Shown here: piece by piece, positions 1 through 64,000 of the stretch | Numbering within the stretch: position 1 is the first letter of the stretch | How the letters are laid out: every line of letters starts with the position of its first letter | Assembly (NCBI RefSeq): GCF_014652875.1 | Contig: NZ_BMZQ01000007.1 | Span: forward strand, 1-64,000 | Origin: Tianweitania populi | GTDB lineage: Bacteria > Pseudomonadota > Alphaproteobacteria > Rhizobiales > Rhizobiaceae | Reading direction: 5' to 3' | Length of the DNA: 64,000 nt | Position numbers and translations under genes: made by a program | Notes under the pieces: model-generated | Seen by the model: only the letters and a program-made list of their open reading frames with translations | Told to the model about the DNA's origin: nothing | Database searches by the model: none

Positions 1-2
1 GC

Positions 3-221
3 GGCTTGAAGGCTGCGGCGAAGATGATCGAGGACGGCGTCATTACCGACTTCATCAAGCAGCGCTACCAAGGTTGGGACAAAGCGGAAGGGCAGGCGAT
101 CCTGTCAGGCAGCCGCAGCCTGGAAGACGTGGCCGCGCGGGTGACCCGCGACAATCTTCAGCCACAGCCGCGCTCCGGCAAGCAGGAATGGCTGGAGAAC
201 GTCGTCAACCGGTACGTGTGA
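3..221 (+). CDS. xylA: Xylose isomerase, C-terminal fragment (cut by window edge)
   Basis: The first reading frame runs open from the window edge to a TGA at 219-221. The 72 or so visible residues match the end of xylose isomerase: an AAKMIEDG helix, then KQRYQGWD, then SLEDVAARV, and the final LENVVNRYV. Family enzymes convert D-xylose to D-xylulose in the cytoplasm with two divalent metals. The metal ligands lie upstream and cannot be checked. It converges on the deaminase-like gene, with about 80 bp between them and no clear hairpin. I recognise the C-terminus well; everything upstream is inferred. Confidence 0.85.
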   Translation, partial: GLKAAAKMIEDGVITDFIKQRYQGWDKAEGQAILSGSRSLEDVAARVTRDNLQPQPRSGKQEWLENVVNRYV

Positions 222-300
222 GTGGCTTCACGCCGTTCTGGCAGACCTGGCTGAGCTTTGGAGATCTGCGGTGATGAGGTGCATCGCCGCCAACCTGACC

Positions 301-1590
301 TCAACCCGCAGGAACATAATCCCGGCCAGGATCGATGCTGGCCGGGCGTCCATCAAGAAAAAGCTCGCCGATGCGCGGGGCGCTCTTGGAGATGATCTTG
401 CCGCTCTTGATAACAGCCAAGCGGGTGGGCTTCAGCCGCAGCGCTTCGATGACATCGGCGGCTTGCAGGATGATGAGATCGGCATTGCAGCCGACTTCGA
501 GCCCGTAGCCTTCCAGGCCCATCGTCTTGGCGGAATTGACGGTCAGCGCGTCGAAGATCTTCTTCTTGTCTTCGATGCCGCCCATCTGCGCGACGTGGAT
601 GGCCATATGGCCGACTTCCAGCATGTCGCCGGAGCCCATCGAATACCACGGGTCCATCGTGCAATCCTGGCCGAAGGAAACGTTGAGCCCTGCCTGCATC
701 AGTTCAGGAACGCGCGTCATGCCGCGACGCTTCGGGTAGGTGTCGTGGCGCCCCTGAAGCATGATATTGATCAGCGGGTTCGCGATCACATTGATCTCGG
801 CTTCCGCCATCAGCGGGATCAGCTTCGAGACGTAGTAGTTGTCCATCGAGTGCATGGAAGTCAGGTGCGAGCCTGCCACGCGACCTTGCAGGCCAAACCG
901 GACTGTTTCGGCGGTGAGCGTTTCGATGTGGCGTGACAGTGGGTCGTCGGTTTCGTCGCAATGGATATCGACGGGCAGACCGCGATCCGCAGCGATCCGG
1001 CACAGGGCTTCGAGCGACCGGCGGCCTTCGTCCATGGTGCGTTCGAAATGCGGAATGCCGCCGACGATGTCGAGACCCATGTCCAGAGCGCGCTGCAGGG
1101 ACGTCTCGCCGTCTGCTGCTCGGTAATAGCCATCCTGCGGGAAGGCGACGAGTTGCAGCGTGATGTAAGGCGCGACGCGCTCGCGGACTTCGACCAGAGC
1201 CTCGGCCGTCACAAGGCGTGGATCGGAGGTATCGACATGGCTGCGGATGAAAAGCAGCCCTTGGCTCACGGCCAGATCGCAGTAGCGCAGCGCGCGTTCA
1301 ACGAGCGCTTCCTTTGTTAGCAGCGGCCGCAGCTCGCCCCAAAGCGCTATGCCCTCCAGAAGCGTGCCGGAGGTATTCATGCGCGGCAGGCCGAGAGAGA
1401 GCGTCGCATCCATGTGGAAATGCGGGTCGCAAAGTGGGGGACTGACCAGCCTGCCGGTGGCATCAATCTCCTGACCGGCCGAGACCGGCAGGCTCTTCTC
1501 GATCGCAGTGATCTTGCCACCGGCCAGACCGATGTCGATACCTTGCCGGCCATCGGGCAGATTGGCGTTGCGGACGATCAGGTCAAACAT
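301..1590 (-). CDS. Cytosine deaminase-like amidohydrolase
   Basis: A 429-residue amidohydrolase-superfamily enzyme with the layout of E. coli CodA. Metal-binding H57 and H59 are in PHFHMD, then H120 (SHVD), the FPQDG substrate loop (Q152), H210 with E213 in HCDETDD, H242 in SHLTSMH, and metal-ligand D309. CodA deaminates cytosine to uracil. Here the loop that reads GHDD in CodA reads GQDC, so H312 and D314 of CodA are replaced by Q308 and C310. That argues for a related but different substrate. It is the last gene of a six-gene minus-strand operon with an ABC importer and an amidase, 9 bp after the permease gene. The family is certain; the substrate is not. Confidence 0.85.
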   Translation of the reverse strand: MFDLIVRNANLPDGRQGIDIGLAGGKITAIEKSLPVSAGQEIDATGRLVSPPLCDPHFHMDATLSLGLPRMNTSGTLLEGIALWGELRPLLTKEALVERALRYCDLAVSQGLLFIRSHVDTSDPRLVTAEALVEVRERVAPYITLQLVAFPQDGYYRAADGETSLQRALDMGLDIVGGIPHFERTMDEGRRSLEALCRIAADRGLPVDIHCDETDDPLSRHIETLTAETVRFGLQGRVAGSHLTSMHSMDNYYVSKLIPLMAEAEINVIANPLINIMLQGRHDTYPKRRGMTRVPELMQAGLNVSFGQDCTMDPWYSMGSGDMLEVGHMAIHVAQMGGIEDKKKIFDALTVNSAKTMGLEGYGLEVGCNADLIILQAADVIEALRLKPTRLAVIKSGKIISKSAPRIGELFLDGRPASIDPGRDYVPAG

Positions 1591-1599
1591 AGGGAACTC

Positions 1600-2544
1600 C
1601 TAGCGCTCACCGCGCCGATAGGGTTGCATCAGCGCCTGCGGAACACGGGCTCGCCTAGCCATCAGCGCAAGCGCCACGATGGACAGAATGTAGGGGATCA
1701 TCAGGAACAGCTGATAGGGCACAGCGCCGCCAAGCACGGTTTGCAGGCGCAGCTGGAAGCCATCGAAGAAGGCAAACAACAGGCCTCCGAGCAGGGCTCT
1801 CAGGGGACGCCAGGAAGCGAACACGACCAGCGCGATGCAGATCCAGCCGCGTCCCTGCACCATGGTCGGGAAGAAGCTGTTGAAGGCGGACAGCGTGAGG
1901 AAAGCACCGGCCATGCCCATCAGCGCGCTGCCGACGATGACGGCGCCGTACCGCACAACCATCGGGTTGATGCCCTGCGCTTCAGCCGCGTGCGGGTTCT
2001 CGCCAGTCATGCGGATGGCCAGTCCTAGAGGCGTGCGGAAGATCACGTAAGCCAGGACGAGGGCAAGGGCGATTGCCAAATAGGTCGGAGGGGTCTGAGC
2101 GAAGAATGCGGGACCTACGAAGGGAAGGTCGCTCAGGCGCGGGATGGCGATGGGCTGGAACGGCGTGATGGTGGGCGGGGTGCCGGCCACCGGCACGGCC
2201 AAGCGGAAAACGTAATAGCTGAACGAGGAGGCAAACAGGGTTACGCCGAGGCCGGACACATGCTGCGATAGGCCGAGCGTCACGGTGAGCAGCGAATGCA
2301 GCAGGCCGAACAAACCGCCGGCCAGAGCCGCCACGAGAAAGCCGGTCCAGAGATCCGCGCCGTTATAGACCGACAGCCAGCCGATCATCGCGCCGAAGGT
2401 CATGATCCCCTCGATTCCGAGATTCAGCACGCCGGCGCGCTCGCACAGGAGTGCGCCGAGCGTGCCGAGGATCAGCGGCGTGGCTATGCGCAGGACGGCT
2501 GCCCATAGGCCCGCCGAGGCGATGATGTCGAAAGCGGCGCTCAT
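1600..2544 (-). CDS. ABC transporter permease, BMP/nucleoside type (second subunit)
   Basis: A 314-residue integral membrane protein with about eight to ten hydrophobic segments. It carries family signatures such as GIEGIMTFGAM near residue 43 and MTGENPHAAEAQGI in the second half. It matches the BPD_transp_2 permeases that pair with BMP-family binding proteins (YufQ/NupQ type), which import nucleosides. It overlaps the preceding permease gene by 4 bp (ATGA), so the two are probably translationally coupled. With the ATPase and binding protein upstream it forms a complete importer in the inner membrane. Confidence 0.88.
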   Translation of the reverse strand: MSAAFDIIASAGLWAAVLRIATPLILGTLGALLCERAGVLNLGIEGIMTFGAMIGWLSVYNGADLWTGFLVAALAGGLFGLLHSLLTVTLGLSQHVSGLGVTLFASSFSYYVFRLAVPVAGTPPTITPFQPIAIPRLSDLPFVGPAFFAQTPPTYLAIALALVLAYVIFRTPLGLAIRMTGENPHAAEAQGINPMVVRYGAVIVGSALMGMAGAFLTLSAFNSFFPTMVQGRGWICIALVVFASWRPLRALLGGLLFAFFDGFQLRLQTVLGGAVPYQLFLMIPYILSIVALALMARRARVPQALMQPYRRGER

Positions 2545-3590
2545 CGGCGGATCCTGTACTGGGTGAAGAAAACGGCCACGAGCATGGTCAGCAAGGACAA
2601 AGCGACAATCACGTCGGCGATGTAGCTGGGAATGCCGAGGCTGCGGCTCATTCCATCCGCGCCGACGAACATGGTGGCGGTGAACAAGGCCGCCAGCACG
2701 ACGCCAAGCGGATTGAGATTGGCCAGCATGGCGACGACGATGCCGGAATAGCCGAAGCCGGGCGACAGTTCGGTGGTCACATAACCCTGCACGCCCATGA
2801 CCTCGACGGCGCCGGCGAGCCCGGCGAGACCGCCGGAAATGCAGGCGACGATGACGAGGGTGCGCCCGAGCGGCACGCCGGCAAAGACCGCGCCTTCCGG
2901 GTTGAGACCGGCCGCACGCGATTGCATTCCGAAGACGGTGCGCGATTGCACGAAGGCAAGCACGAAGGCCAGAGCAACGGCGATCCCCAGGCCTAGGTGA
3001 AGGCGTGAGCGGGCCAAGAGTTTCGGCAGCATGGCGGCATCGGCGACCGGTTGCGACTGCGGCCAGCCGAAGGCCATTGGGTCCTTGAGGACGGTGTCGA
3101 TCAGCATGGAGACGAAGAGCACCGCAACGAAGTTGAGGAGCAGGGTTGTCACCACCTCATCAACGGTGAAGCGCAGCCGCATCCACAGCGGCACCAGAAG
3201 AAGGATCATGCCGGCCAGCGCGCCAAGGAAGAGCAGCAAGGGGATCTGAACGATACCCGGCAGATCGCCCAATAACTGCGAACTGGCCCAGGCGACGGTG
3301 ATGGCGCCGAGGTAGAGTTGTCCCTCCGCGCCGATGTTCCAAAGCCGCGCCCGGAACGCCACCGCCGCGGCAAGGCCGGTCAGGATCAAGGGGGTGGCGC
3401 GGGTCAGCGTTTCCGTTGCGGAGAGACGCGAGCCGAAAGCGCTTTTCAGGATCAGCCAATAGGCCTCAAGCACCGGAGCGCCTACGATGGCAATCAGGAT
3501 GCCTGCCAGAACTAGCGCCGCCGCTATCGCGATCAGGGGTGTGGCGATCACGAGTGCAATCGGACGGTGTTCACGCCGCTCAAACCGCAT
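2541..3590 (-). CDS. ABC transporter permease, BMP/nucleoside type (first subunit)
   Basis: A 349-residue permease with an N-terminal membrane anchor at about residues 14-36. A family motif, ATPLILTGLAAAVAFRA, is followed by NIGAEGQLYLGA. It resembles YufP/NupP, the larger of the two permeases of BMP-type nucleoside importers. Its start overlaps the end of the ATPase gene by 11 bp and its stop overlaps the next permease by 4 bp. This tight packing supports one transcript. Substrate identity cannot be read from the permease alone. Confidence 0.88.
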   Translation of the reverse strand: MRFERREHRPIALVIATPLIAIAAALVLAGILIAIVGAPVLEAYWLILKSAFGSRLSATETLTRATPLILTGLAAAVAFRARLWNIGAEGQLYLGAITVAWASSQLLGDLPGIVQIPLLLFLGALAGMILLLVPLWMRLRFTVDEVVTTLLLNFVAVLFVSMLIDTVLKDPMAFGWPQSQPVADAAMLPKLLARSRLHLGLGIAVALAFVLAFVQSRTVFGMQSRAAGLNPEGAVFAGVPLGRTLVIVACISGGLAGLAGAVEVMGVQGYVTTELSPGFGYSGIVVAMLANLNPLGVVLAALFTATMFVGADGMSRSLGIPSYIADVIVALSLLTMLVAVFFTQYRIRR

Positions 3591-5100
3591 GCGGCACCTC
3601 TGTCGTCCACTCGCCTGCCATCATCAGCCCAAGTTTGCGCGCCGAAGCTTCCTCGGCAGAAATTGCCGGCGAAAGCTTGCCGCCAACGATCGCCTGGATG
3701 CGGTCAGCTAGCGCCATGACCTCGTCCAGGTCCTCCGAGATCAGAAGCACTGCCGTGCCTTGCCGCTTGGCTTCCAGGATGCGCTCAAGGACGGCGGCAA
3801 CGGCCCCTTCGTCCAAACCACGGGCGGGTTGCGCGGCAAGCAGGATGCGCGGCCGGTCGATCAGGTTGCGGCCGAGGATCAGCTTCTGCATGTTGCCGCC
3901 GGACAGAAGGCGGATGCGGCTTGTCGGGGCGCCGCCGCGTACGTCGAACCGGTCGACGATCGTCTGGGCGAAAGCGATCGCGGCCTTGCGATCGACGAGG
4001 CCACCCCTGGAGAAAGCTTTGACCCGTTCGAGGATCGCGTTTTCCCAGATCGCCATTTCACCAATGGCGCCTTCCTTGTTGCGGTCCTCCGGAATGCGGC
4101 CGATGCCAGCTGAGACCACGTCGGTGACCGACAGGTTGTCGACCGCCTTGCCGTAGAGCAGAAGGTCGCCCGCAGTCTTCGAGCGCGTGCCTGACAGTAA
4201 TTGCGCGAGCATATGCTGGCCGTTGCCGGACACGCCGATGATGCCCAGCACCTCTCCGGCATGAAGCCGGAAATCAACCGCCTTCAGGCGGTCGACGCCG
4301 TCGGATCGGATTGTCACGGCGGCGGCTTCCAGCACCAGTTCGCCGGGTGTGGATGGCTCGCGGACAGGGCGGGTCACCGTGCGGCCGACCATCAGTTCGG
4401 CAAGCTCGGCCTTGCTGGTTTCGGAGGTATTTCGTTCCGCTACGTGCCGTCCGCCGCGCAGAACCACGACGCGGTTGGCGGCAGACAAGACCTCGTCCAG
4501 CTTGTGAGAAATGAAGATCAGGGAAAGACCCTGCGCGGCCATGTCCTTCAGCGTTGCGAACAGCCGCTCGGATTCCGCCTGCGTCAGGACGGCCGTCGGT
4601 TCGTCGAAAACAAGAATGCGGGCTTCGTTGTAGAGCGCCTTGAGGATTTCGACGCGCTGCTGCTCGCCGACAGACAGGTCGCCGAGCCGGGCGTCGGGAT
4701 CGACCTTCAGGCCGAAGCGTTCGGAGATCGCCAGAAGCTTCGCGCGAGCCTCGCTGCTGCGCAATTTGGGGGACCACAGGCTTTGCGTGCCGGTGATGAC
4801 GTTTTCGAGCACGGTGAGATTAGGCGCCAGCGCGAAATGCTGATGGACCATGCCGATGCCGGCACGGATGGCAGCGCGCGGTTTGCCCTGCGGCAGCTCT
4901 TGGCCGTCGACCAGCACGCGGCCCTCGTCGGCCATGTAATGGCCGAACAGGATGCTCATCAGCGTGGTCTTGCCAGCGCCGTTTTCGCCCAAAAGCGCGA
5001 CGATCTCGCCTTGAGCGAGCGAGAGCGAAATACTGTCGTTGGCAAGGGTCGGGCCGAACCGCTTGCTAACGCCGACGATTTCAAGAACCGGTTTGCTCAT
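3580..5100 (-). CDS. ABC transporter ATP-binding protein with two fused ATPase domains (BMP type)
   Basis: A 506-residue protein with two ABC domains in one chain. The N-terminal half has a full Walker A (GENGAGKTT, residues 38-46) and the signature LSVGEQQR. The C-terminal half has a degenerate Walker A without lysine (GVSGNGQ) but keeps LSGGNMQK. This asymmetry is normal for the sugar/nucleoside RbsA/YufO group. It powers the importer formed with the two permeases downstream and the BMP protein upstream. It lies 6 bp after the amidase gene. Confidence 0.92.
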   Translation of the reverse strand: MSKPVLEIVGVSKRFGPTLANDSISLSLAQGEIVALLGENGAGKTTLMSILFGHYMADEGRVLVDGQELPQGKPRAAIRAGIGMVHQHFALAPNLTVLENVITGTQSLWSPKLRSSEARAKLLAISERFGLKVDPDARLGDLSVGEQQRVEILKALYNEARILVFDEPTAVLTQAESERLFATLKDMAAQGLSLIFISHKLDEVLSAANRVVVLRGGRHVAERNTSETSKAELAELMVGRTVTRPVREPSTPGELVLEAAAVTIRSDGVDRLKAVDFRLHAGEVLGIIGVSGNGQHMLAQLLSGTRSKTAGDLLLYGKAVDNLSVTDVVSAGIGRIPEDRNKEGAIGEMAIWENAILERVKAFSRGGLVDRKAAIAFAQTIVDRFDVRGGAPTSRIRLLSGGNMQKLILGRNLIDRPRILLAAQPARGLDEGAVAAVLERILEAKRQGTAVLLISEDLDEVMALADRIQAIVGGKLSPAISAEEASARKLGLMMAGEWTTEVPHAV

Positions 5101-5106
5101 GCGTTT

Positions 5107-6504
5107 TCAATTTGCCACGGGGAAGCGGTGCTGCCAGCGCTCCTCTTGCTCTAGACGTGCAGCAAGCGCAAGCAGGAGCAGGTCACGACCCATGGGTGCC
5201 ATGATATGAAGGGGCAGCGGCAGGCCGTTCGCATCGGCGCCGAAGGGTAGGGTGATCGCCGGGAAACCCGTTATGTTGGCGAGTGCTGCAAGCGGCGCAA
5301 ACGCGGTCATGCGCTCGATCTGCAAGGCGGTGTCATCATGGTCGAACGGGAAGGAGCCAAGCGGAAGCGGCGCGCTCGACAGCATCGGCGTGAGGAGGCA
5401 GTCGACATCCTCGAAGATGTCCCACAGCGCGCGGCTGGCTTGGATGCCGGCGTCGAGCGAGGCCCACAGTGCCTGGCCGGATAGCGTCTGACCCCTGCGG
5501 ATGAAAGCGCGCGTGAGACGCTCGGCTTTCTTAGCATCAAGCTCTGCCGCATCGACATAGTTGGCGAGATTGACGGCGATTATGTCGCCGAGCGCCGTGC
5601 CGCTTGCGGAGACGGCTTTCTCGACTTTGCTCCAGGCGACCGGAACAAGGGTGTAACCATCGGCTTCGAGTGATGTTGCCGCAGCTTCGATCGTAGCGGC
5701 GCGCTCGGGATCGATGGGGAAGGTGGTACCATAGTCGGTGAGCACACCGATGCGCAGCGCGCCTGTCTGTGCCGCATGTAGATGCGGATCGGCAAAGGGT
5801 CCGCGCGCCGCGCCGCTGGCAAGATGGAAGATGGTGCTGAGGTCGCGAACCGAGCGGCAAAGAGCAAGCTCGCTGACGATGCCGCCGAGGTGATTGTTGA
5901 AGCCTGGCCCGCCAGGCATCACGCCACGTGTGGCCTTCAGCCCCACAAGGCCGCAACAGGCCGCTGGAACGCGGATCGATCCGCCTGCATCGGTGGCATG
6001 GGCGATGGAAACGATGCCGGCGCAGACAGCGGCAGCCGCGCCGCCAGAAGAGCCGCCTGGGGTCAGAGCGAGATCAAGGGGATTGCGGCATCGGGGACCG
6101 GTTGCCGGCTCGCTTGAAAGCGACAAGCCCATTTCCGGCACGGTGGTGAGGCCGAAGAAGCAGAGACCTGCATTTTGAAGACGCGCGGCAAGATCGGAAT
6201 CGGACTGTGCCGATTGCCTGTCGAGCATGCCGGAGCCGGCTGCAACGGGAAGGCTGCTGAACGGTCCGCCAAGATCCTTGGCCAGACTGGGCACGCCGAG
6301 GAACGGCCGATCACCGGCAGCGTTCTTTGCAAGCAATGCATCGGCCGCCGTGGCTGCCTTCGATCCCAGCTCGTGGTCGAGGTGGACGATCGCGCCAAGA
6401 TCAGACCGCCGCTCAGCGGCAGCAAGAGCCGCTTGCATGGCTTCCATGGCACTGAGGCGACCCTCTCGGATCGCCTCAGCCAGTGACGTGGCATCATCCT
6501 TCAT
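5107..6504 (-). CDS. Amidase (amidase signature family)
   Basis: The chosen start gives 465 residues. The frame is open further upstream, but those codons overlap the binding-protein gene and look unlike the family. The Ser-cisSer-Lys triad is visible: K76 in SLAKDLGG, S152 in TPGGSSGG, and S176 in DAGGSIRVP. The glycine/serine-rich signature runs from about 147 to 190. Such enzymes hydrolyse amides or carbamates in the cytoplasm. Its place between the binding protein and the ATPase of the importer suggests it acts on the imported compound, possibly together with the deaminase-like enzyme. The substrate is unknown. Confidence 0.88.
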   Translation of the reverse strand: MKDDATSLAEAIREGRLSAMEAMQAALAAAERRSDLGAIVHLDHELGSKAATAADALLAKNAAGDRPFLGVPSLAKDLGGPFSSLPVAAGSGMLDRQSAQSDSDLAARLQNAGLCFFGLTTVPEMGLSLSSEPATGPRCRNPLDLALTPGGSSGGAAAAVCAGIVSIAHATDAGGSIRVPAACCGLVGLKATRGVMPGGPGFNNHLGGIVSELALCRSVRDLSTIFHLASGAARGPFADPHLHAAQTGALRIGVLTDYGTTFPIDPERAATIEAAATSLEADGYTLVPVAWSKVEKAVSASGTALGDIIAVNLANYVDAAELDAKKAERLTRAFIRRGQTLSGQALWASLDAGIQASRALWDIFEDVDCLLTPMLSSAPLPLGSFPFDHDDTALQIERMTAFAPLAALANITGFPAITLPFGADANGLPLPLHIMAPMGRDLLLLALAARLEQEERWQHRFPVAN

Positions 6505-6514
6505 CGCGAGCGCG

Positions 6515-7501
6515 TTATTTCGGCTCGTCCATGATCCTTGGCACTTCGAACGTGCCGGCCTTGATCTCGGCGCGCTTGGCTTCCATCGCTGCTTCCGCTT
6601 CGGCGGATGCAACACCCTTTACGAACACGATGTCGCTGCCGCCTTCCTTCATCAGGCCATAGGCGGTGTAGTCGCGGCCAACCGGCTTGCCGGCTGAAAC
6701 GTCGGCGATGGCCGCATTGAGCACAGGGCGGAAGCCCCACAGCGCGTTGGCGAAAACGGTATCGGGATAGCGTGGCGTGTAATCGATGAGGGAGCCGACC
6801 GCCTTGATGCCACGCTCCTTGGCAGCGTCGGCCGTACCGATGCGCTCACCGAACAGAATGTCCGCGCCGGCTTCGATCTGAGCCAGCCCAGCTTCGCGCG
6901 CTTTCGGCGGATCGAAGAAGGTGCCGATGAAGGTGACGAGATGCTTGGCCTCCGGGTTCACCGCCTTCACGCCTTCACCGAAGGCGTTGATCAGCATGTT
7001 CACTTCCGGGATCGGCATGGCGCCGACCGAGCCAACCACATTGGTCTTCGTCATCTTGCCGGCCAGCATGCCTGCGAGATAGGCGCCGTCGAAGTTCCAG
7101 GTGCCGAACACGCCGAAATTGTCGCCGGCTTCCTTGCCGCTCGAACCCATGACGAAGGCCGTCTCAGGATAATCGGCAGCTACCTGACGCGCCTGCTTCT
7201 CGACCGGGAAGGTTTCGCCGATGATCAGCTTTGCGCCCTGTTCTGCGTATTCGCTCATGGCGCGCGAATAGTCGGGCCCTGACACGCCTTCAGAGAAGAC
7301 GTACTCGATTGCGCCCTCGGCTGCCGCCTCTTGCAGCGCCTTGTGCAGCACGGAGTTCCAGGCGTTCTCTACCGGTGAGCCGTGAATGCCGGCGACCTTG
7401 ATCGGTGCAGCAGCGCGAGCGGACGGGATCCAGGCGGATGCGCCGAGTGCCAGGCCGGAGGCGAGCACCCCGCGCCGAGACATAAGGATCTTGCTAGACA
7501 T
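6515..7501 (-). CDS. BMP-family solute-binding protein of an ABC importer
   Basis: A 328-residue periplasmic lipoprotein/PnrA-like binding protein. The start at 7501 is preferred over the longer frame because a GGGGAA ribosome site lies just upstream and the protein then begins with a twin-arginine-like leader (SRRGVLASG, hydrophobic stretch, ARA-A cleavage). No lipobox cysteine is seen. Family features include the early GIHGSP segment, the GVFGTWNFDGAYLAGMLAG block and ADILFGERIGTADAAK. BMP proteins of this class usually bind purine nucleosides. It is the first gene of the six-gene operon and has a convincing promoter upstream. Confidence 0.9.
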   Translation of the reverse strand: MSSKILMSRRGVLASGLALGASAWIPSARAAAPIKVAGIHGSPVENAWNSVLHKALQEAAAEGAIEYVFSEGVSGPDYSRAMSEYAEQGAKLIIGETFPVEKQARQVAADYPETAFVMGSSGKEAGDNFGVFGTWNFDGAYLAGMLAGKMTKTNVVGSVGAMPIPEVNMLINAFGEGVKAVNPEAKHLVTFIGTFFDPPKAREAGLAQIEAGADILFGERIGTADAAKERGIKAVGSLIDYTPRYPDTVFANALWGFRPVLNAAIADVSAGKPVGRDYTAYGLMKEGGSDIVFVKGVASAEAEAAMEAKRAEIKAGTFEVPRIMDEPK

Positions 7502-7531
7502 GGTTTGTTCCCCAGCATGGTTTTGCTGAGA

Positions 7532-7560
7532 TCGATAGATAGAGCCTATAATGAAGTCAA
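7532..7560 (-). promoter_or_regulatory. Candidate sigma-70 promoter of the BMP-ABC/amidase/deaminase operon
   Basis: Read on the minus strand, TTGACT (7560-7555) is followed after exactly 17 bp by TATCGA (7537-7532). Transcription would start about 20-25 bp before the binding-protein start codon at 7501. The surrounding DNA is clearly more AT-rich than the genes. Both the hexamers and the spacing are read directly; use in the cell is inferred. Confidence 0.5.
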
Positions 7561-7570
7561 GGATGTGCAA

Positions 7571-7587
7571 TGCTTATCAATTAAGCA
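7571..7587. promoter_or_regulatory. 17-bp palindrome, candidate operator for the minus-strand operon
   Basis: TGCTTA, a 5-bp centre TCAAT, and TAAGCA form perfect 6-bp arms. The site lies directly upstream of the predicted -35 element of the BMP operon, where an activator would usually bind. No regulator gene for that operon is in the window, so the binding protein is unknown. Confidence 0.4.
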
Positions 7588-7688
7588 ACTCACAGCTGAT
7601 GTTGATCGGGAATTTGGCAGAGCAGATTAATATAATCGGTCAATTGCCAACTGCTAAACCTGACGCGCGCCGCTCTGACTCACTGCGG

Positions 7689-7701
7689 TCCACAATGTGG
7701 A
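7689..7701. promoter_or_regulatory. 13-bp perfect palindrome, candidate operator of the TRAP operon
   Basis: TCCACA-A-TGTGGA has perfect 6-bp arms around one base. It lies about 200 bp before the TRAP transporter gene and on the TRAP side of the divergent intergenic region. The IclR-type regulator at 11713 in that operon is the natural candidate to bind it, but this is inference from position only. Confidence 0.4.
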
Positions 7702-7904
7702 TCTTAGAGACTGCAGAAATGCTATTGAAATCAATACCTTAAGAATTCTCCTTGCAACCTGTTTGCGGAAGCGATCTGTATTTTGGACTGATTGCAGCTG
7801 TGAGGACGGCTGAAATCACGACTATGTCGCACTGGGAGGAGCGGCTGGGATTGAAGGGCATTTTGCGCCTGATCTCCGCCGATCGACGACAGGGGAGGAT
7901 GATC

Positions 7905-9776
7905 ATGAGTACAGCCGCAGTTCCGGCAACGGACGAGTTCACCGTTCCGTCCGAGTCGCTGGAAGCCACGCCCGGCTCCGCTTTCATGCGGCCGATCGAG
8001 GCGATCGCGGCAGTGCTGCTGATTGCGATCATCGGCATGCTTCTGACCGGTGTTGTGTCTCGCTACTTCTTCAATCGGCCAATCGTGTGGGTCGATGAAG
8101 CCTCCTCCATCGCCTTTCTTTGGCTGGCCATGCTCGGCACCGCAATCGCGGCGGATCGCAGCGAGCATCTGCGGCTCACCTTGTTCCTGTCGCGTATGCA
8201 GGAACGGCGGCGCGAATTCGTCGAGACCTTCGGCGTTGTGCTGATGGGCACATTCCTGATCGTTCTCCTGCCGCATGCCTATGAATATGCGGTGGGCGAA
8301 ATGGACATCACGTCGTCCGCCCTCAACATTCCCGTTGGCTACCGCGTTTCGGCGATCGCTGTTGGCATGGCGCTGATGCTGGGCTTGTTGCTGGTGCGGC
8401 TTTTCCGTACGTCCCGGCTGGTCGACGTGCTGGCGTCAGCCGCCATCGTCATCGCGATCTGCGCCGTTCTGTGGTTCCTGTCGCCGACGCTGAAAGGTCT
8501 GGGCGACGCCAACATCGTGATCTTCCTCGTGGGCGGTGCTGCACTCTGCCTGGCGCTCGGCGTACCGATCGCCTTCTGTTTCGGCATCGCGACGCTGCTG
8601 TTCCTGTCGTTTACGACGTCGATGCCGCTGGTTGTCATGGTGAGCCGGATCGATGAAGGCATGTCGAGCCTGATCCTCCTATCCGTGCCGGTCTTCGTGC
8701 TGCTTGGCTGCATTCTGGATGCGACCGGCATGGGCAAGGCGATCGTCGATTTTCTGGCGTCACTGCTTGGCCATGTGAAGGCTGGCATGTCTTATGTGCT
8801 GCTCGGCTCGCTGTTCCTAGTGTCCGGTATTTCCGGCTCGAAAGTGTCCGACATGGCGACCGTCGCGCCGGCTTTGTTTCCGGAGATGAAGCGGCGGGGC
8901 CACAAGCCGAGCGAGATGATCGCGCTGCTGGCGACAGGTGCCGCGATGGCTGATACTGTGCCGCCTTCGATCGTGCTGATCGTGCTGGGTTCGGTTGCCG
9001 GCGTGTCGATTGCGGCGCTCTTCACCAGCGGGTTCGCGATCGCCATGGTGCTGCTGATCGCGCTGGCGATTTTGGCCCGCTTCAAGGCCCGGCATGAAAG
9101 CATGGACGGCATCAAGCGCGCCTCGGGAAAGACCATCCTGAAGGTGGCGCTGCTTGCAGCACCCGCTCTTGTTCTGCCTTTCATCATCCGCAGTGCGGTG
9201 GCCAGCGGTGCTGCGACGGCGACGGAAGTTTCGACCATCGCCGTGCTCTATGCCTTCGTGATCGGCATGGTCCTCTACGGCGGAATTTCGCCGCGTCGCA
9301 TCTACAGCATGCTGGTGGAAACCGCTGCGATGTCGGGCGCGATCCTGCTGATACTGGGAACCGCGGCTGCTATGGCCTGGGCGCTGACGCAGACCGGCTT
9401 TGCTTTCCATCTGCGTGACGCGATGAGCAACCTGCCGGGCGGCTGGTTCACCTTCATGCTGCTGTCGATCGGCCTCTTCATGCTGCTGGGCTGCGTGCTG
9501 GAAGGCCTGCCGGCAATCGTGCTGCTGGCGCCCATCATGTTCCCGATCGCCCGCGCGCTGGGCATCAATGACATCCATTACTCGATGGTGATCGTGACCG
9601 CGATGAATATCGGCCTGATGGCGCCGCCGATCGGCGTTGGCTTCTATATCGCCTGCAAGGTCGGCAATGTGTCACCCGACGAAGCGATGGTAGCGATCTG
9701 GCCCTATATCGGCGCGCTGGTTCTCGGGCTGCTGGCAATCGCTGCCGTACCCTGGTTCTCGCTCGCCTTCCTGTAA
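7905..9776 (+). CDS. TRAP transporter, fused small and large membrane subunits (DctQM)
   Basis: A 623-residue fusion. Residues about 25-190 form the four-helix DctQ part, and residues about 215-623 form the DctM part with many hydrophobic segments. DctM signatures include LLSVPVFVLLGCILDATGMG, the GSKVSDMATVAPAL segment, and the C-terminal MAPPIGVGFYIA. The start at 7905 is chosen because GGGGAGG lies 6 bp upstream; an ATG at 7899 is too close to that site. TRAP systems use ion gradients to import organic acids bound by a periplasmic protein, here encoded 56 bp downstream. The cargo is probably a carboxylate, since CoA-ligase and thiolase genes follow. Confidence 0.9.
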   Translation: MSTAAVPATDEFTVPSESLEATPGSAFMRPIEAIAAVLLIAIIGMLLTGVVSRYFFNRPIVWVDEASSIAFLWLAMLGTAIAADRSEHLRLTLFLSRMQERRREFVETFGVVLMGTFLIVLLPHAYEYAVGEMDITSSALNIPVGYRVSAIAVGMALMLGLLLVRLFRTSRLVDVLASAAIVIAICAVLWFLSPTLKGLGDANIVIFLVGGAALCLALGVPIAFCFGIATLLFLSFTTSMPLVVMVSRIDEGMSSLILLSVPVFVLLGCILDATGMGKAIVDFLASLLGHVKAGMSYVLLGSLFLVSGISGSKVSDMATVAPALFPEMKRRGHKPSEMIALLATGAAMADTVPPSIVLIVLGSVAGVSIAALFTSGFAIAMVLLIALAILARFKARHESMDGIKRASGKTILKVALLAAPALVLPFIIRSAVASGAATATEVSTIAVLYAFVIGMVLYGGISPRRIYSMLVETAAMSGAILLILGTAAAMAWALTQTGFAFHLRDAMSNLPGGWFTFMLLSIGLFMLLGCVLEGLPAIVLLAPIMFPIARALGINDIHYSMVIVTAMNIGLMAPPIGVGFYIACKVGNVSPDEAMVAIWPYIGALVLGLLAIAAVPWFSLAFL

Positions 9777-9832
9777 GGCGCCGCGCCTAGCCAACAATCT
9801 GCCAAGTTCAATCAAGGAGGAGACTGAACGAC

Positions 9833-10843
9833 ATGATCATCAATCGCCGCACCATGCTTTTGGGGACGGGCACGCTTGCACTCGGTGCAGCATTCCACAC
9901 CCGAGCCGACGCTGCCGAGTTCACGTACAAGTTCGCCAACAACCTTCAGACGACGCATCCGCTGAACATTCGTTTGAAGGAAGCGACCGACAAGATCCTG
10001 GAAGAAAGCGGCGGACGGCTGCAGATCAACGTCTTTCCGTCGAGCCAGCTTGGCAACGATACGGAAACACTAACCCAGCTGCGCTCGGGCGCAACCGAGT
10101 TCTTCTCGCTGTCGCCGTTGATCCTGTCGACCTTGGTGCCGAATGCCGCGATCTCGGGCATCGGCTTTGCTTTCCCGGATTATGCTGCCGTTTGGAAGGC
10201 CATGGACGGCGAACTCGGCGCCTATGCGCGTGCCGAGATCGAGAAGAAGGGCTTGGTGCCCATGGAAAAGATCTGGGACAACGGCTTCCGGCAGATCACC
10301 AGCTCGAGCAAGCCGATCAACACGCCGGACGATCTGTCGGGCTTCAAGATCCGTGTTCCGCCAAGCCCGCTGTGGCAGTCCATGTTCACGGCCTTCGGTG
10401 CGGCCCCCACAACGATCAACTTCGCGGAAGTCTACACCGCATTGTCCACCGGCACCGTGGATGGCCAGGAAAACCCGCTCGCGATCGCTTCCACGGCCAA
10501 GCTCTACGAGGTCCAAAAGAATGTGGCCATGACCAACCACATGTGGGACGGCTTCTGGTTCTTGGCCAACAAGCGTTCCTGGGAAGCGCTGCCGGAAGAC
10601 CTGCGCGAGATCGTCGCCAAGAACCTCAACGGCAAAGCTGACGAGCAGCGCGCCGACACGGCGAAGCTCAACGACACGGTTCGCGAAGAGCTCACCAAGC
10701 TCGGCATGACCTTCACCGATCCGGACAAGGCCGCTTTCCGCGCCAAGCTCAAGGATGCCGGCTTCTATTCGGAGTGGAAGGGCAAGTTCGGCGATGAAGC
10801 CTGGGGCATCCTGGAAAAGGCCGTCGGCACCAGCCTGACCTGA
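9833..10843 (+). CDS. TRAP transporter solute-binding protein (DctP family)
   Basis: A 336-residue periplasmic protein. An AAGGAGGA site lies well placed before the ATG. The leader has INRRTMLLGTG followed by a hydrophobic run and ADAAEF, a twin-arginine-like signal. The mature part shows the DctP pattern: KFANNLQTTHPLNIR, then NVFPSSQLGND, then the conserved arginine region GFKIRVPPSPLW and TVDGQENPLA. The DctP arginine normally grips the carboxylate of the substrate. It serves the fused membrane protein directly upstream. Confidence 0.92.
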   Translation: MIINRRTMLLGTGTLALGAAFHTRADAAEFTYKFANNLQTTHPLNIRLKEATDKILEESGGRLQINVFPSSQLGNDTETLTQLRSGATEFFSLSPLILSTLVPNAAISGIGFAFPDYAAVWKAMDGELGAYARAEIEKKGLVPMEKIWDNGFRQITSSSKPINTPDDLSGFKIRVPPSPLWQSMFTAFGAAPTTINFAEVYTALSTGTVDGQENPLAIASTAKLYEVQKNVAMTNHMWDGFWFLANKRSWEALPEDLREIVAKNLNGKADEQRADTAKLNDTVREELTKLGMTFTDPDKAAFRAKLKDAGFYSEWKGKFGDEAWGILEKAVGTSLT

Positions 10844-10912
10844 ACACTGCCTGACAACGGTCGCCGCTTCCATCTGAGGCGGCGGTCAACTCTCCTGGGG
10901 AATGAGGACCAA

Positions 10913-11716
10913 GTGGCAGACCGCTTGAAGAACAAGACCGCCATTGTGTTCGGCGCAGGCTCGGCCGGGCCGGGCTGGGGCAATGGCAAGGCAGCCGCTG
11001 TGCTTTATGCCCGCGAAGGCGCTGCAGTGGCCTGCGTCGATCTGGATGTGGCGGCGGCAGAGGAAACAGCTGGCATCATCACAAACGAGGGTGGGCGGGC
11101 CATCGCGATCGCGGCCGATGTCACGAAGCTCGCCTCGATCGAAGACGCCGTCGCGCAGGCGCGTGACGCCTTCGGCGCCATCACTGTGCTGCACAACAAT
11201 GTCGGCGTGACCCACATGGCGGGTCCGGTCGAGTTGGATGAGGTGCGCTTCCAGCAATCCGTCGACCTGAACCTCGGTTCTGTTTACCGCACGGCGAAGG
11301 CCGTCATTCCACAGATGCTGGAAGCGGGCGGTGGGGCAATCGTCAACATTTCCTCGCTCGCCGCGATGCGCTGGACCGGCTATCCATATTTTGCCTACTA
11401 CGCGACCAAAGCCGCAGTGAACCAGGCGACGGTGGCGATCGCCATCCAGTATGCCGGGCAAGGAATCCGCGCCAATTGCGTGGTGCCCGGCCTGATCGAT
11501 ACGCCACTGATCTACAAGCAGATTTCATCGCAATATGCTTCCGCTGAAGAGATGGTCTCGGCGCGCAATGCCGCTTTGCCGGGTGGCAAGATGGGAGACG
11601 CGTGGGACATCGCCCATGCCGCGCTGTTCCTGGTGTCTGACGAGGCCAAGTTCATCAACGGCGTCTGTTTGCCCGTGGATGGCGGGCAGAGCTGCACGGT
11701 TCCGGTGCCCCATTGA
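10913..11716 (+). CDS. SDR-family oxidoreductase with an atypical glycine motif
   Basis: A 267-residue short-chain dehydrogenase with a GTG start. Catalytic residues are visible: N95/N96 (HNNVG), S147/S148 (NISSLAA), Y162 and K166 (YYATK), and the C-terminal LPVDGGQS. The nucleotide loop is unusual: residues 14-27 read GAGSAGPGWGNGKA, longer than the standard TGxxxGxG. Some fungal and bacterial SDRs near CoA-ligase genes share such loops, so it is probably still functional. It most likely oxidises a hydroxyl intermediate or substrate of the imported acid. The IclR gene follows with a 4-bp overlap. Confidence 0.88.
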   Translation: MADRLKNKTAIVFGAGSAGPGWGNGKAAAVLYAREGAAVACVDLDVAAAEETAGIITNEGGRAIAIAADVTKLASIEDAVAQARDAFGAITVLHNNVGVTHMAGPVELDEVRFQQSVDLNLGSVYRTAKAVIPQMLEAGGGAIVNISSLAAMRWTGYPYFAYYATKAAVNQATVAIAIQYAGQGIRANCVVPGLIDTPLIYKQISSQYASAEEMVSARNAALPGGKMGDAWDIAHAALFLVSDEAKFINGVCLPVDGGQSCTVPVPH

Positions 11717-12573
11717 GCGAGGTGAGCGACATCACCGGCTCGCAGAGCGTCGACCGGGCGCTGAAGCTGCTGTCGCTTGTCGGGCGAAGCTCGGAAGAGG
11801 GCATGTCGCTCAACGAGATCGTCAGCCGCAGCGGCTTCAACAAGGCGACGACGCGGCGTCTGCTGCTTGCATTGATGCGCGCCAAGATGGTCGATCAGGA
11901 CGAGATCGAGCGCCGCTATTATCTCGGCGAGGAAGCCTATGTGCTGGGTTCCTTCGCAGCACCGCGCTTCGGATTGCTGGAAATGTCGATGGAAAGCCTG
12001 ATCCGCATTTCCCGCCAAACGGGCGACGCAAGCTTCCTGTCGATCCGCCGGGATACGCATTCCATCTGCCTGCACCGTGAGGAGGGCACCTACCCCATCC
12101 GCACCCATGCGCTGCTGAAAGGCTTCGAGCATCCGCTGGGCATTGGCGCCGGCTCGCTGGCCATGCTGGCGACCCTTGATGATGCCGAGGTAAACGAGGT
12201 GCTGGCGCGAAATGCGGACGAGCTCGCCACCGACTTCGCAGAAGTTCCAGTGACGGACGTTCGCGCAGCACTCAACCGCACGCGCATGAAGGGCTATGCC
12301 GTCAACCCTGGCATGATTTTTGCCAATTCCTGGGGGATCGGCGTAGCGCTCAGTTTTCCTGACGGACGGCTCGCGGGCGCCATCAGCTTGGCTGCCATCG
12401 ACAGCCGTGTGCAGGAGCCGCGGCAAAGCGAATTGGCTTCCATTCTGCGCGAGGAAGCCGCGCGCATCGAATGCAAACTGGCGCGCATGATCGACCGGGA
12501 ACGGGCAGACAAGCGGCCGAAGGCACGCAACGCAGCACCGCAACGACTTGCAGGGAGAAGGGCATCGCTATGA
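11713..12573 (+). CDS. IclR-family transcriptional regulator
   Basis: A 286-residue regulator that starts with TTG at 11713, overlapping the SDR stop codon. The N-terminal winged helix (about 8-75) contains SVDRALKLL, SLNEIVSRSGFNKATTRRLL and the LGEEAYVLG transition. The C-terminal effector domain (about 90-260) has GDASFLSIRRDT and HPLGIGAGSLAMLA. The last 30 residues are basic. IclR proteins sense small catabolites. Its place inside the TRAP/CoA-ligase operon, between enzyme genes, suggests it controls this pathway. A GTG at 11722 is an alternative start. Confidence 0.9.
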   Translation: MSEVSDITGSQSVDRALKLLSLVGRSSEEGMSLNEIVSRSGFNKATTRRLLLALMRAKMVDQDEIERRYYLGEEAYVLGSFAAPRFGLLEMSMESLIRISRQTGDASFLSIRRDTHSICLHREEGTYPIRTHALLKGFEHPLGIGAGSLAMLATLDDAEVNEVLARNADELATDFAEVPVTDVRAALNRTRMKGYAVNPGMIFANSWGIGVALSFPDGRLAGAISLAAIDSRVQEPRQSELASILREEAARIECKLARMIDRERADKRPKARNAAPQRLAGRRASL

Positions 12574-13742
12574 GCAAGGCACAGATCGTGGGCTGGTCCC
12601 ATTCGCAGTTCGGCAAAACCGAATATCCCGACACGGAAGCGCTGATGGCGTCTGTTGTCGCCCCAGCGCTGGACCATGCGGGTGTCAGCGCCGAAGAGGT
12701 CGACGGCATCTTCGTCGGCGTCCTGAATGGCGGCTTCTCCAAGCAGGAGTTCCAGGGCGCGCTGGTCGGCATGGTGGAAGGCAGTCTAGCTGCGGTCCCC
12801 TCCGTGCGGCTGGAAAATGCCTGCTCGACCGGCTCATCCGCGATCTACACGGCCATGGACTTCATCGAGTCCGGGCGTGGTCGCATCGCGCTGGTCGTCG
12901 GTGCCGAAAAGATGACGGCGGTGCCGACAGAGCGCGTCAGCGACATCCTGCTCGGCGGCTCCTATCGCAAGGAAGAAGCCGATGTCGAAGGCGGCTTTGC
13001 CGGCGTGTTCGGCCGCATCGCCCAGAACTACTTCCAGCGCTATGGCGACCGTTCAGAAGAACTCGCGATGATCGCGGCCAAGAACCACGCCAACGGCGTC
13101 AACAATCCCTATGCCCATATGCGCAAGGATTTCGGCTTCGACTTCTGCAACCAGGTTTCGGACAAGAACCCGCGCGTGGCGGGGCCGCTTCGGCGCACCG
13201 ACTGCTCGCTCGTTTCCGACGGTGCCGTGGCGCTGGTACTGGCGGATGAGGAGACGGCTGCCGGCCTGAACCGGGCGATCGGCTTTCGGGCCCGCGCCAA
13301 TGTCAACGATGTCTTCGCGCTCAGCCGTCGCCGCGACGTGCTGGCCTTCGATGGCCCGCGCGCGGCATGGCGCAAGGCGCTGGAGCAGGGCGGCGTGACG
13401 CTGGACGATCTGTCCTTCGTCGAAACGCATGACTGCTTCACCATCGCCGAGCTGATCGAATACGAGGCGATGGGCTTGGCGCCGCAAGGCGAGGGCTACA
13501 AAGTCGTGCGCGACGGAACGACCGCAAGAGCGGGACGGCTGCCAGTCAATCCATCCGGCGGTCTGAAGTCGAAGGGTCATCCGATCGGCGCGACGGGCGT
13601 GTCTATGCATGTCATGGCGGCCATGCAGTTGATGAACGAGGCCGGTGGTATCCAGGTGCCGGACGCCAAGCTCGCCGGCGTGTTCAACATGGGCGGCGCC
13701 GCCGTTTCGAACTTCGTTTCGATCCTGGAGCGCGTGAAATGA
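12570..13742 (+). CDS. Thiolase family protein, SCP-x-like
   Basis: A 390-residue thiolase. The ATG at 12570 overlaps the IclR stop (ATGA), and the frame upstream belongs to IclR-coding DNA. The nucleophile C85 sits in ENACSTGSS. The second active-site motif is H287-D288-C289-F, and H337 lies in GLKSKGHPIGATG. The classical C-terminal CxG is replaced by FNMGGAAVS, as in SCP-x and related unclassified thiolases, where the HDCF cysteine takes over. It would cleave a beta-ketoacyl-CoA or condense acyl-CoAs. It is coupled to the CoA ligase downstream by a 4-bp overlap. Confidence 0.9.
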   Translation: MSKAQIVGWSHSQFGKTEYPDTEALMASVVAPALDHAGVSAEEVDGIFVGVLNGGFSKQEFQGALVGMVEGSLAAVPSVRLENACSTGSSAIYTAMDFIESGRGRIALVVGAEKMTAVPTERVSDILLGGSYRKEEADVEGGFAGVFGRIAQNYFQRYGDRSEELAMIAAKNHANGVNNPYAHMRKDFGFDFCNQVSDKNPRVAGPLRRTDCSLVSDGAVALVLADEETAAGLNRAIGFRARANVNDVFALSRRRDVLAFDGPRAAWRKALEQGGVTLDDLSFVETHDCFTIAELIEYEAMGLAPQGEGYKVVRDGTTARAGRLPVNPSGGLKSKGHPIGATGVSMHVMAAMQLMNEAGGIQVPDAKLAGVFNMGGAAVSNFVSILERVK

Positions 13743-15370
13743 CGGCAGGCGATCCGGTAGGCGGGGTGCGGCCCAACTCGACGCGGGTCATGAATCTGGC
13801 CACGGTTCTGAGCCAGCAGGCGCGCCGCCATGGTGGTGAGCCCGGTCTGGTTTGGCGCGACCGCGTTTGGGACTGGGCCGAGTTGGAAACACGCGTCAAC
13901 GCCATGGCCTATGCGCTGGTTCATGAGTTCGGCGTTCAACAAGGCGACCGGATCCTGGTGCAGTCCTCCAACTGCAACCAGATGTTCGAATCCATGTTCG
14001 CAGCCTTCAGGGTTGGCGCGGTCTGGGTGCCCACCAATTTCCGCCAAACGCCCGATGAAGTCGCGTACCTCGCGCAATCCTCAGGCGCATCGTTGATGAT
14101 CTGCCAGGCGAACTTCGCCGGACATGCTGAAGCCTCACGGAATGCCAGCCCAGCCTTGAAGCAGTTCATTGCCATCGGCGAGTCCGGCTTTGGCGAGGAT
14201 TATGATGCGATTGTCGCGCGCAATCTTGGCCAGACAATCAAAGCTGCCGCTGTCGATCGAGACGATCCCTGCTGGTACTTCTATACGTCCGGCACGACGG
14301 GCCGACCGAAGGCAGCGGTGCTGACGCATGGGCAGATGGCGTTCGTCATCAACAACCATCACGGCGATCTTTTCCCCGGCACGACGCATGAAGACCGCTC
14401 GATCGTGGTCGCGCCGCTGTCGCATGGCGCCGGCGTCCACCAGCTCTGCCAGGTCGCGCATGGTTGCACCACGATCCTGCTGCCGACGGAGAAGTTCGAC
14501 ATCGACGGGCTGTGGCGGCTGGTCGAGCAATGGAAGGTGACGAACCTCTTCACGGTGCCTACCATTGTGAAGATGCTGGTCGAGGATCCGGCGGTCGACC
14601 GCTACGACCACTCCTCCTTGCGCTACGTGATCTATGCGGGCGCACCAATGTATCGCGAGGACCAGAAGCGGGCGCTCAACAAGCTTGGCAAGGTCTTAGT
14701 GCAGTATTTCGGATTGGGCGAAGTCACTGGCGCCATCACCGTTCTGCCGCCGATGATGCACAGCGCGGAAGACGGGCCACATGCACGCATCGGCACCTGC
14801 GGCTTCGAGCGTACGGGCATGCAGGTCGAAATCCAGGATGATCAAGGCAACGAGGTCGCGCAGGGCGAAACCGGCGAAATCTGCGCCATCGGACCGGCCG
14901 TCTTCGCCGGCTACTACCAGAATCCGGAAGCCAACGCGAAAAGCTTCCGCAATGGCTGGTTCCGCACCGGTGATCTCGGCCACATGGACGAGCAGGGCTT
15001 TGTTTACATCACCGGTCGCGCGTCCGACATGTACATCTCCGGCGGCTCCAACGTTTATCCGCGCGAGGTCGAGGAGAAGCTGCTTCAGCATCCCGCAATC
15101 TCGGAAGTCGCGATCCTCGGCGTGCCGGATCCGGTGTGGGGCGAAGTCGGCGTTGCCGTCTGCGTGCCACGCGCAGGTGAGCGGGTAGAGGCGGGTGAAT
15201 TGGCGGCTTGGCTCGACGGCAAGGTCGCCCGCTACAAGCTGCCGAAACGCTACGTCTTCTGGCCGGACATGCCGAAATCCGCCTATGGCAAGATCGCCAA
15301 GAAGCTGATCCGCGAAGAGCTGGAAAAGCGCGGCGACCTCAATGACGCGCCGCAGCGGCTGAGCGCCTGA
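13739..15370 (+). CDS. Acyl-CoA synthetase (AMP-forming)
   Basis: A 543-residue member of the adenylating ANL family. The P-loop-like motif begins at Y182 (YTSGTTGRPKA). The hinge region has GWFRTGDLGHMDEQGF, and the C-terminal catalytic lysine is in AYGKIAKK. It activates a carboxylic acid with ATP and CoA. Together with the TRAP importer and the thiolase it outlines a route: import acid, form acyl-CoA, oxidise, then cleave. Overlap with the thiolase stop is 4 bp. Acid specificity is not readable by eye; medium-chain, aryl and branched acids are all possible. Confidence 0.9.
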   Translation: MTAGDPVGGVRPNSTRVMNLATVLSQQARRHGGEPGLVWRDRVWDWAELETRVNAMAYALVHEFGVQQGDRILVQSSNCNQMFESMFAAFRVGAVWVPTNFRQTPDEVAYLAQSSGASLMICQANFAGHAEASRNASPALKQFIAIGESGFGEDYDAIVARNLGQTIKAAAVDRDDPCWYFYTSGTTGRPKAAVLTHGQMAFVINNHHGDLFPGTTHEDRSIVVAPLSHGAGVHQLCQVAHGCTTILLPTEKFDIDGLWRLVEQWKVTNLFTVPTIVKMLVEDPAVDRYDHSSLRYVIYAGAPMYREDQKRALNKLGKVLVQYFGLGEVTGAITVLPPMMHSAEDGPHARIGTCGFERTGMQVEIQDDQGNEVAQGETGEICAIGPAVFAGYYQNPEANAKSFRNGWFRTGDLGHMDEQGFVYITGRASDMYISGGSNVYPREVEEKLLQHPAISEVAILGVPDPVWGEVGVAVCVPRAGERVEAGELAAWLDGKVARYKLPKRYVFWPDMPKSAYGKIAKKLIREELEKRGDLNDAPQRLSA

Positions 15371-15382
15371 GGAGGATCAAGC

Positions 15383-16141
15383 ATGACAAGTGAGATCAAG
15401 AGCGTCGTCGTGACCGGCGGCGCTTCCGGGATCGGCTTTGACATTGCCGGTGTTCTGCATGCACGCGGCTGGCAGGTGCATCTGCTGGACCTGAAACAGG
15501 ATGCTCTTGATGCAGCCTGCGACAAGCTCGGCATTTCCGGCGATCAAGGCCACGAAGTCAACGTCACGGACGAAGCTAGGGTGGATGCCATCATTGCACG
15601 TGCAGCAGAGAGCGCCCAGCTCGGCGCCGTCGTCAACTGTGCGGGCATCGGTCAGGACACGCCGGCCGTCGATATGAAGGTCGAAGATTTCCGCCGCATC
15701 ATCGACGTCAATCTCACCGGCACGTTCATCGTGGCGCGTGCCGCTGCCCGTTACTGGCTGGCCAACAGCATGCCGGGTGCGGTCGTCAACATCGGCTCGG
15801 TATCCGGCCTGCTCGGCAATAAGGGCCGCGCGAGCTATGGCTCGTCAAAGGCGGCCGTCAGCCATCTCACGCGCATCCTTTGTACGGAGTGGGGCGCCGA
15901 CAACATCCGCGTCAACACGGTGGCGCCGGGTGCCGTCAACACGCCGCTCACCGACCTCCACCACACGCCTGACGTCCGCCAGCAATGGCATGAGCGCATT
16001 CCACAACAGCGATACGGAACGACTTGTGAGATCGCCAACGCGGTTGCGTTCCTCGTTTCGGATGAAGCGAGCTACATCAACGGCCAAACCCTTGCGGTGG
16101 ACGGCGGCTTTGTATCGGCCGGCCTCATGGTGCGCGAATGA
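15383..16141 (+). CDS. SDR-family oxidoreductase
   Basis: A 252-residue classical SDR with GGAGGA upstream. It has the standard cofactor loop (VTGGASGIGF, residues 10-19), the NCAGIG motif, S in NIGSVSG, the YGSSK catalytic pair, and a C-terminal LAVDGG. Overlap with the PPC-domain gene downstream is 4 bp. It is the second SDR of the operon; the two may act on different hydroxyl/keto steps, for instance a 3-hydroxyacyl step. The exact substrate is unknown. Confidence 0.9.
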   Translation: MTSEIKSVVVTGGASGIGFDIAGVLHARGWQVHLLDLKQDALDAACDKLGISGDQGHEVNVTDEARVDAIIARAAESAQLGAVVNCAGIGQDTPAVDMKVEDFRRIIDVNLTGTFIVARAAARYWLANSMPGAVVNIGSVSGLLGNKGRASYGSSKAAVSHLTRILCTEWGADNIRVNTVAPGAVNTPLTDLHHTPDVRQQWHERIPQQRYGTTCEIANAVAFLVSDEASYINGQTLAVDGGFVSAGLMVRE

Positions 16142-16980
16142 ACCCGCGTTCCATTCATCATCCCGGCACCCCGGAACAGCCGCGTGTGTTGGCCGAGACC
16201 TGTTCGGTGCGCCGGCTCAGCCTGCGCTTTTCAGCGGGCGTGCCGGTGCTGGAGGCCGTCGCCAAGGCGCTTGCTTCTGAGGGGATCGACAGCGCCGTCA
16301 TAGAGATCGAAGGCGGCAGCTTTGCGCCTTTGGTCTACGTCATTCCCGCGCCCAGTCCCGACGACAGCCATGCCGCCTGGTACAGTGACACGCGGCAACC
16401 GGATGGCGTGGCGCTTGGCGAAAGCCTCGTCATGTCCTTTGGCCGCCGCCAGGGCCAGCCCTTCATCCACTGCCATGGGATCTGGATCCATGCCGACGGC
16501 TTTCGCGGCGCCGGCCATCTGATCCCGCATGAAGCGAGGTTTGCCGAAGGGGTGGAGGCTACTGTCTATGCCGTTTCAGGCGCGCTATTCGACCAGCAGC
16601 AGGATGCGGAAACAAACTTCACGCTGCTGACGCCCGTGCCGAACGGTGCGGCTGATCCCGATGGCGCGAAGGGCGTTCTGCTGCGGATCAAGCCGAACAG
16701 CGACATCCATGCCGCGGTGGAAGATGCAGCACGCTCAGCCGGTCTGGCCGATGGAACAGTCCACGGCATCGGAAGCCTCGTCGGTTGTGATTTCGCTGAT
16801 GGCACGCACATGGCGTCCTACGCGTCGGAGTTGTTCATCCGCGACGGCAGCATCGACAACGGGAAAGCAACGCTCGACATCGCCATCGTCGACGTGGATG
16901 CCGCGATCTTCGAAGGTGAGATTTCACGGGGTACGAACCCCGTCTGCGTCACATGCGAGTTGCTGATCGTTGGAGTTTGA
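16138..16980 (+). CDS. Tandem PPC (DUF296) domain protein
   Basis: A 280-residue protein built of two PPC/DUF296-like units, about residues 20-150 and 155-280. The first keeps a histidine-rich core: H111, H113 and H118 in FIHCHGIWIHADG, and H127 in GAGHLIPHEA. The second has the same strand order (FIRDGSIDN, DIAIVDVDA, then CELLIVGV) but has lost those histidines. PPC proteins are small trimeric folds found with DNA-binding motifs in plants and alone in bacteria, mostly of unknown function. No AT-hook is present. Coupling to SDR, thiolase and CoA-ligase genes suggests a metabolic role. A direct enzymatic role is a guess. Confidence 0.75.
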   Translation: MNPRSIHHPGTPEQPRVLAETCSVRRLSLRFSAGVPVLEAVAKALASEGIDSAVIEIEGGSFAPLVYVIPAPSPDDSHAAWYSDTRQPDGVALGESLVMSFGRRQGQPFIHCHGIWIHADGFRGAGHLIPHEARFAEGVEATVYAVSGALFDQQQDAETNFTLLTPVPNGAADPDGAKGVLLRIKPNSDIHAAVEDAARSAGLADGTVHGIGSLVGCDFADGTHMASYASELFIRDGSIDNGKATLDIAIVDVDAAIFEGEISRGTNPVCVTCELLIVGV

Positions 16981-16996
16981 GCGCTTTCTGAAGCCT

Positions 16997-17018
16997 AGCC
17001 GTTCTCCGGCTTTCTTCT
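16997..17018 (+). terminator. Intrinsic terminator after the TRAP/CoA-ligase operon
   Basis: AGCCG, a TTCTC loop and CGGCT are followed by a pyrimidine-rich TTTCTTCT run, 17 bp after the PPC gene stop. The stem is only 5 bp, so strength is uncertain, but the position at the end of a long operon and before a convergent gene fits. Confidence 0.5.
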
Positions 17019-17028
17019 GGAACCAGCG

Positions 17029-17931
17029 TCAGCTCGGTACCGTCTTGTCGCCGATCACGGCGTTGCGGCCATTTTGCTTGACGGCATAAAGATGCTGGTC
17101 GGCGCGGCGATAGATCGCCGTGAAGGAAGCATCCCCGCGCGTGCTGGTTGCAGCTCCTACGCTGATCGTGACGGAGCGATTGATTGGGACTGCCTGGACA
17201 GCTTCATGCGCGTGCATGCGTACCCGTTCGCCAATTTGCGCTACGGTGGTGCCGTCCGTGTCTGGAAGAAAGACGCAGAACTCGTCGCCGCCGGTGCGCA
17301 CGACGCTGTCCTTATCGCGAATGGCGCTTCGGATGCCGTCAGCCACCGCAAGCAGGACTTGATCACCCATGCTGTGGCCCCAGAAGTCGTTGATCGCCTT
17401 AAACTCGTCCAGGTCGATCACGAGCAGCGACGTCATTTCGCCGGCCTGAAGAGCTTTTTCGACCTGCGGAACGCCCACATCCATCATCCAGCGACGGTTG
17501 TGAACGCCAGTTAGTCCGTCAGTCATTGCGATGCGTGAGATCTCATCGATCCTCTGGTCGAGAACCATCACCGTTCGCTGCACGCTGGACATCAGCCGCC
17601 CGGCGGCATCGTTGTATTCGGTTGGGAGACCCGGCATCTGCTGGTTGCTGGCATAGGCCTCAAGGGCGCTGGCGGCGTTGGCGATCGGCCTCAGCATCCT
17701 GCGCAATGCCCAGAGCGTGAACGCAGTGCCTGCCAGGGTCGCCACGAGGACCACCACGAGGGCTGCGACCGGAATGGGCGCATCGGTCAGCGTCAGCGCC
17801 CAGGCGCAAAGTGTAATCAGCGGAATGTGCATACCCACAAAGCAGATCAGGAGGAGCTTCCAAACATAGGGAAGCGGTCCGACCAGACGCTGCATGGAGC
17901 GGTAAAGACGCATTGTACAAATATCCCGCAT
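17029..17931 (-). CDS. Membrane-anchored diguanylate cyclase (GGDEF)
   Basis: A 300-residue protein with two hydrophobic segments (about 24-48 and 55-77), a short linker (about 80-130), then a GGDEF domain. The active-site motif GGDEF is intact at 214-218. An inhibitory I-site RDKD lies at 205-208 with the proper five-residue spacing. DGLTGVHNRR (138-147) marks the domain start. It should make cyclic di-GMP at the inner membrane and be feedback controlled. There is no sensor domain beyond the membrane part. The start is uncertain: an ATG at 17913 has a slightly better ribosome site than 17931. Confidence 0.92.
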   Translation of the reverse strand: MRDICTMRLYRSMQRLVGPLPYVWKLLLICFVGMHIPLITLCAWALTLTDAPIPVAALVVVLVATLAGTAFTLWALRRMLRPIANAASALEAYASNQQMPGLPTEYNDAAGRLMSSVQRTVMVLDQRIDEISRIAMTDGLTGVHNRRWMMDVGVPQVEKALQAGEMTSLLVIDLDEFKAINDFWGHSMGDQVLLAVADGIRSAIRDKDSVVRTGGDEFCVFLPDTDGTTVAQIGERVRMHAHEAVQAVPINRSVTISVGAATSTRGDASFTAIYRRADQHLYAVKQNGRNAVIGDKTVPS

Positions 17932-17970
17932 AGGGAGGGTTGTTCTAAAGCCCAGCTCCTACTTAGAAGT

Positions 17971-18006
17971 AAATCCGGCCGTCAAGTTCGATCGGCGGCC
18001 GGATTT
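17971..18006 (-). terminator. Strong hairpin downstream of the aldehyde dehydrogenase gene
   Basis: Perfect 11-bp arms AAATCCGGCCG and CGGCCGGATTT flank a 14-base loop. The hairpin lies 18 bp beyond the aldehyde dehydrogenase stop and upstream of the diguanylate cyclase gene, so it probably ends the former transcript. A-T ends of the stem supply a short U tract in either direction. Confidence 0.65.
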
Positions 18007-18023
18007 GTTTCGTCTGCTCTCGT

Positions 18024-19463
18024 TTAAGCCGTCAGTTGCGTCACGAACTTCGTGACGAGATAAGCCTCGATCGCTTCCGATCCACCTTCCGTGCCGTAGC
18101 CGGAGTCGCGCACGCCGCCGAACGGGACTTCTGGCAAAGCGAGACCCAGATGGTTGATCGTCGTCATGCCGGCATCGATCCGCAGGCCGAGCGCCTGTGA
18201 CGTCTCGGCCGAGCGTGTGAACGCGTAGGAGGCCAAGCCGAAGGGAAGGCGATTGGCTTCGTCGATGGCCTCGTCCAGCGTGGAAAAGCGGTTGACGATG
18301 GCGACCGGGCCGAACGGCTCTTCGTTCATGATGCGGGCGGATTTCGGTGCGTTGGCGATGATCGTGGGCTCGAAGAAGTTGCCCTTGTTGCCGATGCGCC
18401 GGCCGCCGGTCTTCACTTCCGCACCTTGCTGGACAGCGTCGGCGATTAGTTCTTCAAGCGCCGGGATGCGACGGTCGTTGGCGAGCGGACCCATCTGGCT
18501 GTCGGCTTCCATGCCGCTGCCGACGCGGATCGACTTGGCGTAATCGACAAGGCCATCGAGGAACTGATCATAGGCGTTGTCCTGCACCAGGAAGCGCGTC
18601 GGCGACACGCAGACCTGACCGGCATTGCGGAACTTGGAGCCACCCAGCACCTTCGCGGCCTGCGCGACATCGGCGTCATCGAACACGATAGCCGGGGCAT
18701 GGCCGCCAAGCTCCATCGTTGCGCGCTTCATGTGCTGTCCGGCGAGGGCGGCGAGATGTTTGCCGATCGGGGTCGAGCCGGTGAAGGAGATCTTGCGGAT
18801 CACCGGGTGTGGAATGAGGTATTCCGAAATCTCAGACGGCACGCCGTAAACAAGGTTCACCACGCCTGCCGGAATGCCAGCATCCACGAAGGCCTTGAGA
18901 AGGGCTGCGGGCGAGGCCGGCGTTTCCTCCGGTGCCTTCACGATGATGGAGCAGCCAGCCGCGACTGCGGCCGACAGTTTGCGCACGACCTGGTTGATCG
19001 GAAAGTTCCACGGCGTGAAGGCGGCGGCAGGACCAACCGGCAGCTTGATCGCCATCTGCGTGACACCAGCGGTGCGGGCGGGGATGATCTGGCCGTAGGT
19101 ACGGCGCGCTTCTTCGGCGAACCAGTCGATCACATCGGCGGCAGCCAACACTTCGCCCTTGGCTTCGGCCAGCGGCTTGCCTTGTTCCATGGTCAGGATC
19201 GGCGCGATCTCGCCTGCACGTTCGCGCAGCAGCTCAGCAGCCTTGCGCATCAGTTTGGAACGATCAAAGGCGCCAACGTCGCGCCAGATCTCAAAACCCT
19301 TCTGGACGGCAGCCAGGGCGGCGTCGAGATCTGCGCGGCTGGCATGCGCGACCGCGCCGATCACCTCACCATTCGAAGGATCAACGACATTGATGGTCCG
19401 GCCTTCGCTACCGTCGCGCCAAACGCCGTCAATGAGGAGCTGGGTATTGGGATAGGCTGTCAT
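18024..19463 (-). CDS. NAD(P)-dependent aldehyde dehydrogenase, succinate-semialdehyde type
   Basis: A 479-residue aldehyde dehydrogenase. It shows N153 in FTPWNFPIN, the cofactor motif FTGSTPIG (228-235), general base E251 in MELGGHAP, and nucleophile C285 in AGQVCVSP. The overall pattern is closest to the succinate-semialdehyde/2-ketoglutarate-semialdehyde group (GabD-like). It would oxidise a semialdehyde to a dicarboxylate in the cytoplasm. It stands alone on the minus strand, divergent from the AhpD-like gene. The exact aldehyde cannot be fixed by sequence reading. Confidence 0.9.
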
Positions 19464-19707
19464 GCTCTTGTCCTTCCAGAATTTGGTTGGCCCGGTTTGA
19501 TCGGCTTCGTTCTCGCTGATGGGCCGGCGCAGAAGTCATCCCGTTCTTTGGGGTCATGCTGCGTGATGATGCGCAACGCTTCTATGACGCCTCAAAGCCG
19601 AGGCATCAACCGATTGGAACACCAACGCAACCCACGCTGGCTCAGCGCTAACGACTTATCTATGGTCCAAGCTGAAGAATGAAACGCGACGCTTCAGGGA
19701 GGAAGTC

Positions 19708-20277
19708 ATGAGCAAGCCCGCCATCAGCCGTTTTCCGGTTCCGGAACTCAGCGAATTGCCTGACGATATCCGCGAGCGGATCGTCGCCGTGCAGGAAAAA
19801 TCCGGCTTCATACCGAACGTGTTCCTAGCGCTGGCGCATCGGCCGGACGAGTTCCGAGCCTTTTTCGCCTACCATGATGCGCTGATGGAAAGGCCAAGCG
19901 GCCTGACCAAAGCCGAGCGCGAGATGATCGTGGTGGCGACAAGCAACGTGAACCAGTGCCAGTATTGCGTAGTGGCTCACGGGGCCATCCTCCGCATCCG
20001 CGCCAAGAACCCGACGATCGCCGATCAGGTGGCGATCAACTACCGGAAGGCCGACATCACGCCGCGCCAGATGGCCATGTTGGATTACGCGCTGAAGGTC
20101 TCGCAGCGCGCCTATGAGGTCGACGAGGCCGACATCGCTGCGTTGAAGGAGCACGATTTCACGGATTCAGATATCTGGGACATCGCAGCCGTGGCGGCCT
20201 TCTTTGCCATGTCCAACCGACTGGCCAACGCGATGAACATGCGTGCGAACGACGAGTTCTATGCGATGGGGCGGTGA
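19708..20277 (+). CDS. AhpD-like/peroxidase-related carboxymuconolactone decarboxylase family protein
   Basis: A 189-residue helical protein with the AhpD-type redox motif C84-x-x-C87 and H91 in NQCQYCVVAHG. The N-terminal segment (PELSELPDDIRERI, KSGFIPNVFLALAHRP) is typical of the uncharacterised peroxidase-related subgroup. Such proteins reduce peroxides or act in thiol exchange. GGGAGGAAG precedes the ATG. It is divergent from the aldehyde dehydrogenase gene and may share its control region. Confidence 0.85.
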   Translation: MSKPAISRFPVPELSELPDDIRERIVAVQEKSGFIPNVFLALAHRPDEFRAFFAYHDALMERPSGLTKAEREMIVVATSNVNQCQYCVVAHGAILRIRAKNPTIADQVAINYRKADITPRQMAMLDYALKVSQRAYEVDEADIAALKEHDFTDSDIWDIAAVAAFFAMSNRLANAMNMRANDEFYAMGR

Positions 20278-20346
20278 GACACAGCCATCTCTTAACGCTA
20301 TGCAGTAGCACGTCGAGCACAATGACGCATGTACCATGATGCAAAA

Positions 20347-20357
20347 TTATCCGATAA
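20347..20357. promoter_or_regulatory. TTATCCGATAA palindrome upstream of the XRE-cupin gene
   Basis: TTATC-C-GATAA is an 11-bp perfect palindrome about 145 bp before the regulator start. A close copy (CTATCCGATAA, 27979-27989) lies upstream of the DHDPS-led operon. In both places a TGCAA element flanks the site on the same relative side. A shared regulator, perhaps the XRE-cupin protein itself, is inferred. Confidence 0.45.
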
Positions 20358-20502
20358 GAGAAAAATGTCTCTCAATGTACAAGCACTCTGGCAGCTCTTA
20401 CGGCCGGATGCTACGTGTGAGGCTCCTAAATTATAGAAGATGACGCAAGCTTCTCGCCGATGGCTCTAAGAACTTGCAAGTTAAAGGAGCACTCGGCGAA
20501 GC

Positions 20503-21117
20503 ATGAATGTCGACCTCGATAGTCTTCAGCTTACGCCTGCCGCCTTCGCATCGCCACCGCCGAAAATCGATGTCGGTGCGCGTTTGCAGGCACTACGCAA
20601 GGAGCGCGGCTGGACGCTGCAGCAGGCGAGCAAACATTCCGGCGTGTCCACTTCGGCTTTTTCGAAGATCGAGCGCGGTGAGTTATCTCCGACTATTTCG
20701 ACGATGCAGCGCATTGCCAACGGGTTCGGCATGGACGTTCTAACCATGCTGAGCGACCCGACAGAACCTCCGAGCCTCCTTGGGCGCCGTAGCGTGACGC
20801 GCGCTGGGATGGGCCAGCCGCATCTGTCGGGAAGCTGCGAGAACAAGCTGCTGTGCTCGGACCTGAAGAACAAGCGCATCACGCCGATCCTCACTAAGGT
20901 GGTCGCTCGCTCGCCCGATGAGTACAAAGTTTGGCCGAAGTCAGACGCTGAGATTTATATCTGGGTTTTGAAGGGCACGGTCGTCGTCCATAGCAAGCTC
21001 TATGAGCCGCTGGAGCTGGGCGAGGGTGACTCGATGTATTACGACGCGAATACCGAGCATGTCTGGACCTCGAAAGGTCCGGAAGATGCGCAGGTGCTCT
21101 GGGTCCTGACGGCCTGA
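20503..21117 (+). CDS. XRE-family regulator with C-terminal cupin domain
   Basis: A 204-residue regulator. Residues about 24-80 form the helix-turn-helix (RLQALRKERGWTLQQASKHSGVS..AFSKIERGELSPTI, quoted in parts). Residues about 105-204 form a small cupin sensor with GTVVVHSKLYEPLELGEGD and EHVWTSKGPEDAQVLWV. Proteins of this build regulate uptake and catabolism of amino acids or polyamines. It lies 10 bp before the FMN oxidase gene and may also control the amino-acid ABC operon. Weak ribosome site AAAGGAGC. Confidence 0.9.
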   Translation: MNVDLDSLQLTPAAFASPPPKIDVGARLQALRKERGWTLQQASKHSGVSTSAFSKIERGELSPTISTMQRIANGFGMDVLTMLSDPTEPPSLLGRRSVTRAGMGQPHLSGSCENKLLCSDLKNKRITPILTKVVARSPDEYKVWPKSDAEIYIWVLKGTVVVHSKLYEPLELGEGDSMYYDANTEHVWTSKGPEDAQVLWVLTA

Positions 21118-21127
21118 ACGGACCTCA

Positions 21128-22270
21128 ATGCGACCGCAGAACTTTCATGATTATCGCGCCTTGGCGCGGCGCAAGCTGCCGAAGGGTCTGTTCGAGTACA
21201 TCGACCGCGGTACGGAGAATGAGATCGCCATTCGTGCTTTGCGCGAGAGCTTGGATGCGATCAAGATCACGCCTTGTGCGTTGACCGGCCACGGCGCGCG
21301 TGATTTCAGCACCACCCTCTTCGGCAAGCGTCATGCTTTGCCCCTCATCATTGCGCCGACAGCCTTGGCGGGCCTGGTCTCTCACGATGGCGAGACGAAA
21401 CTTGCGCGGGCGGCAGCCACGGCTGGGATCCCCTTTTGCGTCTCGACGCAGTCGATCACCGCCGTTGAAGACATTCGTGCCGGCGCACCGGGCGCCGACA
21501 TCTGGTTCCAGCTTTACATGTGGCGCGACCGGGCTTTGACGCGATCGCTGCTTGATCGAGTGTGGGCAAGCGGCGTCACCACGCTTGTCGTGACAGCCGA
21601 CACTCCGACCGGACCCAACCGCGAGTACAATGCGCGCAACGGCTTTGGGATGCCGATGAAGCCTTCGATCCGCGTGGGGCTCGACATGGCGCTGCATCCG
21701 GGTTGGCTGTTCGGTGTCATCCTGGCGTACATGCGGACTACCGGTATGCCAACTTACGGCCACTACCCGGCCGAACATCGCGTTGCGATCACAGGGGCGC
21801 CGAGCGGCGAAGCCGTGCAACTGGAGCACCGTTTAAATTGGGATGATCTGGTAGCTCTACGCCGGGAATGGCGCGGTGAGATCGTAATCAAGGGGCTTCT
21901 TTCGGTTGCCGACGCTCTGAAAGCCGCGAACCTCGGTGCCGATTCGGTTGTGGTGTCGACGCATGGGGGGCGCAACCTCGACTCAGCCCCCACGACCGCT
22001 CGTATCCTGCCGGATATTGCGGAAGCCGTGGGTGAAAAAGTGACGGTACTCGCGGACAGCGGCGTTCAGCGCGGCAGTGATGTGCTCAAGTATATCGGGC
22101 TGGGCGCCAAGGCTGTTCTGGCTGGCCGGCTTCCGCTTTGGGGACTAGCGGCGGGCGGAGAGGCCGGGGCAGATGCCATCCTCGCCATGCTCAAGCGAGA
22201 AATGGATTTGACCATGACGATGCTGGGACTGGAGCGGCCGAGCGAAGTCGCACCACATATCGTTCGCTAG
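21128..22270 (+). CDS. FMN-dependent alpha-hydroxy acid oxidase/dehydrogenase (LldD family)
   Basis: A 380-residue TIM-barrel flavoenzyme. Expected residues are present: Y24 near the start (FEYIDRG), Y130 (WFQLYMWRD), K255 (VIKGLL), the catalytic H279 in STHGGRNLDS, and the phosphate-binding LADSGVQRGSD and GLGAKAVLAGR. Most family members have Asn before the catalytic His; this one has Thr278. The family oxidises L-2-hydroxy acids (lactate, glycolate, mandelate) to 2-keto acids. It is 10 bp after the XRE-cupin gene, so the two are probably co-transcribed. Confidence 0.9.
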   Translation: MRPQNFHDYRALARRKLPKGLFEYIDRGTENEIAIRALRESLDAIKITPCALTGHGARDFSTTLFGKRHALPLIIAPTALAGLVSHDGETKLARAAATAGIPFCVSTQSITAVEDIRAGAPGADIWFQLYMWRDRALTRSLLDRVWASGVTTLVVTADTPTGPNREYNARNGFGMPMKPSIRVGLDMALHPGWLFGVILAYMRTTGMPTYGHYPAEHRVAITGAPSGEAVQLEHRLNWDDLVALRREWRGEIVIKGLLSVADALKAANLGADSVVVSTHGGRNLDSAPTTARILPDIAEAVGEKVTVLADSGVQRGSDVLKYIGLGAKAVLAGRLPLWGLAAGGEAGADAILAMLKREMDLTMTMLGLERPSEVAPHIVR

Positions 22271-22343
22271 GTAGCGGGGTATGCCGCTTGGATGAGGGCA
22301 GCAGCACCTTTATAGGTCTGACTAGCTCAAGGAGGCGGAAAAG

Positions 22344-22883
22344 TTGGGTGGCTTCTCGATCTTTCACGGCATCTTCACGCTTCTGGCGCTTGCCATCTTT
22401 GCCGTGCCCGTCTTCCTTGCTGTTTCCAGCGCACGCAAAAAGCCCGAGCAAGGTTTTGCCGGCTGGCTGATGCTTTTGGCAATCGGCCAAACGTTGTTCC
22501 TGATCCAGTCCGTTCTTTCCACGATCCAGATCCTCCCGCTGCCCGGCACCTATGATGCAAGCGTGAAGGGCGCTACGATTGCCTACGGGGTGGAGACCGC
22601 TTTGTATTTGGTGACGCTTGCCATCGTCGTTGCCACAACGGTCTGTATGTTCAAACGTAGGCGCAACTTTCCAGCCTGGTTCACGGTGCAATGGGCCGCA
22701 ACGTTTCTTCTTGTGGTGCTGGACGTTGCCTGGGTTGCAACCTGGTTCAAAATGTCGCTTGCAAGCGCTTGGGTTGAGTTCAACCGCGACCTGATCGCAG
22801 CAGGGATCATGGCCGCGTTAGGGGCTATCTGGGTCGGTTATGTCTGGCGTTCTCGACGCGTGAAGAACACCTTCGCTCATTAG
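22344..22883 (+). CDS. DUF2569-like membrane protein
   Basis: A 179-residue protein with four hydrophobic segments (about 5-27, 38-63, 82-103 and 112-165 in two parts). The pattern GGWLMLLAIG-like (here GFAGWLMLLAIGQTLF) resembles DUF2569 membrane proteins of unknown function. It starts with TTG after a strong AAGGAGG site. The gene lies 73 bp after the FMN oxidase on the same strand, and converges on the ABC operon. Function unknown. Confidence 0.7.
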   Translation: MGGFSIFHGIFTLLALAIFAVPVFLAVSSARKKPEQGFAGWLMLLAIGQTLFLIQSVLSTIQILPLPGTYDASVKGATIAYGVETALYLVTLAIVVATTVCMFKRRRNFPAWFTVQWAATFLLVVLDVAWVATWFKMSLASAWVEFNRDLIAAGIMAALGAIWVGYVWRSRRVKNTFAH

Positions 22884-22915
22884 CGACGATGGTCGGGTTT
22901 GTGCATGGAACGTGC

Positions 22916-22934
22916 GTGGCGTCGTCAACGCCAC
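22916..22934. terminator. Hairpin between convergent genes
   Basis: GTGGCGT, a CGTCA loop and ACGCCAC form a perfect 7-bp stem. It lies between the ends of the DUF2569-like gene and the ABC ATPase gene, which converge here. No T run follows, so termination efficiency is uncertain. Confidence 0.45.
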
Positions 22935-22956
22935 ACACAAATCCTGTGGAGCAGCG

Positions 22957-23742
22957 TCAGTCGTTACGCGTGTGGAAGTGGCTCAGGAAGGCGCGTGTTG
23001 CTTCCTGCTTAGGATTGTCGATGAGCTCGCGGGCGGGGCCTTCTTCGACAATCACACCATCGCGTAGGAAGATGACCTTGTCCGCGACTTCGCGGGCGAA
23101 GGCCATCTCGTGCGTCACGATGATCATCGTCATGCCCTCGGCCGCAAGATCGCGCATCACGCCAAGCACTTCGGCCACGAGTTCAGGATCGAGCGCCGAC
23201 GTGGCCTCGTCGAACAGCATGACTTCCGGCTCCATCGCCAATGCACGGGCAATGGCGACGCGCTGCTTTTGGCCGCCGGACAAACGGTCGGGGTAGGTGT
23301 CCGCTTTGTCAGCCAGGCCGACCTTGCCTAGCAGGGTGCGCGCAAGTTGCGCAGCTTGTGCCTTGGGCATGCGCTTCACGACCAATGGCCCTTCCATGAC
23401 GTTCTGGAGAACAGTCTTATGGGGGAAGAGGTTGAAGTGTTGAAACACCATGCCAGTGTTGGAGCGGAAGTGCGCCTGATCCTTGGCCCTTGGCATCTTG
23501 GAGCCGTCATCGAACACGAACGTGTGGTGGCCGATGCGGATCCGGCCGCCGTTTGGAATGACCAGCAGGTTCATGCAGCGCAACAGCGTCGACTTGCCCG
23601 ACCCGGAAGGGCCGATCAAGGCAACCACGGAACCTGCATCGACCTTCACATTGATATCGCGCAGGACGATATTCGAGCCGAATTGCTTCTTGAGATTGGT
23701 GATCTCGATCTTGGTGTTGTCGGGAGTAACTGTGCCGGTCAT
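22957..23742 (-). CDS. Polar amino-acid ABC transporter ATP-binding protein (GlnQ/HisP type)
   Basis: A 261-residue ATPase with Walker [10 protein letters not shown] (about 42-50), the Q-loop in [13 protein letters not shown], signature LSGGQKQRV, Walker [14 protein letters not shown], and the switch histidine in IIVTHEM. This is the classic GlnQ/HisP pattern for polar amino-acid import. It lies 1 bp after its permease gene and is downstream of the binding protein, so the set makes a complete importer. Unusually for the family, the N-terminus is slightly extended. Confidence 0.93.
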
Positions 23743-23743
23743 G

Positions 23744-24406
23744 TCAGTGGCTCCGCTGCAGCTTCTTCTCGCTGCGCTTCACGATGGCCGTCAGCGGTAC
23801 GAGGACCACGAAGTAGATCACGGCGATGACGGTATAGACTTCAAGCGGACGGAACGTGTCCATGGTGATAACCTGACCCTGGTAAAGGAGGTCGGGCACA
23901 GCCAGGACAGATACCAGCGACGTGTTCTTGAACTGGATGATTGACTGGTTCATCAGCGGCGGGATCATCTGCTTGATGGCCTGCGGCAGAACGATGCGCT
24001 TCATGACCTTGGCCGGCGTCATGCCGAGCGCCAGCCCGGCTTCACTCTGGCCGGGATCAATCGCAATGACGCCGCCGCGAATGACTTCCGCATAGAACGA
24101 GCCGCCGTACAGCGACAGCGTCATGACCGCCGCCGTCATCGCGCTGAGCTCGACGCCGGTCAGTACCGGCAGAGCATAATAGAACCACAGAAGCTGAACC
24201 AGCAGCGGCGTGCAGCGGAAAATCTCGATGTAAGCCCAGGAGATCCAGCGCAGGATGGGATTCCTCGATAGCTGCATAAGGCCGGCAAGTAGGCCGAGCA
24301 GCAAGCCGAGAATGATCACGCCCGCGGTAATGGCGATGGTCATCAAGGTGCCGTTCAGGAAGAGCCAGCGATAGCTCCAAAGAATATTGAAGTCCCAGGT
24401 ATACAT
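23744..24406 (-). CDS. Polar amino-acid ABC transporter permease (HisM type)
   Basis: A 220-residue permease with five hydrophobic segments. The family's EAA loop region reads [22 protein letters not shown]. The start at 24406 (MYTWDFN) has GAAGGG upstream; a longer frame begins at 24436 but adds only basic residues. A single permease is encoded, so the channel is likely a homodimer. It lies between the binding-protein and ATPase genes, after a pair of strong hairpins. Confidence 0.92.
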
Positions 24407-24472
24407 CGTCGCCCTTCTTCGAACGCTTCCCTGCACAGGAGCAGCGCCGTTGCTGATCGAGTCTTGGCCAGA

Positions 24473-24541
24473 CTGGACCGTCCGATCCGTCTGGATAGGC
24501 GGATGGGACGGTCCAGGAAGACGCCGGCAGTCAAGCCGGCG
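24473..24541 (-). terminator. Two tandem hairpins between binding-protein and permease genes
   Basis: The first structure has 11-bp perfect arms CTGGACCGTCC (24473-24483) and GGACGGTCCAG (24506-24516), with an inner ATCCG/CGGAT stem. The second has CGCCGGC (24522-24528) and GCCGGCG (24535-24541) around a 6-base loop. Read on the minus strand they follow the binding-protein stop directly. Such intra-operon structures usually protect or attenuate mRNA so that the binding protein is made in excess over the membrane parts. Confidence 0.65.
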
Positions 24542-24556
24542 CCATCGTCTGGATGC

Positions 24557-25399
24557 TTAGAAGGTTACGCCTTCCGGGATGTCGTCCAGCGTGACGTCGA
24601 CAGCCGCGAGGCTTTCGATCACGGCGCTCCGCACAAGGCCGAGACCCTGCGAGTAAACGATCCAGGTGTTGAGGAAGTCCTTGAAGGTCCGGTCCGTTTC
24701 GCGGCGGATCGCAGCGTTGGAGGTTGAGCCAAATACGGGCTTCGGCACGATTACCTTGCCGAGTGAAGGGTCGCGCTTGACCGCACGCACGCCGCCCATC
24801 CAGAAGATGCTCTGCGCCTGAACGCGACGGCTCTTCAGTGCCAGCGTTGCTTCGTCGAGTGTACGGAAGCGGCTAATGGAGGCATTAGGTGCGAGACGCG
24901 ACGCGACCTGGTCATGCGCCGAGCCATTGTCGACTGCGATCTTCACTTCTGGCTTGTTCAGGTCTTCCCAGGTGGTGGGGTTGAAATCTGGCGCGCAGAT
25001 CATAACGAGCGCGCTATTGTAAACCGGTACCGAGAAATCGACGGCGAGCGCACGCTTCGGCGTCGGGTTCATGCCGAACATGACGTCGATCTTGCCGGTC
25101 TGCACGTCGAGAATGGCGTTGCCCCAGGTTGTTTCCTGGATCTCCAATTCGACTTCCATATCGGCGGCGAGCGCCTTTGCGATTGCCACGAAATGGCCGG
25201 CCCATTCACCAGAGGCCGGATCTTTCATCGTCCAGGGTGCGCCAGTGGCAACGCCGCCGATGCGCAGCTTTTTGGAGCTCATGATACGCTCCCAGGTGGA
25301 GCCTTCCTGCGCCGACGCAGTCGTCGCGGATGCGCTCAGCATTGCCGCACCGGCCAGACCGCCAGCCATCAAACCTGCAAAGTCTCTACGAGATACCAT
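24557..25399 (-). CDS. Polar amino-acid ABC transporter solute-binding protein
   Basis: A 280-residue periplasmic protein of the SBP_bac_3 family. The start at 25399 gives a twin-arginine-like leader: VSRRDFAGLMAGG, a hydrophobic run, then ASAQ. The mature part has the family pattern KLRIGGVATGAPW, DVQTGKIDVMFGMNPTPKRA and DFSVPVYNSALVMI. The longer frame upstream overlaps nothing but lacks protein-like features. It is the third gene of the oxidase/lyase operon by orientation and sits 64 bp after the FAD oxidase gene. Confidence 0.92.
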   Translation of the reverse strand: MVSRRDFAGLMAGGLAGAAMLSASATTASAQEGSTWERIMSSKKLRIGGVATGAPWTMKDPASGEWAGHFVAIAKALAADMEVELEIQETTWGNAILDVQTGKIDVMFGMNPTPKRALAVDFSVPVYNSALVMICAPDFNPTTWEDLNKPEVKIAVDNGSAHDQVASRLAPNASISRFRTLDEATLALKSRRVQAQSIFWMGGVRAVKRDPSLGKVIVPKPVFGSTSNAAIRRETDRTFKDFLNTWIVYSQGLGLVRSAVIESLAAVDVTLDDIPEGVTF

Positions 25400-25463
25400 T
25401 GTCGTCCCCTTTTTCGTTGATCGCCTTTTTGTTGATGAAGGCGAGCTTGCCAGGATGGCGAGT

Positions 25464-26933
25464 TCAGTTGTGACGCGGCGGTGTGGTTCCCGCTGGCGTG
25501 AGCAGCACACCGGGATTCATCCGATTGTCAGGATCAAACAGCGCCTTGACCTGCTGCATGAGGCCATAGCGAACGGGATTGCAAAGGCGCGCCAGTTCCT
25601 GCGTCAGTTTTCGGCCGACGCCATGCTCGGCGCTGAATGTGCCGTGGAAACGCGCGCCGACATCATGGATCGCTGCTTCGACTTCCAAAGCGTAGGCTTC
25701 CTTGTCTGGAAGCGAAGCCCAGAACTCATGGCTGAACATCAGGATGTAATGAACATTCCCGTCGCCCAGATGGCACACGACCTCGGTAAAGGCATGAGGG
25801 TACTTGGCCGCCGCGGCTTCATCGGCTGCCGCGATGAAGGCCGGCACGTCGGATGTGCGTACCGCAACATCATGAACGACGCCGACACCTTCCTTCTTGT
25901 TGGCTTCCGACACGGAATGGCGGACATGCCAGATGTCCTGAGCCTGTTGCTCGGAGTTGGCGACAACAGCATCAAGGATGCCGCCATTCTCCAGACCGCT
26001 TTCCAGCAAAGCTTCGAGGATGCCGTTCAGATCGGTCGAGCTGTCCACGCTCGAAAGCTCGATCATCAGCGACCAGGCCGGAATACCGCCTTCAAACGGG
26101 ATCCGAATACGTTCGCAATGTTTGACGACGAGGTCGAACTGCGACGCCGAAACAAGCTCGAACGCCTCTATGTAAGGACCTGCCCGATCCTGGAACGCTG
26201 CCAAGAGGTCGACTGCGGATTGCGGTGAAGCAACGGATACCCAGGCATGCGCCCGGTTCGGCATTTCAGGATGCAGATGCAGCGCGGCCCCGGTGATGAT
26301 GCCCAGCGTGCCTTCAGCGCCGATGAAGAGGTGGCGCAGGAGATAGCCAGTGTTGTCCTTGGCAAGCGCCGCTAGGTCGCGCAGCACCGTGCCATCGGCC
26401 AGAACGATTTCGAGGCCCGCGACGAGATCACGGGTCGGTCCATACTTCACAACGCCGGTGCCACCGGCGTTGGTAGAGATCAAGCCACCTATCTGAGCGC
26501 TGCCTTCGCTACCGAGATAAAGCGGGAATTGCCGGCCGATCTCGGCAGCGGCCGTATGGATGTTGGCAAGCACGACGCCCGCATCGACCGTCATCAGATT
26601 GGCAGCGCGATCGATCTCGCGGATGCGGTTCATCCGCTGCAGCCCCAGCACAATGCCGAGCTTGCCAGGCTTATCGGTTTCTGGAACCGCGCCGTAGCAC
26701 AGACCAGTGTTACCGCCTGATGGAAATACCGGCTGCCCTTCCGCCGCCGCAAGTTTCATGACTGCGGCCACTTCTTCGGTCGAAGATGGTAGAACGACGC
26801 TCAGCGCGTCGCCCGTTCTGCGATTGCGCCAGTCGGTGAGGAAAGGAGCCATTTCGCCACGATCGACGATCAGGCCTTTCTCGCCAACGATTTCGCGCAG
26901 TTTCTCGATCAAGGGCGTATCCGTATCAGGCAA
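25464..26933 (-). CDS. FAD-linked oxidase, GlcD/D-2-hydroxyacid dehydrogenase family
   Basis: A 489-residue VAO-fold flavoprotein. The FAD PP-loop reads PSGGNTGLCYG (71-81). The FAD domain continues with GGLISTNAGGTGVVKYG, and the C-terminal domain has CHLGDGNVHYI and SAEHGVGRKLTQEL. The family oxidises D-lactate, glycolate, D-2-hydroxyglutarate and similar acids to 2-keto acids. Its start overlaps the end of the DHDPS-family gene by 8 bp, so the two are coupled. Substrate probably a D-2-hydroxy acid; not resolved further. Confidence 0.9.
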   Translation of the reverse strand: MPDTDTPLIEKLREIVGEKGLIVDRGEMAPFLTDWRNRRTGDALSVVLPSSTEEVAAVMKLAAAEGQPVFPSGGNTGLCYGAVPETDKPGKLGIVLGLQRMNRIREIDRAANLMTVDAGVVLANIHTAAAEIGRQFPLYLGSEGSAQIGGLISTNAGGTGVVKYGPTRDLVAGLEIVLADGTVLRDLAALAKDNTGYLLRHLFIGAEGTLGIITGAALHLHPEMPNRAHAWVSVASPQSAVDLLAAFQDRAGPYIEAFELVSASQFDLVVKHCERIRIPFEGGIPAWSLMIELSSVDSSTDLNGILEALLESGLENGGILDAVVANSEQQAQDIWHVRHSVSEANKKEGVGVVHDVAVRTSDVPAFIAAADEAAAAKYPHAFTEVVCHLGDGNVHYILMFSHEFWASLPDKEAYALEVEAAIHDVGARFHGTFSAEHGVGRKLTQELARLCNPVRYGLMQQVKALFDPDNRMNPGVLLTPAGTTPPRHN

Positions 26934-27825
26934 GAGCGGCCGCTTGGGCTTTCTTCACGGCGTCTTTCAGCTTGGCGACCGTATCAGCGTTCGGAGCTTG
27001 CAACGGCAAACGCACGCCACCTACCGGCATGCCGGCCAGTTCCATGTAGTGCTTCAAAGGGCCGGGATTGGTTTCCAAGAAGATTGTCTCGAGAACCGGA
27101 TCTACCTTGTTCTGGAGGGACAGCGCTTCCTTCAGCTTGCCATCTTGAGCAAGCGCGAAGATCTCGAGCCAGATCTTTGGATAGATCGACGCCGAGGCAA
27201 GAACCCCACCCTTTGCGCCAAGCGCAACATGGGTGGCAAAAAGCGGCTCTTCGCCGGAGAGCACGGCAATCTTGTCGCCGGCATACTTAATGGTCTTGAT
27301 GAATTCCGGCATGTCATAGGACGAGAACTTCATGCCGATAATGGTGCCGTCTTCCGCCATCGCCTGAACGCCTTCGGCAGTCATAGCGACCGTGGTACGC
27401 CGCGGGATCTGGTAGAGCATCACCGGGATGTCGACTTGGTCGCGATAGGCCTTGAAGTATTCGCGCATGCCGTCCTGCGTACCCGGCGCGTAGTAAGGAG
27501 TCACGGTCATTACGGCAGATGCACCGGCCTGCGTGAAGTCCTTTGCTGCATCAACCGCATCCTTGAAGCCAGTAGACAACACGCCAGGAATGACTGGCTT
27601 GGTCCCGGCTTCCTCGACACAGGCTGTCACGATCGCCTTGCGCTCGTCGCGGGAAAAAGCCGTGTATTCGCCCGTGCCACCGATTGGCACGATGCCCGAA
27701 GCGCCGGCATCCAGCTGAAAACGGACTAGCTTCTTCAGCCCGGCAACGTCGACAGCACCATCCGCCGTGAGCGGCGTGACGATAGCGGTATAAAGACCAT
27801 CGAAGTCATTACGGGTGAGAGCCAT
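26926..27825 (-). CDS. Dihydrodipicolinate synthase/N-acetylneuraminate lyase family protein
   Basis: A 299-residue (beta/alpha)8 aldolase. The Schiff-base lysine is K166 (IIGMKFSSYD), with Y138 in VMLYQIPRRT. The usual GTTGE motif is replaced by GGTGEY (49-54), which points to a catabolic lyase or dehydratase rather than true DapA. The start at 27825 gives a normal-length protein; the longer frame adds 44 unrelated residues. It leads the minus-strand operon that also encodes the FAD oxidase and the amino-acid ABC transporter. True lysine-pathway dapA is present elsewhere in the window (52289). Confidence 0.88.
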   Translation of the reverse strand: MALTRNDFDGLYTAIVTPLTADGAVDVAGLKKLVRFQLDAGASGIVPIGGTGEYTAFSRDERKAIVTACVEEAGTKPVIPGVLSTGFKDAVDAAKDFTQAGASAVMTVTPYYAPGTQDGMREYFKAYRDQVDIPVMLYQIPRRTTVAMTAEGVQAMAEDGTIIGMKFSSYDMPEFIKTIKYAGDKIAVLSGEEPLFATHVALGAKGGVLASASIYPKIWLEIFALAQDGKLKEALSLQNKVDPVLETIFLETNPGPLKHYMELAGMPVGGVRLPLQAPNADTVAKLKDAVKKAQAAALA

Positions 27826-28159
27826 TAACTGAAACCTGTCTGCATGCTGCACTGCGAGGCGTTCAAGCCTCTGTTCGACAGCTGCCAGCCTTTTCAGGCG
27901 TACTCGGCGGCTGTGATCAACGTGGTGCAACGGTATCCACAAAAGTTCACCGGTCAATAGGCAAGTTAAAAAATTCCACTATCCGATAATTGCATATCAT
28001 ATCGTGTCAGGAGGCGTCAGCGACTTCTGGTCGTTGTGCTACGTTCCCCCTCGTAGGCGACAGGAACTATCGCTGGCATGAGCAGGAGGAAAATCCGTAT
28101 CACTTCTGTCAATGCCCGGGCGATGGTACTAAGATGCCGGGACGAACTGGAGCTTTGCG
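27826..28159. other. Divergent intergenic region (334 bp)
   Basis: The stretch separates the DHDPS-led minus operon from the universal stress protein gene. The 27930-28010 part is AT-rich and holds the CTATCCGATAA motif. The part nearer the stress gene is GC-rich and shows no FNR-type or other clear operator. No small gene is supported. Confidence 0.55.
27979..27989. promoter_or_regulatory. CTATCCGATAA motif upstream of the DHDPS-led operon
   Basis: This site matches 10 of 11 bases of the palindrome at 20347-20357. Read on the minus strand it is preceded by ATGCAA, as the other copy is on the plus strand. It lies about 155 bp upstream of the lyase start codon, where an operator would be expected. 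Confidence 0.45.
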
Positions 28160-28609
28160 ATGTACAAGCACATCCTTATTCCCACTGACGGCTCGGAACT
28201 GTCGGCACGCGGTGTTACCTGCGGGCTTGAACTGGCGAAGACACTCTCTGCCAAGGTAACGTTCCTGCATGCGATCGAGGTTTTCACCTCCGTATTCAGT
28301 TCGCCGGACGGTCAGTGGATCGGCGGGGCCGAACTTGTCGGCCAGCTTGAAGCGGCGCAGGAGCAAAGCGCCAAGAACGCGCTGGATGCCGTAGCCAAGC
28401 AAGCGGCCGAAGCAGGTGTTGCCGCTGAAATCGTGTCGTCGCGCGAACTCACACCATCCGACGCGATCATCCAGACTGCCGAGGAGGGTGGTTGCGATCT
28501 GATCGTCATGGCGTCACATGGCCGTCGCGGTGTTCGGCGCATGATGCTGGGTAGCCAGACCGCTGAAGTGTTGGCACGCTCGCAAGTTCCTGTGCTGGTG
28601 ATCCGCTGA
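28160..28609 (+). CDS. Universal stress protein (UspA family)
   Basis: A 149-residue single-domain Usp. It begins MYKHILIPTDGS (the conserved first strand and Asp) and ends with the ATP-loop pattern ASHGRRGVRRMMLGS followed by TAEVLARS and PVLVIR. These proteins bind ATP or related ligands and support survival under energy stress. GGAG lies 7 bp before the ATG. The D-2-hydroxyacid dehydrogenase gene follows after 34 bp, so the two may share a transcript. Confidence 0.92.
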   Translation: MYKHILIPTDGSELSARGVTCGLELAKTLSAKVTFLHAIEVFTSVFSSPDGQWIGGAELVGQLEAAQEQSAKNALDAVAKQAAEAGVAAEIVSSRELTPSDAIIQTAEEGGCDLIVMASHGRRGVRRMMLGSQTAEVLARSQVPVLVIR

Positions 28610-28643
28610 GGCCGCCAGCAAGAAGCGGCGGAAGTGGACGCGT

Positions 28644-29687
28644 ATGAAGACGCTCGTCTTTGGTTCGAAGCCCTATGACCGCCGCTTCCTTGAGGCTGCA
28701 AACGCTTCGCGTGGCCATGCGCTAACTTTCTTCGAGCCACGGGTGGATGAAGCCACGGCGACATTGGCGGTCGGCTTTGATGCAGTTTGCGTGTTCGTCA
28801 ACGACACGGTGTCGCGGCGCGTGCTGGAGATCTTGGCCGAATGCGGCGTGAAGGTGGTGGCGCTTCGTTGTGCCGGCTACAACAATGTCGATCTGGCCGC
28901 AGCCGAAGACCTCGGCATCGCAGTCGTTCGGGTGCCGGCCTATTCGCCCAACGCGGTATCGGAGTTCACGGTCGGGCTGGTGCTCGCACTCGACCGCAAA
29001 ATCCATCGCGCCTGGGCGCGGGTACGTGAAAACAATTTTGCGTTGGAAGGGCTGATTGGCCGTAATCTGGAAAGCCGCACCATCGGTGTGATCGGAACCG
29101 GGCGCATCGGCGCGCTGGTCGCCCGAGCCTTCAAGCTTGGTTTCGGCTGCGAGGTGCTGGCTAGCGATCCTTCTCCCGATCCAGAACTGGTCGCCGAGGG
29201 CATCCGCTATGTCGAGCCGGAGGTGGTCTTGCGCAGCAGCGACATCGTTTCGTTGCACTGCCCGCTCACGCCCGGCACCCGCCATCTTGTTGATGCGAAG
29301 GCGATTGCGGAGGCGCGCGAGGGGATTTTGATCGTCAACACCAGCCGAGGCGCTCTGATCGACACGCGCGCCGTGATCGACGGTTTGAAGAGCGGAAAGA
29401 TCGGCGGAGTCGCACTCGATGTTTACGAGCAAGAGGCCGATTTGTTTTTCGAGGATCTTTCCAGCGAGATCATCCAGGACGACGATTTCCAGCGCTTGTT
29501 GACCTTCCCGAACGTGCTGGTCACCGGCCACCAAGCCTTCCTCACGGAAGAAGCGCTGCGCGCCATCGCGGAAACAACGCTTGCCAGTCTGACCGACTTC
29601 GAGGCTGGACGCCCGTTGGTCAATCGTGTCGAAGCCGAGCAGGTCCGCCCGCCGCGCATCGAAACGGCTTCGACCAAAGAAGGGTGA
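28644..29687 (+). CDS. D-2-hydroxyacid dehydrogenase, fermentative D-lactate dehydrogenase-like
   Basis: A 347-residue NAD-dependent enzyme. The cofactor loop GVIGTGRIGALVAR lies at about 148-161. Catalytic residues are R235 (NTSRGALID), E264 (DVYEQEADLFF) and H296 (VTGHQAFL). YEQEADLFFED and the following acidic helix are typical of fermentative LdhA, which reduces pyruvate to D-lactate. Pairing with a stress protein gene fits a role under oxygen or energy limitation. No FNR-type site was found upstream. Confidence 0.9.
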   Translation: MKTLVFGSKPYDRRFLEAANASRGHALTFFEPRVDEATATLAVGFDAVCVFVNDTVSRRVLEILAECGVKVVALRCAGYNNVDLAAAEDLGIAVVRVPAYSPNAVSEFTVGLVLALDRKIHRAWARVRENNFALEGLIGRNLESRTIGVIGTGRIGALVARAFKLGFGCEVLASDPSPDPELVAEGIRYVEPEVVLRSSDIVSLHCPLTPGTRHLVDAKAIAEAREGILIVNTSRGALIDTRAVIDGLKSGKIGGVALDVYEQEADLFFEDLSSEIIQDDDFQRLLTFPNVLVTGHQAFLTEEALRAIAETTLASLTDFEAGRPLVNRVEAEQVRPPRIETASTKEG

Positions 29688-29743
29688 CGCCGATTGCAGT
29701 GGCCCTTGCCGCCTGCGCCGAAACATGATCTACACCGCGTCAA

Positions 29744-29836
29744 CCACAGGGGTGCTCCGTATAGCCGGGGCTGAGACCGCAGCGTCATGTTGCGAAACCC
29801 TCAAGCTGATCTGGATAATTCCAGCGGAGCGAGGCG
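29744..29836 (+). ncRNA. TPP riboswitch (THI element)
   Basis: The conserved THI-box pieces are in order: GGGGTGC near 29750, GGGGCTGAGACC near 29767, AACCCT near 29797, and then AGCTGATCTGGATAAT with CCAGCG at 29804-29825. The 3' end runs into GAGG (29831-29834), which is also the best ribosome site for the ykoF start at 29841. Ligand binding would therefore hide the ribosome site and reduce translation, the usual mode in Gram-negative bacteria. It controls the five-gene operon that follows. Limits are approximate by a few bases. Confidence 0.92.
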
Positions 29837-29840
29837 GATC

Positions 29841-30449
29841 ATGTTTTCTGGCGCACAAATTTCCTTGTATCCGATGGCGGACGAATTCGTTCGCATCATC
29901 CTGGGCAGCCTGTCGGCGCTCGATCCCTATCGCGAGCGGTTCAGGATCGAGACGGACGACATCTCCACCTTGCTGGTCGGACCGCCGGAAGAGCTGTTTC
30001 CGGCCATGCGCGATCTGCATGTCGCGGCATCGCGCAACGGCGTTCACTGCGTGCTGCACGCTACCGTCTCGCGCGGATGCCCCGGTGAGCCGGATGATCC
30101 GATCTGCACGCCGATTCAGGGACGTACGTCCGATACGCCGCTTGCACAGCGGATCACGGATGCGCTGAAGGCGGCACAAGGCGCGGAGCCGACCGGGCAG
30201 ATCGTTGCGGCACAGCTGTCGCTTTATCCGCTCGGTGCCGGACACCACATGGATGAGATCTATGGCTGCATCGACTTCCTGAAGCAGTCAGGCGTGTTCG
30301 GAAAATCCAAGAACTTCTGCACGACCTTGCGTGGCGATGCGGGGCCGGTTTTTGCCACGCTGGGCGAAGCCTTTCTGCGTTTTGGCTCGCCTGAAGGTCA
30401 TCTCGCGCTTGATCTCACCGTTTCGGCAAACAGCCCGACTTCCGCCTGA
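29841..30449 (+). CDS. ykoF: YkoF-like thiamine/HMP-binding protein
   Basis: A 202-residue cytoplasmic protein made of two ferredoxin-like repeats. The repeats begin with GAQISLYPMADEF (about 3-15) and AAQLSLYPLG (about 115-125). The second continues with the family segment YGCIDFLKQSGV. YkoF binds thiamine or its pyrimidine moiety HMP and is usually encoded with an HMP ABC importer. The start at 29841 is set by the GAGG inside the riboswitch end. Its position right after the TPP riboswitch confirms the thiamine link. Confidence 0.88.
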   Translation: MFSGAQISLYPMADEFVRIILGSLSALDPYRERFRIETDDISTLLVGPPEELFPAMRDLHVAASRNGVHCVLHATVSRGCPGEPDDPICTPIQGRTSDTPLAQRITDALKAAQGAEPTGQIVAAQLSLYPLGAGHHMDEIYGCIDFLKQSGVFGKSKNFCTTLRGDAGPVFATLGEAFLRFGSPEGHLALDLTVSANSPTSA

Positions 30450-30471
30450 TCGCTTTTTCAGCAGCCTCATC

Positions 30472-31251
30472 ATGTCTGAAAAAGCATCCTTCATGGCCCG
30501 AACGGGTCCGGCTGCCTTGGCCATTGCCGGGCTTCTATTGGCTTGGCAGCTTTATGCCGACCTTTCCGGCATCAGCGCGACGACCTTGCCATCGCCGACC
30601 CGCGTGGCTCAGCAGGCTTGGATCCAGCGGCAGGCGCTGTTCGATAATGCCGTGCCAACGGTCCGGGCGACCGTGCTGGGCTTCGGCTGTTCGCTGACGA
30701 CGGCCTTTCTCTTGTCGATCCTGATGGACTTTTCTCGACCGCTGCGACGTGCTTTGTTTCCGGTCTTCATTGTCAGCCAGACCCTGCCGTTGGTCGCGAT
30801 TGCGCCACTGGTGGTGCTTTGGTTCGGCTTCGGATTGGTGCCGAAGATCATGCTGGTGGCGCTGGTGACGTTCTTTCCGATGCTGGTGGCTCTGGTGCAG
30901 GGCTATGAGGCCACGGAGAAGGAAATTGTGCAGCTGCTGCATTCGATGGGGGCGAGCCGTTGGCGGACCTTTTGGCTGGCGCGACTGCCTTCGGCGCTGC
31001 CCTTCTTCTTTGCAGGACTGAGAATTTCAATTACTTACGCCGTGGTTGGCGCGATCTTTGCGGAGTATGCAGGCGCGGCCAAAGGGTTGGGGATCTATAT
31101 CCTCAACGCGAAGAACAATTTTCGGCCGGATCTCGTGCTTGCGGCGGTGGGTGTCAGTGCGACGCTGACGCTGGTTCTGTTTGGAATCACGGTACTTGTT
31201 CAAAGGCTTGCGATGCCTTGGCTGCGGTTCGAGCAGGAGCCGTCGCGGTGA
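30472..31251 (+). CDS. ABC transporter permease, thiamine-precursor (ThiX-like)
   Basis: A 259-residue permease of the nitrate/taurine/HMP type. The start at 30472 (MSEKASFM) gives a normal membrane topology with six hydrophobic segments. The EAA loop is present as EKEIVQLLHSMGASRWRTFWLARLP (quoted range about 150-172, key residues E, G and P). Overlap with the ATPase gene is 4 bp. With the THI5-like binding protein and the TPP riboswitch, the set probably imports HMP or another thiamine precursor. Confidence 0.9.
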   Translation: MSEKASFMARTGPAALAIAGLLLAWQLYADLSGISATTLPSPTRVAQQAWIQRQALFDNAVPTVRATVLGFGCSLTTAFLLSILMDFSRPLRRALFPVFIVSQTLPLVAIAPLVVLWFGFGLVPKIMLVALVTFFPMLVALVQGYEATEKEIVQLLHSMGASRWRTFWLARLPSALPFFFAGLRISITYAVVGAIFAEYAGAAKGLGIYILNAKNNFRPDLVLAAVGVSATLTLVLFGITVLVQRLAMPWLRFEQEPSR

Positions 31252-32021
31252 GTGCGGTACGGCTTCAGCTGGAGGATGTCCGCAAGAGTTTCGGCCAGAC
31301 CGAGGTGCTGGATGGTGTCTCGCTGCATGTTCAGGAAGGCGAATTCGTTTCCATCCTCGGGCCTTCTGGAGCCGGCAAGTCGACGATATTTCGGCTGCTT
31401 ACCGGCGCAGAACGGGCGGATGGCGGCGCAATTCACATGAATGGCGCGCCACTTGAGGGCCGAAACCGCAATATGGCGTTCATGCCGCAACGCGACGCGC
31501 TGATGCCGTGGCGGAGCATACTGGACAACGTGACTCTCGGCCTCGAAGTGCAAGGCATGACTCGGAAAGCGGCCCGCGCGAAGGTCACACCTCTGCTCGC
31601 CGAGTTCGGGCTGGCGGGGTTCGAAAACCATTATCCTGCGCAGCTGTCCGGCGGCATGCGACAGCGGGCGGCGCTTCTACGTACGGTTGTGCAGGAGCGC
31701 AACATGCTGCTGTTGGACGAACCCTTCGGGGCGCTGGATGCACTGACGCGCACGAGCATGCAGCGCTGGCTCGAGGTGATGTGGAAGCGGCATCGGTGGA
31801 CGGCTTTGCTCATTACGCATGATGTGCGCGAAGCCGTGTTTTTGTCGGACCGCATCTATGTCCTGTCGGCGCGACCGGCGCGGGTGCTGCACGAGTTCCA
31901 TGTTCCGCTGCCGCGCCCACGCGATGGGTCGGCGCGCGGACTTCAGGAGGCCAGCGCCATCGAGGCGGCTGTGCTGGATACGCTTTTGATCCGCGAACAG
32001 GCTGGAGGGCCTCATTCATGA
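31248..32021 (+). CDS. ABC transporter ATP-binding protein, thiamine-precursor (ThiZ-like)
   Basis: A 257-residue ATPase with GTG start overlapping the permease stop. Walker A reads GPSGAGKST (about 39-47), the Q-loop is in AFMPQRDALMPW, the signature is LSGGMRQRAA, and Walker B is MLLLDEPFGALDA with the switch H in LLITHDV. This matches the nitrate/taurine/HMP group. The frame is open upstream of 31248 but runs through permease-coding DNA, so the longer version is rejected. Confidence 0.92.
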   Translation: MSAVRLQLEDVRKSFGQTEVLDGVSLHVQEGEFVSILGPSGAGKSTIFRLLTGAERADGGAIHMNGAPLEGRNRNMAFMPQRDALMPWRSILDNVTLGLEVQGMTRKAARAKVTPLLAEFGLAGFENHYPAQLSGGMRQRAALLRTVVQERNMLLLDEPFGALDALTRTSMQRWLEVMWKRHRWTALLITHDVREAVFLSDRIYVLSARPARVLHEFHVPLPRPRDGSARGLQEASAIEAAVLDTLLIREQAGGPHS

Positions 32022-33034
32022 CCATCATCAACCGCCGCAATACGCTTCTGCTGGGACTTGCCACGGGTGCAGCCTGGGCATTGCCGGCGAGGGCCCAGAC
32101 TAAGACGAAGGTCAGGGTCGCGCTGGATTGGACCCCCAACACCAACCACATCGGACTTTATGTCGCCCGCGAGAAGGGCTTCTATGCGCAGGCCGGGCTG
32201 GACGTTGAAATCCTGCCCTATGGCGACACGAGCGCCGGCGCGCTGATCAGCAACGGCGTGGCTGACTTCGGCGTCTCGGGCGCGATCGGCTTCTTCACGC
32301 AGCGGGCTGCAGGCGCCGACCTGAAGGCGGTTTATGCCGTCGTTCAGACCGAAACCGGACGTCTCGTTTTCAATGATGACCGGCAGGACATCCAGCGTCC
32401 ACGCGATCTCGACGGGAAAACCTATGGCGGGTTCGGGAGCAACTGGGAAAACGCGCTGATCAGCACGATCATCCGCAATGATGGCGGCAAGGGCACGTTC
32501 GAGACGGTGACACTCGGCACTTCGGCCTATGAGGCGCTTGCCAATGGCGCGGTCGATTTCACGCTCGAAGTCTATACGTGGGAGGGCGTGAAGGCGGAGC
32601 TTGAAGGACGCAAGCAGCGGGCGTTCCGCTATGCCGACTTCGGCGTGCCCGACCAGCATACGACGTTTCTTGCCTCCAGCGATGCGACTCTCAAGGCCAA
32701 GCCGGAGGCTGCCAAAGCGTTCGTTCAGGCAACGCAGCGCGGCTATGCTTTTGCGGTCGAGAACAGCGAGGAAGCAGCCGCGATCCTGGTTGAAGCGAAC
32801 AAGGACATGCTGACCGATCCGGCGCTGATCACGGCCTCGCTGAAAGCCCTGGTGGACGGGCACTATTTGGCGCGTCCGGATGGAACGGTCGGCGAGATTG
32901 ATGCTGCCAAGACGAATGCGATGGGTGCATTCCTGTTCTCGTCCGGCATTCTGCGCGATGGGAATGGAGAGCCATTAAAGGCGCAGCCGGACTTCGCGGA
33001 CTATTACACCAACGCGTTTCATGCCGGTGCCTGA
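32018..33034 (+). CDS. ABC transporter solute-binding protein, NMT1/THI5-like (ThiY-like)
   Basis: A 338-residue periplasmic protein. The leader has INRRNTLLLGLATG and ends PARAQ. The mature start VRVALDWTPNTNHIGLYVA and the following EKGFYAQAGLDVEILPYG are the hallmark of NMT1/THI5-like proteins, which bind HMP or formylaminopyrimidine. VVQTETGRLVF and GFGSNWENALI mark the ligand lobe. It completes the importer encoded by the two previous genes; overlap with the ATPase gene is 4 bp. Confidence 0.92.
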   Translation: MTIINRRNTLLLGLATGAAWALPARAQTKTKVRVALDWTPNTNHIGLYVAREKGFYAQAGLDVEILPYGDTSAGALISNGVADFGVSGAIGFFTQRAAGADLKAVYAVVQTETGRLVFNDDRQDIQRPRDLDGKTYGGFGSNWENALISTIIRNDGGKGTFETVTLGTSAYEALANGAVDFTLEVYTWEGVKAELEGRKQRAFRYADFGVPDQHTTFLASSDATLKAKPEAAKAFVQATQRGYAFAVENSEEAAAILVEANKDMLTDPALITASLKALVDGHYLARPDGTVGEIDAAKTNAMGAFLFSSGILRDGNGEPLKAQPDFADYYTNAFHAGA

Positions 33035-33053
33035 CTTGGCTCCCCGGAGGCGG

Positions 33054-34295
33054 ATGCGGCTGAATGCGGTTCTTTATGGGCTGGGCGCTCATGAAGCAGC
33101 GTGGCGAATGCCGGAAAGCGATCCGCGTGCGGTGACCAAGCTGCCCTTCTGGGTCGATGTCGCGCAACGCGCCGAAGCGGCCGGTTTCGACGGGCTGTTT
33201 CTGGGCGACGTGCTCACCCTGCAGGCCGGGGCGGACAAGCATCTGTCGGACGCGATGGACCCGATCGTGATCATGTCGGCGCTGGCCGCCGTGACCAGTC
33301 GCATCGGTCTGATCGCCACGGCGTCAACGAGCTTCGATCATCCGTTCCATCTTGCCCGGCGCTTTGCCTGTCTCGACCACATCAGCGGCGGCAGGGCAGG
33401 GTGGAACATCGTGACCTCGTCCAATGCATTGGAAGCTCGCAACTTCGGCCTCGATGCGATGCCCGACCATGCCGAGCGCTATGCCCGCGCCGCCGATGCC
33501 GTGGACGCCTGTTTGGCGCTATGGGACAGCTGGGATGCCGATGCCAAGATCGCGGATCAGCAAAGCGGGCAGTATCTCGACCCGGCCAAGATCCGGCGCG
33601 TCGATCATCAAGGGCCATATGTGCGCACCGCCGGGCCGCTCAACGTACCGCGTCCGCCAAAGGGGCGGCCGGTGCTGGCACAGGCCGGGTCATCGGAAGC
33701 AGGCCGCGCTTTTGCGGCGGCGCGGGCGGATATTGTCTTCACCGTCCAGTCCGGTCTGGCGGAGGCGCAGGCATTCTACCGGGACATGAAGGCGCGCGCG
33801 GTGCAGGCTGGGCGTAATCCAAGCGAACTTTGCATTATGCCCGGCATCGTACCGATTGCGGCTGCCACGAAAGATGAGGCCGAGGCGCGGCTCGCTGAGT
33901 TGAACAGCTTTGCCGTGCTGGATCATCTGATCGCCAAGGGTTCCGAATTTCTTGCGACCGATCTGAGCAAGCTGGATCTGGATGCACCTTTGCCGAGAGG
34001 CTTGATCGACCAGGCTGGTAATCAGGCGAGTCAGAGCCGCGTCGCCGTTCTGGTCGGGATCGCCGAGCGCGAGAAGCTGACGGTGCGCCAGTTGCTGGCA
34101 AGGCTGGCGAGCGGACGCGGGCATTTGCTGGCGGTTGGAACCGGCGCCGAGATTGCCGATGTCATGGAGGAATGGCTGGATGCCGGGGCGGCGGATGGTT
34201 TCAACGTGATGTGCCCGGTTCTGCCGGGAGACATTCAACGCTTTGCCGACTACGTGATGCCGGTGTTGCGCGAACGCGGCCTCACACCTTCCTGA
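33054..34295 (+). CDS. Bacterial luciferase-like flavin-dependent monooxygenase (NtaA/SnaA/DszA family)
   Basis: A 413-residue TIM-barrel oxygenase. It begins MRLNAVLYGLGAHEAAWR, as typical family members do. Further family blocks are DGLFLGDVL, TSRIGLIATASTSFDHPFHLAR, the SGGRAGWNIVTSSN block, DHAERYARAADAV, and GRPVLAQAGSSEAGRAFAA. These enzymes use reduced FMN and oxygen to attack chelators, sulfur heterocycles or pyrimidines. An upstream ATG at 33021 is possible, but 33054 has a GGAGG site. Being last in a TPP-riboswitch operon is unusual. It may open or trim a thiamine-related heterocycle; that is inference. Confidence 0.88.
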   Translation: MRLNAVLYGLGAHEAAWRMPESDPRAVTKLPFWVDVAQRAEAAGFDGLFLGDVLTLQAGADKHLSDAMDPIVIMSALAAVTSRIGLIATASTSFDHPFHLARRFACLDHISGGRAGWNIVTSSNALEARNFGLDAMPDHAERYARAADAVDACLALWDSWDADAKIADQQSGQYLDPAKIRRVDHQGPYVRTAGPLNVPRPPKGRPVLAQAGSSEAGRAFAAARADIVFTVQSGLAEAQAFYRDMKARAVQAGRNPSELCIMPGIVPIAAATKDEAEARLAELNSFAVLDHLIAKGSEFLATDLSKLDLDAPLPRGLIDQAGNQASQSRVAVLVGIAEREKLTVRQLLARLASGRGHLLAVGTGAEIADVMEEWLDAGAADGFNVMCPVLPGDIQRFADYVMPVLRERGLTPS

Positions 34296-34369
34296 CTTGA
34301 CTTCCCCGTGCGCCTCACTCACCCTGACCACATGACCACGGCCGACTATCTCTCGCAGCTTCATCGGGT

Positions 34370-34388
34370 GTGTCCTATCGCGGGACAC
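34370..34388 (+). terminator. Hairpin after the TPP-controlled operon
   Basis: GTGTCC (34370-34375), a 7-base loop and GGACAC (34383-34388) form a 6-bp stem 75 bp beyond the oxygenase stop. GC-rich complementary stretches follow at 34391-34435. No T run is present, so this may be a rho-assisted end or a structured leader of the next gene. Confidence 0.35.
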
Positions 34389-34546
34389 TGACCCCCGGCC
34401 CCGGTCGCGTCGCGCCCCGGCCGAGGGGCATCGTCGAGCCACCGCAAGCTGCGTTGTGCTTCGAGACTTTCGCGACAACCTTTTCCCCTGACGACCCCAT
34501 GCCCGGCTTGCACCTCCTACTGCTGGGCTGAACGAAGGATTCGACC

Positions 34547-34975
34547 ATGTCCACCAGCGGCCCAGGCAAGAAGCCTGCTATCCAGATCACGCAGTCCGAC
34601 TTCGACAAGCTGTCGCTGCTCGCTGAAAGTGCCACTCATGTCAGCGAGGCCGTGCTGGACGAGTTGACGGCCGAGCTCGACCGGGCGCGCATCGTTCCCG
34701 ACAACAAACTGCGCGACAACATCGTCCGCATGGGATCGCACCTGCGCTATTCCACCAACGGCGAGGGCCGCGACGTCACGCTGGTTTTTCCCGGTGAAGC
34801 CGACATCGCCGAAGGCCGCATCTCGATCCTGACGCCGATCGGCACGGCGCTGATCGGCCTGTCAGAAGGTCAGTCGATCGAGTGGGTGGCCCGCGATGGC
34901 CGCAGCCATCGCCTGACCGTCGAGAGCGTGGGTGCTGCGACAGAGACGCAAAAGGCCGAGCCGCAGGCGTCCTGA
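34547..34975 (+). CDS. rnk: Rnk-like GreA/GreB C-terminal domain protein
   Basis: A 142-residue protein. The N-terminal helical part (about 1-50) has ITQSDFDKLSLLAE and LDELTAELDRARIV. The C-terminal FKBP-like part of GreA/GreB type has VRMGSHLRYS, VTLVFPGEADIAEGRISILTP and GTALIGLSEGQSIEW. Rnk-type proteins bind RNA polymerase near the secondary channel without the long GreA coiled coil. A second family member follows at 35115. Assignment as Rnk is by domain build and length. Confidence 0.85.
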   Translation: MSTSGPGKKPAIQITQSDFDKLSLLAESATHVSEAVLDELTAELDRARIVPDNKLRDNIVRMGSHLRYSTNGEGRDVTLVFPGEADIAEGRISILTPIGTALIGLSEGQSIEWVARDGRSHRLTVESVGAATETQKAEPQAS

Positions 34976-35037
34976 GCAAAGCCACCATGTCCAGCCGATT
35001 GGCTCTGACCGGAGGGTGTCTCCTCGCAGGATCGTAG

Positions 35038-35062
35038 CCCCTGCGCCGCGCGCGGCCAGGGG
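35038..35062 (+). terminator. GC-rich hairpin between the two Rnk-like genes
   Basis: CCCCTG (35038-35043) pairs with CAGGGG (35057-35062), and between them GCCGCGCGCGGC is itself a palindrome, giving a long stem with one bulged C. It is followed by TTCTCC. The stem lies 62 bp after the first gene and 53 bp before the second, so it may end or attenuate the first transcript. Confidence 0.5.
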
Positions 35063-35114
35063 TTCTCCAAGTATGTCATGCAACCGCTTCCATCAGGGAG
35101 CCTGGAGATCGACA

Positions 35115-35633
35115 ATGTCGAACGATGCCTGTGTTCTTACAACTAGAGATTTCACCCTTCTCCAACAGATGCTGAACCGCAGCCTTGGTCGCGACGATCC
35201 GATGCGTGCGCTACTTACGCGCAAGCTGGACGGCGCAACGGTCGTCGGCAAGGACGCCGTGGCTGACGATGTTGCCACGCTGAATAGCCGCGTCAGCTTC
35301 CGCGCCAATGATGGCCTGCCGCAATCGCGTATCCTGACCCGCGATTATCAGGGCGGATCGGTCGGGCTCGCGCTTGCCGTGACGACGCCGCGCGGTCTGG
35401 CCTTGCTCGGCTTGACGGTGGGGCAAAGCTTCATCCTGGCCAGCAACGACCGCTTGATGCTGGACGAGGTTCTTTACCAGCCGGAAGGTGCCGGACGGAA
35501 CCGGGCACTGTTTGCAAGCACACCTGTTCTTCGCCAGCGGCCCAAGCTGCGGCTGATCCAGGGATCGGGTGGCATTGCTGCGCCCGTGCAGCATTCCGGT
35601 TATCCCGACGATCCGGGTCCGTCAGCTGCCTGA
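35115..35633 (+). CDS. Second Rnk/GreA-C-like protein, longer and divergent
   Basis: A 172-residue relative of the gene upstream. The N-terminal helices (LTTRDFTLLQQMLNRSLG) and the C-terminal fold (NSRVSFRANDG, GLALAVTTPRGLALLGLTVGQSF) follow the same plan. A further 35 residues at the end (PVLRQRPKLRLIQ and a Pro/Gly-rich tail) are additional. The start at 35115 is chosen because the open frame upstream runs through GC-rich non-coding-like sequence. Likely an RNA-polymerase-binding regulator; partner and role unknown. Confidence 0.75.
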   Translation: MSNDACVLTTRDFTLLQQMLNRSLGRDDPMRALLTRKLDGATVVGKDAVADDVATLNSRVSFRANDGLPQSRILTRDYQGGSVGLALAVTTPRGLALLGLTVGQSFILASNDRLMLDEVLYQPEGAGRNRALFASTPVLRQRPKLRLIQGSGGIAAPVQHSGYPDDPGPSAA

Positions 35634-35659
35634 CGAAGGCTGCCGATCCGAACGTTCAG

Positions 35660-35691
35660 AAGGGAAGTGACAGCAACGCTGCCATTTCCTT
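35660..35691 (+). terminator. Imperfect hairpin after the second Rnk-like gene
   Basis: AAGGGAAGTGACAGC and GCTGCCATTTCCTT can pair around a short loop with two G-U pairs, one bulge and one mismatch. It begins 27 bp after the stop. There is no clean T run, so support is moderate. Confidence 0.35.
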
Positions 35692-35723
35692 GGGTCACGT
35701 ACAAATCAGTCGACGCGCGCGAA

Positions 35724-35738
35724 CAAGGCGCTACCTTG
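35724..35738. promoter_or_regulatory. 15-bp palindrome before the cytochrome/molybdenum hydroxylase operon
   Basis: CAAGG, CGCTA and CCTTG form perfect 5-bp arms about 57 bp before the cytochrome start codon. It is in the right place for an operator. No candidate regulator gene is adjacent. Confidence 0.3.
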
Positions 35739-35794
35739 CTTGTTAGGTGCTCAGGTCTTGAGCCTTCCCAGCAACCTTTAACCGGAGTTCACCG

Positions 35795-37207
35795 GTGAAC
35801 GGCAGCAAACTTCTTCGCGTTCTTGGCGCACTCGTCGTGCTTGTTCTGCTGGGAATAGGCGGTTTCATCGCCTATGCCTGGGAACGAGAGATACCGGCGG
35901 CCGAGCCACCCGCAGTGTCGAGCATTGATCCTGAACTTGTTCAGCGCGGAGCCACGCTTGCGGCGGTCGGCAACTGCAATGTCTGCCACACCAAGGAAGG
36001 CGGCGAGGTCTTTGCAGGAGGCTTGGCGCTGCCGACGCCGTTCGGCACGATCTATTCCACCAACATCACGCCCGATCCTGAGACCGGCATTGGCCGCTGG
36101 TCGGAAGAAGCGTTCCAACGGTCCATGCGCAGCGGTGTCGATCGCGAGGGACGGCATCTTTATCCTGCCTTCCCGTTCGACCACTTCACCAAGGTGACCG
36201 ACGAGGACAATCGCGCGCTTTATGCTTACCTGATGACGCGCAAGCCGGTGAAGGCGGAGGCGCAGGCCAACGATCTTCCGTTCCCGCTGAACATCCGCCT
36301 CGCGGTAGCCGGCTGGAAGCTACTGTTCTTCCGCGAAGGTGTTTATCAGCCCGACACGGCGCAGAGCGACGAGTGGAACCGCGGCCATTATCTGGCTGAT
36401 GGTCTTGGCCATTGCGGCGCGTGTCATACGCCGCGCAACAGTCTTGGCGCGGAAAAGAAGGACCAGCTGTTTGCCGGCGGCGAAGCCGAAGGCTGGACGG
36501 CCTATGCGCTCAACCAGAACTCGCCGGCGCCTTTGCCGTGGGATGTTGACGCGCTGACCCATTACCTCGCCAATGGCTGGGAAGAGCATCACGGCGTGGC
36601 ACGCGGCCCGATGGCGCCGGTGACCGCCAACATGATGTCGGTGCCAGAAAGCGATGCGCGGGCAATCGCCACCTATGTGACCTCGGTGATGGGTGAGCCG
36701 ACCCCCGAACGTCAGGCACGGGCGGATAAGGTGCGCGATCAAGCGACGCGCCACCCGCCGGGCATCCAGGTGCAGGCGGCCGGTGGGCAGACGGTGCCGG
36801 TTGCGGCAACCAGCCAGGATCGCGGCGCGCTGATCTATGCGGCGGCCTGTTCCAGCTGCCATGATGCCGGGCGTCCCGTGCCTTATGGCGGTCTGCCGCT
36901 GGCGCTGAGCACCGCGACCTACGGGCCGACGCCACTCAATCCAATCAATGTCATTCTTTACGGCCTTCCGGCACCAGAAGGCGAGCGCGGACCGATCATG
37001 CCGGGCTTTGCCGGTGTGCTGGACGACGCCCAAACGGCCGATCTGCTCGCCTATATCCGGGCGACCTTCAGCGACAAGCCGGCCTGGGACGATGTTCAGG
37101 ATCTCGTCCGGCAGGTTCGCTCAGGCAAAGAACACACGGATCTGCAATCGCTGTCCAGCGGCGGTTCCGCTCCAGCCAATCCAACCCGGCGGGAAACATC
37201 ATGGTAG
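35795..37207 (+). CDS. Membrane-anchored tri-haem cytochrome c subunit
   Basis: A 470-residue protein with a GTG start, one N-terminal membrane segment (about 8-27), and three haem c sites: C61-C64-H65, C207-C210-H211 and C352-C355-H356. This matches the cytochrome subunits of membrane-bound alcohol and aldehyde dehydrogenases. It precedes the 2Fe-2S and molybdopterin subunits and overlaps the next gene by 7 bp. It should pass electrons from the periplasmic molybdenum enzyme to quinone or a terminal oxidase. Confidence 0.92.
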   Translation: MNGSKLLRVLGALVVLVLLGIGGFIAYAWEREIPAAEPPAVSSIDPELVQRGATLAAVGNCNVCHTKEGGEVFAGGLALPTPFGTIYSTNITPDPETGIGRWSEEAFQRSMRSGVDREGRHLYPAFPFDHFTKVTDEDNRALYAYLMTRKPVKAEAQANDLPFPLNIRLAVAGWKLLFFREGVYQPDTAQSDEWNRGHYLADGLGHCGACHTPRNSLGAEKKDQLFAGGEAEGWTAYALNQNSPAPLPWDVDALTHYLANGWEEHHGVARGPMAPVTANMMSVPESDARAIATYVTSVMGEPTPERQARADKVRDQATRHPPGIQVQAAGGQTVPVAATSQDRGALIYAAACSSCHDAGRPVPYGGLPLALSTATYGPTPLNPINVILYGLPAPEGERGPIMPGFAGVLDDAQTADLLAYIRATFSDKPAWDDVQDLVRQVRSGKEHTDLQSLSSGGSAPANPTRRETSW

Positions 37208-37704
37208 CCCTGACGGTGAATGGCCAATCGCACCAGATCGAGGCCGATCCGGATACGCCCCTGCTTTATGTGCTGCGTGACGAACTTCATCTGCATGGCG
37301 CGAAATATGGCTGCGGTCTCGGCCAGTGTGGCTCCTGCACGGTGATGGTGGATGGCCAGGCGGTGTTTTCCTGCGTCACGCCGGTGCTGCTGCTGGAAGG
37401 GCGCGAGATCACGACCGTTGAAGGGCTGGGTACGATCGAAAGCCCCGGCCCGATGCAACAGGCCTTTATCGAGGAACAGGCGGCGCAATGCGGCTACTGC
37501 ATTCCCGGCATGATGATGCGGGCTCAGGCCTTGTTACAGCGGAACCCCGGTGCCTCGGACGAGGAGATCGTGGCGCATATGGAGCCTAATCTCTGTCGCT
37601 GCGGCACACATATGCGCATTCTCGCCGCCATCAAACGTGCTGGCGGCTTGATGCAAATGGCAGCGGGCGGATCAACCACGGACACCGCGAAGAGGGCAGG
37701 CTGA
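37201..37704 (+). CDS. Two-[2Fe-2S] subunit of a molybdenum hydroxylase (IorA-like)
   Basis: A 167-residue protein with a plant-type ferredoxin site (C38, C43, C46 and C58) and a second helical cluster site (C97, C100, C132 and C134). The pattern KYGCGLGQCGSC and QCGYCIPGM is typical of xanthine-oxidase-family small subunits such as isoquinoline 1-oxidoreductase alpha. It carries electrons from the molybdenum site to the tri-haem cytochrome. The last 18 residues are a variable tail. It overlaps the large-subunit gene by 1 bp. Confidence 0.92.
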   Translation: MVALTVNGQSHQIEADPDTPLLYVLRDELHLHGAKYGCGLGQCGSCTVMVDGQAVFSCVTPVLLLEGREITTVEGLGTIESPGPMQQAFIEEQAAQCGYCIPGMMMRAQALLQRNPGASDEEIVAHMEPNLCRCGTHMRILAAIKRAGGLMQMAAGGSTTDTAKRAG

Positions 37705-39968
37705 TGAAACACGTCTCCGTTCCCGATGTCTCGCGCCGCTCGGTTCTGTTCGGCACCGGCTCGCTGGTTCTCGCCTTCTCGCTGCGCCCGGCGTTCGCGC
37801 AGACTACCGTGCAGGGGAGCGAGGCTCAGAACTTCCAGCAGGTGGAACAGGCGGCACCCGATCTGCCGGGCAGCCTCAAAACCAATCCGCAGCTGGATTC
37901 CTGGATCCGCATCGATGCCGATGGAAGTGCCACGGTGTTCACCGGCAAGTCGGAACTGGGACAGGGGATCAAGACGGCCGTTCTGCAGATCGCGGCGGAA
38001 GAGCTGAAAGTGCCGTTCGCGAGCCTGAAGCTGATCGGGCCGGATACGAGCCTCAGCCCGAATGAAGGCTACACGGCCGGCAGTCACTCCGTTCAGGACA
38101 GCGGCACGGCGATCCGCCATGCGGCTGCGCAGGTTCGCGAAATCCTGATCGCGCAGGCGGCAGGACGGTTCAATGTGGCGGCTGACAGCCTCAAGGCCGA
38201 AGGTGGTGCGGTGATCGCGCCGGACGGTCGCCGTGCGACCTATGGTGAGTTGGTCTCGGCCGAATTGATCCAAGTTCAAGCACAGCCGACATCCAAGCTG
38301 ACGCCAACCGAGGCGTTCACGGTGATGGGCAAGCCGCAGAAGCGCATCGACATTCCCGGCAAGGTCACCGGTGCGCCGGCTTATGTGCAGGACATGAGGC
38401 CAGACGGCATGGTGCATGGCCGCGTGGTGCGTCCGCCGAGCCCCGGTGCGCGGCTGCGCGGCGTGGATGCAAGCTCTGTCGAAGGCATGCCGGGTGTGCT
38501 GAAGGTGGTGCAGGACGGCAGCTTCCTCGGCGTTCTGGCCGAAAAGGAATGGGTCGCCATCAAGGCGATGCGCACCCTATCCCCGCTCGCGCAATGGGAC
38601 GAAAGCCCGACCTTGCCGGGCATGGACGATCTGCCGCGCAAGCTGATGGCGCTGCCACAGGAAGACGGCATCGTGACCGACGATCGCAAGGTCGTGAGCG
38701 CGACCGCGACGCATGAGGCGACCTTTACCAAGCCGTACCAGATGCACGGTTCGATCGGCCCATCCTGCGCGCTTGCCGTGCTGAACGACGGCGTGACGAC
38801 GGTGTGGACGCATACGCAGGGCGTTTATCCCGACCAGAAGGCGATTTCGCAGATGCTGCGCATGCCGATCGAGCAGGTGCGGGTGATCCATGCCGAGGGT
38901 TCCGGCTGCTACGGCCACAATGCCGCCGACGACGCCGCAGCCGATGCGGCATTGCTGGCGCAGGCTTTGCCGGGCCGGCCGGTGCGCCTGCAATGGATGC
39001 GCGAGCAGGAACATGCCTGGGAGCCGTATTCGCCGGGCATGGTCACCAAGGTTCGTGCTAGCACGGACGCGAACGGCAATGTCGTGGACTGGACCTATGA
39101 GGTCTGGAGCAACAGCCACAATTCGCGGCCGGGCCCCGCCGGCAATCTTCTGCCCGCCCGCCACATCGCCAATGGTTTCCAGCCGGAACCGGCGAAGCTG
39201 CAGATCACGCCGGAAGGAAATGGCGACCGCAATTCCAATCCGCTTTACGCCTTCCCGAGCCGGCATGTCGTTTGGCACTTCCTGAAGGAAGCGCCCCTGC
39301 GCGTTTCGGCGCTGCGCGGCCTTGGCGCTTACATGAATGTCTTCACCATCGAGAACACGATGGATGATCTGGCCGCTGCGGCGAAGGCCGATCCGGTCGA
39401 ATACCGGCTGCGCCATCTTCAGGACGAGCGCGCGCGTGACGTGGTGACGAAGGCGGCCGAGATGTTCGGCTGGAAGGCGGGACAGACGGCACCACAGAAC
39501 CACGGCTATGGCTTTGCTTTTGCCCGCTACAAGAACCTCGCTGCCTATTGCGCGGTCGCGATGGAGGTCAAGGTCGAGCCTGAAACCGGCCGCGTCCGTA
39601 TCTTGCGGGTATCAAGTGCAGCGGATGCGGGCGAGATCGTCAACCCGGACGGCATCGCCAATCAGGTACAGGGCGGCATCGTGCAGTCTGCGAGCTGGAC
39701 ACTGTATGAAGGCGTGACCTTCAACGATACGCGCATCACCAGCGTCGACTGGTCGACCTATCCGATCATGCGCTTCGATGCTCTGCCGCCGAAGATCGAC
39801 GTCGAGGTCATTCCGCGTCCGGGCACGCCGTTCCTGGGAGCGGGCGAGTGCAGCCAAGGGCCGGGCGGATCGGCTTTGGCGAATGCCATCACCAATGCGA
39901 TCGGCCGGCGCATCTTCGACCTGCCGCTCAGCCGCGAGAAGATCCGTCAGGCGGCCGGGCAGGTTTGA
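37704..39968 (+). CDS. Molybdopterin-binding large subunit (IorB/aldehyde oxidase-like)
   Basis: A 754-residue protein with a twin-arginine leader (DVSRRSVLFGTG, hydrophobic run, AFAQ), so the complex works in the periplasm. Family blocks include GKSELGQGIKTAVLQIAAEEL, the GSHSVQDSG region, and GRVVRPPSPGARL. The general base is E715 in LGAGECSQGPGG, the usual GxGE site. It lacks the FAD subunit of xanthine oxidases and uses the cytochrome instead. Known relatives oxidise aldehydes or N-heterocycles. Substrate unassigned. Confidence 0.9.
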   Translation: MKHVSVPDVSRRSVLFGTGSLVLAFSLRPAFAQTTVQGSEAQNFQQVEQAAPDLPGSLKTNPQLDSWIRIDADGSATVFTGKSELGQGIKTAVLQIAAEELKVPFASLKLIGPDTSLSPNEGYTAGSHSVQDSGTAIRHAAAQVREILIAQAAGRFNVAADSLKAEGGAVIAPDGRRATYGELVSAELIQVQAQPTSKLTPTEAFTVMGKPQKRIDIPGKVTGAPAYVQDMRPDGMVHGRVVRPPSPGARLRGVDASSVEGMPGVLKVVQDGSFLGVLAEKEWVAIKAMRTLSPLAQWDESPTLPGMDDLPRKLMALPQEDGIVTDDRKVVSATATHEATFTKPYQMHGSIGPSCALAVLNDGVTTVWTHTQGVYPDQKAISQMLRMPIEQVRVIHAEGSGCYGHNAADDAAADAALLAQALPGRPVRLQWMREQEHAWEPYSPGMVTKVRASTDANGNVVDWTYEVWSNSHNSRPGPAGNLLPARHIANGFQPEPAKLQITPEGNGDRNSNPLYAFPSRHVVWHFLKEAPLRVSALRGLGAYMNVFTIENTMDDLAAAAKADPVEYRLRHLQDERARDVVTKAAEMFGWKAGQTAPQNHGYGFAFARYKNLAAYCAVAMEVKVEPETGRVRILRVSSAADAGEIVNPDGIANQVQGGIVQSASWTLYEGVTFNDTRITSVDWSTYPIMRFDALPPKIDVEVIPRPGTPFLGAGECSQGPGGSALANAITNAIGRRIFDLPLSREKIRQAAGQV

Positions 39969-39974
39969 GTTTGG

Positions 39975-40577
39975 TCAGTCCTTGACGCTGATCGGAGGCA
40001 CGTCCATCACGGCGAGCGCGTCAACGTCTGCATCGCGGATCTTGGTCAGGTTCTGGAGCATGGCCTTGGCATCGGCCTCCCCATAGGCGCGACGGCTAAT
40101 GCCATAAAGCGCGACGCCCTTGCCGCTTTTCAGGGGCACGTAGCGATAGGCGTTCCATTTCACCACGACAGGGTCGGCCTGAAGGTCGCTGAGAACGAAA
40201 TCCAGCACGATGTTGCCTGTCTTTTCATTGTGCAGGATCGCGTAGTTGACGACGGGGTCGGTGGTCTTCCGCTGCTTCAGAAAGTCGATCTGCGCACTCG
40301 CCGACTGCGCAGGGGTTATGGAACCCGTCACAGCCTCGACGAGGAACATGTCCTTGAAGGTTTCGACCTTCTAGCCGGCCGGCACATATTCCTGCTTGAT
40401 GTAATTTTCAGATGGCTCCGACGACCAGGCGAGCGAATAGGACTTGTTCTGGAAGGTAATCGGGCCAGGGACGTTCAGTCGATCCACCTTGTCGGCATCT
40501 TGCGCTGCGACATGGCTGGCCAGCATCGTCAGTGCGGCAACAAGTATTGCGCGGGTCAGTCTCGTCAGCATCGCCAT
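39975..40577 (-). pseudogene. Exported hypothetical protein interrupted by an in-frame TAG
   Basis: From the ATG at 40577 the frame reads a signal peptide (LVAALTMLASHVAAQ) and continues to EYVPAG, where a TAG occurs at 40373-40371. The same frame continues without shift as KVETFKDMFLVEAVTG and runs to 39975, for 200 codons in all. One base change (GAG to TAG) would explain it. The second part alone has no good ribosome site. It is either a nonsense allele, a sequence error, or less likely a readthrough. Function is unknown; it resembles small secreted proteins with no clear family. Confidence 0.75.
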
Positions 40578-40710
40578 CCTCCAGTCGATCCGCTTCGGTT
40601 GTACACGATGCCGGTTGCTCGCCCAGCCTTGTCATAGCGCATGAGCTTGCGACGAAACAGAACACCTGCGCCCGATGCTGATCGGGCGTCAGGTCAGGTC
40701 TTCAAGCCGA

Positions 40711-41304
40711 TCAATATTGCGGCGGCTGGCCGACGGCGTCGACTTCCAGGCCGAACTTGGCGCCGGCTTCCTTGATCCCGTTGAACTGCTGCTGGATCTC
40801 GTTCATCGTGGTGATCGCGAACTTGGCAAGCTCCGTCTGCGGCGTGTCCGAAGCCTGCTTCTGATAAAGCGCTACCAGACCTTGGTGAACGCGCATCTGC
40901 CAGCTCACATACTCCTTGTCGAAGGCCTCGCCATCCAGGCTCTTTAGGCGCTGAATGTCGGCGTCCCAGGCATGGCCGGCATCCGGCTTCACATCCTCAG
41001 TGCCGAAGCGGGCGGCTTCTTCCTGCAGGCGCTTGCTCAAGGCCTCGTGCTTGGAAACAAGCTCGGCGCTGAGCGCCTTCAAGGCAGGATCACTCGCCTT
41101 TTCGGCGCCGAGCTTAGCAGCTTCGATCTCTGCCAGGCTCATATTGTTGGCGTGCTGCAGAAAGTCCTGGTCAGCGGCCGGAAGCGCCTGCCCTTCCTGG
41201 ACCGGCAGGGCCGGCGTGGAGTCAGGCTTCAGCGAATTCTGTGCCAACGCCGGGGCTCCGCTGAGAAGCAGGCTGGCGACGACGATGGTGGATTTGTTCG
41301 GCAT
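40711..41304 (-). CDS. DUF4142 exported protein
   Basis: A 197-residue protein with a signal peptide (STIVVASLLLSGAPALAQN) and a ferritin-like helical DUF4142 domain. The core reads DQDFLQHANNMSLAEIEAAKLG, SDPALKALSAELVSKHEAL and YVSWQMRVHQGLVALY. The start at 41304 has AGGAGC upstream and gives the signal peptide. It follows norD after 31 bp on the same strand, so it may be transcribed with the nor genes. DUF4142 proteins are often linked to stress; function is unproven. Confidence 0.85.
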   Translation of the reverse strand: MPNKSTIVVASLLLSGAPALAQNSLKPDSTPALPVQEGQALPAADQDFLQHANNMSLAEIEAAKLGAEKASDPALKALSAELVSKHEALSKRLQEEAARFGTEDVKPDAGHAWDADIQRLKSLDGEAFDKEYVSWQMRVHQGLVALYQKQASDTPQTELAKFAITTMNEIQQQFNGIKEAGAKFGLEVDAVGQPPQY

Positions 41305-41335
41305 GATGCCTGCTCCTCGTAGCAATAGATCTGGG

Positions 41336-43240
41336 TTAACTCGTGATCTGGCGGTAAATTGCGGGCAGGGCGGCCGGCAGACGCGCAATGTCTTTGACGA
41401 TGGCGTAGCCGCCCGGCCCGAAGATGTGGGGCACGTAGTCGCGCGCGTTCTCGTCCACGGTCACGCCGAAGACGCGAAGGCCGAGCTTGCGCGCTTCCCA
41501 GATGGAGCGGCGCGTGTCCTCGATGCCGTAGCGGCCTTCATAATGATCCACATCGTTCGGCTTGCCGTCGGTCAGAAGCAGCAGCAGCCGGTGCCTGAAG
41601 GGTCGCTTTTCTAACTGCGTGCTGACATGCCGGATGGCTGCGCCGATGCGGGTATATTGGCCGGGCTTCAGCGCCTCGATGCGGCGGATCACGCGGGCGT
41701 CGAGCTTTTCGGAGAAGCCCTTCACGGTTGCCACCGTCACATTCTGCCGGCGGCGCGAGGTGAAGGTATAGATGGCATGCTCGTCGCCGCAGGCGGTGAG
41801 GCCATGGGTCAGGGCCAGAAGGGCGCTTTTCTCGACATCGAGAACGCGACGCTCCTGGATGTAAGCGTCGGTTGAGAGCGACACGTCCATCAGCACGGCC
41901 AGTGAGAGATCGCGTATGGCTGCGCGAGCCTGGAGGAACACGCGCTCGGTGCCGGCACCACCCGCCGAACGATCGGCGATGTCGCGCACGACCATGCCAA
42001 GGTCGAGCTCGTCGCCGTCGGGCTGCGCATGGAAGGTCTGGCGCCGCGGCCGCAGGGCTTCGAAGCGGCGGCGTACATCGCGGATCGTACGCTGCATATC
42101 GGCATCCGGCGACCAGTCCTCGCCCTCTTCCTGAGCGGGAACAGCATGGACCCGGCAATAGTCCTTGAGATAGCGCCCCTGCTTCCAGTTCCATTCGGGA
42201 TAGGTGCAGTCGGCTTCCAGCGCGGTCGTGTCGGCCTGTCGCGGAGCCAGATCAAGATCGAGCTTCAACCGTGTCGCCGCGCGCTTGGGATTTGCGCCGA
42301 TGGTGAGTTCCGGCGTGTCTTCGGCCGCTTGTCTTGCGCCTTCCTCATCATCGTCCTCGACGCTGCGATTGACGTTGATCATGTCGGCAAGGCTGAAGAT
42401 CGTTTCGAAGCGATGCAGGATCAGGGGATCACCGCGATCGCTGTTGTCGGTCGACTTGCGCACGGCCTTGCGGCGGCGGCTATCCACCTGCATGCCGTCG
42501 CCGCCGGCTTCATCCTCATCGCCGGCGGCGGGGCTTTCCTCGTCCCGCGTGACTTCGCCCCAGAGCGGCACGGGCAGGTAGGTGCGATAGGCCGAGGTCA
42601 GACCTGAGCTTTCGAGGAGGGCATTGTCGCGCCAGAGATTCGGTCGCAGGTCCACCCCGTCCACGAGTGCGCCGATGATGGCCTGTTCGAGTTTGGCTTC
42701 AAGCTGCGGCAGATGGCGTTTCGGCCGCACGGCAAGAGATGCTCGGCAGAGCTGCGCATAGGTGGCCCGCAGGCCGGGCCAAGCGGCAAGTGTTGCCTGT
42801 GTCGTCAGGGCCGCCGCATGCAGCCGCTCGATGTCGTCATGCAGGAGATTGCCGGTTGCGGGGCCGGGCGCCACGGCATGGGCAAACCAGCCGGCCAGCC
42901 ATTCATACAAAGCGACGTTGTCGGCACGGCTTGGAAAAACGTCGATCGCGCCGGGCAACCGCAGCGTGTTGAGATCGAGCGTCGGCCGCTCCATGACCTC
43001 TTTGCCGAGGCCCAGAGCCTGGCGCATGTTGAGGCGGTGGTTGGACTCGGAATGGGCGGTCGCGGCAATACGGATCGCGCCGCTGCCGCCAAGCGCCCGG
43101 AACAGCAGTCCGAGCCGCTCGCGGACCTCGTCCAGGCTGACCCGTGCATCCGGGTAAGTGCGGTAGGTGCTGGAAGCGCCGACCAGCCGGTGCCAATAAC
43201 GCCCGACCGTTTCTTCCGGCTCGAACGTCCAGATACCCAT
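41336..43240 (-). CDS. norD: NorD, nitric oxide reductase activation protein
   Basis: A 634-residue cytoplasmic protein with a C-terminal von Willebrand A domain (about 440-634). The metal-site motif is DVSLST, and LLLTDGKPNDVDHYEGRYG is strongly conserved in NorD/CbbO. The middle part is acidic and variable. NorD works with the AAA protein NorQ to insert the non-haem iron or activate NorBC. Start overlaps the norQ stop by 1 bp (TGATG). It is the fourth gene of norCBQD. Confidence 0.93.
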   Translation of the reverse strand: MGIWTFEPEETVGRYWHRLVGASSTYRTYPDARVSLDEVRERLGLLFRALGGSGAIRIAATAHSESNHRLNMRQALGLGKEVMERPTLDLNTLRLPGAIDVFPSRADNVALYEWLAGWFAHAVAPGPATGNLLHDDIERLHAAALTTQATLAAWPGLRATYAQLCRASLAVRPKRHLPQLEAKLEQAIIGALVDGVDLRPNLWRDNALLESSGLTSAYRTYLPVPLWGEVTRDEESPAAGDEDEAGGDGMQVDSRRRKAVRKSTDNSDRGDPLILHRFETIFSLADMINVNRSVEDDDEEGARQAAEDTPELTIGANPKRAATRLKLDLDLAPRQADTTALEADCTYPEWNWKQGRYLKDYCRVHAVPAQEEGEDWSPDADMQRTIRDVRRRFEALRPRRQTFHAQPDGDELDLGMVVRDIADRSAGGAGTERVFLQARAAIRDLSLAVLMDVSLSTDAYIQERRVLDVEKSALLALTHGLTACGDEHAIYTFTSRRRQNVTVATVKGFSEKLDARVIRRIEALKPGQYTRIGAAIRHVSTQLEKRPFRHRLLLLLTDGKPNDVDHYEGRYGIEDTRRSIWEARKLGLRVFGVTVDENARDYVPHIFGPGGYAIVKDIARLPAALPAIYRQITS

Positions 43241-44055
43241 CAGCCGATCGCAATCTGCGCGACGCGCACGAGGCCGTTGAGGATTTCCGGGTCATCCGAC
43301 AAGGGTTCGAGCAGCGCGACGCGCACAGCCGTATCCATGTCGAGCCCGGCCTTGATGAGGGTCGCGCAGTAAACGATCAGGCGGGTGGAGGCGCCTTCCT
43401 CGAGGTCCTGGCCCTTGAGATTGCGCAGGGCATCCGCGACCTTGACCAGCGCAATGCAGCGATCCTGCGCCAGGCCGCTTTCGCGCGACACGATGGCCGC
43501 TTCCGCTTCCAGTTCGGGGAAGTCGAATGCCAAGGAAATGAAGCGCTGGCGGGTGCTTGGCTTCAGCGTCTTCAAGACGTTCTGGTAGCCGGGATTGTAG
43601 GAGGCGACCAGCATGAACTCCGGCGGCGCCTGCAAGGTCTCGCCGGTGCGCTCCAGCGGCAGCGTGCGGCGGTCGTCCGTGACGGGATGGAGCACGACGG
43701 TGACGTCCTTGCGCGCTTCCACGACCTCGTCGAGATAACAGATCGCGCCTTCGCGCACCGCGCGGGTGAGGGGGCCGTCGACCCAGACCGTATCGCCCCC
43801 CTTCAAAAGGTAGCGGCCGGTGAGGTCGGCGGCGGTCAGGTCGTCATGACAGGACACGGTGTAAAGCGGCCGGCCGAGCCTGGCGGCCATATGGGCGACG
43901 AAGCGGGTCTTGCCGCAGCCCGTCGGGCCCTTGAGCAGCAAGGGCAGCTGGTTGCGATAGGCATGCTCGAAGATCGCGCATTCCGCGCCGACCGGCGCAT
44001 AGAACGGGACATCGTCTTGGGGCAGCGGCGTGACGGAAGCGAGGGAAGTCGGCAT
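43240..44055 (-). CDS. norQ: NorQ, MoxR-type AAA ATPase
   Basis: A 271-residue AAA+ protein. Walker A is GPTGCGKT (43-50), Walker B is ICYLDEV (105-111), and the sensor region is MLVASYNPGYQNVLK. This is the NorQ/CbbQ family. It partners with NorD in activating nitric oxide reductase. A GC-rich hairpin separates it from norB upstream. Confidence 0.94.
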   Translation of the reverse strand: MPTSLASVTPLPQDDVPFYAPVGAECAIFEHAYRNQLPLLLKGPTGCGKTRFVAHMAARLGRPLYTVSCHDDLTAADLTGRYLLKGGDTVWVDGPLTRAVREGAICYLDEVVEARKDVTVVLHPVTDDRRTLPLERTGETLQAPPEFMLVASYNPGYQNVLKTLKPSTRQRFISLAFDFPELEAEAAIVSRESGLAQDRCIALVKVADALRNLKGQDLEEGASTRLIVYCATLIKAGLDMDTAVRVALLEPLSDDPEILNGLVRVAQIAIG

Positions 44056-44078
44056 GGAAGGTGAACTCCTGGGGAGCA

Positions 44079-44096
44079 GGCGGGCTTTCGCCCGCC
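44079..44096 (-). terminator. Hairpin between norB and norQ
   Basis: GGCGGGC, a TTTC loop and GCCCGCC form a perfect 7-bp stem in the 51-bp gap. It probably reduces norQD relative to norCB or stabilises the norCB message. No T run follows on the minus strand, so complete termination is unlikely. Confidence 0.5.
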
Positions 44097-44106
44097 CGCA
44101 AGGGGG

Positions 44107-45453
44107 TTATTCAGCAGGCTGCAGGGCCACTTGGCGAGCGGGACGCTCCTGACGAGCCGGACCGTAGATGGAGTAAAGGAACATCAGGGCGGAGATCACG
44201 ACCACCGCGCCGGTGCCCAGGCGCATCCAGTAGAACAGGACGAGCTGGTCCTGCACTTCCATGTAGGTCATGCCGAGCACGCGCTGCAGGTGAACCTGAA
44301 CCACACCGGCGAAGGTGAGCACGAAGGTCATGAACGCCATGCCCGACGTCATCAGCCAGAAGCTCCACATGTTGAGGATCTGGTTGTAGGGCTTGCGGTT
44401 GCGCAGATATGGCATCGCATAGCTGATCATCGCGAGGTTCAGCATCACATAGGCACCGAAGAAGGCGAGGTGGCCGTGAGCGGCCGTCACCTGCGTGCCG
44501 TGGCTGTAATAGTTGATGAACGACAGCGTGTGCATGAAGCCCCACACACCGGCGCCGAAGAAGGCGCCGACCGTGCAGCCCAGCGACCACAGCATGGCAG
44601 CGCGGTTCGGATGATCTCTGCGGCCCTTCCACACCATGGTGAAGGCGAAGATGACCATGGCGAAGAAGGGTGCCACTTCGAAGGTCGAGAAGATCGAGCC
44701 GATCCACTGCCAGTAACCGGGCGCGCCGATCCAGTAATAGTGGTGGCCGGTGCCGAGCAGGCCGGAGAACAGGGCCAGGCCGACGATCGCATACAGCCAC
44801 TTCTCGATGACTTCGCGGTCGACGCCCGTCATCTTGATCATCAGGAAGGCTAGGACCGACGCCATCACCAGTTCCCACACGCCTTCCACCCACAGATGGA
44901 CGACGTACCACCAGTACACCTTATCGAGCGCAATGTTCACGGGGTTGTAGAAGGCGAATAGCCAGAAAACGGCGATGCCCCACATGCCCAGAAGCAGCAC
45001 GTTGCCGATGGCGGTCTTGCGGCCGCGCAGGATCGTCATGGATATGTTGTAAAGAAAGATCAGTGCCACGACGACGATCGCGCCCTTGATCCAGAGCGGC
45101 TGTTCAAGGAACTCGCGGCCTTCATGGATGCCGAACAGGTATCCGATCACGGCGGCGACCGCGCCGAACATCAGCAGGCCGAGCTGGATGTAAGCGAGCA
45201 TCGGACTTTCGATGTCACGCTCGGCTTCTTCCGGCACAAGGTAATAGGCGCAACCGAAGAAGCCCATCAGCAGCCATACGATCAGCGCGTTGGTGTGGAT
45301 CATGCGCAGGATGTTGAAGGGGATGATGTCGGCCAGGAAGTTCGGGAAGACGTAGACCGTTCCGGCAACCACGCCGACCGTGACCTGCAGGGCGAACAGG
45401 ATCATCGCGCCTGTGAAGTAGTAGAACGCTACGCGTTGTGTTGGATATTTCAT
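44107..45453 (-). CDS. norB: NorB, nitric oxide reductase large (cytochrome b) subunit
   Basis: A 448-residue haem-copper-oxidase-family protein with about 12 membrane helices. Helix motifs with metal-binding histidines are visible: RMIHTNALIVWLLMG, VHLWVEGVWELVMASV, GTGHHYYWIG, and AAHGHLAFFGAYVMLNL. It has no Cu-site tyrosine motif, as expected for NorB with non-haem iron. It reduces two NO to N2O in the inner membrane using electrons from NorC. It follows norC after 12 bp. Confidence 0.95.
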   Translation of the reverse strand: MKYPTQRVAFYYFTGAMILFALQVTVGVVAGTVYVFPNFLADIIPFNILRMIHTNALIVWLLMGFFGCAYYLVPEEAERDIESPMLAYIQLGLLMFGAVAAVIGYLFGIHEGREFLEQPLWIKGAIVVVALIFLYNISMTILRGRKTAIGNVLLLGMWGIAVFWLFAFYNPVNIALDKVYWWYVVHLWVEGVWELVMASVLAFLMIKMTGVDREVIEKWLYAIVGLALFSGLLGTGHHYYWIGAPGYWQWIGSIFSTFEVAPFFAMVIFAFTMVWKGRRDHPNRAAMLWSLGCTVGAFFGAGVWGFMHTLSFINYYSHGTQVTAAHGHLAFFGAYVMLNLAMISYAMPYLRNRKPYNQILNMWSFWLMTSGMAFMTFVLTFAGVVQVHLQRVLGMTYMEVQDQLVLFYWMRLGTGAVVVISALMFLYSIYGPARQERPARQVALQPAE

Positions 45454-45465
45454 GGTGTTGTTTCC

Positions 45466-45918
45466 TCAGCCCGCGTCGTTAGGCGGCCAGTTCTGCGTGT
45501 TCACGCGACTGGTGAATTCCAGAAAATCGATGAGATCGTTGAGCTGCTGATCGTCGAGGTGGAAGTTCGGCATCTGGCGCCGGCCTTCCGCGCCGCTGGG
45601 CTGCGACTGCATCCAGGCGATCAGGGCTTCGCGGGCGCTTTGCGGATCGTCGCGGCCGCCATAGCGCACCCAGACATTGCCGAGTTCAGGGGCGAAATAA
45701 GCGCCTTCCCCCAACAGGCTGTGGCAGTTGATGCAGGCATTCTGTTCCCAGACATGCTTGCCGCGCGCCACGCTGTCGGTGAGCGTCGCCTCATCCGTGC
45801 TGTGGGTTCGTATGTAGAAATGTGTGTGGCCGGTGAGCGCAACAAAGGTGACGAAGAAGAAGATCGATCCCCCGTAAAAAATGTTGCGCGCCGCCGCCTT
45901 GGTAAATCGCTCGCTCAT
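45466..45918 (-). CDS. norC: NorC, nitric oxide reductase cytochrome c subunit
   Basis: A 150-residue protein with one membrane helix (about 13-31) and a single haem c site C62-x-x-C65-H66 (NACINCHSLLGEGAYFAPEL). The likely axial methionine is in RRQMPNF. It hands electrons to NorB. First gene of norCBQD, divergent from norE. Length and motif are standard. Confidence 0.95.
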   Translation of the reverse strand: MSERFTKAAARNIFYGGSIFFFVTFVALTGHTHFYIRTHSTDEATLTDSVARGKHVWEQNACINCHSLLGEGAYFAPELGNVWVRYGGRDDPQSAREALIAWMQSQPSGAEGRRQMPNFHLDDQQLNDLIDFLEFTSRVNTQNWPPNDAG

Positions 45919-46017
45919 CTGGCTGGCACCCTTCCTGCGATCATTCGCATTTATGCGTAAGACGCGGTGTCCCCGCCGCGCTTGGCTTGCAGACCTAAAG
46001 GGCCGGCCGGACCCGTT

Positions 46018-46035
46018 CTTTGCGCTGGCGCAAAG
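46018..46035. promoter_or_regulatory. FNR/NnrR-type operator between norC and norE
   Basis: CTTTGCGC, TG and GCGCAAAG form a perfect 18-bp palindrome and contain the TTG-N8-CAA core of CRP/FNR-family sites such as NnrR or DNR. It lies 100 bp from the norC start and 97 bp from the norE start. That symmetry suits control of both divergent operons by a nitric-oxide-sensing regulator. A minor CGCAT/ATGCG repeat lies at 45946-45957. Confidence 0.7.
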
Positions 46036-46131
46036 AAGTTCAGCGGAGATGGCGGTTGAAGGAGGTCAACGGACGGCGCGGCGCAAACACGGGAGATCGC
46101 TCTGAGCGACGGGGAAGAAACAGCAGGCGAG

Positions 46132-46677
46132 ATGGCGCAGGACGGCGACATCTTTGCCGGTCTGCCGGGCAATCCGATGATCTGGATTCTGATCCTCGGG
46201 GAACTCGGCGTGTTTGCCGTGCTGCTCGTCGGGTTCTCGGTTGCGGCCTTCTTGAACCCTGAGGTCTTCAGCGCTGGACAAGCGCATCTTCATGCCGTTC
46301 TAGCCGGCCTGAACACCGTCGTGCTTTTATCCAGCGGCGCGCTTGTCGCTGCCGCCACCCGGCGGTTGTCGCAAGGCTTGTCGTTTCGCGCTTATCTCGC
46401 CGGAGCGATGGCGCTGGGCGTGGTGTTCCTGGTCATCAAGGGCACAGAATATAGCGCAATGTTTGCGGCCGGTTTTGGCATCGAATCGAGCACCTTCTTC
46501 CAGCTTTACTTCCTGATCACCGGCTTTCACGCGCTGCACATCGTGTTCGGCTTGATCCTGCTGGCGATCGGGGCTTGGCAGCGCGATCTCGACACGCTGG
46601 AAACATCAGCGGCCTTCTGGCACCTGCTCGATCTCCTCTGGGTGGTGATCTTCCCGGTCGTGTATTTGCCGCGATGA
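46132..46677 (+). CDS. norE: NorE, cytochrome c oxidase subunit III-like protein
   Basis: A 181-residue membrane protein with five hydrophobic segments. The motif IKGTEYSAMFAAGF with SSTFFQLYFLITGFHALHIVFGL is typical of the CoxIII/NorE family. NorE supports full NO reductase activity but is not catalytic. The start at 46132 lacks a strong ribosome site; GGGGAAG lies about 20 bp upstream. It overlaps norF by 4 bp. Confidence 0.9.
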   Translation: MAQDGDIFAGLPGNPMIWILILGELGVFAVLLVGFSVAAFLNPEVFSAGQAHLHAVLAGLNTVVLLSSGALVAAATRRLSQGLSFRAYLAGAMALGVVFLVIKGTEYSAMFAAGFGIESSTFFQLYFLITGFHALHIVFGLILLAIGAWQRDLDTLETSAAFWHLLDLLWVVIFPVVYLPR

Positions 46678-46961
46678 GCATGATCGCGAAGGCATGGCTC
46701 GCCCTCATGGCTCTGACGGGCGGAACACTGGCGGTCGTCTCCCTCGCCGACCATCTGCCACATGGCTTGCTGGCGTTCACCGTGTTCGCCGTCGCGGGCG
46801 TGAAGGCCTGGCTGATCCTGGTCTATTTCGTGGGGATAGGCCGGGATGCGAGCGGCTGGCGGACGATCCTCGTCGTCTACCTCATGATCCTGTGCGGTCT
46901 GCTGGTCGCGTTCATCGCGTTAAGTTGCGCATCAGCCGGCCTTTGTCCGGCAACAAGTTGA
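46674..46961 (+). CDS. norF: NorF, small membrane protein
   Basis: A 95-residue protein with three hydrophobic segments (about 5-24, 30-52 and 62-85). It starts in the norE stop (ATGA), a typical coupling. The length, position and pattern match NorF, related to cytochrome oxidase subunit IV. It is thought to help NorE in assembly or function of the NO reductase. An ATG at 46680 is an alternative start. Confidence 0.85.
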   Translation: MSMIAKAWLALMALTGGTLAVVSLADHLPHGLLAFTVFAVAGVKAWLILVYFVGIGRDASGWRTILVVYLMILCGLLVAFIALSCASAGLCPATS

Positions 46962-46971
46962 GGAAACGAGC

Positions 46972-47121
46972 ATGAACCAAGCCTGGGGCCTGATCGCGGC
47001 GGTGCCCGCTTTGCTGGTCATGATCGCCTTCATGTACCGGCAGGGCGCAATGCCCGGCGTCGGCGCTATCGCTGCAGCCGGGATGACGATCGTAATCGGC
47101 GCGTTGCTGTTTTGGTCGTGA
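46972..47121 (+). CDS. 49-residue membrane protein after norF
   Basis: A short gene with GAGGAAACGAGC upstream of the ATG, 10 bp after norF. The product has two hydrophobic stretches (about 6-20 and 31-48) linked by YRQGAMPG. Tight coupling and the good ribosome site support a real gene in the norEF transcript. Function unknown; an accessory in NO reductase assembly is possible. Confidence 0.6.
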   Translation: MNQAWGLIAAVPALLVMIAFMYRQGAMPGVGAIAAAGMTIVIGALLFWS

Positions 47122-47134
47122 GCCGAACTGCCGG

Positions 47135-48760
47135 TTAAAGCTCTTCTTCCACGGCGGGCTCTTCGGTGTCCGGCTCTTCAAACGTCGGATCTTCTATTGC
47201 GGGGTCTTCGATCCCGAGATCTTGCTCGTCGTCCAGCGCGGGCGGCACGTCCGGGCCTTTCATCATGGCGCCGTTCACGGTCACCGACCCATCGCTTGCC
47301 GCCACGACAAGCCATTCAAGGCCACCATCGGCTGCGGGCTTTGACATGCCCTTCGCCATCGTCAACACGCCAACCGCCTGGTTCAGGCTCGGGTCCGTTT
47401 TCGCAGCTTCTTGCAAGGTGGCGATGGCCTTGTCGAGGCCGGGCGTGGTGATGGTCATGCTGGACTGTGGCATTCCGCCGGCGAAGCTGGTGTCACCACT
47501 GAAGCTCAGTTCCAGATCACGCGACCGGAACCGGCTGGGTTTCAGCTGACTGCGAAGGCGGTCGACGGCGAGCACACCCAGGATCTTCTCCTCAGCCTCC
47601 GGGCTCAGTGCCGGATCATTGCCCAGCTGGATTTCGCGAAGCAGAATATCCGACGCCGTGGCGAGATCTGCGCCGGATACCGCAAAGCCGAGTTCCACGA
47701 GATCGGGAATGAAGCCGGCGCTCCAGGCGGGAAGCTGCGGAATGTCCAAGGTCAGACCATCCAGCGCCAAGTCCACGTCGAGCGAGGCGTTCGTGCTGAC
47801 ACCGCTTGCTCGCATTGTCTGCCGCAGGGTTTTAGCCTGCATCCTGCCGTAGCCAATGTCGATGCTGGCGTCGCGCGCATGGGCTTCGCCTTGCAGGTCG
47901 GTCCACAGCGGCAGGATGGCACGGATCTTTGTTTTCAGCTCCGCACCCAACGGCCCCCGCAGGGCCGCGTTCGCATCGGCATCGAGTTCGTTGAGATGCT
48001 TGAGGAGGAGGGCGTAAAGATCGAGGACGGCGCGTGTGTGGGCTGCCTTCACATCGACCTTTGCGCTGATTTCCTCCGCACGCATGTCCGCGCTCATGGC
48101 AAGCGGATATTCGTCCGACCCATCGGGGATATGGACGGATGCTGATTGCGCAAAAGCATCGTAGGTCTGACTGAACGCAATATCTGCCAAGCCGGTGCCG
48201 GCCGGTGACGAGGCCATCGTCATGGTCGTTGCAAAAATGCCGGCCGTGCTGCTGGACAGCCCATCGCTCGACTCGCTGGAAATGGTTCCCGTGCGGCTCG
48301 CAGCTGACAGGAAGCTCGCGATCTCAGGCGAATAGATGCCTTTGAAAAGAAGCGAGTCCTGCTTGTATTCGGAATGCTGCTTATGGCCCTCCAGTTCGAA
48401 ATCAGTGGAGAACTCGACCGGGCTCTGGGTGAACACGTTCCAGCTTCCATCAGTGCGCTCACTGACGACGATGGAAATCGGCGCGAACTTGATCGATGCG
48501 CCGGACAATTCGGCCAAGTAGGCTGCCGGATCGAGCGTGATGCGGTGGCCGGCGGGATCTGGCTCGACGCGCAGGATCTTCTTGTCGAAAGGAAGCGCCG
48601 TCACATAGGAGGTCAGAGCGTTCTGCAACTCCGAAGCGGTCTGCGCTGTTCCCGCGGTTGCGGGTTCCGGCGCCGTGCCAACCTCCTGCGCAAAGGCGGG
48701 CGGCGTGAGCCAAGTGGTGACCGCCAGAGCGGCTGCGGGCAGAACGGATCGACGCACCAT
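47135..48760 (-). CDS. Large exported protein of unknown function
   Basis: A 541-residue protein with a signal peptide (VLPAAALAVTTWLTPPAFAQ). The body is rich in alternating beta-type segments such as FAPISIVVSERTDGSWNVF and DLELSFSGDTSF. It may belong to the DUF2125-like proteins of alphaproteobacteria, but I cannot confirm that. The last 25 residues are an acidic repeat (IEDPAIEDP, EEPDTEEPAVEEEL). It is encoded downstream of the M48 protease gene after 44 bp and may share a transcript. Role unknown. Confidence 0.75.
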   Translation of the reverse strand: MVRRSVLPAAALAVTTWLTPPAFAQEVGTAPEPATAGTAQTASELQNALTSYVTALPFDKKILRVEPDPAGHRITLDPAAYLAELSGASIKFAPISIVVSERTDGSWNVFTQSPVEFSTDFELEGHKQHSEYKQDSLLFKGIYSPEIASFLSAASRTGTISSESSDGLSSSTAGIFATTMTMASSPAGTGLADIAFSQTYDAFAQSASVHIPDGSDEYPLAMSADMRAEEISAKVDVKAAHTRAVLDLYALLLKHLNELDADANAALRGPLGAELKTKIRAILPLWTDLQGEAHARDASIDIGYGRMQAKTLRQTMRASGVSTNASLDVDLALDGLTLDIPQLPAWSAGFIPDLVELGFAVSGADLATASDILLREIQLGNDPALSPEAEEKILGVLAVDRLRSQLKPSRFRSRDLELSFSGDTSFAGGMPQSSMTITTPGLDKAIATLQEAAKTDPSLNQAVGVLTMAKGMSKPAADGGLEWLVVAASDGSVTVNGAMMKGPDVPPALDDEQDLGIEDPAIEDPTFEEPDTEEPAVEEEL

Positions 48761-48804
48761 GTTGACTTTCCTTGCTGCTCAGTCGTGCGATCGAGGCTGA
48801 TCGC

Positions 48805-50955
48805 TCATGCGGCCCTTGCGGCTTTTGCTTCCAGCTCACGCCGGGCGTAAGCCGCTTGGAGATAGCGGCCGATCAGCTCATGGAAGTCGTCGGGCTTCAT
48901 GCCACGGATGCCCATGGCGCCAAGCGTGACATCCCGCTTGCGACGCTGAACCTTCGTGTAGACCGACCACCGCTTGGTTTTGGGCAAAGGCGCGTGCTCG
49001 TGCAGGGTCAGCACCAGGGCTAATCGTTGCGAAGCATAAACGCCGTAAGTCGCGATGTCTGTCCAGGCAATCGGGGCATCCAGACGCGGCGAGATCAGCG
49101 TGTCGCGTGTCAACACCATCAGTGGCGTCTCGATCCGACGCGACAGTAAGTAGGCATAGAACGCGAAGCCCAAACCAATGAGCGCTGCAAAACCACCGAT
49201 GATAAGGCGGGCAGTGCCAACGCCCCATTGATCAACGAAAACGAACAAGGCGATGGCCAGGAAGATGATTGCGACGATCGCCATCATCCAGACCATCGCC
49301 TTGATGTTGTCGTAGATGACGACCTCGTCCTCAACCACACTCGCCGCCGCGTCCTCGAGCTCCTGGCGATACTGTGTCTGGAACTGCTGGGCTTCACCGA
49401 GGAAGTCCGTGCCGAGGCTGGTGCAGAAGGATGTCCAATCGCGGAAACCCTTCTGGCCGAACGAAGCCTGATCGGCTTCAGGCCGCCGCGTTGCATGCGC
49501 GAGAACGGCTTCGTCCAGTGTCACGCCGAGTGCCGCGATACGCTGGCTGGTTGGCGGATGGCTATCGGTGGGATGCGGCTGGCGGTCTTCCAGATGCTCG
49601 GCCGGATCGGACAAACCTTCGCGGCGGACCAGTTCGGCGATCTCGCCTACAAGATTAGCGCCGCTGGCTTCCGGCCGCTGGAAGGCATTGTCGAGGCCGG
49701 CATGCACGGCCGGCGCTGCAATGCTGCTGCGGATCAGCGCGGACACAGCGCCCTTGGGCCCGCTGACAAGGCTGCCCTTCTTGTCGGCCTCGAATTCGCG
49801 CAAACGGCTCCAATGGGCGACCGCGACGTCCAGACGACCAACCGCGTGGAAGCCCAAACGAAGTGCCGGCTGCACCACGAACTCGCCGCCTTTGGCAAAT
49901 CGCAGAGCGTTCAGCGCCCGCCACAAACCGGCATAGATCGGCGCAAAACGCGTGCTGTAGCGGATGTCGTCGCCGGTGAAATGCGCCAGCTCGTGCCCGA
50001 CGATTGCCGCGATCTCGGCGGTATCAAGCAGTTCCAGATGTGGGGCGGGAAGATGCAGGGTGCGCCCTTCCAGAAGCCGGTCTTCCGGCATGAGATGAAC
50101 GGGAGCTTCGGTGACGTAGAAACCATCGGTGAGACCGACAATGATGGTGTCGGGTACAACGGCTTCCTGGCGGCGGCCTAGCTCGCGCACGAAGCGCCAC
50201 AAACCCGGCGCATCGGCTTCGCTGACGATGCGCGCTTTCACTTCCATCGGCTCCGGCGTGAACAGCGCAAAGACCTGGCGCAAACCGAGAACGGCGGTGA
50301 AAGCGCCATAAACGGCAATGCCTGCCAGAACCAGTGCCCCGCCAACCAGCTTGATGCCGTTGCCTGAGACACGCTCCCAGAACCACAGGCTGAGCGATTC
50401 AAACAGGGTGCCGCAGAAGATCGCCACGCTGAAACCGACGATCACGGCCGCCAGCAGGAAAGGCAGGATGAACCGCAAACGCTCGAAGCTCAGGATCAAC
50501 TGGTCGCGCGACCGTTTCGCCCGAACGCCCGCCAAACCGGCGGCAGCCAAGCCGATCAGGGCCGCGATCAAGGCGACAACGCTGCCGATCACCGTGCCCC
50601 AAGCCAAAGGCGCGCGCACCTTGGCGACCTGCAGATCCGTGTTGATGCCATCGACGGCGCCCTCGAGTTCCGCCTGCGCCATCGAAGCCGTCATGGAGCG
50701 GGAATCGTCGCCGTCGCCGAACTGCAGCATGGCCATCGGCTCATTTGCGGCGATCTCGCGCACCTTTTCCAGCGTTTGCGGCAGGTCGGTGGCGAGCGCT
50801 TCGTAGTTTTCCAGAACAACGCCGGAGCGTTGGATCTGCCACGCACCCAAGGCTGCCAGAGCTGCCGGCACCACGATCAACCAGAGCACCAGACCGACAG
50901 CCGGTGAGCGCTTCCAGAAGGGGAGATTGCTTGTTGCAGCCTCGTCCGATGACAT
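48805..50955 (-). CDS. Membrane-bound M48-family metallopeptidase
   Basis: A 716-residue protein. There are membrane segments at about 20-38, 119-145, 162-186 and 203-224, then a zinc protease domain with HELAH at 321-325 and surrounding EIAAIVGHELAHFTGDD. Two further hydrophobic segments lie near 545-595. The C-terminal part looks like a cytoplasmic PH-like domain (WTDIATYGVYASQ). M48 proteins act in membrane protein quality control (HtpX, BepA, Ste24 groups); this long form is less studied. Confidence 0.85.
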   Translation of the reverse strand: MSSDEAATSNLPFWKRSPAVGLVLWLIVVPAALAALGAWQIQRSGVVLENYEALATDLPQTLEKVREIAANEPMAMLQFGDGDDSRSMTASMAQAELEGAVDGINTDLQVAKVRAPLAWGTVIGSVVALIAALIGLAAAGLAGVRAKRSRDQLILSFERLRFILPFLLAAVIVGFSVAIFCGTLFESLSLWFWERVSGNGIKLVGGALVLAGIAVYGAFTAVLGLRQVFALFTPEPMEVKARIVSEADAPGLWRFVRELGRRQEAVVPDTIIVGLTDGFYVTEAPVHLMPEDRLLEGRTLHLPAPHLELLDTAEIAAIVGHELAHFTGDDIRYSTRFAPIYAGLWRALNALRFAKGGEFVVQPALRLGFHAVGRLDVAVAHWSRLREFEADKKGSLVSGPKGAVSALIRSSIAAPAVHAGLDNAFQRPEASGANLVGEIAELVRREGLSDPAEHLEDRQPHPTDSHPPTSQRIAALGVTLDEAVLAHATRRPEADQASFGQKGFRDWTSFCTSLGTDFLGEAQQFQTQYRQELEDAAASVVEDEVVIYDNIKAMVWMMAIVAIIFLAIALFVFVDQWGVGTARLIIGGFAALIGLGFAFYAYLLSRRIETPLMVLTRDTLISPRLDAPIAWTDIATYGVYASQRLALVLTLHEHAPLPKTKRWSVYTKVQRRKRDVTLGAMGIRGMKPDDFHELIGRYLQAAYARRELEAKAARAA

Positions 50956-51346
50956 GTGTATGCTCCCCCGACCGACCTCTGGATCAAATCACACAGGAGC
51001 CCGACGAGGCTGATGATGCCGATTTGATGTTGGCCCGTGGTTTGCCACCACCGGCCTTCCAACTGACTTTGCGGTTATGCGCTTCAAGCAAGCTGCGCAA
51101 GATCGTAGATGCAACTTCCAGAAGAAAAATAGAAACCGTGGATTGTTTTCCGCCATGTGCAAGCAAGCCTTCGACTAAAGACGCAGGCATAGCGTGACCT
51201 AGATCAAGACTTGCTGCAAAACCTATTTAAAAGCGGCTTAATGCGACGATCTCAGGCAAACCGATCTGGCGCATCACCCTCTTTCTCGCCAGCTTTGCTC
51301 ATTTGCCTCACCAGTTCACTGTACCGCGTTGCAGGCAATCCGGAGA
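50956..51346. other. Intergenic region (391 bp) with an FNR/FixK-like box
   Basis: Nothing resembling a conserved gene is seen. A 68-codon frame on the minus strand (51190-50984) has no ribosome site. The centre holds an isolated FNR/FixK-type box (51194-51207). AT-rich stretches around 51110-51140 and 51215-51240 could hold a promoter or a small RNA, but I cannot show one. Confidence 0.5.
51194..51207. promoter_or_regulatory. FNR/FixK-like box
   Basis: GTGACCTAGATCAA differs at two positions from the FNR/FixK consensus TTGATCTAGATCAA, and keeps the CTAG centre and a perfect ATCAA half. The nearest genes are the M48 protease (240 bp away on the minus strand) and the SH3-like gene, which ends before it. 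Its target is not evident. Confidence 0.45.
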
Positions 51347-51778
51347 TCATCCGGCGATCACCTGTACAAATTTTTGGTGGATCCAGCCGGACCGGCAAGG
51401 TCCGGTGTAAGGCTTTGCCTCACCCGAATATGCGTCCGTGCCGCAATCAACGGTGGCATCATCGGCTGGATAGATGACGCCGAGCCATGGACTGCGCTCA
51501 TCGCAGATGAAGATGTCGGCGCCGGACGCGAGCCGGGCAATCTCTGTGTACTTGCCGCCAGGTCCGCTACGCACCGACAGGAAATTGTCGCCTTTCGGAT
51601 CGAGCCCGGTCACGCGGCCAACGCTGTTGCAGGCATCCATGATGCCATCCGAACTGGCGGTAACGGGCACGCTTGGGGTTGCGCTCTCGGCTTTGGCAGC
51701 CGCGAGGGACGCGCAAAGGAAAAGCAGGGCCAAGGCGGCACATGCGCCGCGCGACCGAATGAAACCCGCTTCGAACAT
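51347..51778 (-). CDS. Exported SH3-like domain protein
   Basis: A 143-residue protein. The start at 51778 gives a clear signal peptide (GACAALALLFLCASLAAAKA). The mature part (about 55-143) has the bacterial SH3 pattern NFLSVRSGPGGKYTEIARL, WLGVIYP and SGWIHQKFVQVIAG. Four cysteines (MDACNS, FICDE, VDCGT and GPCRS) could make disulfides in the periplasm. Such domains often bind cell wall. The longer frame upstream is not protein-like. Confidence 0.85.
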   Translation of the reverse strand: MFEAGFIRSRGACAALALLFLCASLAAAKAESATPSVPVTASSDGIMDACNSVGRVTGLDPKGDNFLSVRSGPGGKYTEIARLASGADIFICDERSPWLGVIYPADDATVDCGTDAYSGEAKPYTGPCRSGWIHQKFVQVIAG

Positions 51779-51995
51779 GATCGTATCCTCTCTTATCCAG
51801 ATGCCATCATCGGTCCCGTTCAAGCAAGGTGACTGGTTAGGAAAGCGCCGTTTTTTGTAGGCGTTTTCGCGCGTCCCCATCCTCGATCATCATCACATTC
51901 CTATGCCGCGGCCATGACAGGCCAATCGATATCCTATGGCGCTCGTCCGACATTTGGGCGGCCCGCATCGGCGGGTCACGCAAGAGGTCAAGAGA

Positions 51996-52292
51996 ATGAG
52001 TGTCATTCACCGTTGTGACGATGATCAAAGGTCGACCTGTACCTTCATCATCTGTTGCACCAAGGAGAACCAATGGCTCGTTTTTACGCCCGATCGCAGC
52101 ACCGGCGGATTCTTCCGCTCGGCTGAAGAGGCCAGGCGCTTCGCGCGAAGCGAGGCCCGGTCGCACAGCCATGGCGAGGTGATCGTCATGAGCGATGACG
52201 GGTGTGACGTCGAGACGTTCGAGCAAGCCCGCAAAGCCAATGTGTTTCACCTGGATGCTGGGCGCAACCCCGCGCCGGGACATGCGTCATGA
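51996..52292 (+). CDS. 98-residue hypothetical protein upstream of dapA
   Basis: A small soluble protein, 4 bp overlapping with dapA (ATGA), so probably coupled. It has WLVFTPDRSTGGFFRSAEEARRFARSE, a pattern seen in short DUF2188-like proteins, but assignment is weak. The ATG at 51996 follows GAGG at a suitable distance; the frame is open from 51936. Codon use agrees with neighbours. Confidence 0.55.
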   Translation: MSVIHRCDDDQRSTCTFIICCTKENQWLVFTPDRSTGGFFRSAEEARRFARSEARSHSHGEVIVMSDDGCDVETFEQARKANVFHLDAGRNPAPGHAS

Positions 52293-53326
52293 TCCTTCCC
52301 CGAGGAACGTTCACCGCGCTGGTCACCCCCTTCCGCGAAGGCCGCATCAATGCCAGCGCTTATGACGCCGATATTGCCAGGCAGATCGCGGCCGGCATCG
52401 ACGGGCTGATTGCCTGCGGCACCACGGCCGAAACGCCAACGCTTGACGAGATGGAACGCGACTGGCTGATCCGAGCTGCCGTGGTCGGTGCGGATGGCAA
52501 GGTTCCGGTAGTCGTTGGAACCGGAACCAACGCCACCGCAAGCACCATCACCGCAACTCGCCATGCCCGTAAGCTCGGCGCCGATGCCGCGCTTGTGGTG
52601 ACGCCCTATTACAACCGCCCCTCACAGGAAGGGATGTTCCGGCATTTCGAAGCGGTTGCGCTGCGCTCGGATCTGCCGATTATCCTCTACAATGTTCCAG
52701 CACGAACCGGTATCGACCTTTCTGTGGATACCGTTGCGCGCTTGAGCGAGATGGAAGAGATCGTCGGCATCAAGGATGCCAGCGGCGATCCCGAACGCTG
52801 CCGCGCCATCAAGCAGAGGGTGCCGGACGATTTCCGGGTTTATTCCGGGGACGACCGTACTGCCTGCGATGCGATGCTTGGCGGTGGCGACGGCGTCGTA
52901 TCGGTGATCTCGAACACCTATCCCGAAGAATGGAGTACGCTTTGCGCGCATGCTCTGTCCGGCGACGAGATCGAAGCCCGATGGATGCTGAGCGTGTTCG
53001 AGGATCTTCTCGACGCGCTTTCGCTGGAAACCAATCCCTGCACGATCAAATACCTGATGTCGTTGAGCCATCCCAGCCATTCGACCGAGGTGCGGCTTCC
53101 GCTTGTGCCGGTGACGGCCGAAACCGCAGCGCGCATCCGGCAGGGGCTGGATACGGCGACGAAGCGCCTCTTGAAGGCCAACGAGCCTGGTGACGATCAG
53201 CAGCTGCGCCTTGATCCCTCGCAATATTCCTCGCGATGGCCAAGCCTGCCGATGTCGACGATCCGGTTGAAAGCTAGCGCGACCAAGCATGGGGAACCGG
53301 GGTCTAAACAGGTGCGGCCATGGTGA
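52289..53326 (+). CDS. dapA: 4-hydroxy-tetrahydrodipicolinate synthase with C-terminal extension
   Basis: A 345-residue protein whose first 295 residues follow DapA closely. Active-site residues match the E. coli enzyme: T45/T46 (ACGTTAETP), Y108 (VVTPYYNRP), Y134 (ILYNVPART), R139 and K162 (VGIKDASGD). It condenses pyruvate and aspartate semialdehyde in lysine synthesis. About 50 extra residues at the end are basic and low in hydrophobics, unlike the family, and could arise from a shifted stop. It ends inside a small ORF. Confidence 0.88.
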   Translation: MILPRGTFTALVTPFREGRINASAYDADIARQIAAGIDGLIACGTTAETPTLDEMERDWLIRAAVVGADGKVPVVVGTGTNATASTITATRHARKLGADAALVVTPYYNRPSQEGMFRHFEAVALRSDLPIILYNVPARTGIDLSVDTVARLSEMEEIVGIKDASGDPERCRAIKQRVPDDFRVYSGDDRTACDAMLGGGDGVVSVISNTYPEEWSTLCAHALSGDEIEARWMLSVFEDLLDALSLETNPCTIKYLMSLSHPSHSTEVRLPLVPVTAETAARIRQGLDTATKRLLKANEPGDDQQLRLDPSQYSSRWPSLPMSTIRLKASATKHGEPGSKQVRPW

Positions 53327-53508
53327 GATGGCCTATCATGCCCGATCACCTTCAGCACAGCCGTTCGATGGTCAGGATTGAACGCCGGCCTGACCGTCGC
53401 TCCGTGCAGGCGGACAGTCCGAATGAGCTTTGGATCCTGGTCCGGCTTGCCGTGATCGCCGTCTTGCTCGTTGCCGTCACCGCGCTTGTGCGGTGGAGCG
53501 CGCTTTGA
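53320..53508 (+). CDS. 62-residue small membrane protein
   Basis: A short frame that begins in the last codons of dapA. The first 35 residues are basic and polar. The last 27 form one membrane segment (ELWILVRLAVIAVLLVAV). An internal start at 53338 or 53368 is possible. No family recognised. It is the first of four microprotein frames leading to kdpA. Confidence 0.45.
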   Translation: MVRWPIMPDHLQHSRSMVRIERRPDRRSVQADSPNELWILVRLAVIAVLLVAVTALVRWSAL

Positions 53509-53529
53509 TCCTGTTCCGGAAGATCTGAC

Positions 53530-53616
53530 ATGCCGAAAACCGAATGGGTGGCGATCTTCATGATCGTCTCGTTGTTCGCCAGCGTCGTCAGCATCCTCAT
53601 CATGCTGCACACGTAG
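53530..53616 (+). CDS. 28-residue membrane microprotein
   Basis: A tiny frame with GGAAGA 6 bp before the ATG. The product is MPKTEW followed by a single hydrophobic helix and a short MLHT end. One-helix peptides of this type are common near transporters. Not conserved to my knowledge, so support is the ribosome site and the clear helix. Confidence 0.4.
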   Translation: MPKTEWVAIFMIVSLFASVVSILIMLHT

Positions 53617-53829
53617 GCGGTGCCACGTCGACGCTGTTCTGGGCCCGGTACAGCCGAGCCGGGTTCCATATATGAGAATCCTATTTCTTCGGCCGGCGGC
53701 CTGTCTCGAACCCCTATGCGGTTCGGGCCGATACTTCCCTCATCATCAACCTGCCGCGCATGCAAAACCCTGCGCGGCAATCCGCTTCGCGCGCCGGTTC
53801 TGGCCGCAAGCAGCCATCAGGAGCTGGAC

Positions 53830-53910
53830 ATGGATCTCGTCATGGTCGGACTGACCGTCGCGTTCTTCGCGCTGTCATTCGCTTACATCCAAACCTGCAG
53901 CAAGCTGTAG
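53830..53910 (+). CDS. 26-residue membrane microprotein upstream of kdpF
   Basis: AGGAGC lies 6 bp before the ATG. The product is MDLVMVGLTVAFFALSFAY and ends IQTCSKL. Rhizobial kdp operons commonly have a peptide of this kind, a single helix ending with a Cys and basic residue, just before kdpF. It lies 17 bp before kdpF. Likely a Kdp-associated peptide; its role is not known to me. Confidence 0.6.
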   Translation: MDLVMVGLTVAFFALSFAYIQTCSKL

Positions 53911-53927
53911 AGCCAAAGGCCCGATCG

Positions 53928-54017
53928 ATGCTCATCGACTACATTCTCGGCGCAGATGTCGCCGTCTTCATCTTCGCCTACCTCACTTACGCGCTCGTTC
54001 GTCCTGAACGGTTCTGA
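53928..54017 (+). CDS. kdpF: KdpF, small subunit of the K+-transporting ATPase
   Basis: A 29-residue single-helix protein: [19 protein letters not shown] and then [10 protein letters not shown]. The YxLxRPERF-type end is the KdpF hallmark. It stabilises the KdpABC complex in the inner membrane. Ribosome site AAAGG. Located 32 bp before kdpA. Confidence 0.85.
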
Positions 54018-54049
54018 GCCGTAGCGACTATCCTTCGAAAGCAACGGCC

Positions 54050-55753
54050 ATGACCCTTAACGGTTGGATCCAGATCCTGGTTTATTGCGGGATCATCATT
54101 CTTCTCGCGAAGCCGCTCGGCGGCTACATGACGCGCGTCTTCAGCGGCGAACGCACGTTCCTTTCCCTCGTGTTCCGTCCGGTGGAACGCGGGCTTTACC
54201 GCCTGGCCGGCACCAGCGACCGCGAGGAGCAGCATTGGACGGCGTACACGGCCGCATTGCTGTTCTTCAGCCTTGCTGGTGTAGCGGTGCTCTATCTGCT
54301 GCAACGGTTCCAGGGCGCCTTGCCCTTCAATCCTGCGGAGATGCCGTCGGTCACGCCGGACCTCGCCTTCAACACGGCGGTGAGCTTCGTCACCAACACG
54401 AACTGGCAGGCTTATGGTGGCGAAAGCTCGCTGTCTTATCTCACGCAGATGGCGGGGCTGACAGTGCAGAACTTCGTTTCCGCAGCGAGCGGCATCGCCA
54501 TCGCGGTGGCGCTGATCCGCGCTTTCTCGCGCAAGTCGATGCAGACGCTCGGCAACTTCTGGGTCGATCTCACACGCGCCATCCTCTACATTCTTCTGCC
54601 GATCTGCGTGATTGGTACGCTCGTTCTCGTGTGGCAGGGCGTGCCGCAAAACCTCAACTCCTACACCACGGCCACCACGCTGGAAGGCGCGCAGCAGGTG
54701 ATCGCTCAAGGTCCGGTCGCTTCGCAGATGATGATCAAGCATCTCGGCACCAATGGCGGCGGCTTCTTCAACGTCAACGCCGCGCATCCGTTTGAAAACC
54801 CGACGGCACTCACCAACCTCATCCATATGGTCGCGATCTTTGCGATCGGTGCGGCATTGACCAACGTGTTCGGCCGCATGGTCGGCAATGAGCGTCAGGG
54901 CTGGGCGATCCTCGCGGCCATGGGCGTGTTGTTCATCGCCGGCGTCGCTGTTTGTTACTGGGCGGAAGCCGCCGGCAATCCGATCGTCCATGCGCTCGGC
55001 CTCGACGGCGGCAACATGGAAGGCAAAGAGGTGCGCTTCGGCGTCGCCGTGTCGGCCTTGTTCGCGGTGATCACGACTGCAGCATCCTGCGGCGCGGTGA
55101 TTGCCATGCATGACAGCTTCACCGCGCTCGGCAGCATGATACCGATGATCAACATGATGCTGGGCGAGATCGTCATCGGCGGTGTTGGTGCTGGTCTCTA
55201 CGGCATGCTGCTGTTCGTGGTCGTGTCGATCTTCGTGGCCGGCCTGATGGTGGGTCGGACGCCGGAATATGTCGGCAAGAAGATCGAGGCCAAGGAGGTC
55301 AAGATGGCGATGCTCGCGCTGCTCATCCTGCCTTTGGCGATGTTGGGCTTCACGGCGGTCGCGGTTGTTCTGGAAACAGGCGTCGCGTCGATGGCGAACC
55401 CGGGTCCGCGCGGCTTCAGCGAAGTGCTGTACGCCTATGTCTCGGCGGCCGCGAACAACGGTTCGGCGCTTGGCGGCCTGTCTGCGAACACGCCTTGGTA
55501 CAACATCACGCTCGGTCTCGCGATGCTGATCGGTCGCTTCGCGATGATCGTTCCAGTTATGGCGATGGCCGGTTCGCTGGTGGCGAAAAAGGCGGTTCCG
55601 GCTTCCTCGGGCACGTTCCCGACCACGGGCCCGCTGTTCGTCGGCCTGCTTGTCGGCGTGGTGCTGATCTTTGGCGGGCTGGAATTCTTCCCGGCTTTGG
55701 CAGTCGGACCGATCGTCGAACATCTCGCAACGATTGCGGGCCAGACCTTCTGA
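54050..55753 (+). CDS. kdpA: KdpA, K+-binding and channel subunit
   Basis: A 567-residue membrane protein with about ten helices. The four selectivity-filter-like loops can be traced through [35 protein letters not shown], the [12 protein letters not shown] loop, and [15 protein letters not shown]. KdpA binds and conducts K+ within the high-affinity KdpFABC pump. The length is normal. A large open frame on the opposite strand is a GC artefact. Confidence 0.95.
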
Positions 55754-55764
55754 CCGAAACGGTC

Positions 55765-55938
55765 ATGGCCCCCTCGCTCAACCAGGTTCGGTGTCTCCTT
55801 TATCCACGCTCGCATCTGTCCGCGCGAGAAGGAAACACCGTCCCGAAGCCGCGCAGCATCCTCCTGGGTTTGACCCTGGTGATGCTGGCACTCGGGACCC
55901 TGGCCAAAGCGCTCACCCTGATTTTCACGGCGACCTGA
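55765..55938 (+). CDS. 57-residue small membrane protein between kdpA and kdpB
   Basis: A frame with a basic N-terminal half and a hydrophobic end ([20 protein letters not shown]). It fills most of the 229-bp gap between kdpA and kdpB. There is no clear ribosome site; the start lies in a GACCG/CGGTC repeat. It may be a real Kdp-associated peptide or chance coding. Function unknown. Confidence 0.35.
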
Positions 55939-55982
55939 ATGATCGCGCTGCTGTCACAAGACAATTCCCGCTGGAGTCTCCT

Positions 55983-58028
55983 ATGAGCCAGTCCAAATCC
56001 GCGAGCCTTCTGGATGCTCGCATTCTCATACCCGCTTTATCCGGCGCCCTGCGCAAGCTCGATCCGCGCAGCCTGGCCAAGAACCCGGTGATGTTCGTGG
56101 TGGCCGTGGTCGCCGCGCTGACCACCGTCCTCCTCGTCAAGGACCTAGCAACCGGCTCTTCGAGCCTCGGCTTCTCCTTCCAGATCGTGCTGTGGCTGTG
56201 GTTCACAGTGCTGTTCGCCAACTTCGCCGAAGCCGTCGCCGAAGGGCGTGGCAAGGCGCAGGCAGACTCGCTCCGCCGCACCCGCACCGAAACGCAGGCC
56301 AAGCTCCTGCCGACCGGTTCGGGAAGCGATTTCAAGACCGTTCCCGGCACCAGCCTCAAGGTGGGCGATGTCGTGCTGGTGGAAGCCGGCGACATCATCC
56401 CGTCGGATGGCGAGGTGATCGAGGGCGTGGCATCGGTCAATGAAGCGGCCATCACCGGCGAGTCCGCGCCTGTGATCCGCGAGTCCGGTGGTGATCGCTC
56501 GGCGGTGACCGGCGGCACGCAGGTTCTGTCTGACGTCATTCGCGTACGGATCACGGCAGCGGCAGGCTCGACCTTCATCGACCGCATGATCTCACTGGTT
56601 GAAGGCGCGGAGCGGCAGAAAACGCCCAACGAAATCGCGCTCAACATCCTGCTTGCCGGCATGACGCTGATCTTCACCTTCGCCGTCGTGACCATCCCGA
56701 GCTTTGCCTCTTATGCCGGCGGCAGCATTTCGGTCGTGGTCCTGGTGGCGCTGTTCGTGACGCTGATCCCGACCACCATCGGCGCGCTGTTGTCGGCCAT
56801 CGGCATTGCCGGCATGGACCGGCTGGTGCGCTTCAATGTGCTGGCGATGTCCGGACGGGCCGTGGAAGCGGCGGGTGACGTGGACACGCTGCTGCTCGAC
56901 AAGACCGGCACGATCACGCTCGGCAACCGTCAGGCCACCGAGTTCCGGCACATCCGTGGCGTCGAGGCTGCCGAGCTGGCCGATGCGGCACAGCTTGCAT
57001 CGCTCGCCGACGAGACGCCGGAAGGCCGCTCCATCGTCGTTCTAGCAAAGGAGAAATACGGCATCCGCGCCCGCGACATGGCCAGCCTGAATGCCAGTTT
57101 CGTACCCTTCACCGCGCAAAGCCGCATGAGCGGCGTAGACTTCGGCGGGTCCTCCATCCGCAAGGGCGCAGTCGGCTCCGTTTTGAAGCATGTGGGGCAG
57201 GCAGGCAGCCAGGAAGAGCGCGATACGCAGGCGATTGCCGACGAGATCGCAAAGGCCGGCGGTACGCCACTCGCGGTGGCCAAGGACGGCCGTCTGCTCG
57301 GCGTGATCTACCTCAAGGACATCGTCAAGGGCGGTATTCGCGAACGTTTTGCGGAACTGCGCAAGATGGGCATTCGCACCGTGATGATCACCGGCGACAA
57401 CCCGATGACGGCGGCGGCGATTGCGGCGGAAGCGGGTGTGGACGACTTCCTTGCTCAGGCGACGCCGGAAAACAAGCTGTCGCTGATCCGCGACGAACAA
57501 GCCAAGGGCAAGCTGGTCGCCATGTGCGGCGACGGCACAAACGACGCGCCGGCGCTGGCACAGGCCGATGTCGGCGTTGCGATGAACACCGGTACGGTGG
57601 CCGCGCGCGAAGCCGGCAACATGGTGGATCTCGATTCCGACCCGACCAAGCTCATCGAGATCGTGGAAATTGGCAAGCAGTTGCTGATGACGCGCGGTGC
57701 GCTGACGACGTTCTCTATCGCCAACGATGTCGCCAAGTATTTCGCGATCATTCCCGCAATGTTCCTGGCCTTCTATCCGCAGCTGGGTGCGCTCAACATC
57801 ATGGGGCTGGCGACGCCGGAAAGCGCCATCCTGTCTGCGATCATCTTCAACGCGCTGATCATCGTGGCGCTGATCCCGCTGTCGCTTCGCGGCGTGAAGT
57901 ATCGCGCTGTCGGTGCCGGCGCGCTTCTGTCCCGCAACCTCCTCATCTACGGCCTTGGCGGCATCATCGTGCCCTTCGTCGGCATCAAGGCCATCGACAT
58001 GGCGATCACCGCGCTCGGCCTCGCTTAA
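55983..58028 (+). CDS. kdpB: KdpB, ATPase subunit of the K+ pump
   Basis: A 681-residue P-type ATPase. The phosphorylated aspartate is D306 in [12 protein letters not shown] lies at 158-161, including the serine that can be phosphorylated to inhibit the E. coli pump. [20 protein letters not shown] marks the hinge. The start at 55983 gives the normal length; the frame upstream is open to 55671 but would run through kdpA. Confidence 0.95.
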
Positions 58029-58037
58029 GGAACATCC

Positions 58038-58607
58038 ATGCTGAAACAGCTGAAACCCGCGATCGTCATGATCGTCGCCTTCACCATCCTCACCGGCCTC
58101 ATTTATCCGCTGGGCATGACAGGCTTGGCGCAGGTGATCTTCCCCGCACAAGCTAATGGCAGCTTGATCGAGCGTGACGGCCAGGTCATCGGCTCCACGT
58201 TGATCGGTCAGGCCTTTACGGGCGAGACTTACTTCCATGGCCGACCATCGGCGGCCGGCGATGGCTACAATGCCGCGAGCTCCAGCGGCACCAATCTCGG
58301 ACCGACCAACCCGAAGCTGATCGAGCGCATTCGGGCGGACACCGAGACGCTGAAAGCCGAGAACCCGTCCGCTGCGGTGCCGATGGATTTGGTGACAACC
58401 TCGGGCAGCGGTCTTGACCCGCACATCTCGCCGGAAGCGGCTTACTTCCAGGTGGCGCGTGTGGCGCGGGCCCGCAACACGGATGAAGCCAAGGTCCGAT
58501 CGCTGGTCGACAACCATGTCGAGGGCCGCCAACTCGGCTTCCTGGGTGCGCCTGTCGTCAACGTGCTCGCCTTGAACATGGCGCTGGATGCCAGCGGCGC
58601 GCAATAA
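58038..58607 (+). CDS. kdpC: KdpC, periplasmic-facing subunit of the K+ pump
   Basis: A 189-residue protein with one N-terminal helix (about 9-30) and a soluble domain. Family motifs [30 protein letters not shown] and [13 protein letters not shown] are all present. It lies 9 bp after kdpB. It helps couple ATP use to K+ transport. Confidence 0.95.
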
Positions 58608-58695
58608 AGACACGATGAAGACTTTGGCCGGCATCTTGTTCTACATGAGATGCCGGCTCCCTTGGGGACCAGGCGGGTGAGGTGAACCAGCGCTG

Positions 58696-61395
58696 ATGGT
58701 GGATGATGATCTGAACGACGCCGGCCGGCCATCGCCCGATGCCCTGCTGGAAAATGCCAGACGCGAAGGGCTTGGCCGGCTGAAGATCTTTCTCGGCGCA
58801 GCACCTGGCGTCGGCAAGACCTACGAGATGCTGATGTCCGGCCGCGCCCGAAAGGGCGACGGCCTTGATGTCGTGATCGGCCTGGTGGAAACCCATGGGC
58901 GCAAGGAAACGCAGGCGCTGCTCGACGGATTCGAGATTATCCCGCGCAAGGCAATACCCTATAAGAGCCAGGCGCTGGAGGAGATGGACCTCGATGCCAT
59001 TCTCGCGCGTCGGCCGGCGCTCGTGCTTGTCGATGAACTCGCCCACACCAACGCGCCCGGCAGCCGCCATCCCAAGCGCTACCTCGATGTTCAGGAGCTG
59101 CTCGATCGCGGCATCGATGTATATTCGACGCTCAACATCCAGCATGTCGAAAGCCTCAACGATGTCGTTGCGCAGATCACGCGCATCCGGGTGCGTGAGA
59201 CGGTGCCGGATTCGATCATCGACCGCGCCGACGATATCGAGATCATCGACGTCACGCCCGATGACCTGATCAAGCGGCTGCATGACGGCAAGGTCTATCT
59301 TCCCCGCACGGCCAAGCGGGCGATCGAGAACTATTTTTCGCCCGGCAATCTGACGGCCTTGCGCGAACTGGCGCTGCGACGCACCGCGCAACGTGTGGAT
59401 GAGCAGCTTCTGCGCCACATGCAATCCCACGCCATTGCCGGGCCGTGGGACGCGGGCGAGCGCGTGCTGGTTTGCGTGGACGAACAGGTGCGCGGCCCGG
59501 CGCTGGTACGCTATGCCAAGCGACAGGCCGACCGGCTGCGCGCGCCGTGGGCTGCACTTTATGTCGAAGCGCCGCGCTCGACCGGTTTGGCGGACGCCGA
59601 CAAGGATCGCGTGGCTGCGACGCTGCGGCTCGCCGAGCAGCTCGGCGGCGACGCGGTGACCTTGCCGGGCCAAGACGTCAGGCGCGAAATCCTGCGCTAT
59701 GCCTCGGCAAACAACTTCTCGCATGTCATCATCGGCAAGTCGGACAAGCCGCGTTGGCGTGAGTTCTTCGAAGGCTCGGTGTCGCATGAGCTGATCCGTC
59801 ATGCCGGCGATCTCAGCATCCATGTCATTTCGGGCAAAGAGCGGGAAGCCGCCCCTGCGCGCGCGATCAAAACCGCTGATCCCCGCCGCTATCAACTGCT
59901 GCCTTATGTCTTCGCCAGCCTTTATCTCGGTGTGGCCGTTGGCGTCGGCACGTTGCTGTCGCGCGTGCTGGATGTTCGCAACATTGCGCTCGTCTTCCTC
60001 ATGGCGGTGCTGACCTCGGCCGTGACGGCCGGGCTCTGGCCGGCTTTGTTTGCATCCTTCGTGGGCGCGCTCGCCTTCAACTTCTTCTTCCTGCAGCCGC
60101 TCTACACGCTCGACATCGGCGACCCCGAAAGCGTCATCGCCTTCGGCTTCTTTCTTGGCGTGGCGGTAATCGCCAGTAACCTGACGGGGCGGGTGCATCG
60201 GCAAGCCATGGCCGCGCGGCAGCGTGCGCGGACCACGGAAGACCTCTACCTCTTTTCCAAGAAGCTCGCCGGCACGGGCACGCTGGATGACGTGTTATGG
60301 GCCACCGCGCATCAGATCGCGGCGATGCTGAAGGTGCGCGTCGTGATCCTGCTGCCGGAAGGCGACACGATCGCCGTGCGCGCCGGCTATCCGCCCGACG
60401 ATACGCTGGTGGATGCCGATATCGCGGCCGCGCGGTGGGCGTGGGAACACAACCGGCCGGCAGGGCGAGGGGCCGACACGTTGCCGGGCGCCAAGCGTCT
60501 TTATCTTCCGCTGCGCACCGGACGCATGCCGATTGGTGTCGTGGGTCTCGATAATGACAGGCAGGGGCCGTTGCTCACGCCCGAACAGCAGCGCCTGCTC
60601 GACGCACTCACCGATCAGGCGGCAGTCGCCATCGAGCGGACGCAGCTCGTGGCCGATGTCGACAGGGCGCAGCTGGCCGCGGAAGCCGACAAGCTGCGCT
60701 CGGCCCTGCTCACCTCCATCTCGCATGACCTGAAAACACCGCTCGCCGGCATCATGGGCGCGGCCGGAACGCTGCGGGATTATCCGCAGGCGATGTCGGA
60801 CGGCGACCGTGCCGATCTGCTCGGCACGATCGTGGAAGAGTCTGAACGGCTCAACCGCTTCATCGCCAATCTGCTCGATATGACCCGCATCGAATCCGGC
60901 GCGATGCAGCCGACGATGTCACCGCATTATGTCGGCGATATCGTCGGCAGCGCACTGCACCGCGCCGACAAGATCCTGGCCCGGCACAAAACGCGCATCG
61001 AGATCCCCGCCGATCTGCCGATGGTGAAGCTCGATCCGGTGTTGTTCGAGCAGGTGTTGTTCAATCTCCTCGACAATGCCGCCAAATATGCGCCGGAAGG
61101 CTCGCTGGTTCTTATCCGGGGCGCTCATCGCGGCGGCTGGGTCTGGCTAGAGATCATTGATGAGGGTCCAGGCATCCCCGCCGAAGACCTCGAACGCGTG
61201 TTCGACAGCTTTCACCGTGTGCGGAAGACAGATCATGTGCGGGCCGGCACCGGGCTCGGCCTTGCCATTTGCCGCGGCTTCGTTGAAGCACTCGGCGGTA
61301 CGATCAAGGCCGGCAGCCGGACGGATCGTTCTGGCGCCGTGTTCACCATTCAGATGCCGCTCAATCCCGCGCAGGTTCCGGAACGCCTTCAATGA
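58696..61395 (+). CDS. kdpD: KdpD, osmosensitive K+ sensor histidine kinase
   Basis: An 899-residue kinase with the full KdpD layout: N-terminal KdpD domain with Walker-type GAAPGVGKT (34-42) and ELAHTNAPGSRHPKR, a Usp-like domain (about 250-375), four close membrane helices (about 398-495), a GAF-like domain (about 515-650), the dimerisation domain with H677 (SISHDLKTPL), and the ATPase domain with LDNAAKYAP and GTGLGLAICRGF. It senses K+ limitation and phosphorylates KdpE. It overlaps kdpE by 4 bp and is 88 bp after kdpC. Confidence 0.95.
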   Translation: MVDDDLNDAGRPSPDALLENARREGLGRLKIFLGAAPGVGKTYEMLMSGRARKGDGLDVVIGLVETHGRKETQALLDGFEIIPRKAIPYKSQALEEMDLDAILARRPALVLVDELAHTNAPGSRHPKRYLDVQELLDRGIDVYSTLNIQHVESLNDVVAQITRIRVRETVPDSIIDRADDIEIIDVTPDDLIKRLHDGKVYLPRTAKRAIENYFSPGNLTALRELALRRTAQRVDEQLLRHMQSHAIAGPWDAGERVLVCVDEQVRGPALVRYAKRQADRLRAPWAALYVEAPRSTGLADADKDRVAATLRLAEQLGGDAVTLPGQDVRREILRYASANNFSHVIIGKSDKPRWREFFEGSVSHELIRHAGDLSIHVISGKEREAAPARAIKTADPRRYQLLPYVFASLYLGVAVGVGTLLSRVLDVRNIALVFLMAVLTSAVTAGLWPALFASFVGALAFNFFFLQPLYTLDIGDPESVIAFGFFLGVAVIASNLTGRVHRQAMAARQRARTTEDLYLFSKKLAGTGTLDDVLWATAHQIAAMLKVRVVILLPEGDTIAVRAGYPPDDTLVDADIAAARWAWEHNRPAGRGADTLPGAKRLYLPLRTGRMPIGVVGLDNDRQGPLLTPEQQRLLDALTDQAAVAIERTQLVADVDRAQLAAEADKLRSALLTSISHDLKTPLAGIMGAAGTLRDYPQAMSDGDRADLLGTIVEESERLNRFIANLLDMTRIESGAMQPTMSPHYVGDIVGSALHRADKILARHKTRIEIPADLPMVKLDPVLFEQVLFNLLDNAAKYAPEGSLVLIRGAHRGGWVWLEIIDEGPGIPAEDLERVFDSFHRVRKTDHVRAGTGLGLAICRGFVEALGGTIKAGSRTDRSGAVFTIQMPLNPAQVPERLQ

Positions 61396-62126
61396 CCCAG
61401 TCCGCCGTCAAAATCCTGGTTGTCGATGATGAACCGGCCATCCGCAAGCTGCTGCGCGTTGGTTTGACCGCCGAAGGCTACGCGCTGATCGAGGCGCCCA
61501 ATGCGCGTGAGGCGCTTGTTCTGGTCAAGCACGAGAACCCAGACTTGATCCTGCTCGATCTTGGCCTGCCGGATATGTCAGGTCATGATCTGCTGGAACG
61601 CTGGCGCGCGGAGCCGCTCGATCTGCCGATCATCATCCTGTCCAGCCGCACCGATGAGGCAGGCATCGTGCGCGCGCTCGAGCTTGGCGCGGATGACTAT
61701 GTCACCAAGCCGTTCGGCACGAGAGAACTGGTCGCCCGTATCCGCGTCGCGCTGCGGCACAAGCTGCAGCAACAGGGCGAACGGCCGATCTTCCAGACTG
61801 GCGACCTATCCGTCGATCTGGTGAAGCGCATCGTCAGACTGGCCGGGCGCGAGGTGAAGCTGTCGCCCAAGGAATACGACATCCTGCGCATTCTCGTTCA
61901 GCACGCCGGCAAGGTCATCACCCATCAGCACCTCCTCAAGCAGGTCTGGGGCGGGCCGACGGATGTGCAGTATCTCAGGGTCTATGTCCGCCAGCTGCGC
62001 CAGAAGATCGAGCAAAGCCCGGATGATCCGCATTACATCACGACGGAAACCGGCGTGGGTTATCGTTTGCGCGAAGCCGATCCCGATGCGCGCTGGGACG
62101 CACCGCCAAGTTCAGCCAACAATTAA
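61392..62126 (+). CDS. kdpE: KdpE, OmpR-family response regulator
   Basis: A 244-residue response regulator. The receiver domain has acidic pocket D12/D13, phospho-acceptor D56 (LLDLGLPD), and K in YVTKPFG. The winged-helix domain (about 130-228) ends with VGYRLREAD. It should activate kdpFABC when phosphorylated by KdpD. The tail of about 15 residues is non-conserved. Confidence 0.95.
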   Translation: MTQSAVKILVVDDEPAIRKLLRVGLTAEGYALIEAPNAREALVLVKHENPDLILLDLGLPDMSGHDLLERWRAEPLDLPIIILSSRTDEAGIVRALELGADDYVTKPFGTRELVARIRVALRHKLQQQGERPIFQTGDLSVDLVKRIVRLAGREVKLSPKEYDILRILVQHAGKVITHQHLLKQVWGGPTDVQYLRVYVRQLRQKIEQSPDDPHYITTETGVGYRLREADPDARWDAPPSSANN

Positions 62127-62194
62127 GCAGCCCTGTGCCGGCGCCTGGCCCGCCCTATGTCGCATCAGCAATCACCGATCCGGGAGGCCCCCCA

Positions 62195-63079
62195 ATGCGC
62201 GTTGTTTTCACTGGTGGATCCGGCAAGGCCGGCCGTCATGTCATTCCCTGGCTCAAGGAGCGCGGTGGGCATGAGATCCTGAACCTGGATCGCCAGCTGC
62301 TCGACTATGACGGCGTCAACACGCTGGATGTCGACCTGACGGACTCGGGACAGGTCTTCAATGCGCTTTCCATGCACTTCAGCCAAGACGAGTTCGAGAC
62401 GGGGCAGGGGCCGGCCAAGGTCGATGCCGTCGTGCATTTCGCAGCCGTTCCACGCGTGCTGCTGAAGCCCGACAACGAGACGTTCCGCAACAATGTGATG
62501 TCGACCTACAACGTCATCGAAGCGGCGGTGAAGCTTGGCATCCGCAAGATCATCATCGCCTCGTCGGAAACGACCTATGGCGTGTGCTTTGCCGAGGGCG
62601 ACAAGGATTTTCACCGCTTCCCGCTGGACGAGGACTATCCCATCGACCCCATGGATTCCTACGGTCTCAGCAAGCAATGCAACGAGAACACCGCGCGCGC
62701 TTTCGCCGATCGTACGGGCGCCGACATCTATGCGCTGCGCATCGGCAATGTCATCGAGCCGGATGAATACGGCCCGTTCCGCACCTATGCGGAGAACCCG
62801 CCGATGCGCAAACGCAATGCGTGGAGCTATATCGATGCGCGCGATCTCGGCCAGATCGTGCACCTCGCGCTGATGAAGGACGGGCTCGGCTTCCAGGTCT
62901 TCAATGCCGTGAACGACACGATCACAGCGGACCAGCCGACGGAAGAGTTCCTGCGCCAATGGGCGCCGAACACGCCGATCACGCAGCCCATGCCCGGCTT
63001 CGAGGCCCCGCTTTCAAACCGCAAGATCCGCGATGTGCTCGGCTTCAAGGAAGAGCACGACTGGCGCAAATACGCCTGA
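62195..63079 (+). CDS. NAD-dependent epimerase/dehydratase-type SDR
   Basis: A 294-residue extended SDR. The cofactor loop is GGSGKAG (7-13). VVHFAAVPR, the serine in IASSETTYG, and the catalytic YGLSK pair follow. WSYIDARDLGQIVHLAL is typical of the epimerase C-terminal half. The start at 62195 has GGGAGG upstream; a GTG at 62135 would add 20 unrelated residues. Uronate or sugar dehydrogenase/epimerase are possible roles. Single gene, ended by a strong hairpin. Confidence 0.85.
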   Translation: MRVVFTGGSGKAGRHVIPWLKERGGHEILNLDRQLLDYDGVNTLDVDLTDSGQVFNALSMHFSQDEFETGQGPAKVDAVVHFAAVPRVLLKPDNETFRNNVMSTYNVIEAAVKLGIRKIIIASSETTYGVCFAEGDKDFHRFPLDEDYPIDPMDSYGLSKQCNENTARAFADRTGADIYALRIGNVIEPDEYGPFRTYAENPPMRKRNAWSYIDARDLGQIVHLALMKDGLGFQVFNAVNDTITADQPTEEFLRQWAPNTPITQPMPGFEAPLSNRKIRDVLGFKEEHDWRKYA

Positions 63080-63087
63080 CAGGGGAA

Positions 63088-63116
63088 AAGCCCGGGCCGT
63101 GTTCCAGCCCGGGCTT
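63088..63116. terminator. Bidirectional terminator between convergent genes
   Basis: AAGCCCGGGC and GCCCGGGCTT form a perfect 10-bp stem with a 9-base loop. It lies 9 bp after the SDR stop and 6 bp before the end of the convergent gene. Short A and T ends are present on both sides. Confidence 0.75.
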
Positions 63117-63121
63117 CACGC

Positions 63122-63619
63122 TTAGAGCTTGGCGCTCAGCGTTTCGGTGATGGCGTCGGCGCGATCCTTGACGTCCGCCCCGTTGGTGAACGGACGGAAG
63201 TTGATGTCGAGCGTGCCGTCTTCGAACTTCACGCGCTGCTTGTAATCGGAAGCTGAAATGCCGCCATCGGCATAATGGATGGTGATCGCCTTCAGCTTGG
63301 CCTTGAGCGCTTCCTTGCCCATGTCGTCCTGTGCGACGTCCTTCATCGCCAGTTCAAGTGGCTCGAAGATGGTCTTCAGGAAGAACTCTTCGTGGGTGTA
63401 GTACTCGGTTTCGCCCGGCAGAGCGAGGCTGAGCCAGTCGACTGTGATCGGAACGGGGAAGCCGGCAGCGTCCTGGATCTTCTTCTGCAGGGCAGGGTAC
63501 TGCTCCTTCTCATAGGCAGCCACGGCGCGGCGCTCGGCCAAGCCCGCTTCCTGTGCCGAAACAAAGGACGTCGTGGCGACAAGCGCCGCGAAGGCGGCGG
63601 CAAGCAAGGTTTTGATCAA
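63122..63619 (-). CDS. Small exported protein of unknown function
   Basis: A 165-residue protein if TTG at 63619 is the start, which is preferred because GGAGAAAG lies just upstream and a clean signal peptide follows (TLLAAAFAALVATTSFVSAQ). The frame is open to 63748 but its extra residues are not signal-like. The body has EKEQYPALQKKIQDAAGFPVPI and EYYTHEEFFLKTIFEPLE; I recognise no family. Possibly a periplasmic binding or stress protein. Confidence 0.7.
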   Translation of the reverse strand: MIKTLLAAAFAALVATTSFVSAQEAGLAERRAVAAYEKEQYPALQKKIQDAAGFPVPITVDWLSLALPGETEYYTHEEFFLKTIFEPLELAMKDVAQDDMGKEALKAKLKAITIHYADGGISASDYKQRVKFEDGTLDINFRPFTNGADVKDRADAITETLSAKL

Positions 63620-63869
63620 AATACTTTCTCCGGTTTGAAAAGGATTCGGGAGGTGGTCAGTCGCGCGCTGAGTGTTTGCGACGGTCGGATCAACGGAAGA
63701 ATCACCAGCTTTGATGCTGGCTGTAAAGATGAAAGCGTCGATTTCCAATGCGTTCTACTTCGCAGCGCCTTCGGCAGTGTGACAAAGATCGTTATGCAGG
63801 TTCTGCCTACAGAACGGTTTCAGTAAATGCGCTTGTTCGGCATAGGCTCAGACCTGTAGTGAAGCAGGC

Positions 63870-64000
63870 ATGATGATCCTGCTATTCCCGCTTTTTCTTG
63901 GCCTCAGCATCATTGCTGTTGTTGCGGACGCTGTGCGGGCAGGCTCGGTGCGGGGCATACGCGGCGGGCTCGCCTTCTTTTCCGTCTGCCTCCTCCTTTG
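63870..64000 (+). CDS. N-terminal fragment of a membrane protein (cut by window edge)
   Basis: From ATG at 63870 the frame is open to the window end, 43 codons. It shows one hydrophobic helix (ILLFPLFLGLSIIAVVADAV), a short basic loop (RAGSVRGIRGG), and the start of a second helix. Ribosome site is weak. Too short to identify. Confidence 0.4.
   Translation, partial: MMILLFPLFLGLSIIAVVADAVRAGSVRGIRGGLAFFSVCLLL

Follow-up and report, generated by a model that had tools for sequence, protein, structure and literature searches.

The window analysed here is a 64,000-nt stretch of the genome of Tianweitania populi (contig NZ_BMZQ01000007.1, positions 1 to 64,000), and it contains a compact operon that consists of a TPP riboswitch followed by ykoF, the genes for a permease, an ATPase and a ThiY-like periplasmic binding protein (SBP), and the gene for a luciferase-like FMN monooxygenase (LLM). 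In positions of the window, the features are:

29738..29850, + strand: TPP riboswitch aptamer (THI element, RF00059), covariance model score 57.5 bits (gathering threshold 54.3)
29831..29843, + strand: presumed ykoF ribosome-binding site, with GAGG at 29831-29834, 6 nt before the ATG at 29841
29841..30449, + strand: ykoF, thiamine/HMP-binding family, 202 aa (PF07615, 1.2e-29; PDB 1s99, 8.4e-23, residues 3-200)
30472..31251, + strand: ABC permease, ThiX-like (PF00528, 3e-30)
31248..32021, + strand: ABC ATPase, ThiZ-like, with a GTG start at 31248 (PF00005, 3.4e-30)
32018..33034, + strand: SBP of the NMT1/THI5 (ThiY) family (PF09084, 3.5e-59)
33054..34295, + strand: LLM of the NtaA/DmoA family (TIGR03860), in a reading frame open from an ATG at 33021

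The operon genes overlap or stand at most 22 nt apart. The ykoF-permease gap measures 22 nt, the permease-ATPase and ATPase-SBP junctions are 4-nt overlaps, and the SBP-LLM junction is either a 14-nt overlap, if LLM starts at 33021, or a 19-nt gap, if it starts at the ATG 33054. The latter start is likelier; a GGAGG ends 3 nt upstream of it, and the protein begins with MRLNAVLYGLG. This spacing, together with the covariance and domain matches, confirms the tightly packed arrangement, from a complete THI element to the monooxygenase, that a preliminary description of this DNA had reported, and the start of the aptamer, placed there at 29744, is corrected to 29738. The terminator search of the window yielded 7 terminator-like sites on both strands (4.6 expected); the 6 sites of the + strand all lie within coding sequence, and none lies at the SBP-LLM junction. 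In addition, the second of the two families compared has 16 places with LLM, and in 14 of them a start codon in the LLM frame overlaps with the stop of the SBP gene. A separate transcript for LLM, a possibility raised in the preliminary description, was rejected on these two grounds.

The aptamer matches the model over its full length (positions 1-105 of 105), and it is the sole Rfam match above gathering threshold in the window and one of 4 TPP riboswitches in the host genome. Folded by free energy, the leader by itself does not stand out (z -0.66), and thus, the riboswitch call rests on the covariance model; a chance match was rejected because of the covariance score and the presence of the other copies. 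In the model alignment, helix P1 of the aptamer has its 3' strand at 29834-29838, which shares the last base of the GAGG and fills the spacer before the ykoF start, and TPP binding is predicted to close this ribosome-binding site.

The SBP has 4nmy (1.3e-40) and 3ix1 (5.7e-24) as its closest PDB chains, the latter being an N-formyl-aminomethyl-pyrimidine binding protein. An NMT1/THI5 binding protein accompanied by a permease and an ATPase constitutes an importer, whose ligand, by homology to 3ix1, would be HMP or formyl-aminopyrimidine. LLM scores 498.7 bits against TIGR03860 (cut-off 279.7), in agreement with the earlier assignment of the last gene to the NtaA group of flavin monooxygenases, and stays below the cut-offs for RutA (TIGR03612, 76.3 vs 498.3), SsuD (TIGR03565, 61.5 vs 518.2) and SfnG (TIGR04021, 78.5 vs 382.95). 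Its nearest solved relative is YtnJ/MoxC (6ask; 3.8e-98, 332.7 bits), and the closest PDB relatives also include dibenzothiophene enzyme A and dimethyl-sulfide monooxygenase. C-S cleaving enzymes are among these relatives, and NtaA-type enzymes cleave C-N bonds too. LLM would accordingly be expected to perform an FMNH2-dependent oxygenation. The domain search found neither a flavin reductase nor a sulfur gene among the operon genes.

An order-wide search found orthologues in only 2 of 297 genomes, and therefore, the search was moved to two families. The best 80 of 177 relatives were kept in one search. Among 73 places with a ThiY orthologue, LLM is adjacent in 19, a count that includes L185 and L189, where its frame is broken, and missing from 53, the slot being hidden in one more (L208, which ends inside the SBP). 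LLM is also broken in L021 and L065, and a remnant persists in L184. On the SBP tree (70 rows; short, stop-containing or low-scoring rows dropped), its presence needs 11 changes. LLM is thus an accessory, optional member, since it is missing from 53 of the 73 orthologous places, and its candidacy as a core operon gene was rejected. Absence from orthologous TPP operons is one of the outcomes that the preliminary description had named as counting against its reading, and it is borne out in part. As for the gene order in relatives, the linkage to the riboswitch proposed in the preliminary description is recovered where LLM is present: a TPP riboswitch precedes 18 of the 20 assessable LLM orthologue places (leaving out the incomplete contigs L065, L151, L187 and L119, the last being the same as L022), and LLM lies behind a ThiY-type SBP in 19 of 21. 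The named-contig and genome sets overlap in species, and their counts were not summed; the 16 sequences from which model R1 was built match it by construction.

A Rhizobium genome and a genome of the Devosia family have each lost about 3 kb of ykoF-ABC, with different endpoints, and both deletions retain the riboswitch, a short ykoF leader and LLM; two Mesorhizobium loci show a further reduction of ykoF that keeps its start. As far as the sequences tell, LLM is no bystander in the TPP operon. In one relative (L165), TenA occupies the LLM slot. In L213, a TPP-driven LLM overlaps by 4 nt an MFS gene of the Bcr/CflA efflux type (TIGR00710, 212.8 bits, cut-off 200.9). At L008/L214, a kin locus without a TPP riboswitch, LLM is accompanied by a different SDR and a GST, the GST lying behind LLM in L008. 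Two LLM orthologues without TPP reside in ABC operons. In L020, LLM stands beside a gene resembling 3-mercaptopyruvate sulfurtransferases, which scores 138 bits where the cut-off is 250, and beside another NtaA-family LLM, which at 527.9 bits is over its cut-off. The neighbours in L195/L220 are a gene similar to the SfnB family, at 256 bits below the cut-off of 431, and more LLM-type frames, recognized by eye.

The LLM tree (83 of 85 rows, over 330 aa and without stops; L021 and L065 left out) supports the window clade at 100/100. A second TPP-linked clade, 42-47% identical, comprises Rhodococcus, Dietzia and Pseudochrobactrum, extending the linkage to another phylum. Of its 14 loci, 13 have a TPP riboswitch no more than 1 kb upstream, and 12 have an SDR immediately before LLM; upstream of other LLM loci, TPP was found in 0 of 49 at E<=0.01, a survey that took in eight 3-8 kb contigs where the riboswitch could be cut off. 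In a test of a common origin for the window and Rhodococcus clades, apart from other NtaA-type LLMs, the two group with L041 at 89/92, and constraining the 36 TPP-linked rows together was not rejected (p-AU 0.117). G51 in the motif FLGDV and other residues fixed in the window clade are rare outside it (A replaces G51 in 59 of 61 outside rows) and are not shared by the second clade, which may therefore have a different substrate. LLM is under purifying selection (dN/dS 0.05-0.11 in 7 pairs).

In Pseudochrobactrum-type genomes (G388, G460, G517), a TPP-ABC operon without LLM coexists with a separate TPP-SDR-LLM arrangement. The partner SDR belongs to the NF006393 family (over cut-off), whose members also end TPP-thiM-thiE-thiD operons in 4 of 8 rhizobial plasmid loci examined (out of 15 records matched) and follow thiE-thiD in one further genome. 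No LLM was found within the 10.75 kb covered at the rhizobial plasmid loci. In Rhizobium BK313, LLM (L010) lies away from the thiM-thiE-thiD operon under its own TPP riboswitch, and the SDR frame carries one TAG.

Reliance on thiamine or its degradation products is believed to be widespread among bacteria; ThiY, YlmB and TenA form the classical route for base-degraded thiamine, TenA being one of the known salvage enzymes. Genome searches found no thiC, thiG or tenA in the host, which is probably a thiamine auxotroph. Its genome has TPP-thiX-thiY-thiM-thiE-thiD and TPP-Nudix-thiD arrangements (thiE and thiD named by eye), the former followed by SsuA/SsuD-like frames, also recognized by eye. Among 62 genomes, thiC or a fragment occurs in 8, at most 12, and TenA in 16, the TenA contrast being weak (2/20 vs 14/42, p 0.065, kinship not corrected for). 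The TenA search gave no match in E. coli either.

We consider it highly probable that LLM acts in the TPP-regulated salvage of a thiamine moiety, as the preliminary description had supposed, given that the linkage recurs in the second clade and that two deletions keep only riboswitch, leader and LLM. There is good support for its regulation and its part in salvage, and for its reaction, we put forward, tentatively and with somewhat less than even confidence, an oxidative release at the pyrimidine methylene within a TPP-repressed salvage module. At low TPP, the aptamer would release the ribosome-binding site of ykoF, allowing translation of the coupled genes; YkoF and the ThiXYZ-type importer, judging from their families, would bring in thiamine-derived pyrimidines. 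LLM, with FMNH2 and O2, would then hydroxylate the C5-methylene of a substituted pyrimidine, possibly formyl-aminomethyl- or aminomethyl-pyrimidine or another adduct, and this hydroxylation would break a C-N (or C-S) bond and leave 5-formyl-pyrimidine. A reductase, the SDR where linked, would convert the aldehyde to HMP for use by ThiD and ThiE. In genomes without TenA, such a route would replace the work of TenA and YlmB. Searches of the window genome and of 40 second-family genomes found no NF006393 SDR, and thus, the host lacks a candidate for the reductase step.

A serious rival to this reading, on balance rather unlikely, is that LLM cleaves a C-S bond in a thiamine-related compound containing sulfur (a thiazole product, a pyrimidine sulfonate or a thioether), combining sulfur release with vitamin salvage. 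Sulfur chemistry is suggested because the TPP-free loci L020 and L195/L220 adjoin sulfurtransferase-like, SfnB-like and other LLM-type genes, and the sulfur-active PDB relatives and the SsuA/SsuD-like frames of the host point the same way. However, the orthologues lie predominantly behind TPP riboswitches and ThiY-type SBPs, the window operon has no sulfur gene, and the family also acts on C-N bonds. The MFS gene of L213 and the GST of L008 would suit the detoxification of a thiamine antimetabolite entering through the HMP importer, which we regard as improbable; there is only one locus of each kind, and the second-clade SDR, found elsewhere in thiMED operons, fits biosynthetic salvage better.

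Opening of an oxidised thiazole, the first example in the preliminary description, or its restoration is equally improbable and was not supported. ThiM belongs to the same host regulon and rhizobial thiM-thiE-thiD genes are followed by the SDR, but passages of one report (PMC5627462) state that YkoF binds the HMP moiety and that residues to anchor the thiazole are missing, 3ix1 ties ThiY-type proteins to the pyrimidine half as well, and TenA fills the LLM slot of one relative, a context that favours the pyrimidine side. That LLM is a passenger carried by operon position is very improbable: its patchy presence and its decay in several lineages would agree with it, whereas the deletions that remove the importer and spare LLM, the second-clade linkage set against its absence at other loci, and the purifying selection argue against it.

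Extending pyrimidine release by LLM to both clades gives a broader reading, which is possible and more doubtful: damaged B1 would be recycled oxidatively and independently of TenA in two phyla, by a TPP-repressed FMN monooxygenase and a TPP-repressed SDR, and riboswitches of one class would control partners that can replace one another (a pyrimidine importer, an SDR or an MFS gene). If true, a flavin oxygenase and a reductase under TPP control would add further thiamine salvage chemistry, two groups of genes whose present annotation goes no further than LLM oxidoreductase and 3-oxoacyl-ACP reductase would gain a testable role, and predictions of vitamin B1 dependence among bacteria would change; thanks to the two deletions, the link lends itself unusually well to testing. 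A 2002 study of the thiamine regulon reportedly named a TPP-regulated oxidoreductase. Within the portion of the literature covered by our searches, no description of the pairing of a TPP riboswitch with LLM was found, and the earlier statement that such a salvage route had not been described holds to the same extent.

Among known systems, the operon shares the TPP riboswitch, the YkoF family, the THI5/ThiY-family SBP, the permease and the ATPase with the YkoF/ThiXYZ-type salvage of HMP and formyl-aminopyrimidine (ThiY, YlmB, TenA), but no TenA was found in the window genome, and an FMN monooxygenase takes the last place of the operon. This monooxygenase is over the cut-off of the NtaA/DmoA family (YtnJ/MoxC, DszA, DmoA, the NTA and EDTA monooxygenases and riboflavin lyase), within which the window LLMs stand apart as their own clade, mostly behind TPP riboswitches and with clade-fixed residues. 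With the pyrimidine monooxygenase RutA, it has in common the luciferase-like family at the Pfam level, as a weak match far below the RutA cut-off. Finally, the rhizobial TPP-thiM-thiE-thiD operons, whose last gene in four plasmid loci belongs to the same SDR family as the partner of the second LLM clade, differ from the window operon in having no LLM within the 10.75 kb covered.

The operon of the window begins with a full-length TPP riboswitch (the sole Rfam match above gathering in the 64 kb). Downstream on that strand lie ykoF, the genes of a permease, an ATPase and a THI5/ThiY-type binding protein (SBP), and last that of a luciferase-like FMN monooxygenase of the NtaA/DmoA family (LLM). 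The covariance-model match and the family assignments thus bear out the preliminary description of a TPP riboswitch operon ending in a flavin monooxygenase. The genes are tightly packed, with intergenic gaps of at most 22 nt and several overlaps. The leader contains:

29738-29850, + strand: TPP riboswitch, 57.5 bits
29831-29834, + strand: GAGG
29834-29838, + strand: 3' strand of helix P1
29841, + strand: ATG of ykoF

Since the 3' strand of P1 overlaps the GAGG by the last base of this motif and fills the spacer to the ATG, TPP binding should close the ykoF ribosome-binding site. Downstream of the operon (35795-39968), a single run encodes an aldehyde/xanthine-type dehydrogenase (cytochrome c, 2Fe-2S and molybdopterin-binding subunits).

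LLM orthologues (E<=1e-120) were found in 2 of the 297 genomes searched for the order, in 17 of the 136 from a second family (Devosia and relatives) and in 5 of the 247 from the host's family. Two of these five (G322 and G418, with 47-48% identity) sit on a long branch, have no TPP riboswitch and were set aside, leaving 21 places in 20 genomes. The riboswitch lies upstream in 18 of the 20 assessable places (the one in G600 is a 3-kb contig), the exceptions being locus L195 of genome G551 and L214 of G647. A partly overlapping set of named contigs gave 15 of 17 assessable LLM loci with the riboswitch, L008 and L020 being without it.

An orthologue of the ThiY-type SBP (E<=1e-80) is encoded by 27 of the 247 host-family genomes and by 45 of the 136 in the second family; counting the window, there are 73 places in total. 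The riboswitch is present at 68 of the other 72; L119, L151 and L187 are truncated contigs, and L195 is genuinely without it. At four of the 68 (L167, L209-L211) it lies directly 5' of an SBP of about 50% identity, a different arrangement. The expectation that relatives share the gene order held in part: 19 of the 73 places have the LLM after the SBP, but it is missing in 53, and one contig (L208) stops within the SBP. On the SBP tree, the pattern of LLM presence takes 11 changes, of which supported branches force at least 6, compared with 19.4 for shuffled labels. Given this distribution, the LLM is an accessory gene, often gained or lost, whose position is constant in these loci. Its frame is broken in L021, L065, L185 and L189, and only a remnant is left in L184; dN/dS in 7 pairs of intact copies (0.05-0.11, some with dS near saturation) shows purifying selection. 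The last operon slot is occupied by TenA, a known salvage enzyme, in L165, and by a Nudix gene after the SBP of a TPP-ykoF-ABC operon in L193. One genome (G550; L183, L190) carries two complete TPP-ykoF-ABC-LLM operons.

Two genomes have lost the importer by deletion: Rhizobium sp. BK313 (L010) and, in the second family, G561 (L213). L213 aligns with the intact locus of its sister L007 over 4714-4927 and again over 7983-8354; for L010 against L017 the two matching stretches are 4687-4815 and 8001-8398. In both, about 3 kb are missing, with different endpoints. What is left is the riboswitch (55.6 bits in L213; 53.2 bits in L010, just below gathering, E 1.4e-7), a ykoF leader of 31 (L010) or 49 (L213) residues, and the LLM, the leader stop lying 2 nt before the LLM start codon or overlapping it. 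In L213 a Bcr/CflA-type MFS gene follows the LLM with a 4-nt overlap, and G561 also has a TPP-ykoF-ABC operon without LLM (L191). In two Mesorhizobium loci (L018, 5291-5398; L019, 5259-5375), ykoF has shrunk to 35 and 38 residues between riboswitch and permease, both ends being kept. The start of ykoF seems to be kept as a relay from the riboswitch to the downstream genes. Five further loci (L154, L156, L157, L160, L161), with no ykoF at E<=1e-8 and a riboswitch-permease interval too short for it, are perhaps also stubs.

As a control, 63 loci of other NtaA-type LLMs were scanned with the TPP model built in this analysis. Fourteen matched (E<=1.4e-5), exactly the 14 rows of one clade (support 100/100) that takes the TPP link into another phylum, its members coming from Rhodococcus (with Rhodococcoides), Dietzia, Kineococcus and Pseudochrobactrum; the remaining 49, about eight of them short contigs, gave no match at E<=0.01. 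In 13 of the 14, riboswitch and LLM are no more than about 1 kb apart, the match in L043 being 4.5 kb away and not above Rfam gathering; Rfam confirmed the riboswitch in 7 of 8 loci tested. Two LLMs further removed (L225 and L226, 47-48% to L072) lack it. The two TPP-linked clades group together with L041 (support 89/92; p-AU 0.117) and may or may not be one clade. Residues fixed in the window clade, e.g., G51 and V53, set it apart from nearly all 61 outside rows, the second clade among these, and thus the substrates of the two clades may differ.

In 12 of the 14 loci a reductase (SDR) lies directly 5' of the LLM; it scores above the NF006393 cut-off (434 and 426 bits vs 292), with 70% identity between Rhodococcus and Pseudochrobactrum. 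In Dietzia cinnamea the two genes are separate, each with its own TPP riboswitch (L078, L230). Adjoining the TPP-SDR gene of L230, a Guanidine-III riboswitch (3472-3538) lies 5' of a small multidrug-type transporter frame (by eye). Three Pseudochrobactrum-type genomes (G388, G460, G517) combine an LLM-less TPP importer operon with a separate TPP-SDR-LLM, which G384 also has. The SDR is present in 8 of 56 genomes and was not found in the window genome nor in 40 second-family genomes examined. Eight of 15 plasmid records with SDR were opened: four, all rhizobial, show TPP-thiM-thiE-thiD-SDR (one annotated so), which ties the SDR to core genes of thiamine salvage, two show TPP-SDR-LLM, and two, from Caballeronia, SDR without TPP. 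BK313 has an SDR frame with one internal TAG after thiE-thiD, and no TPP match was seen within 3.75 kb. In L008/L214 the LLM adjoins a different SDR (26% identity) and a GST, without TPP.

The host genome has four TPP riboswitches, that of the window operon and three others (thiB, thiD and thiE named by eye):

L001 1635-2123 and L215 (C6): riboswitch, then Nudix hydrolase gene and thiD
L216 2014-6018 (C3): riboswitch, then thiX-thiY-thiM-thiE-thiD
Fourth riboswitch: at thiB transporter genes

No ATPase frame was seen in the L216 run, whose transporter may share that of the window operon. After these thiamine genes (6225-8530), SsuA-type binding protein and SsuD-type monooxygenase-like frames stand behind a divergent ArsR-like frame (all by eye). 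The TPP-driven Nudix, to which the L193 gene is 62% identical over 125 residues, is possibly a thiamine-damage clean-up enzyme. Neither thiC, thiG nor tenA was found in the host genome at the limits used, and thus the host looks like a thiamine auxotroph living by salvage.

NtaA-family enzymes hydroxylate a carbon beside N or S, which breaks the bond and forms an aldehyde. The SBP is related to 3ix1, a formyl-aminomethyl-pyrimidine binding protein, and YkoF, according to PMC5627462, binds HMP, the pyrimidine half of thiamine, residues for the thiazole being apparently missing. In the simplest chain that we infer, a pyrimidine substituted at the C5-methylene would be taken up, the LLM would cleave the substituent off to give a 5-formyl-pyrimidine, and this would be reduced to HMP for ThiD and ThiE. 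Such an oxidative route would stand in for TenA, which occurs in 2 of 20 LLM-positive vs 14 of 42 LLM-negative genomes (p 0.065, or 0.033 with three G388-type genomes moved, neither kinship-corrected). The LLM substrate may instead contain sulfur, as suggested by C-S enzymes among the nearest solved relatives and by the neighbors of the ABC-LLM operons without TPP. Both of these, L020 (2461-9335) and L195/L220 (L220 10436-19598), adjoin further LLM-type genes, with a sulfurtransferase-like gene and a divergent YkoF near the former and an SfnB-like gene near the latter, and they are possibly a sulfur-acquisition version of the operon.

The literature searched holds no description of the oxygenase-importer combination under TPP control, and the main text of a survey from 2013 that covered 564 TPP sites (PMC3766115) does not mention monooxygenase, COG2141, luciferase or ykoF. 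A 2002 regulon study lies outside the literature covered, and thus part of the picture, the SDR above all, may already be in print. Every component belongs to a known family, and we read the system as a probable TPP-regulated salvage of thiamine moieties with an oxygenase.
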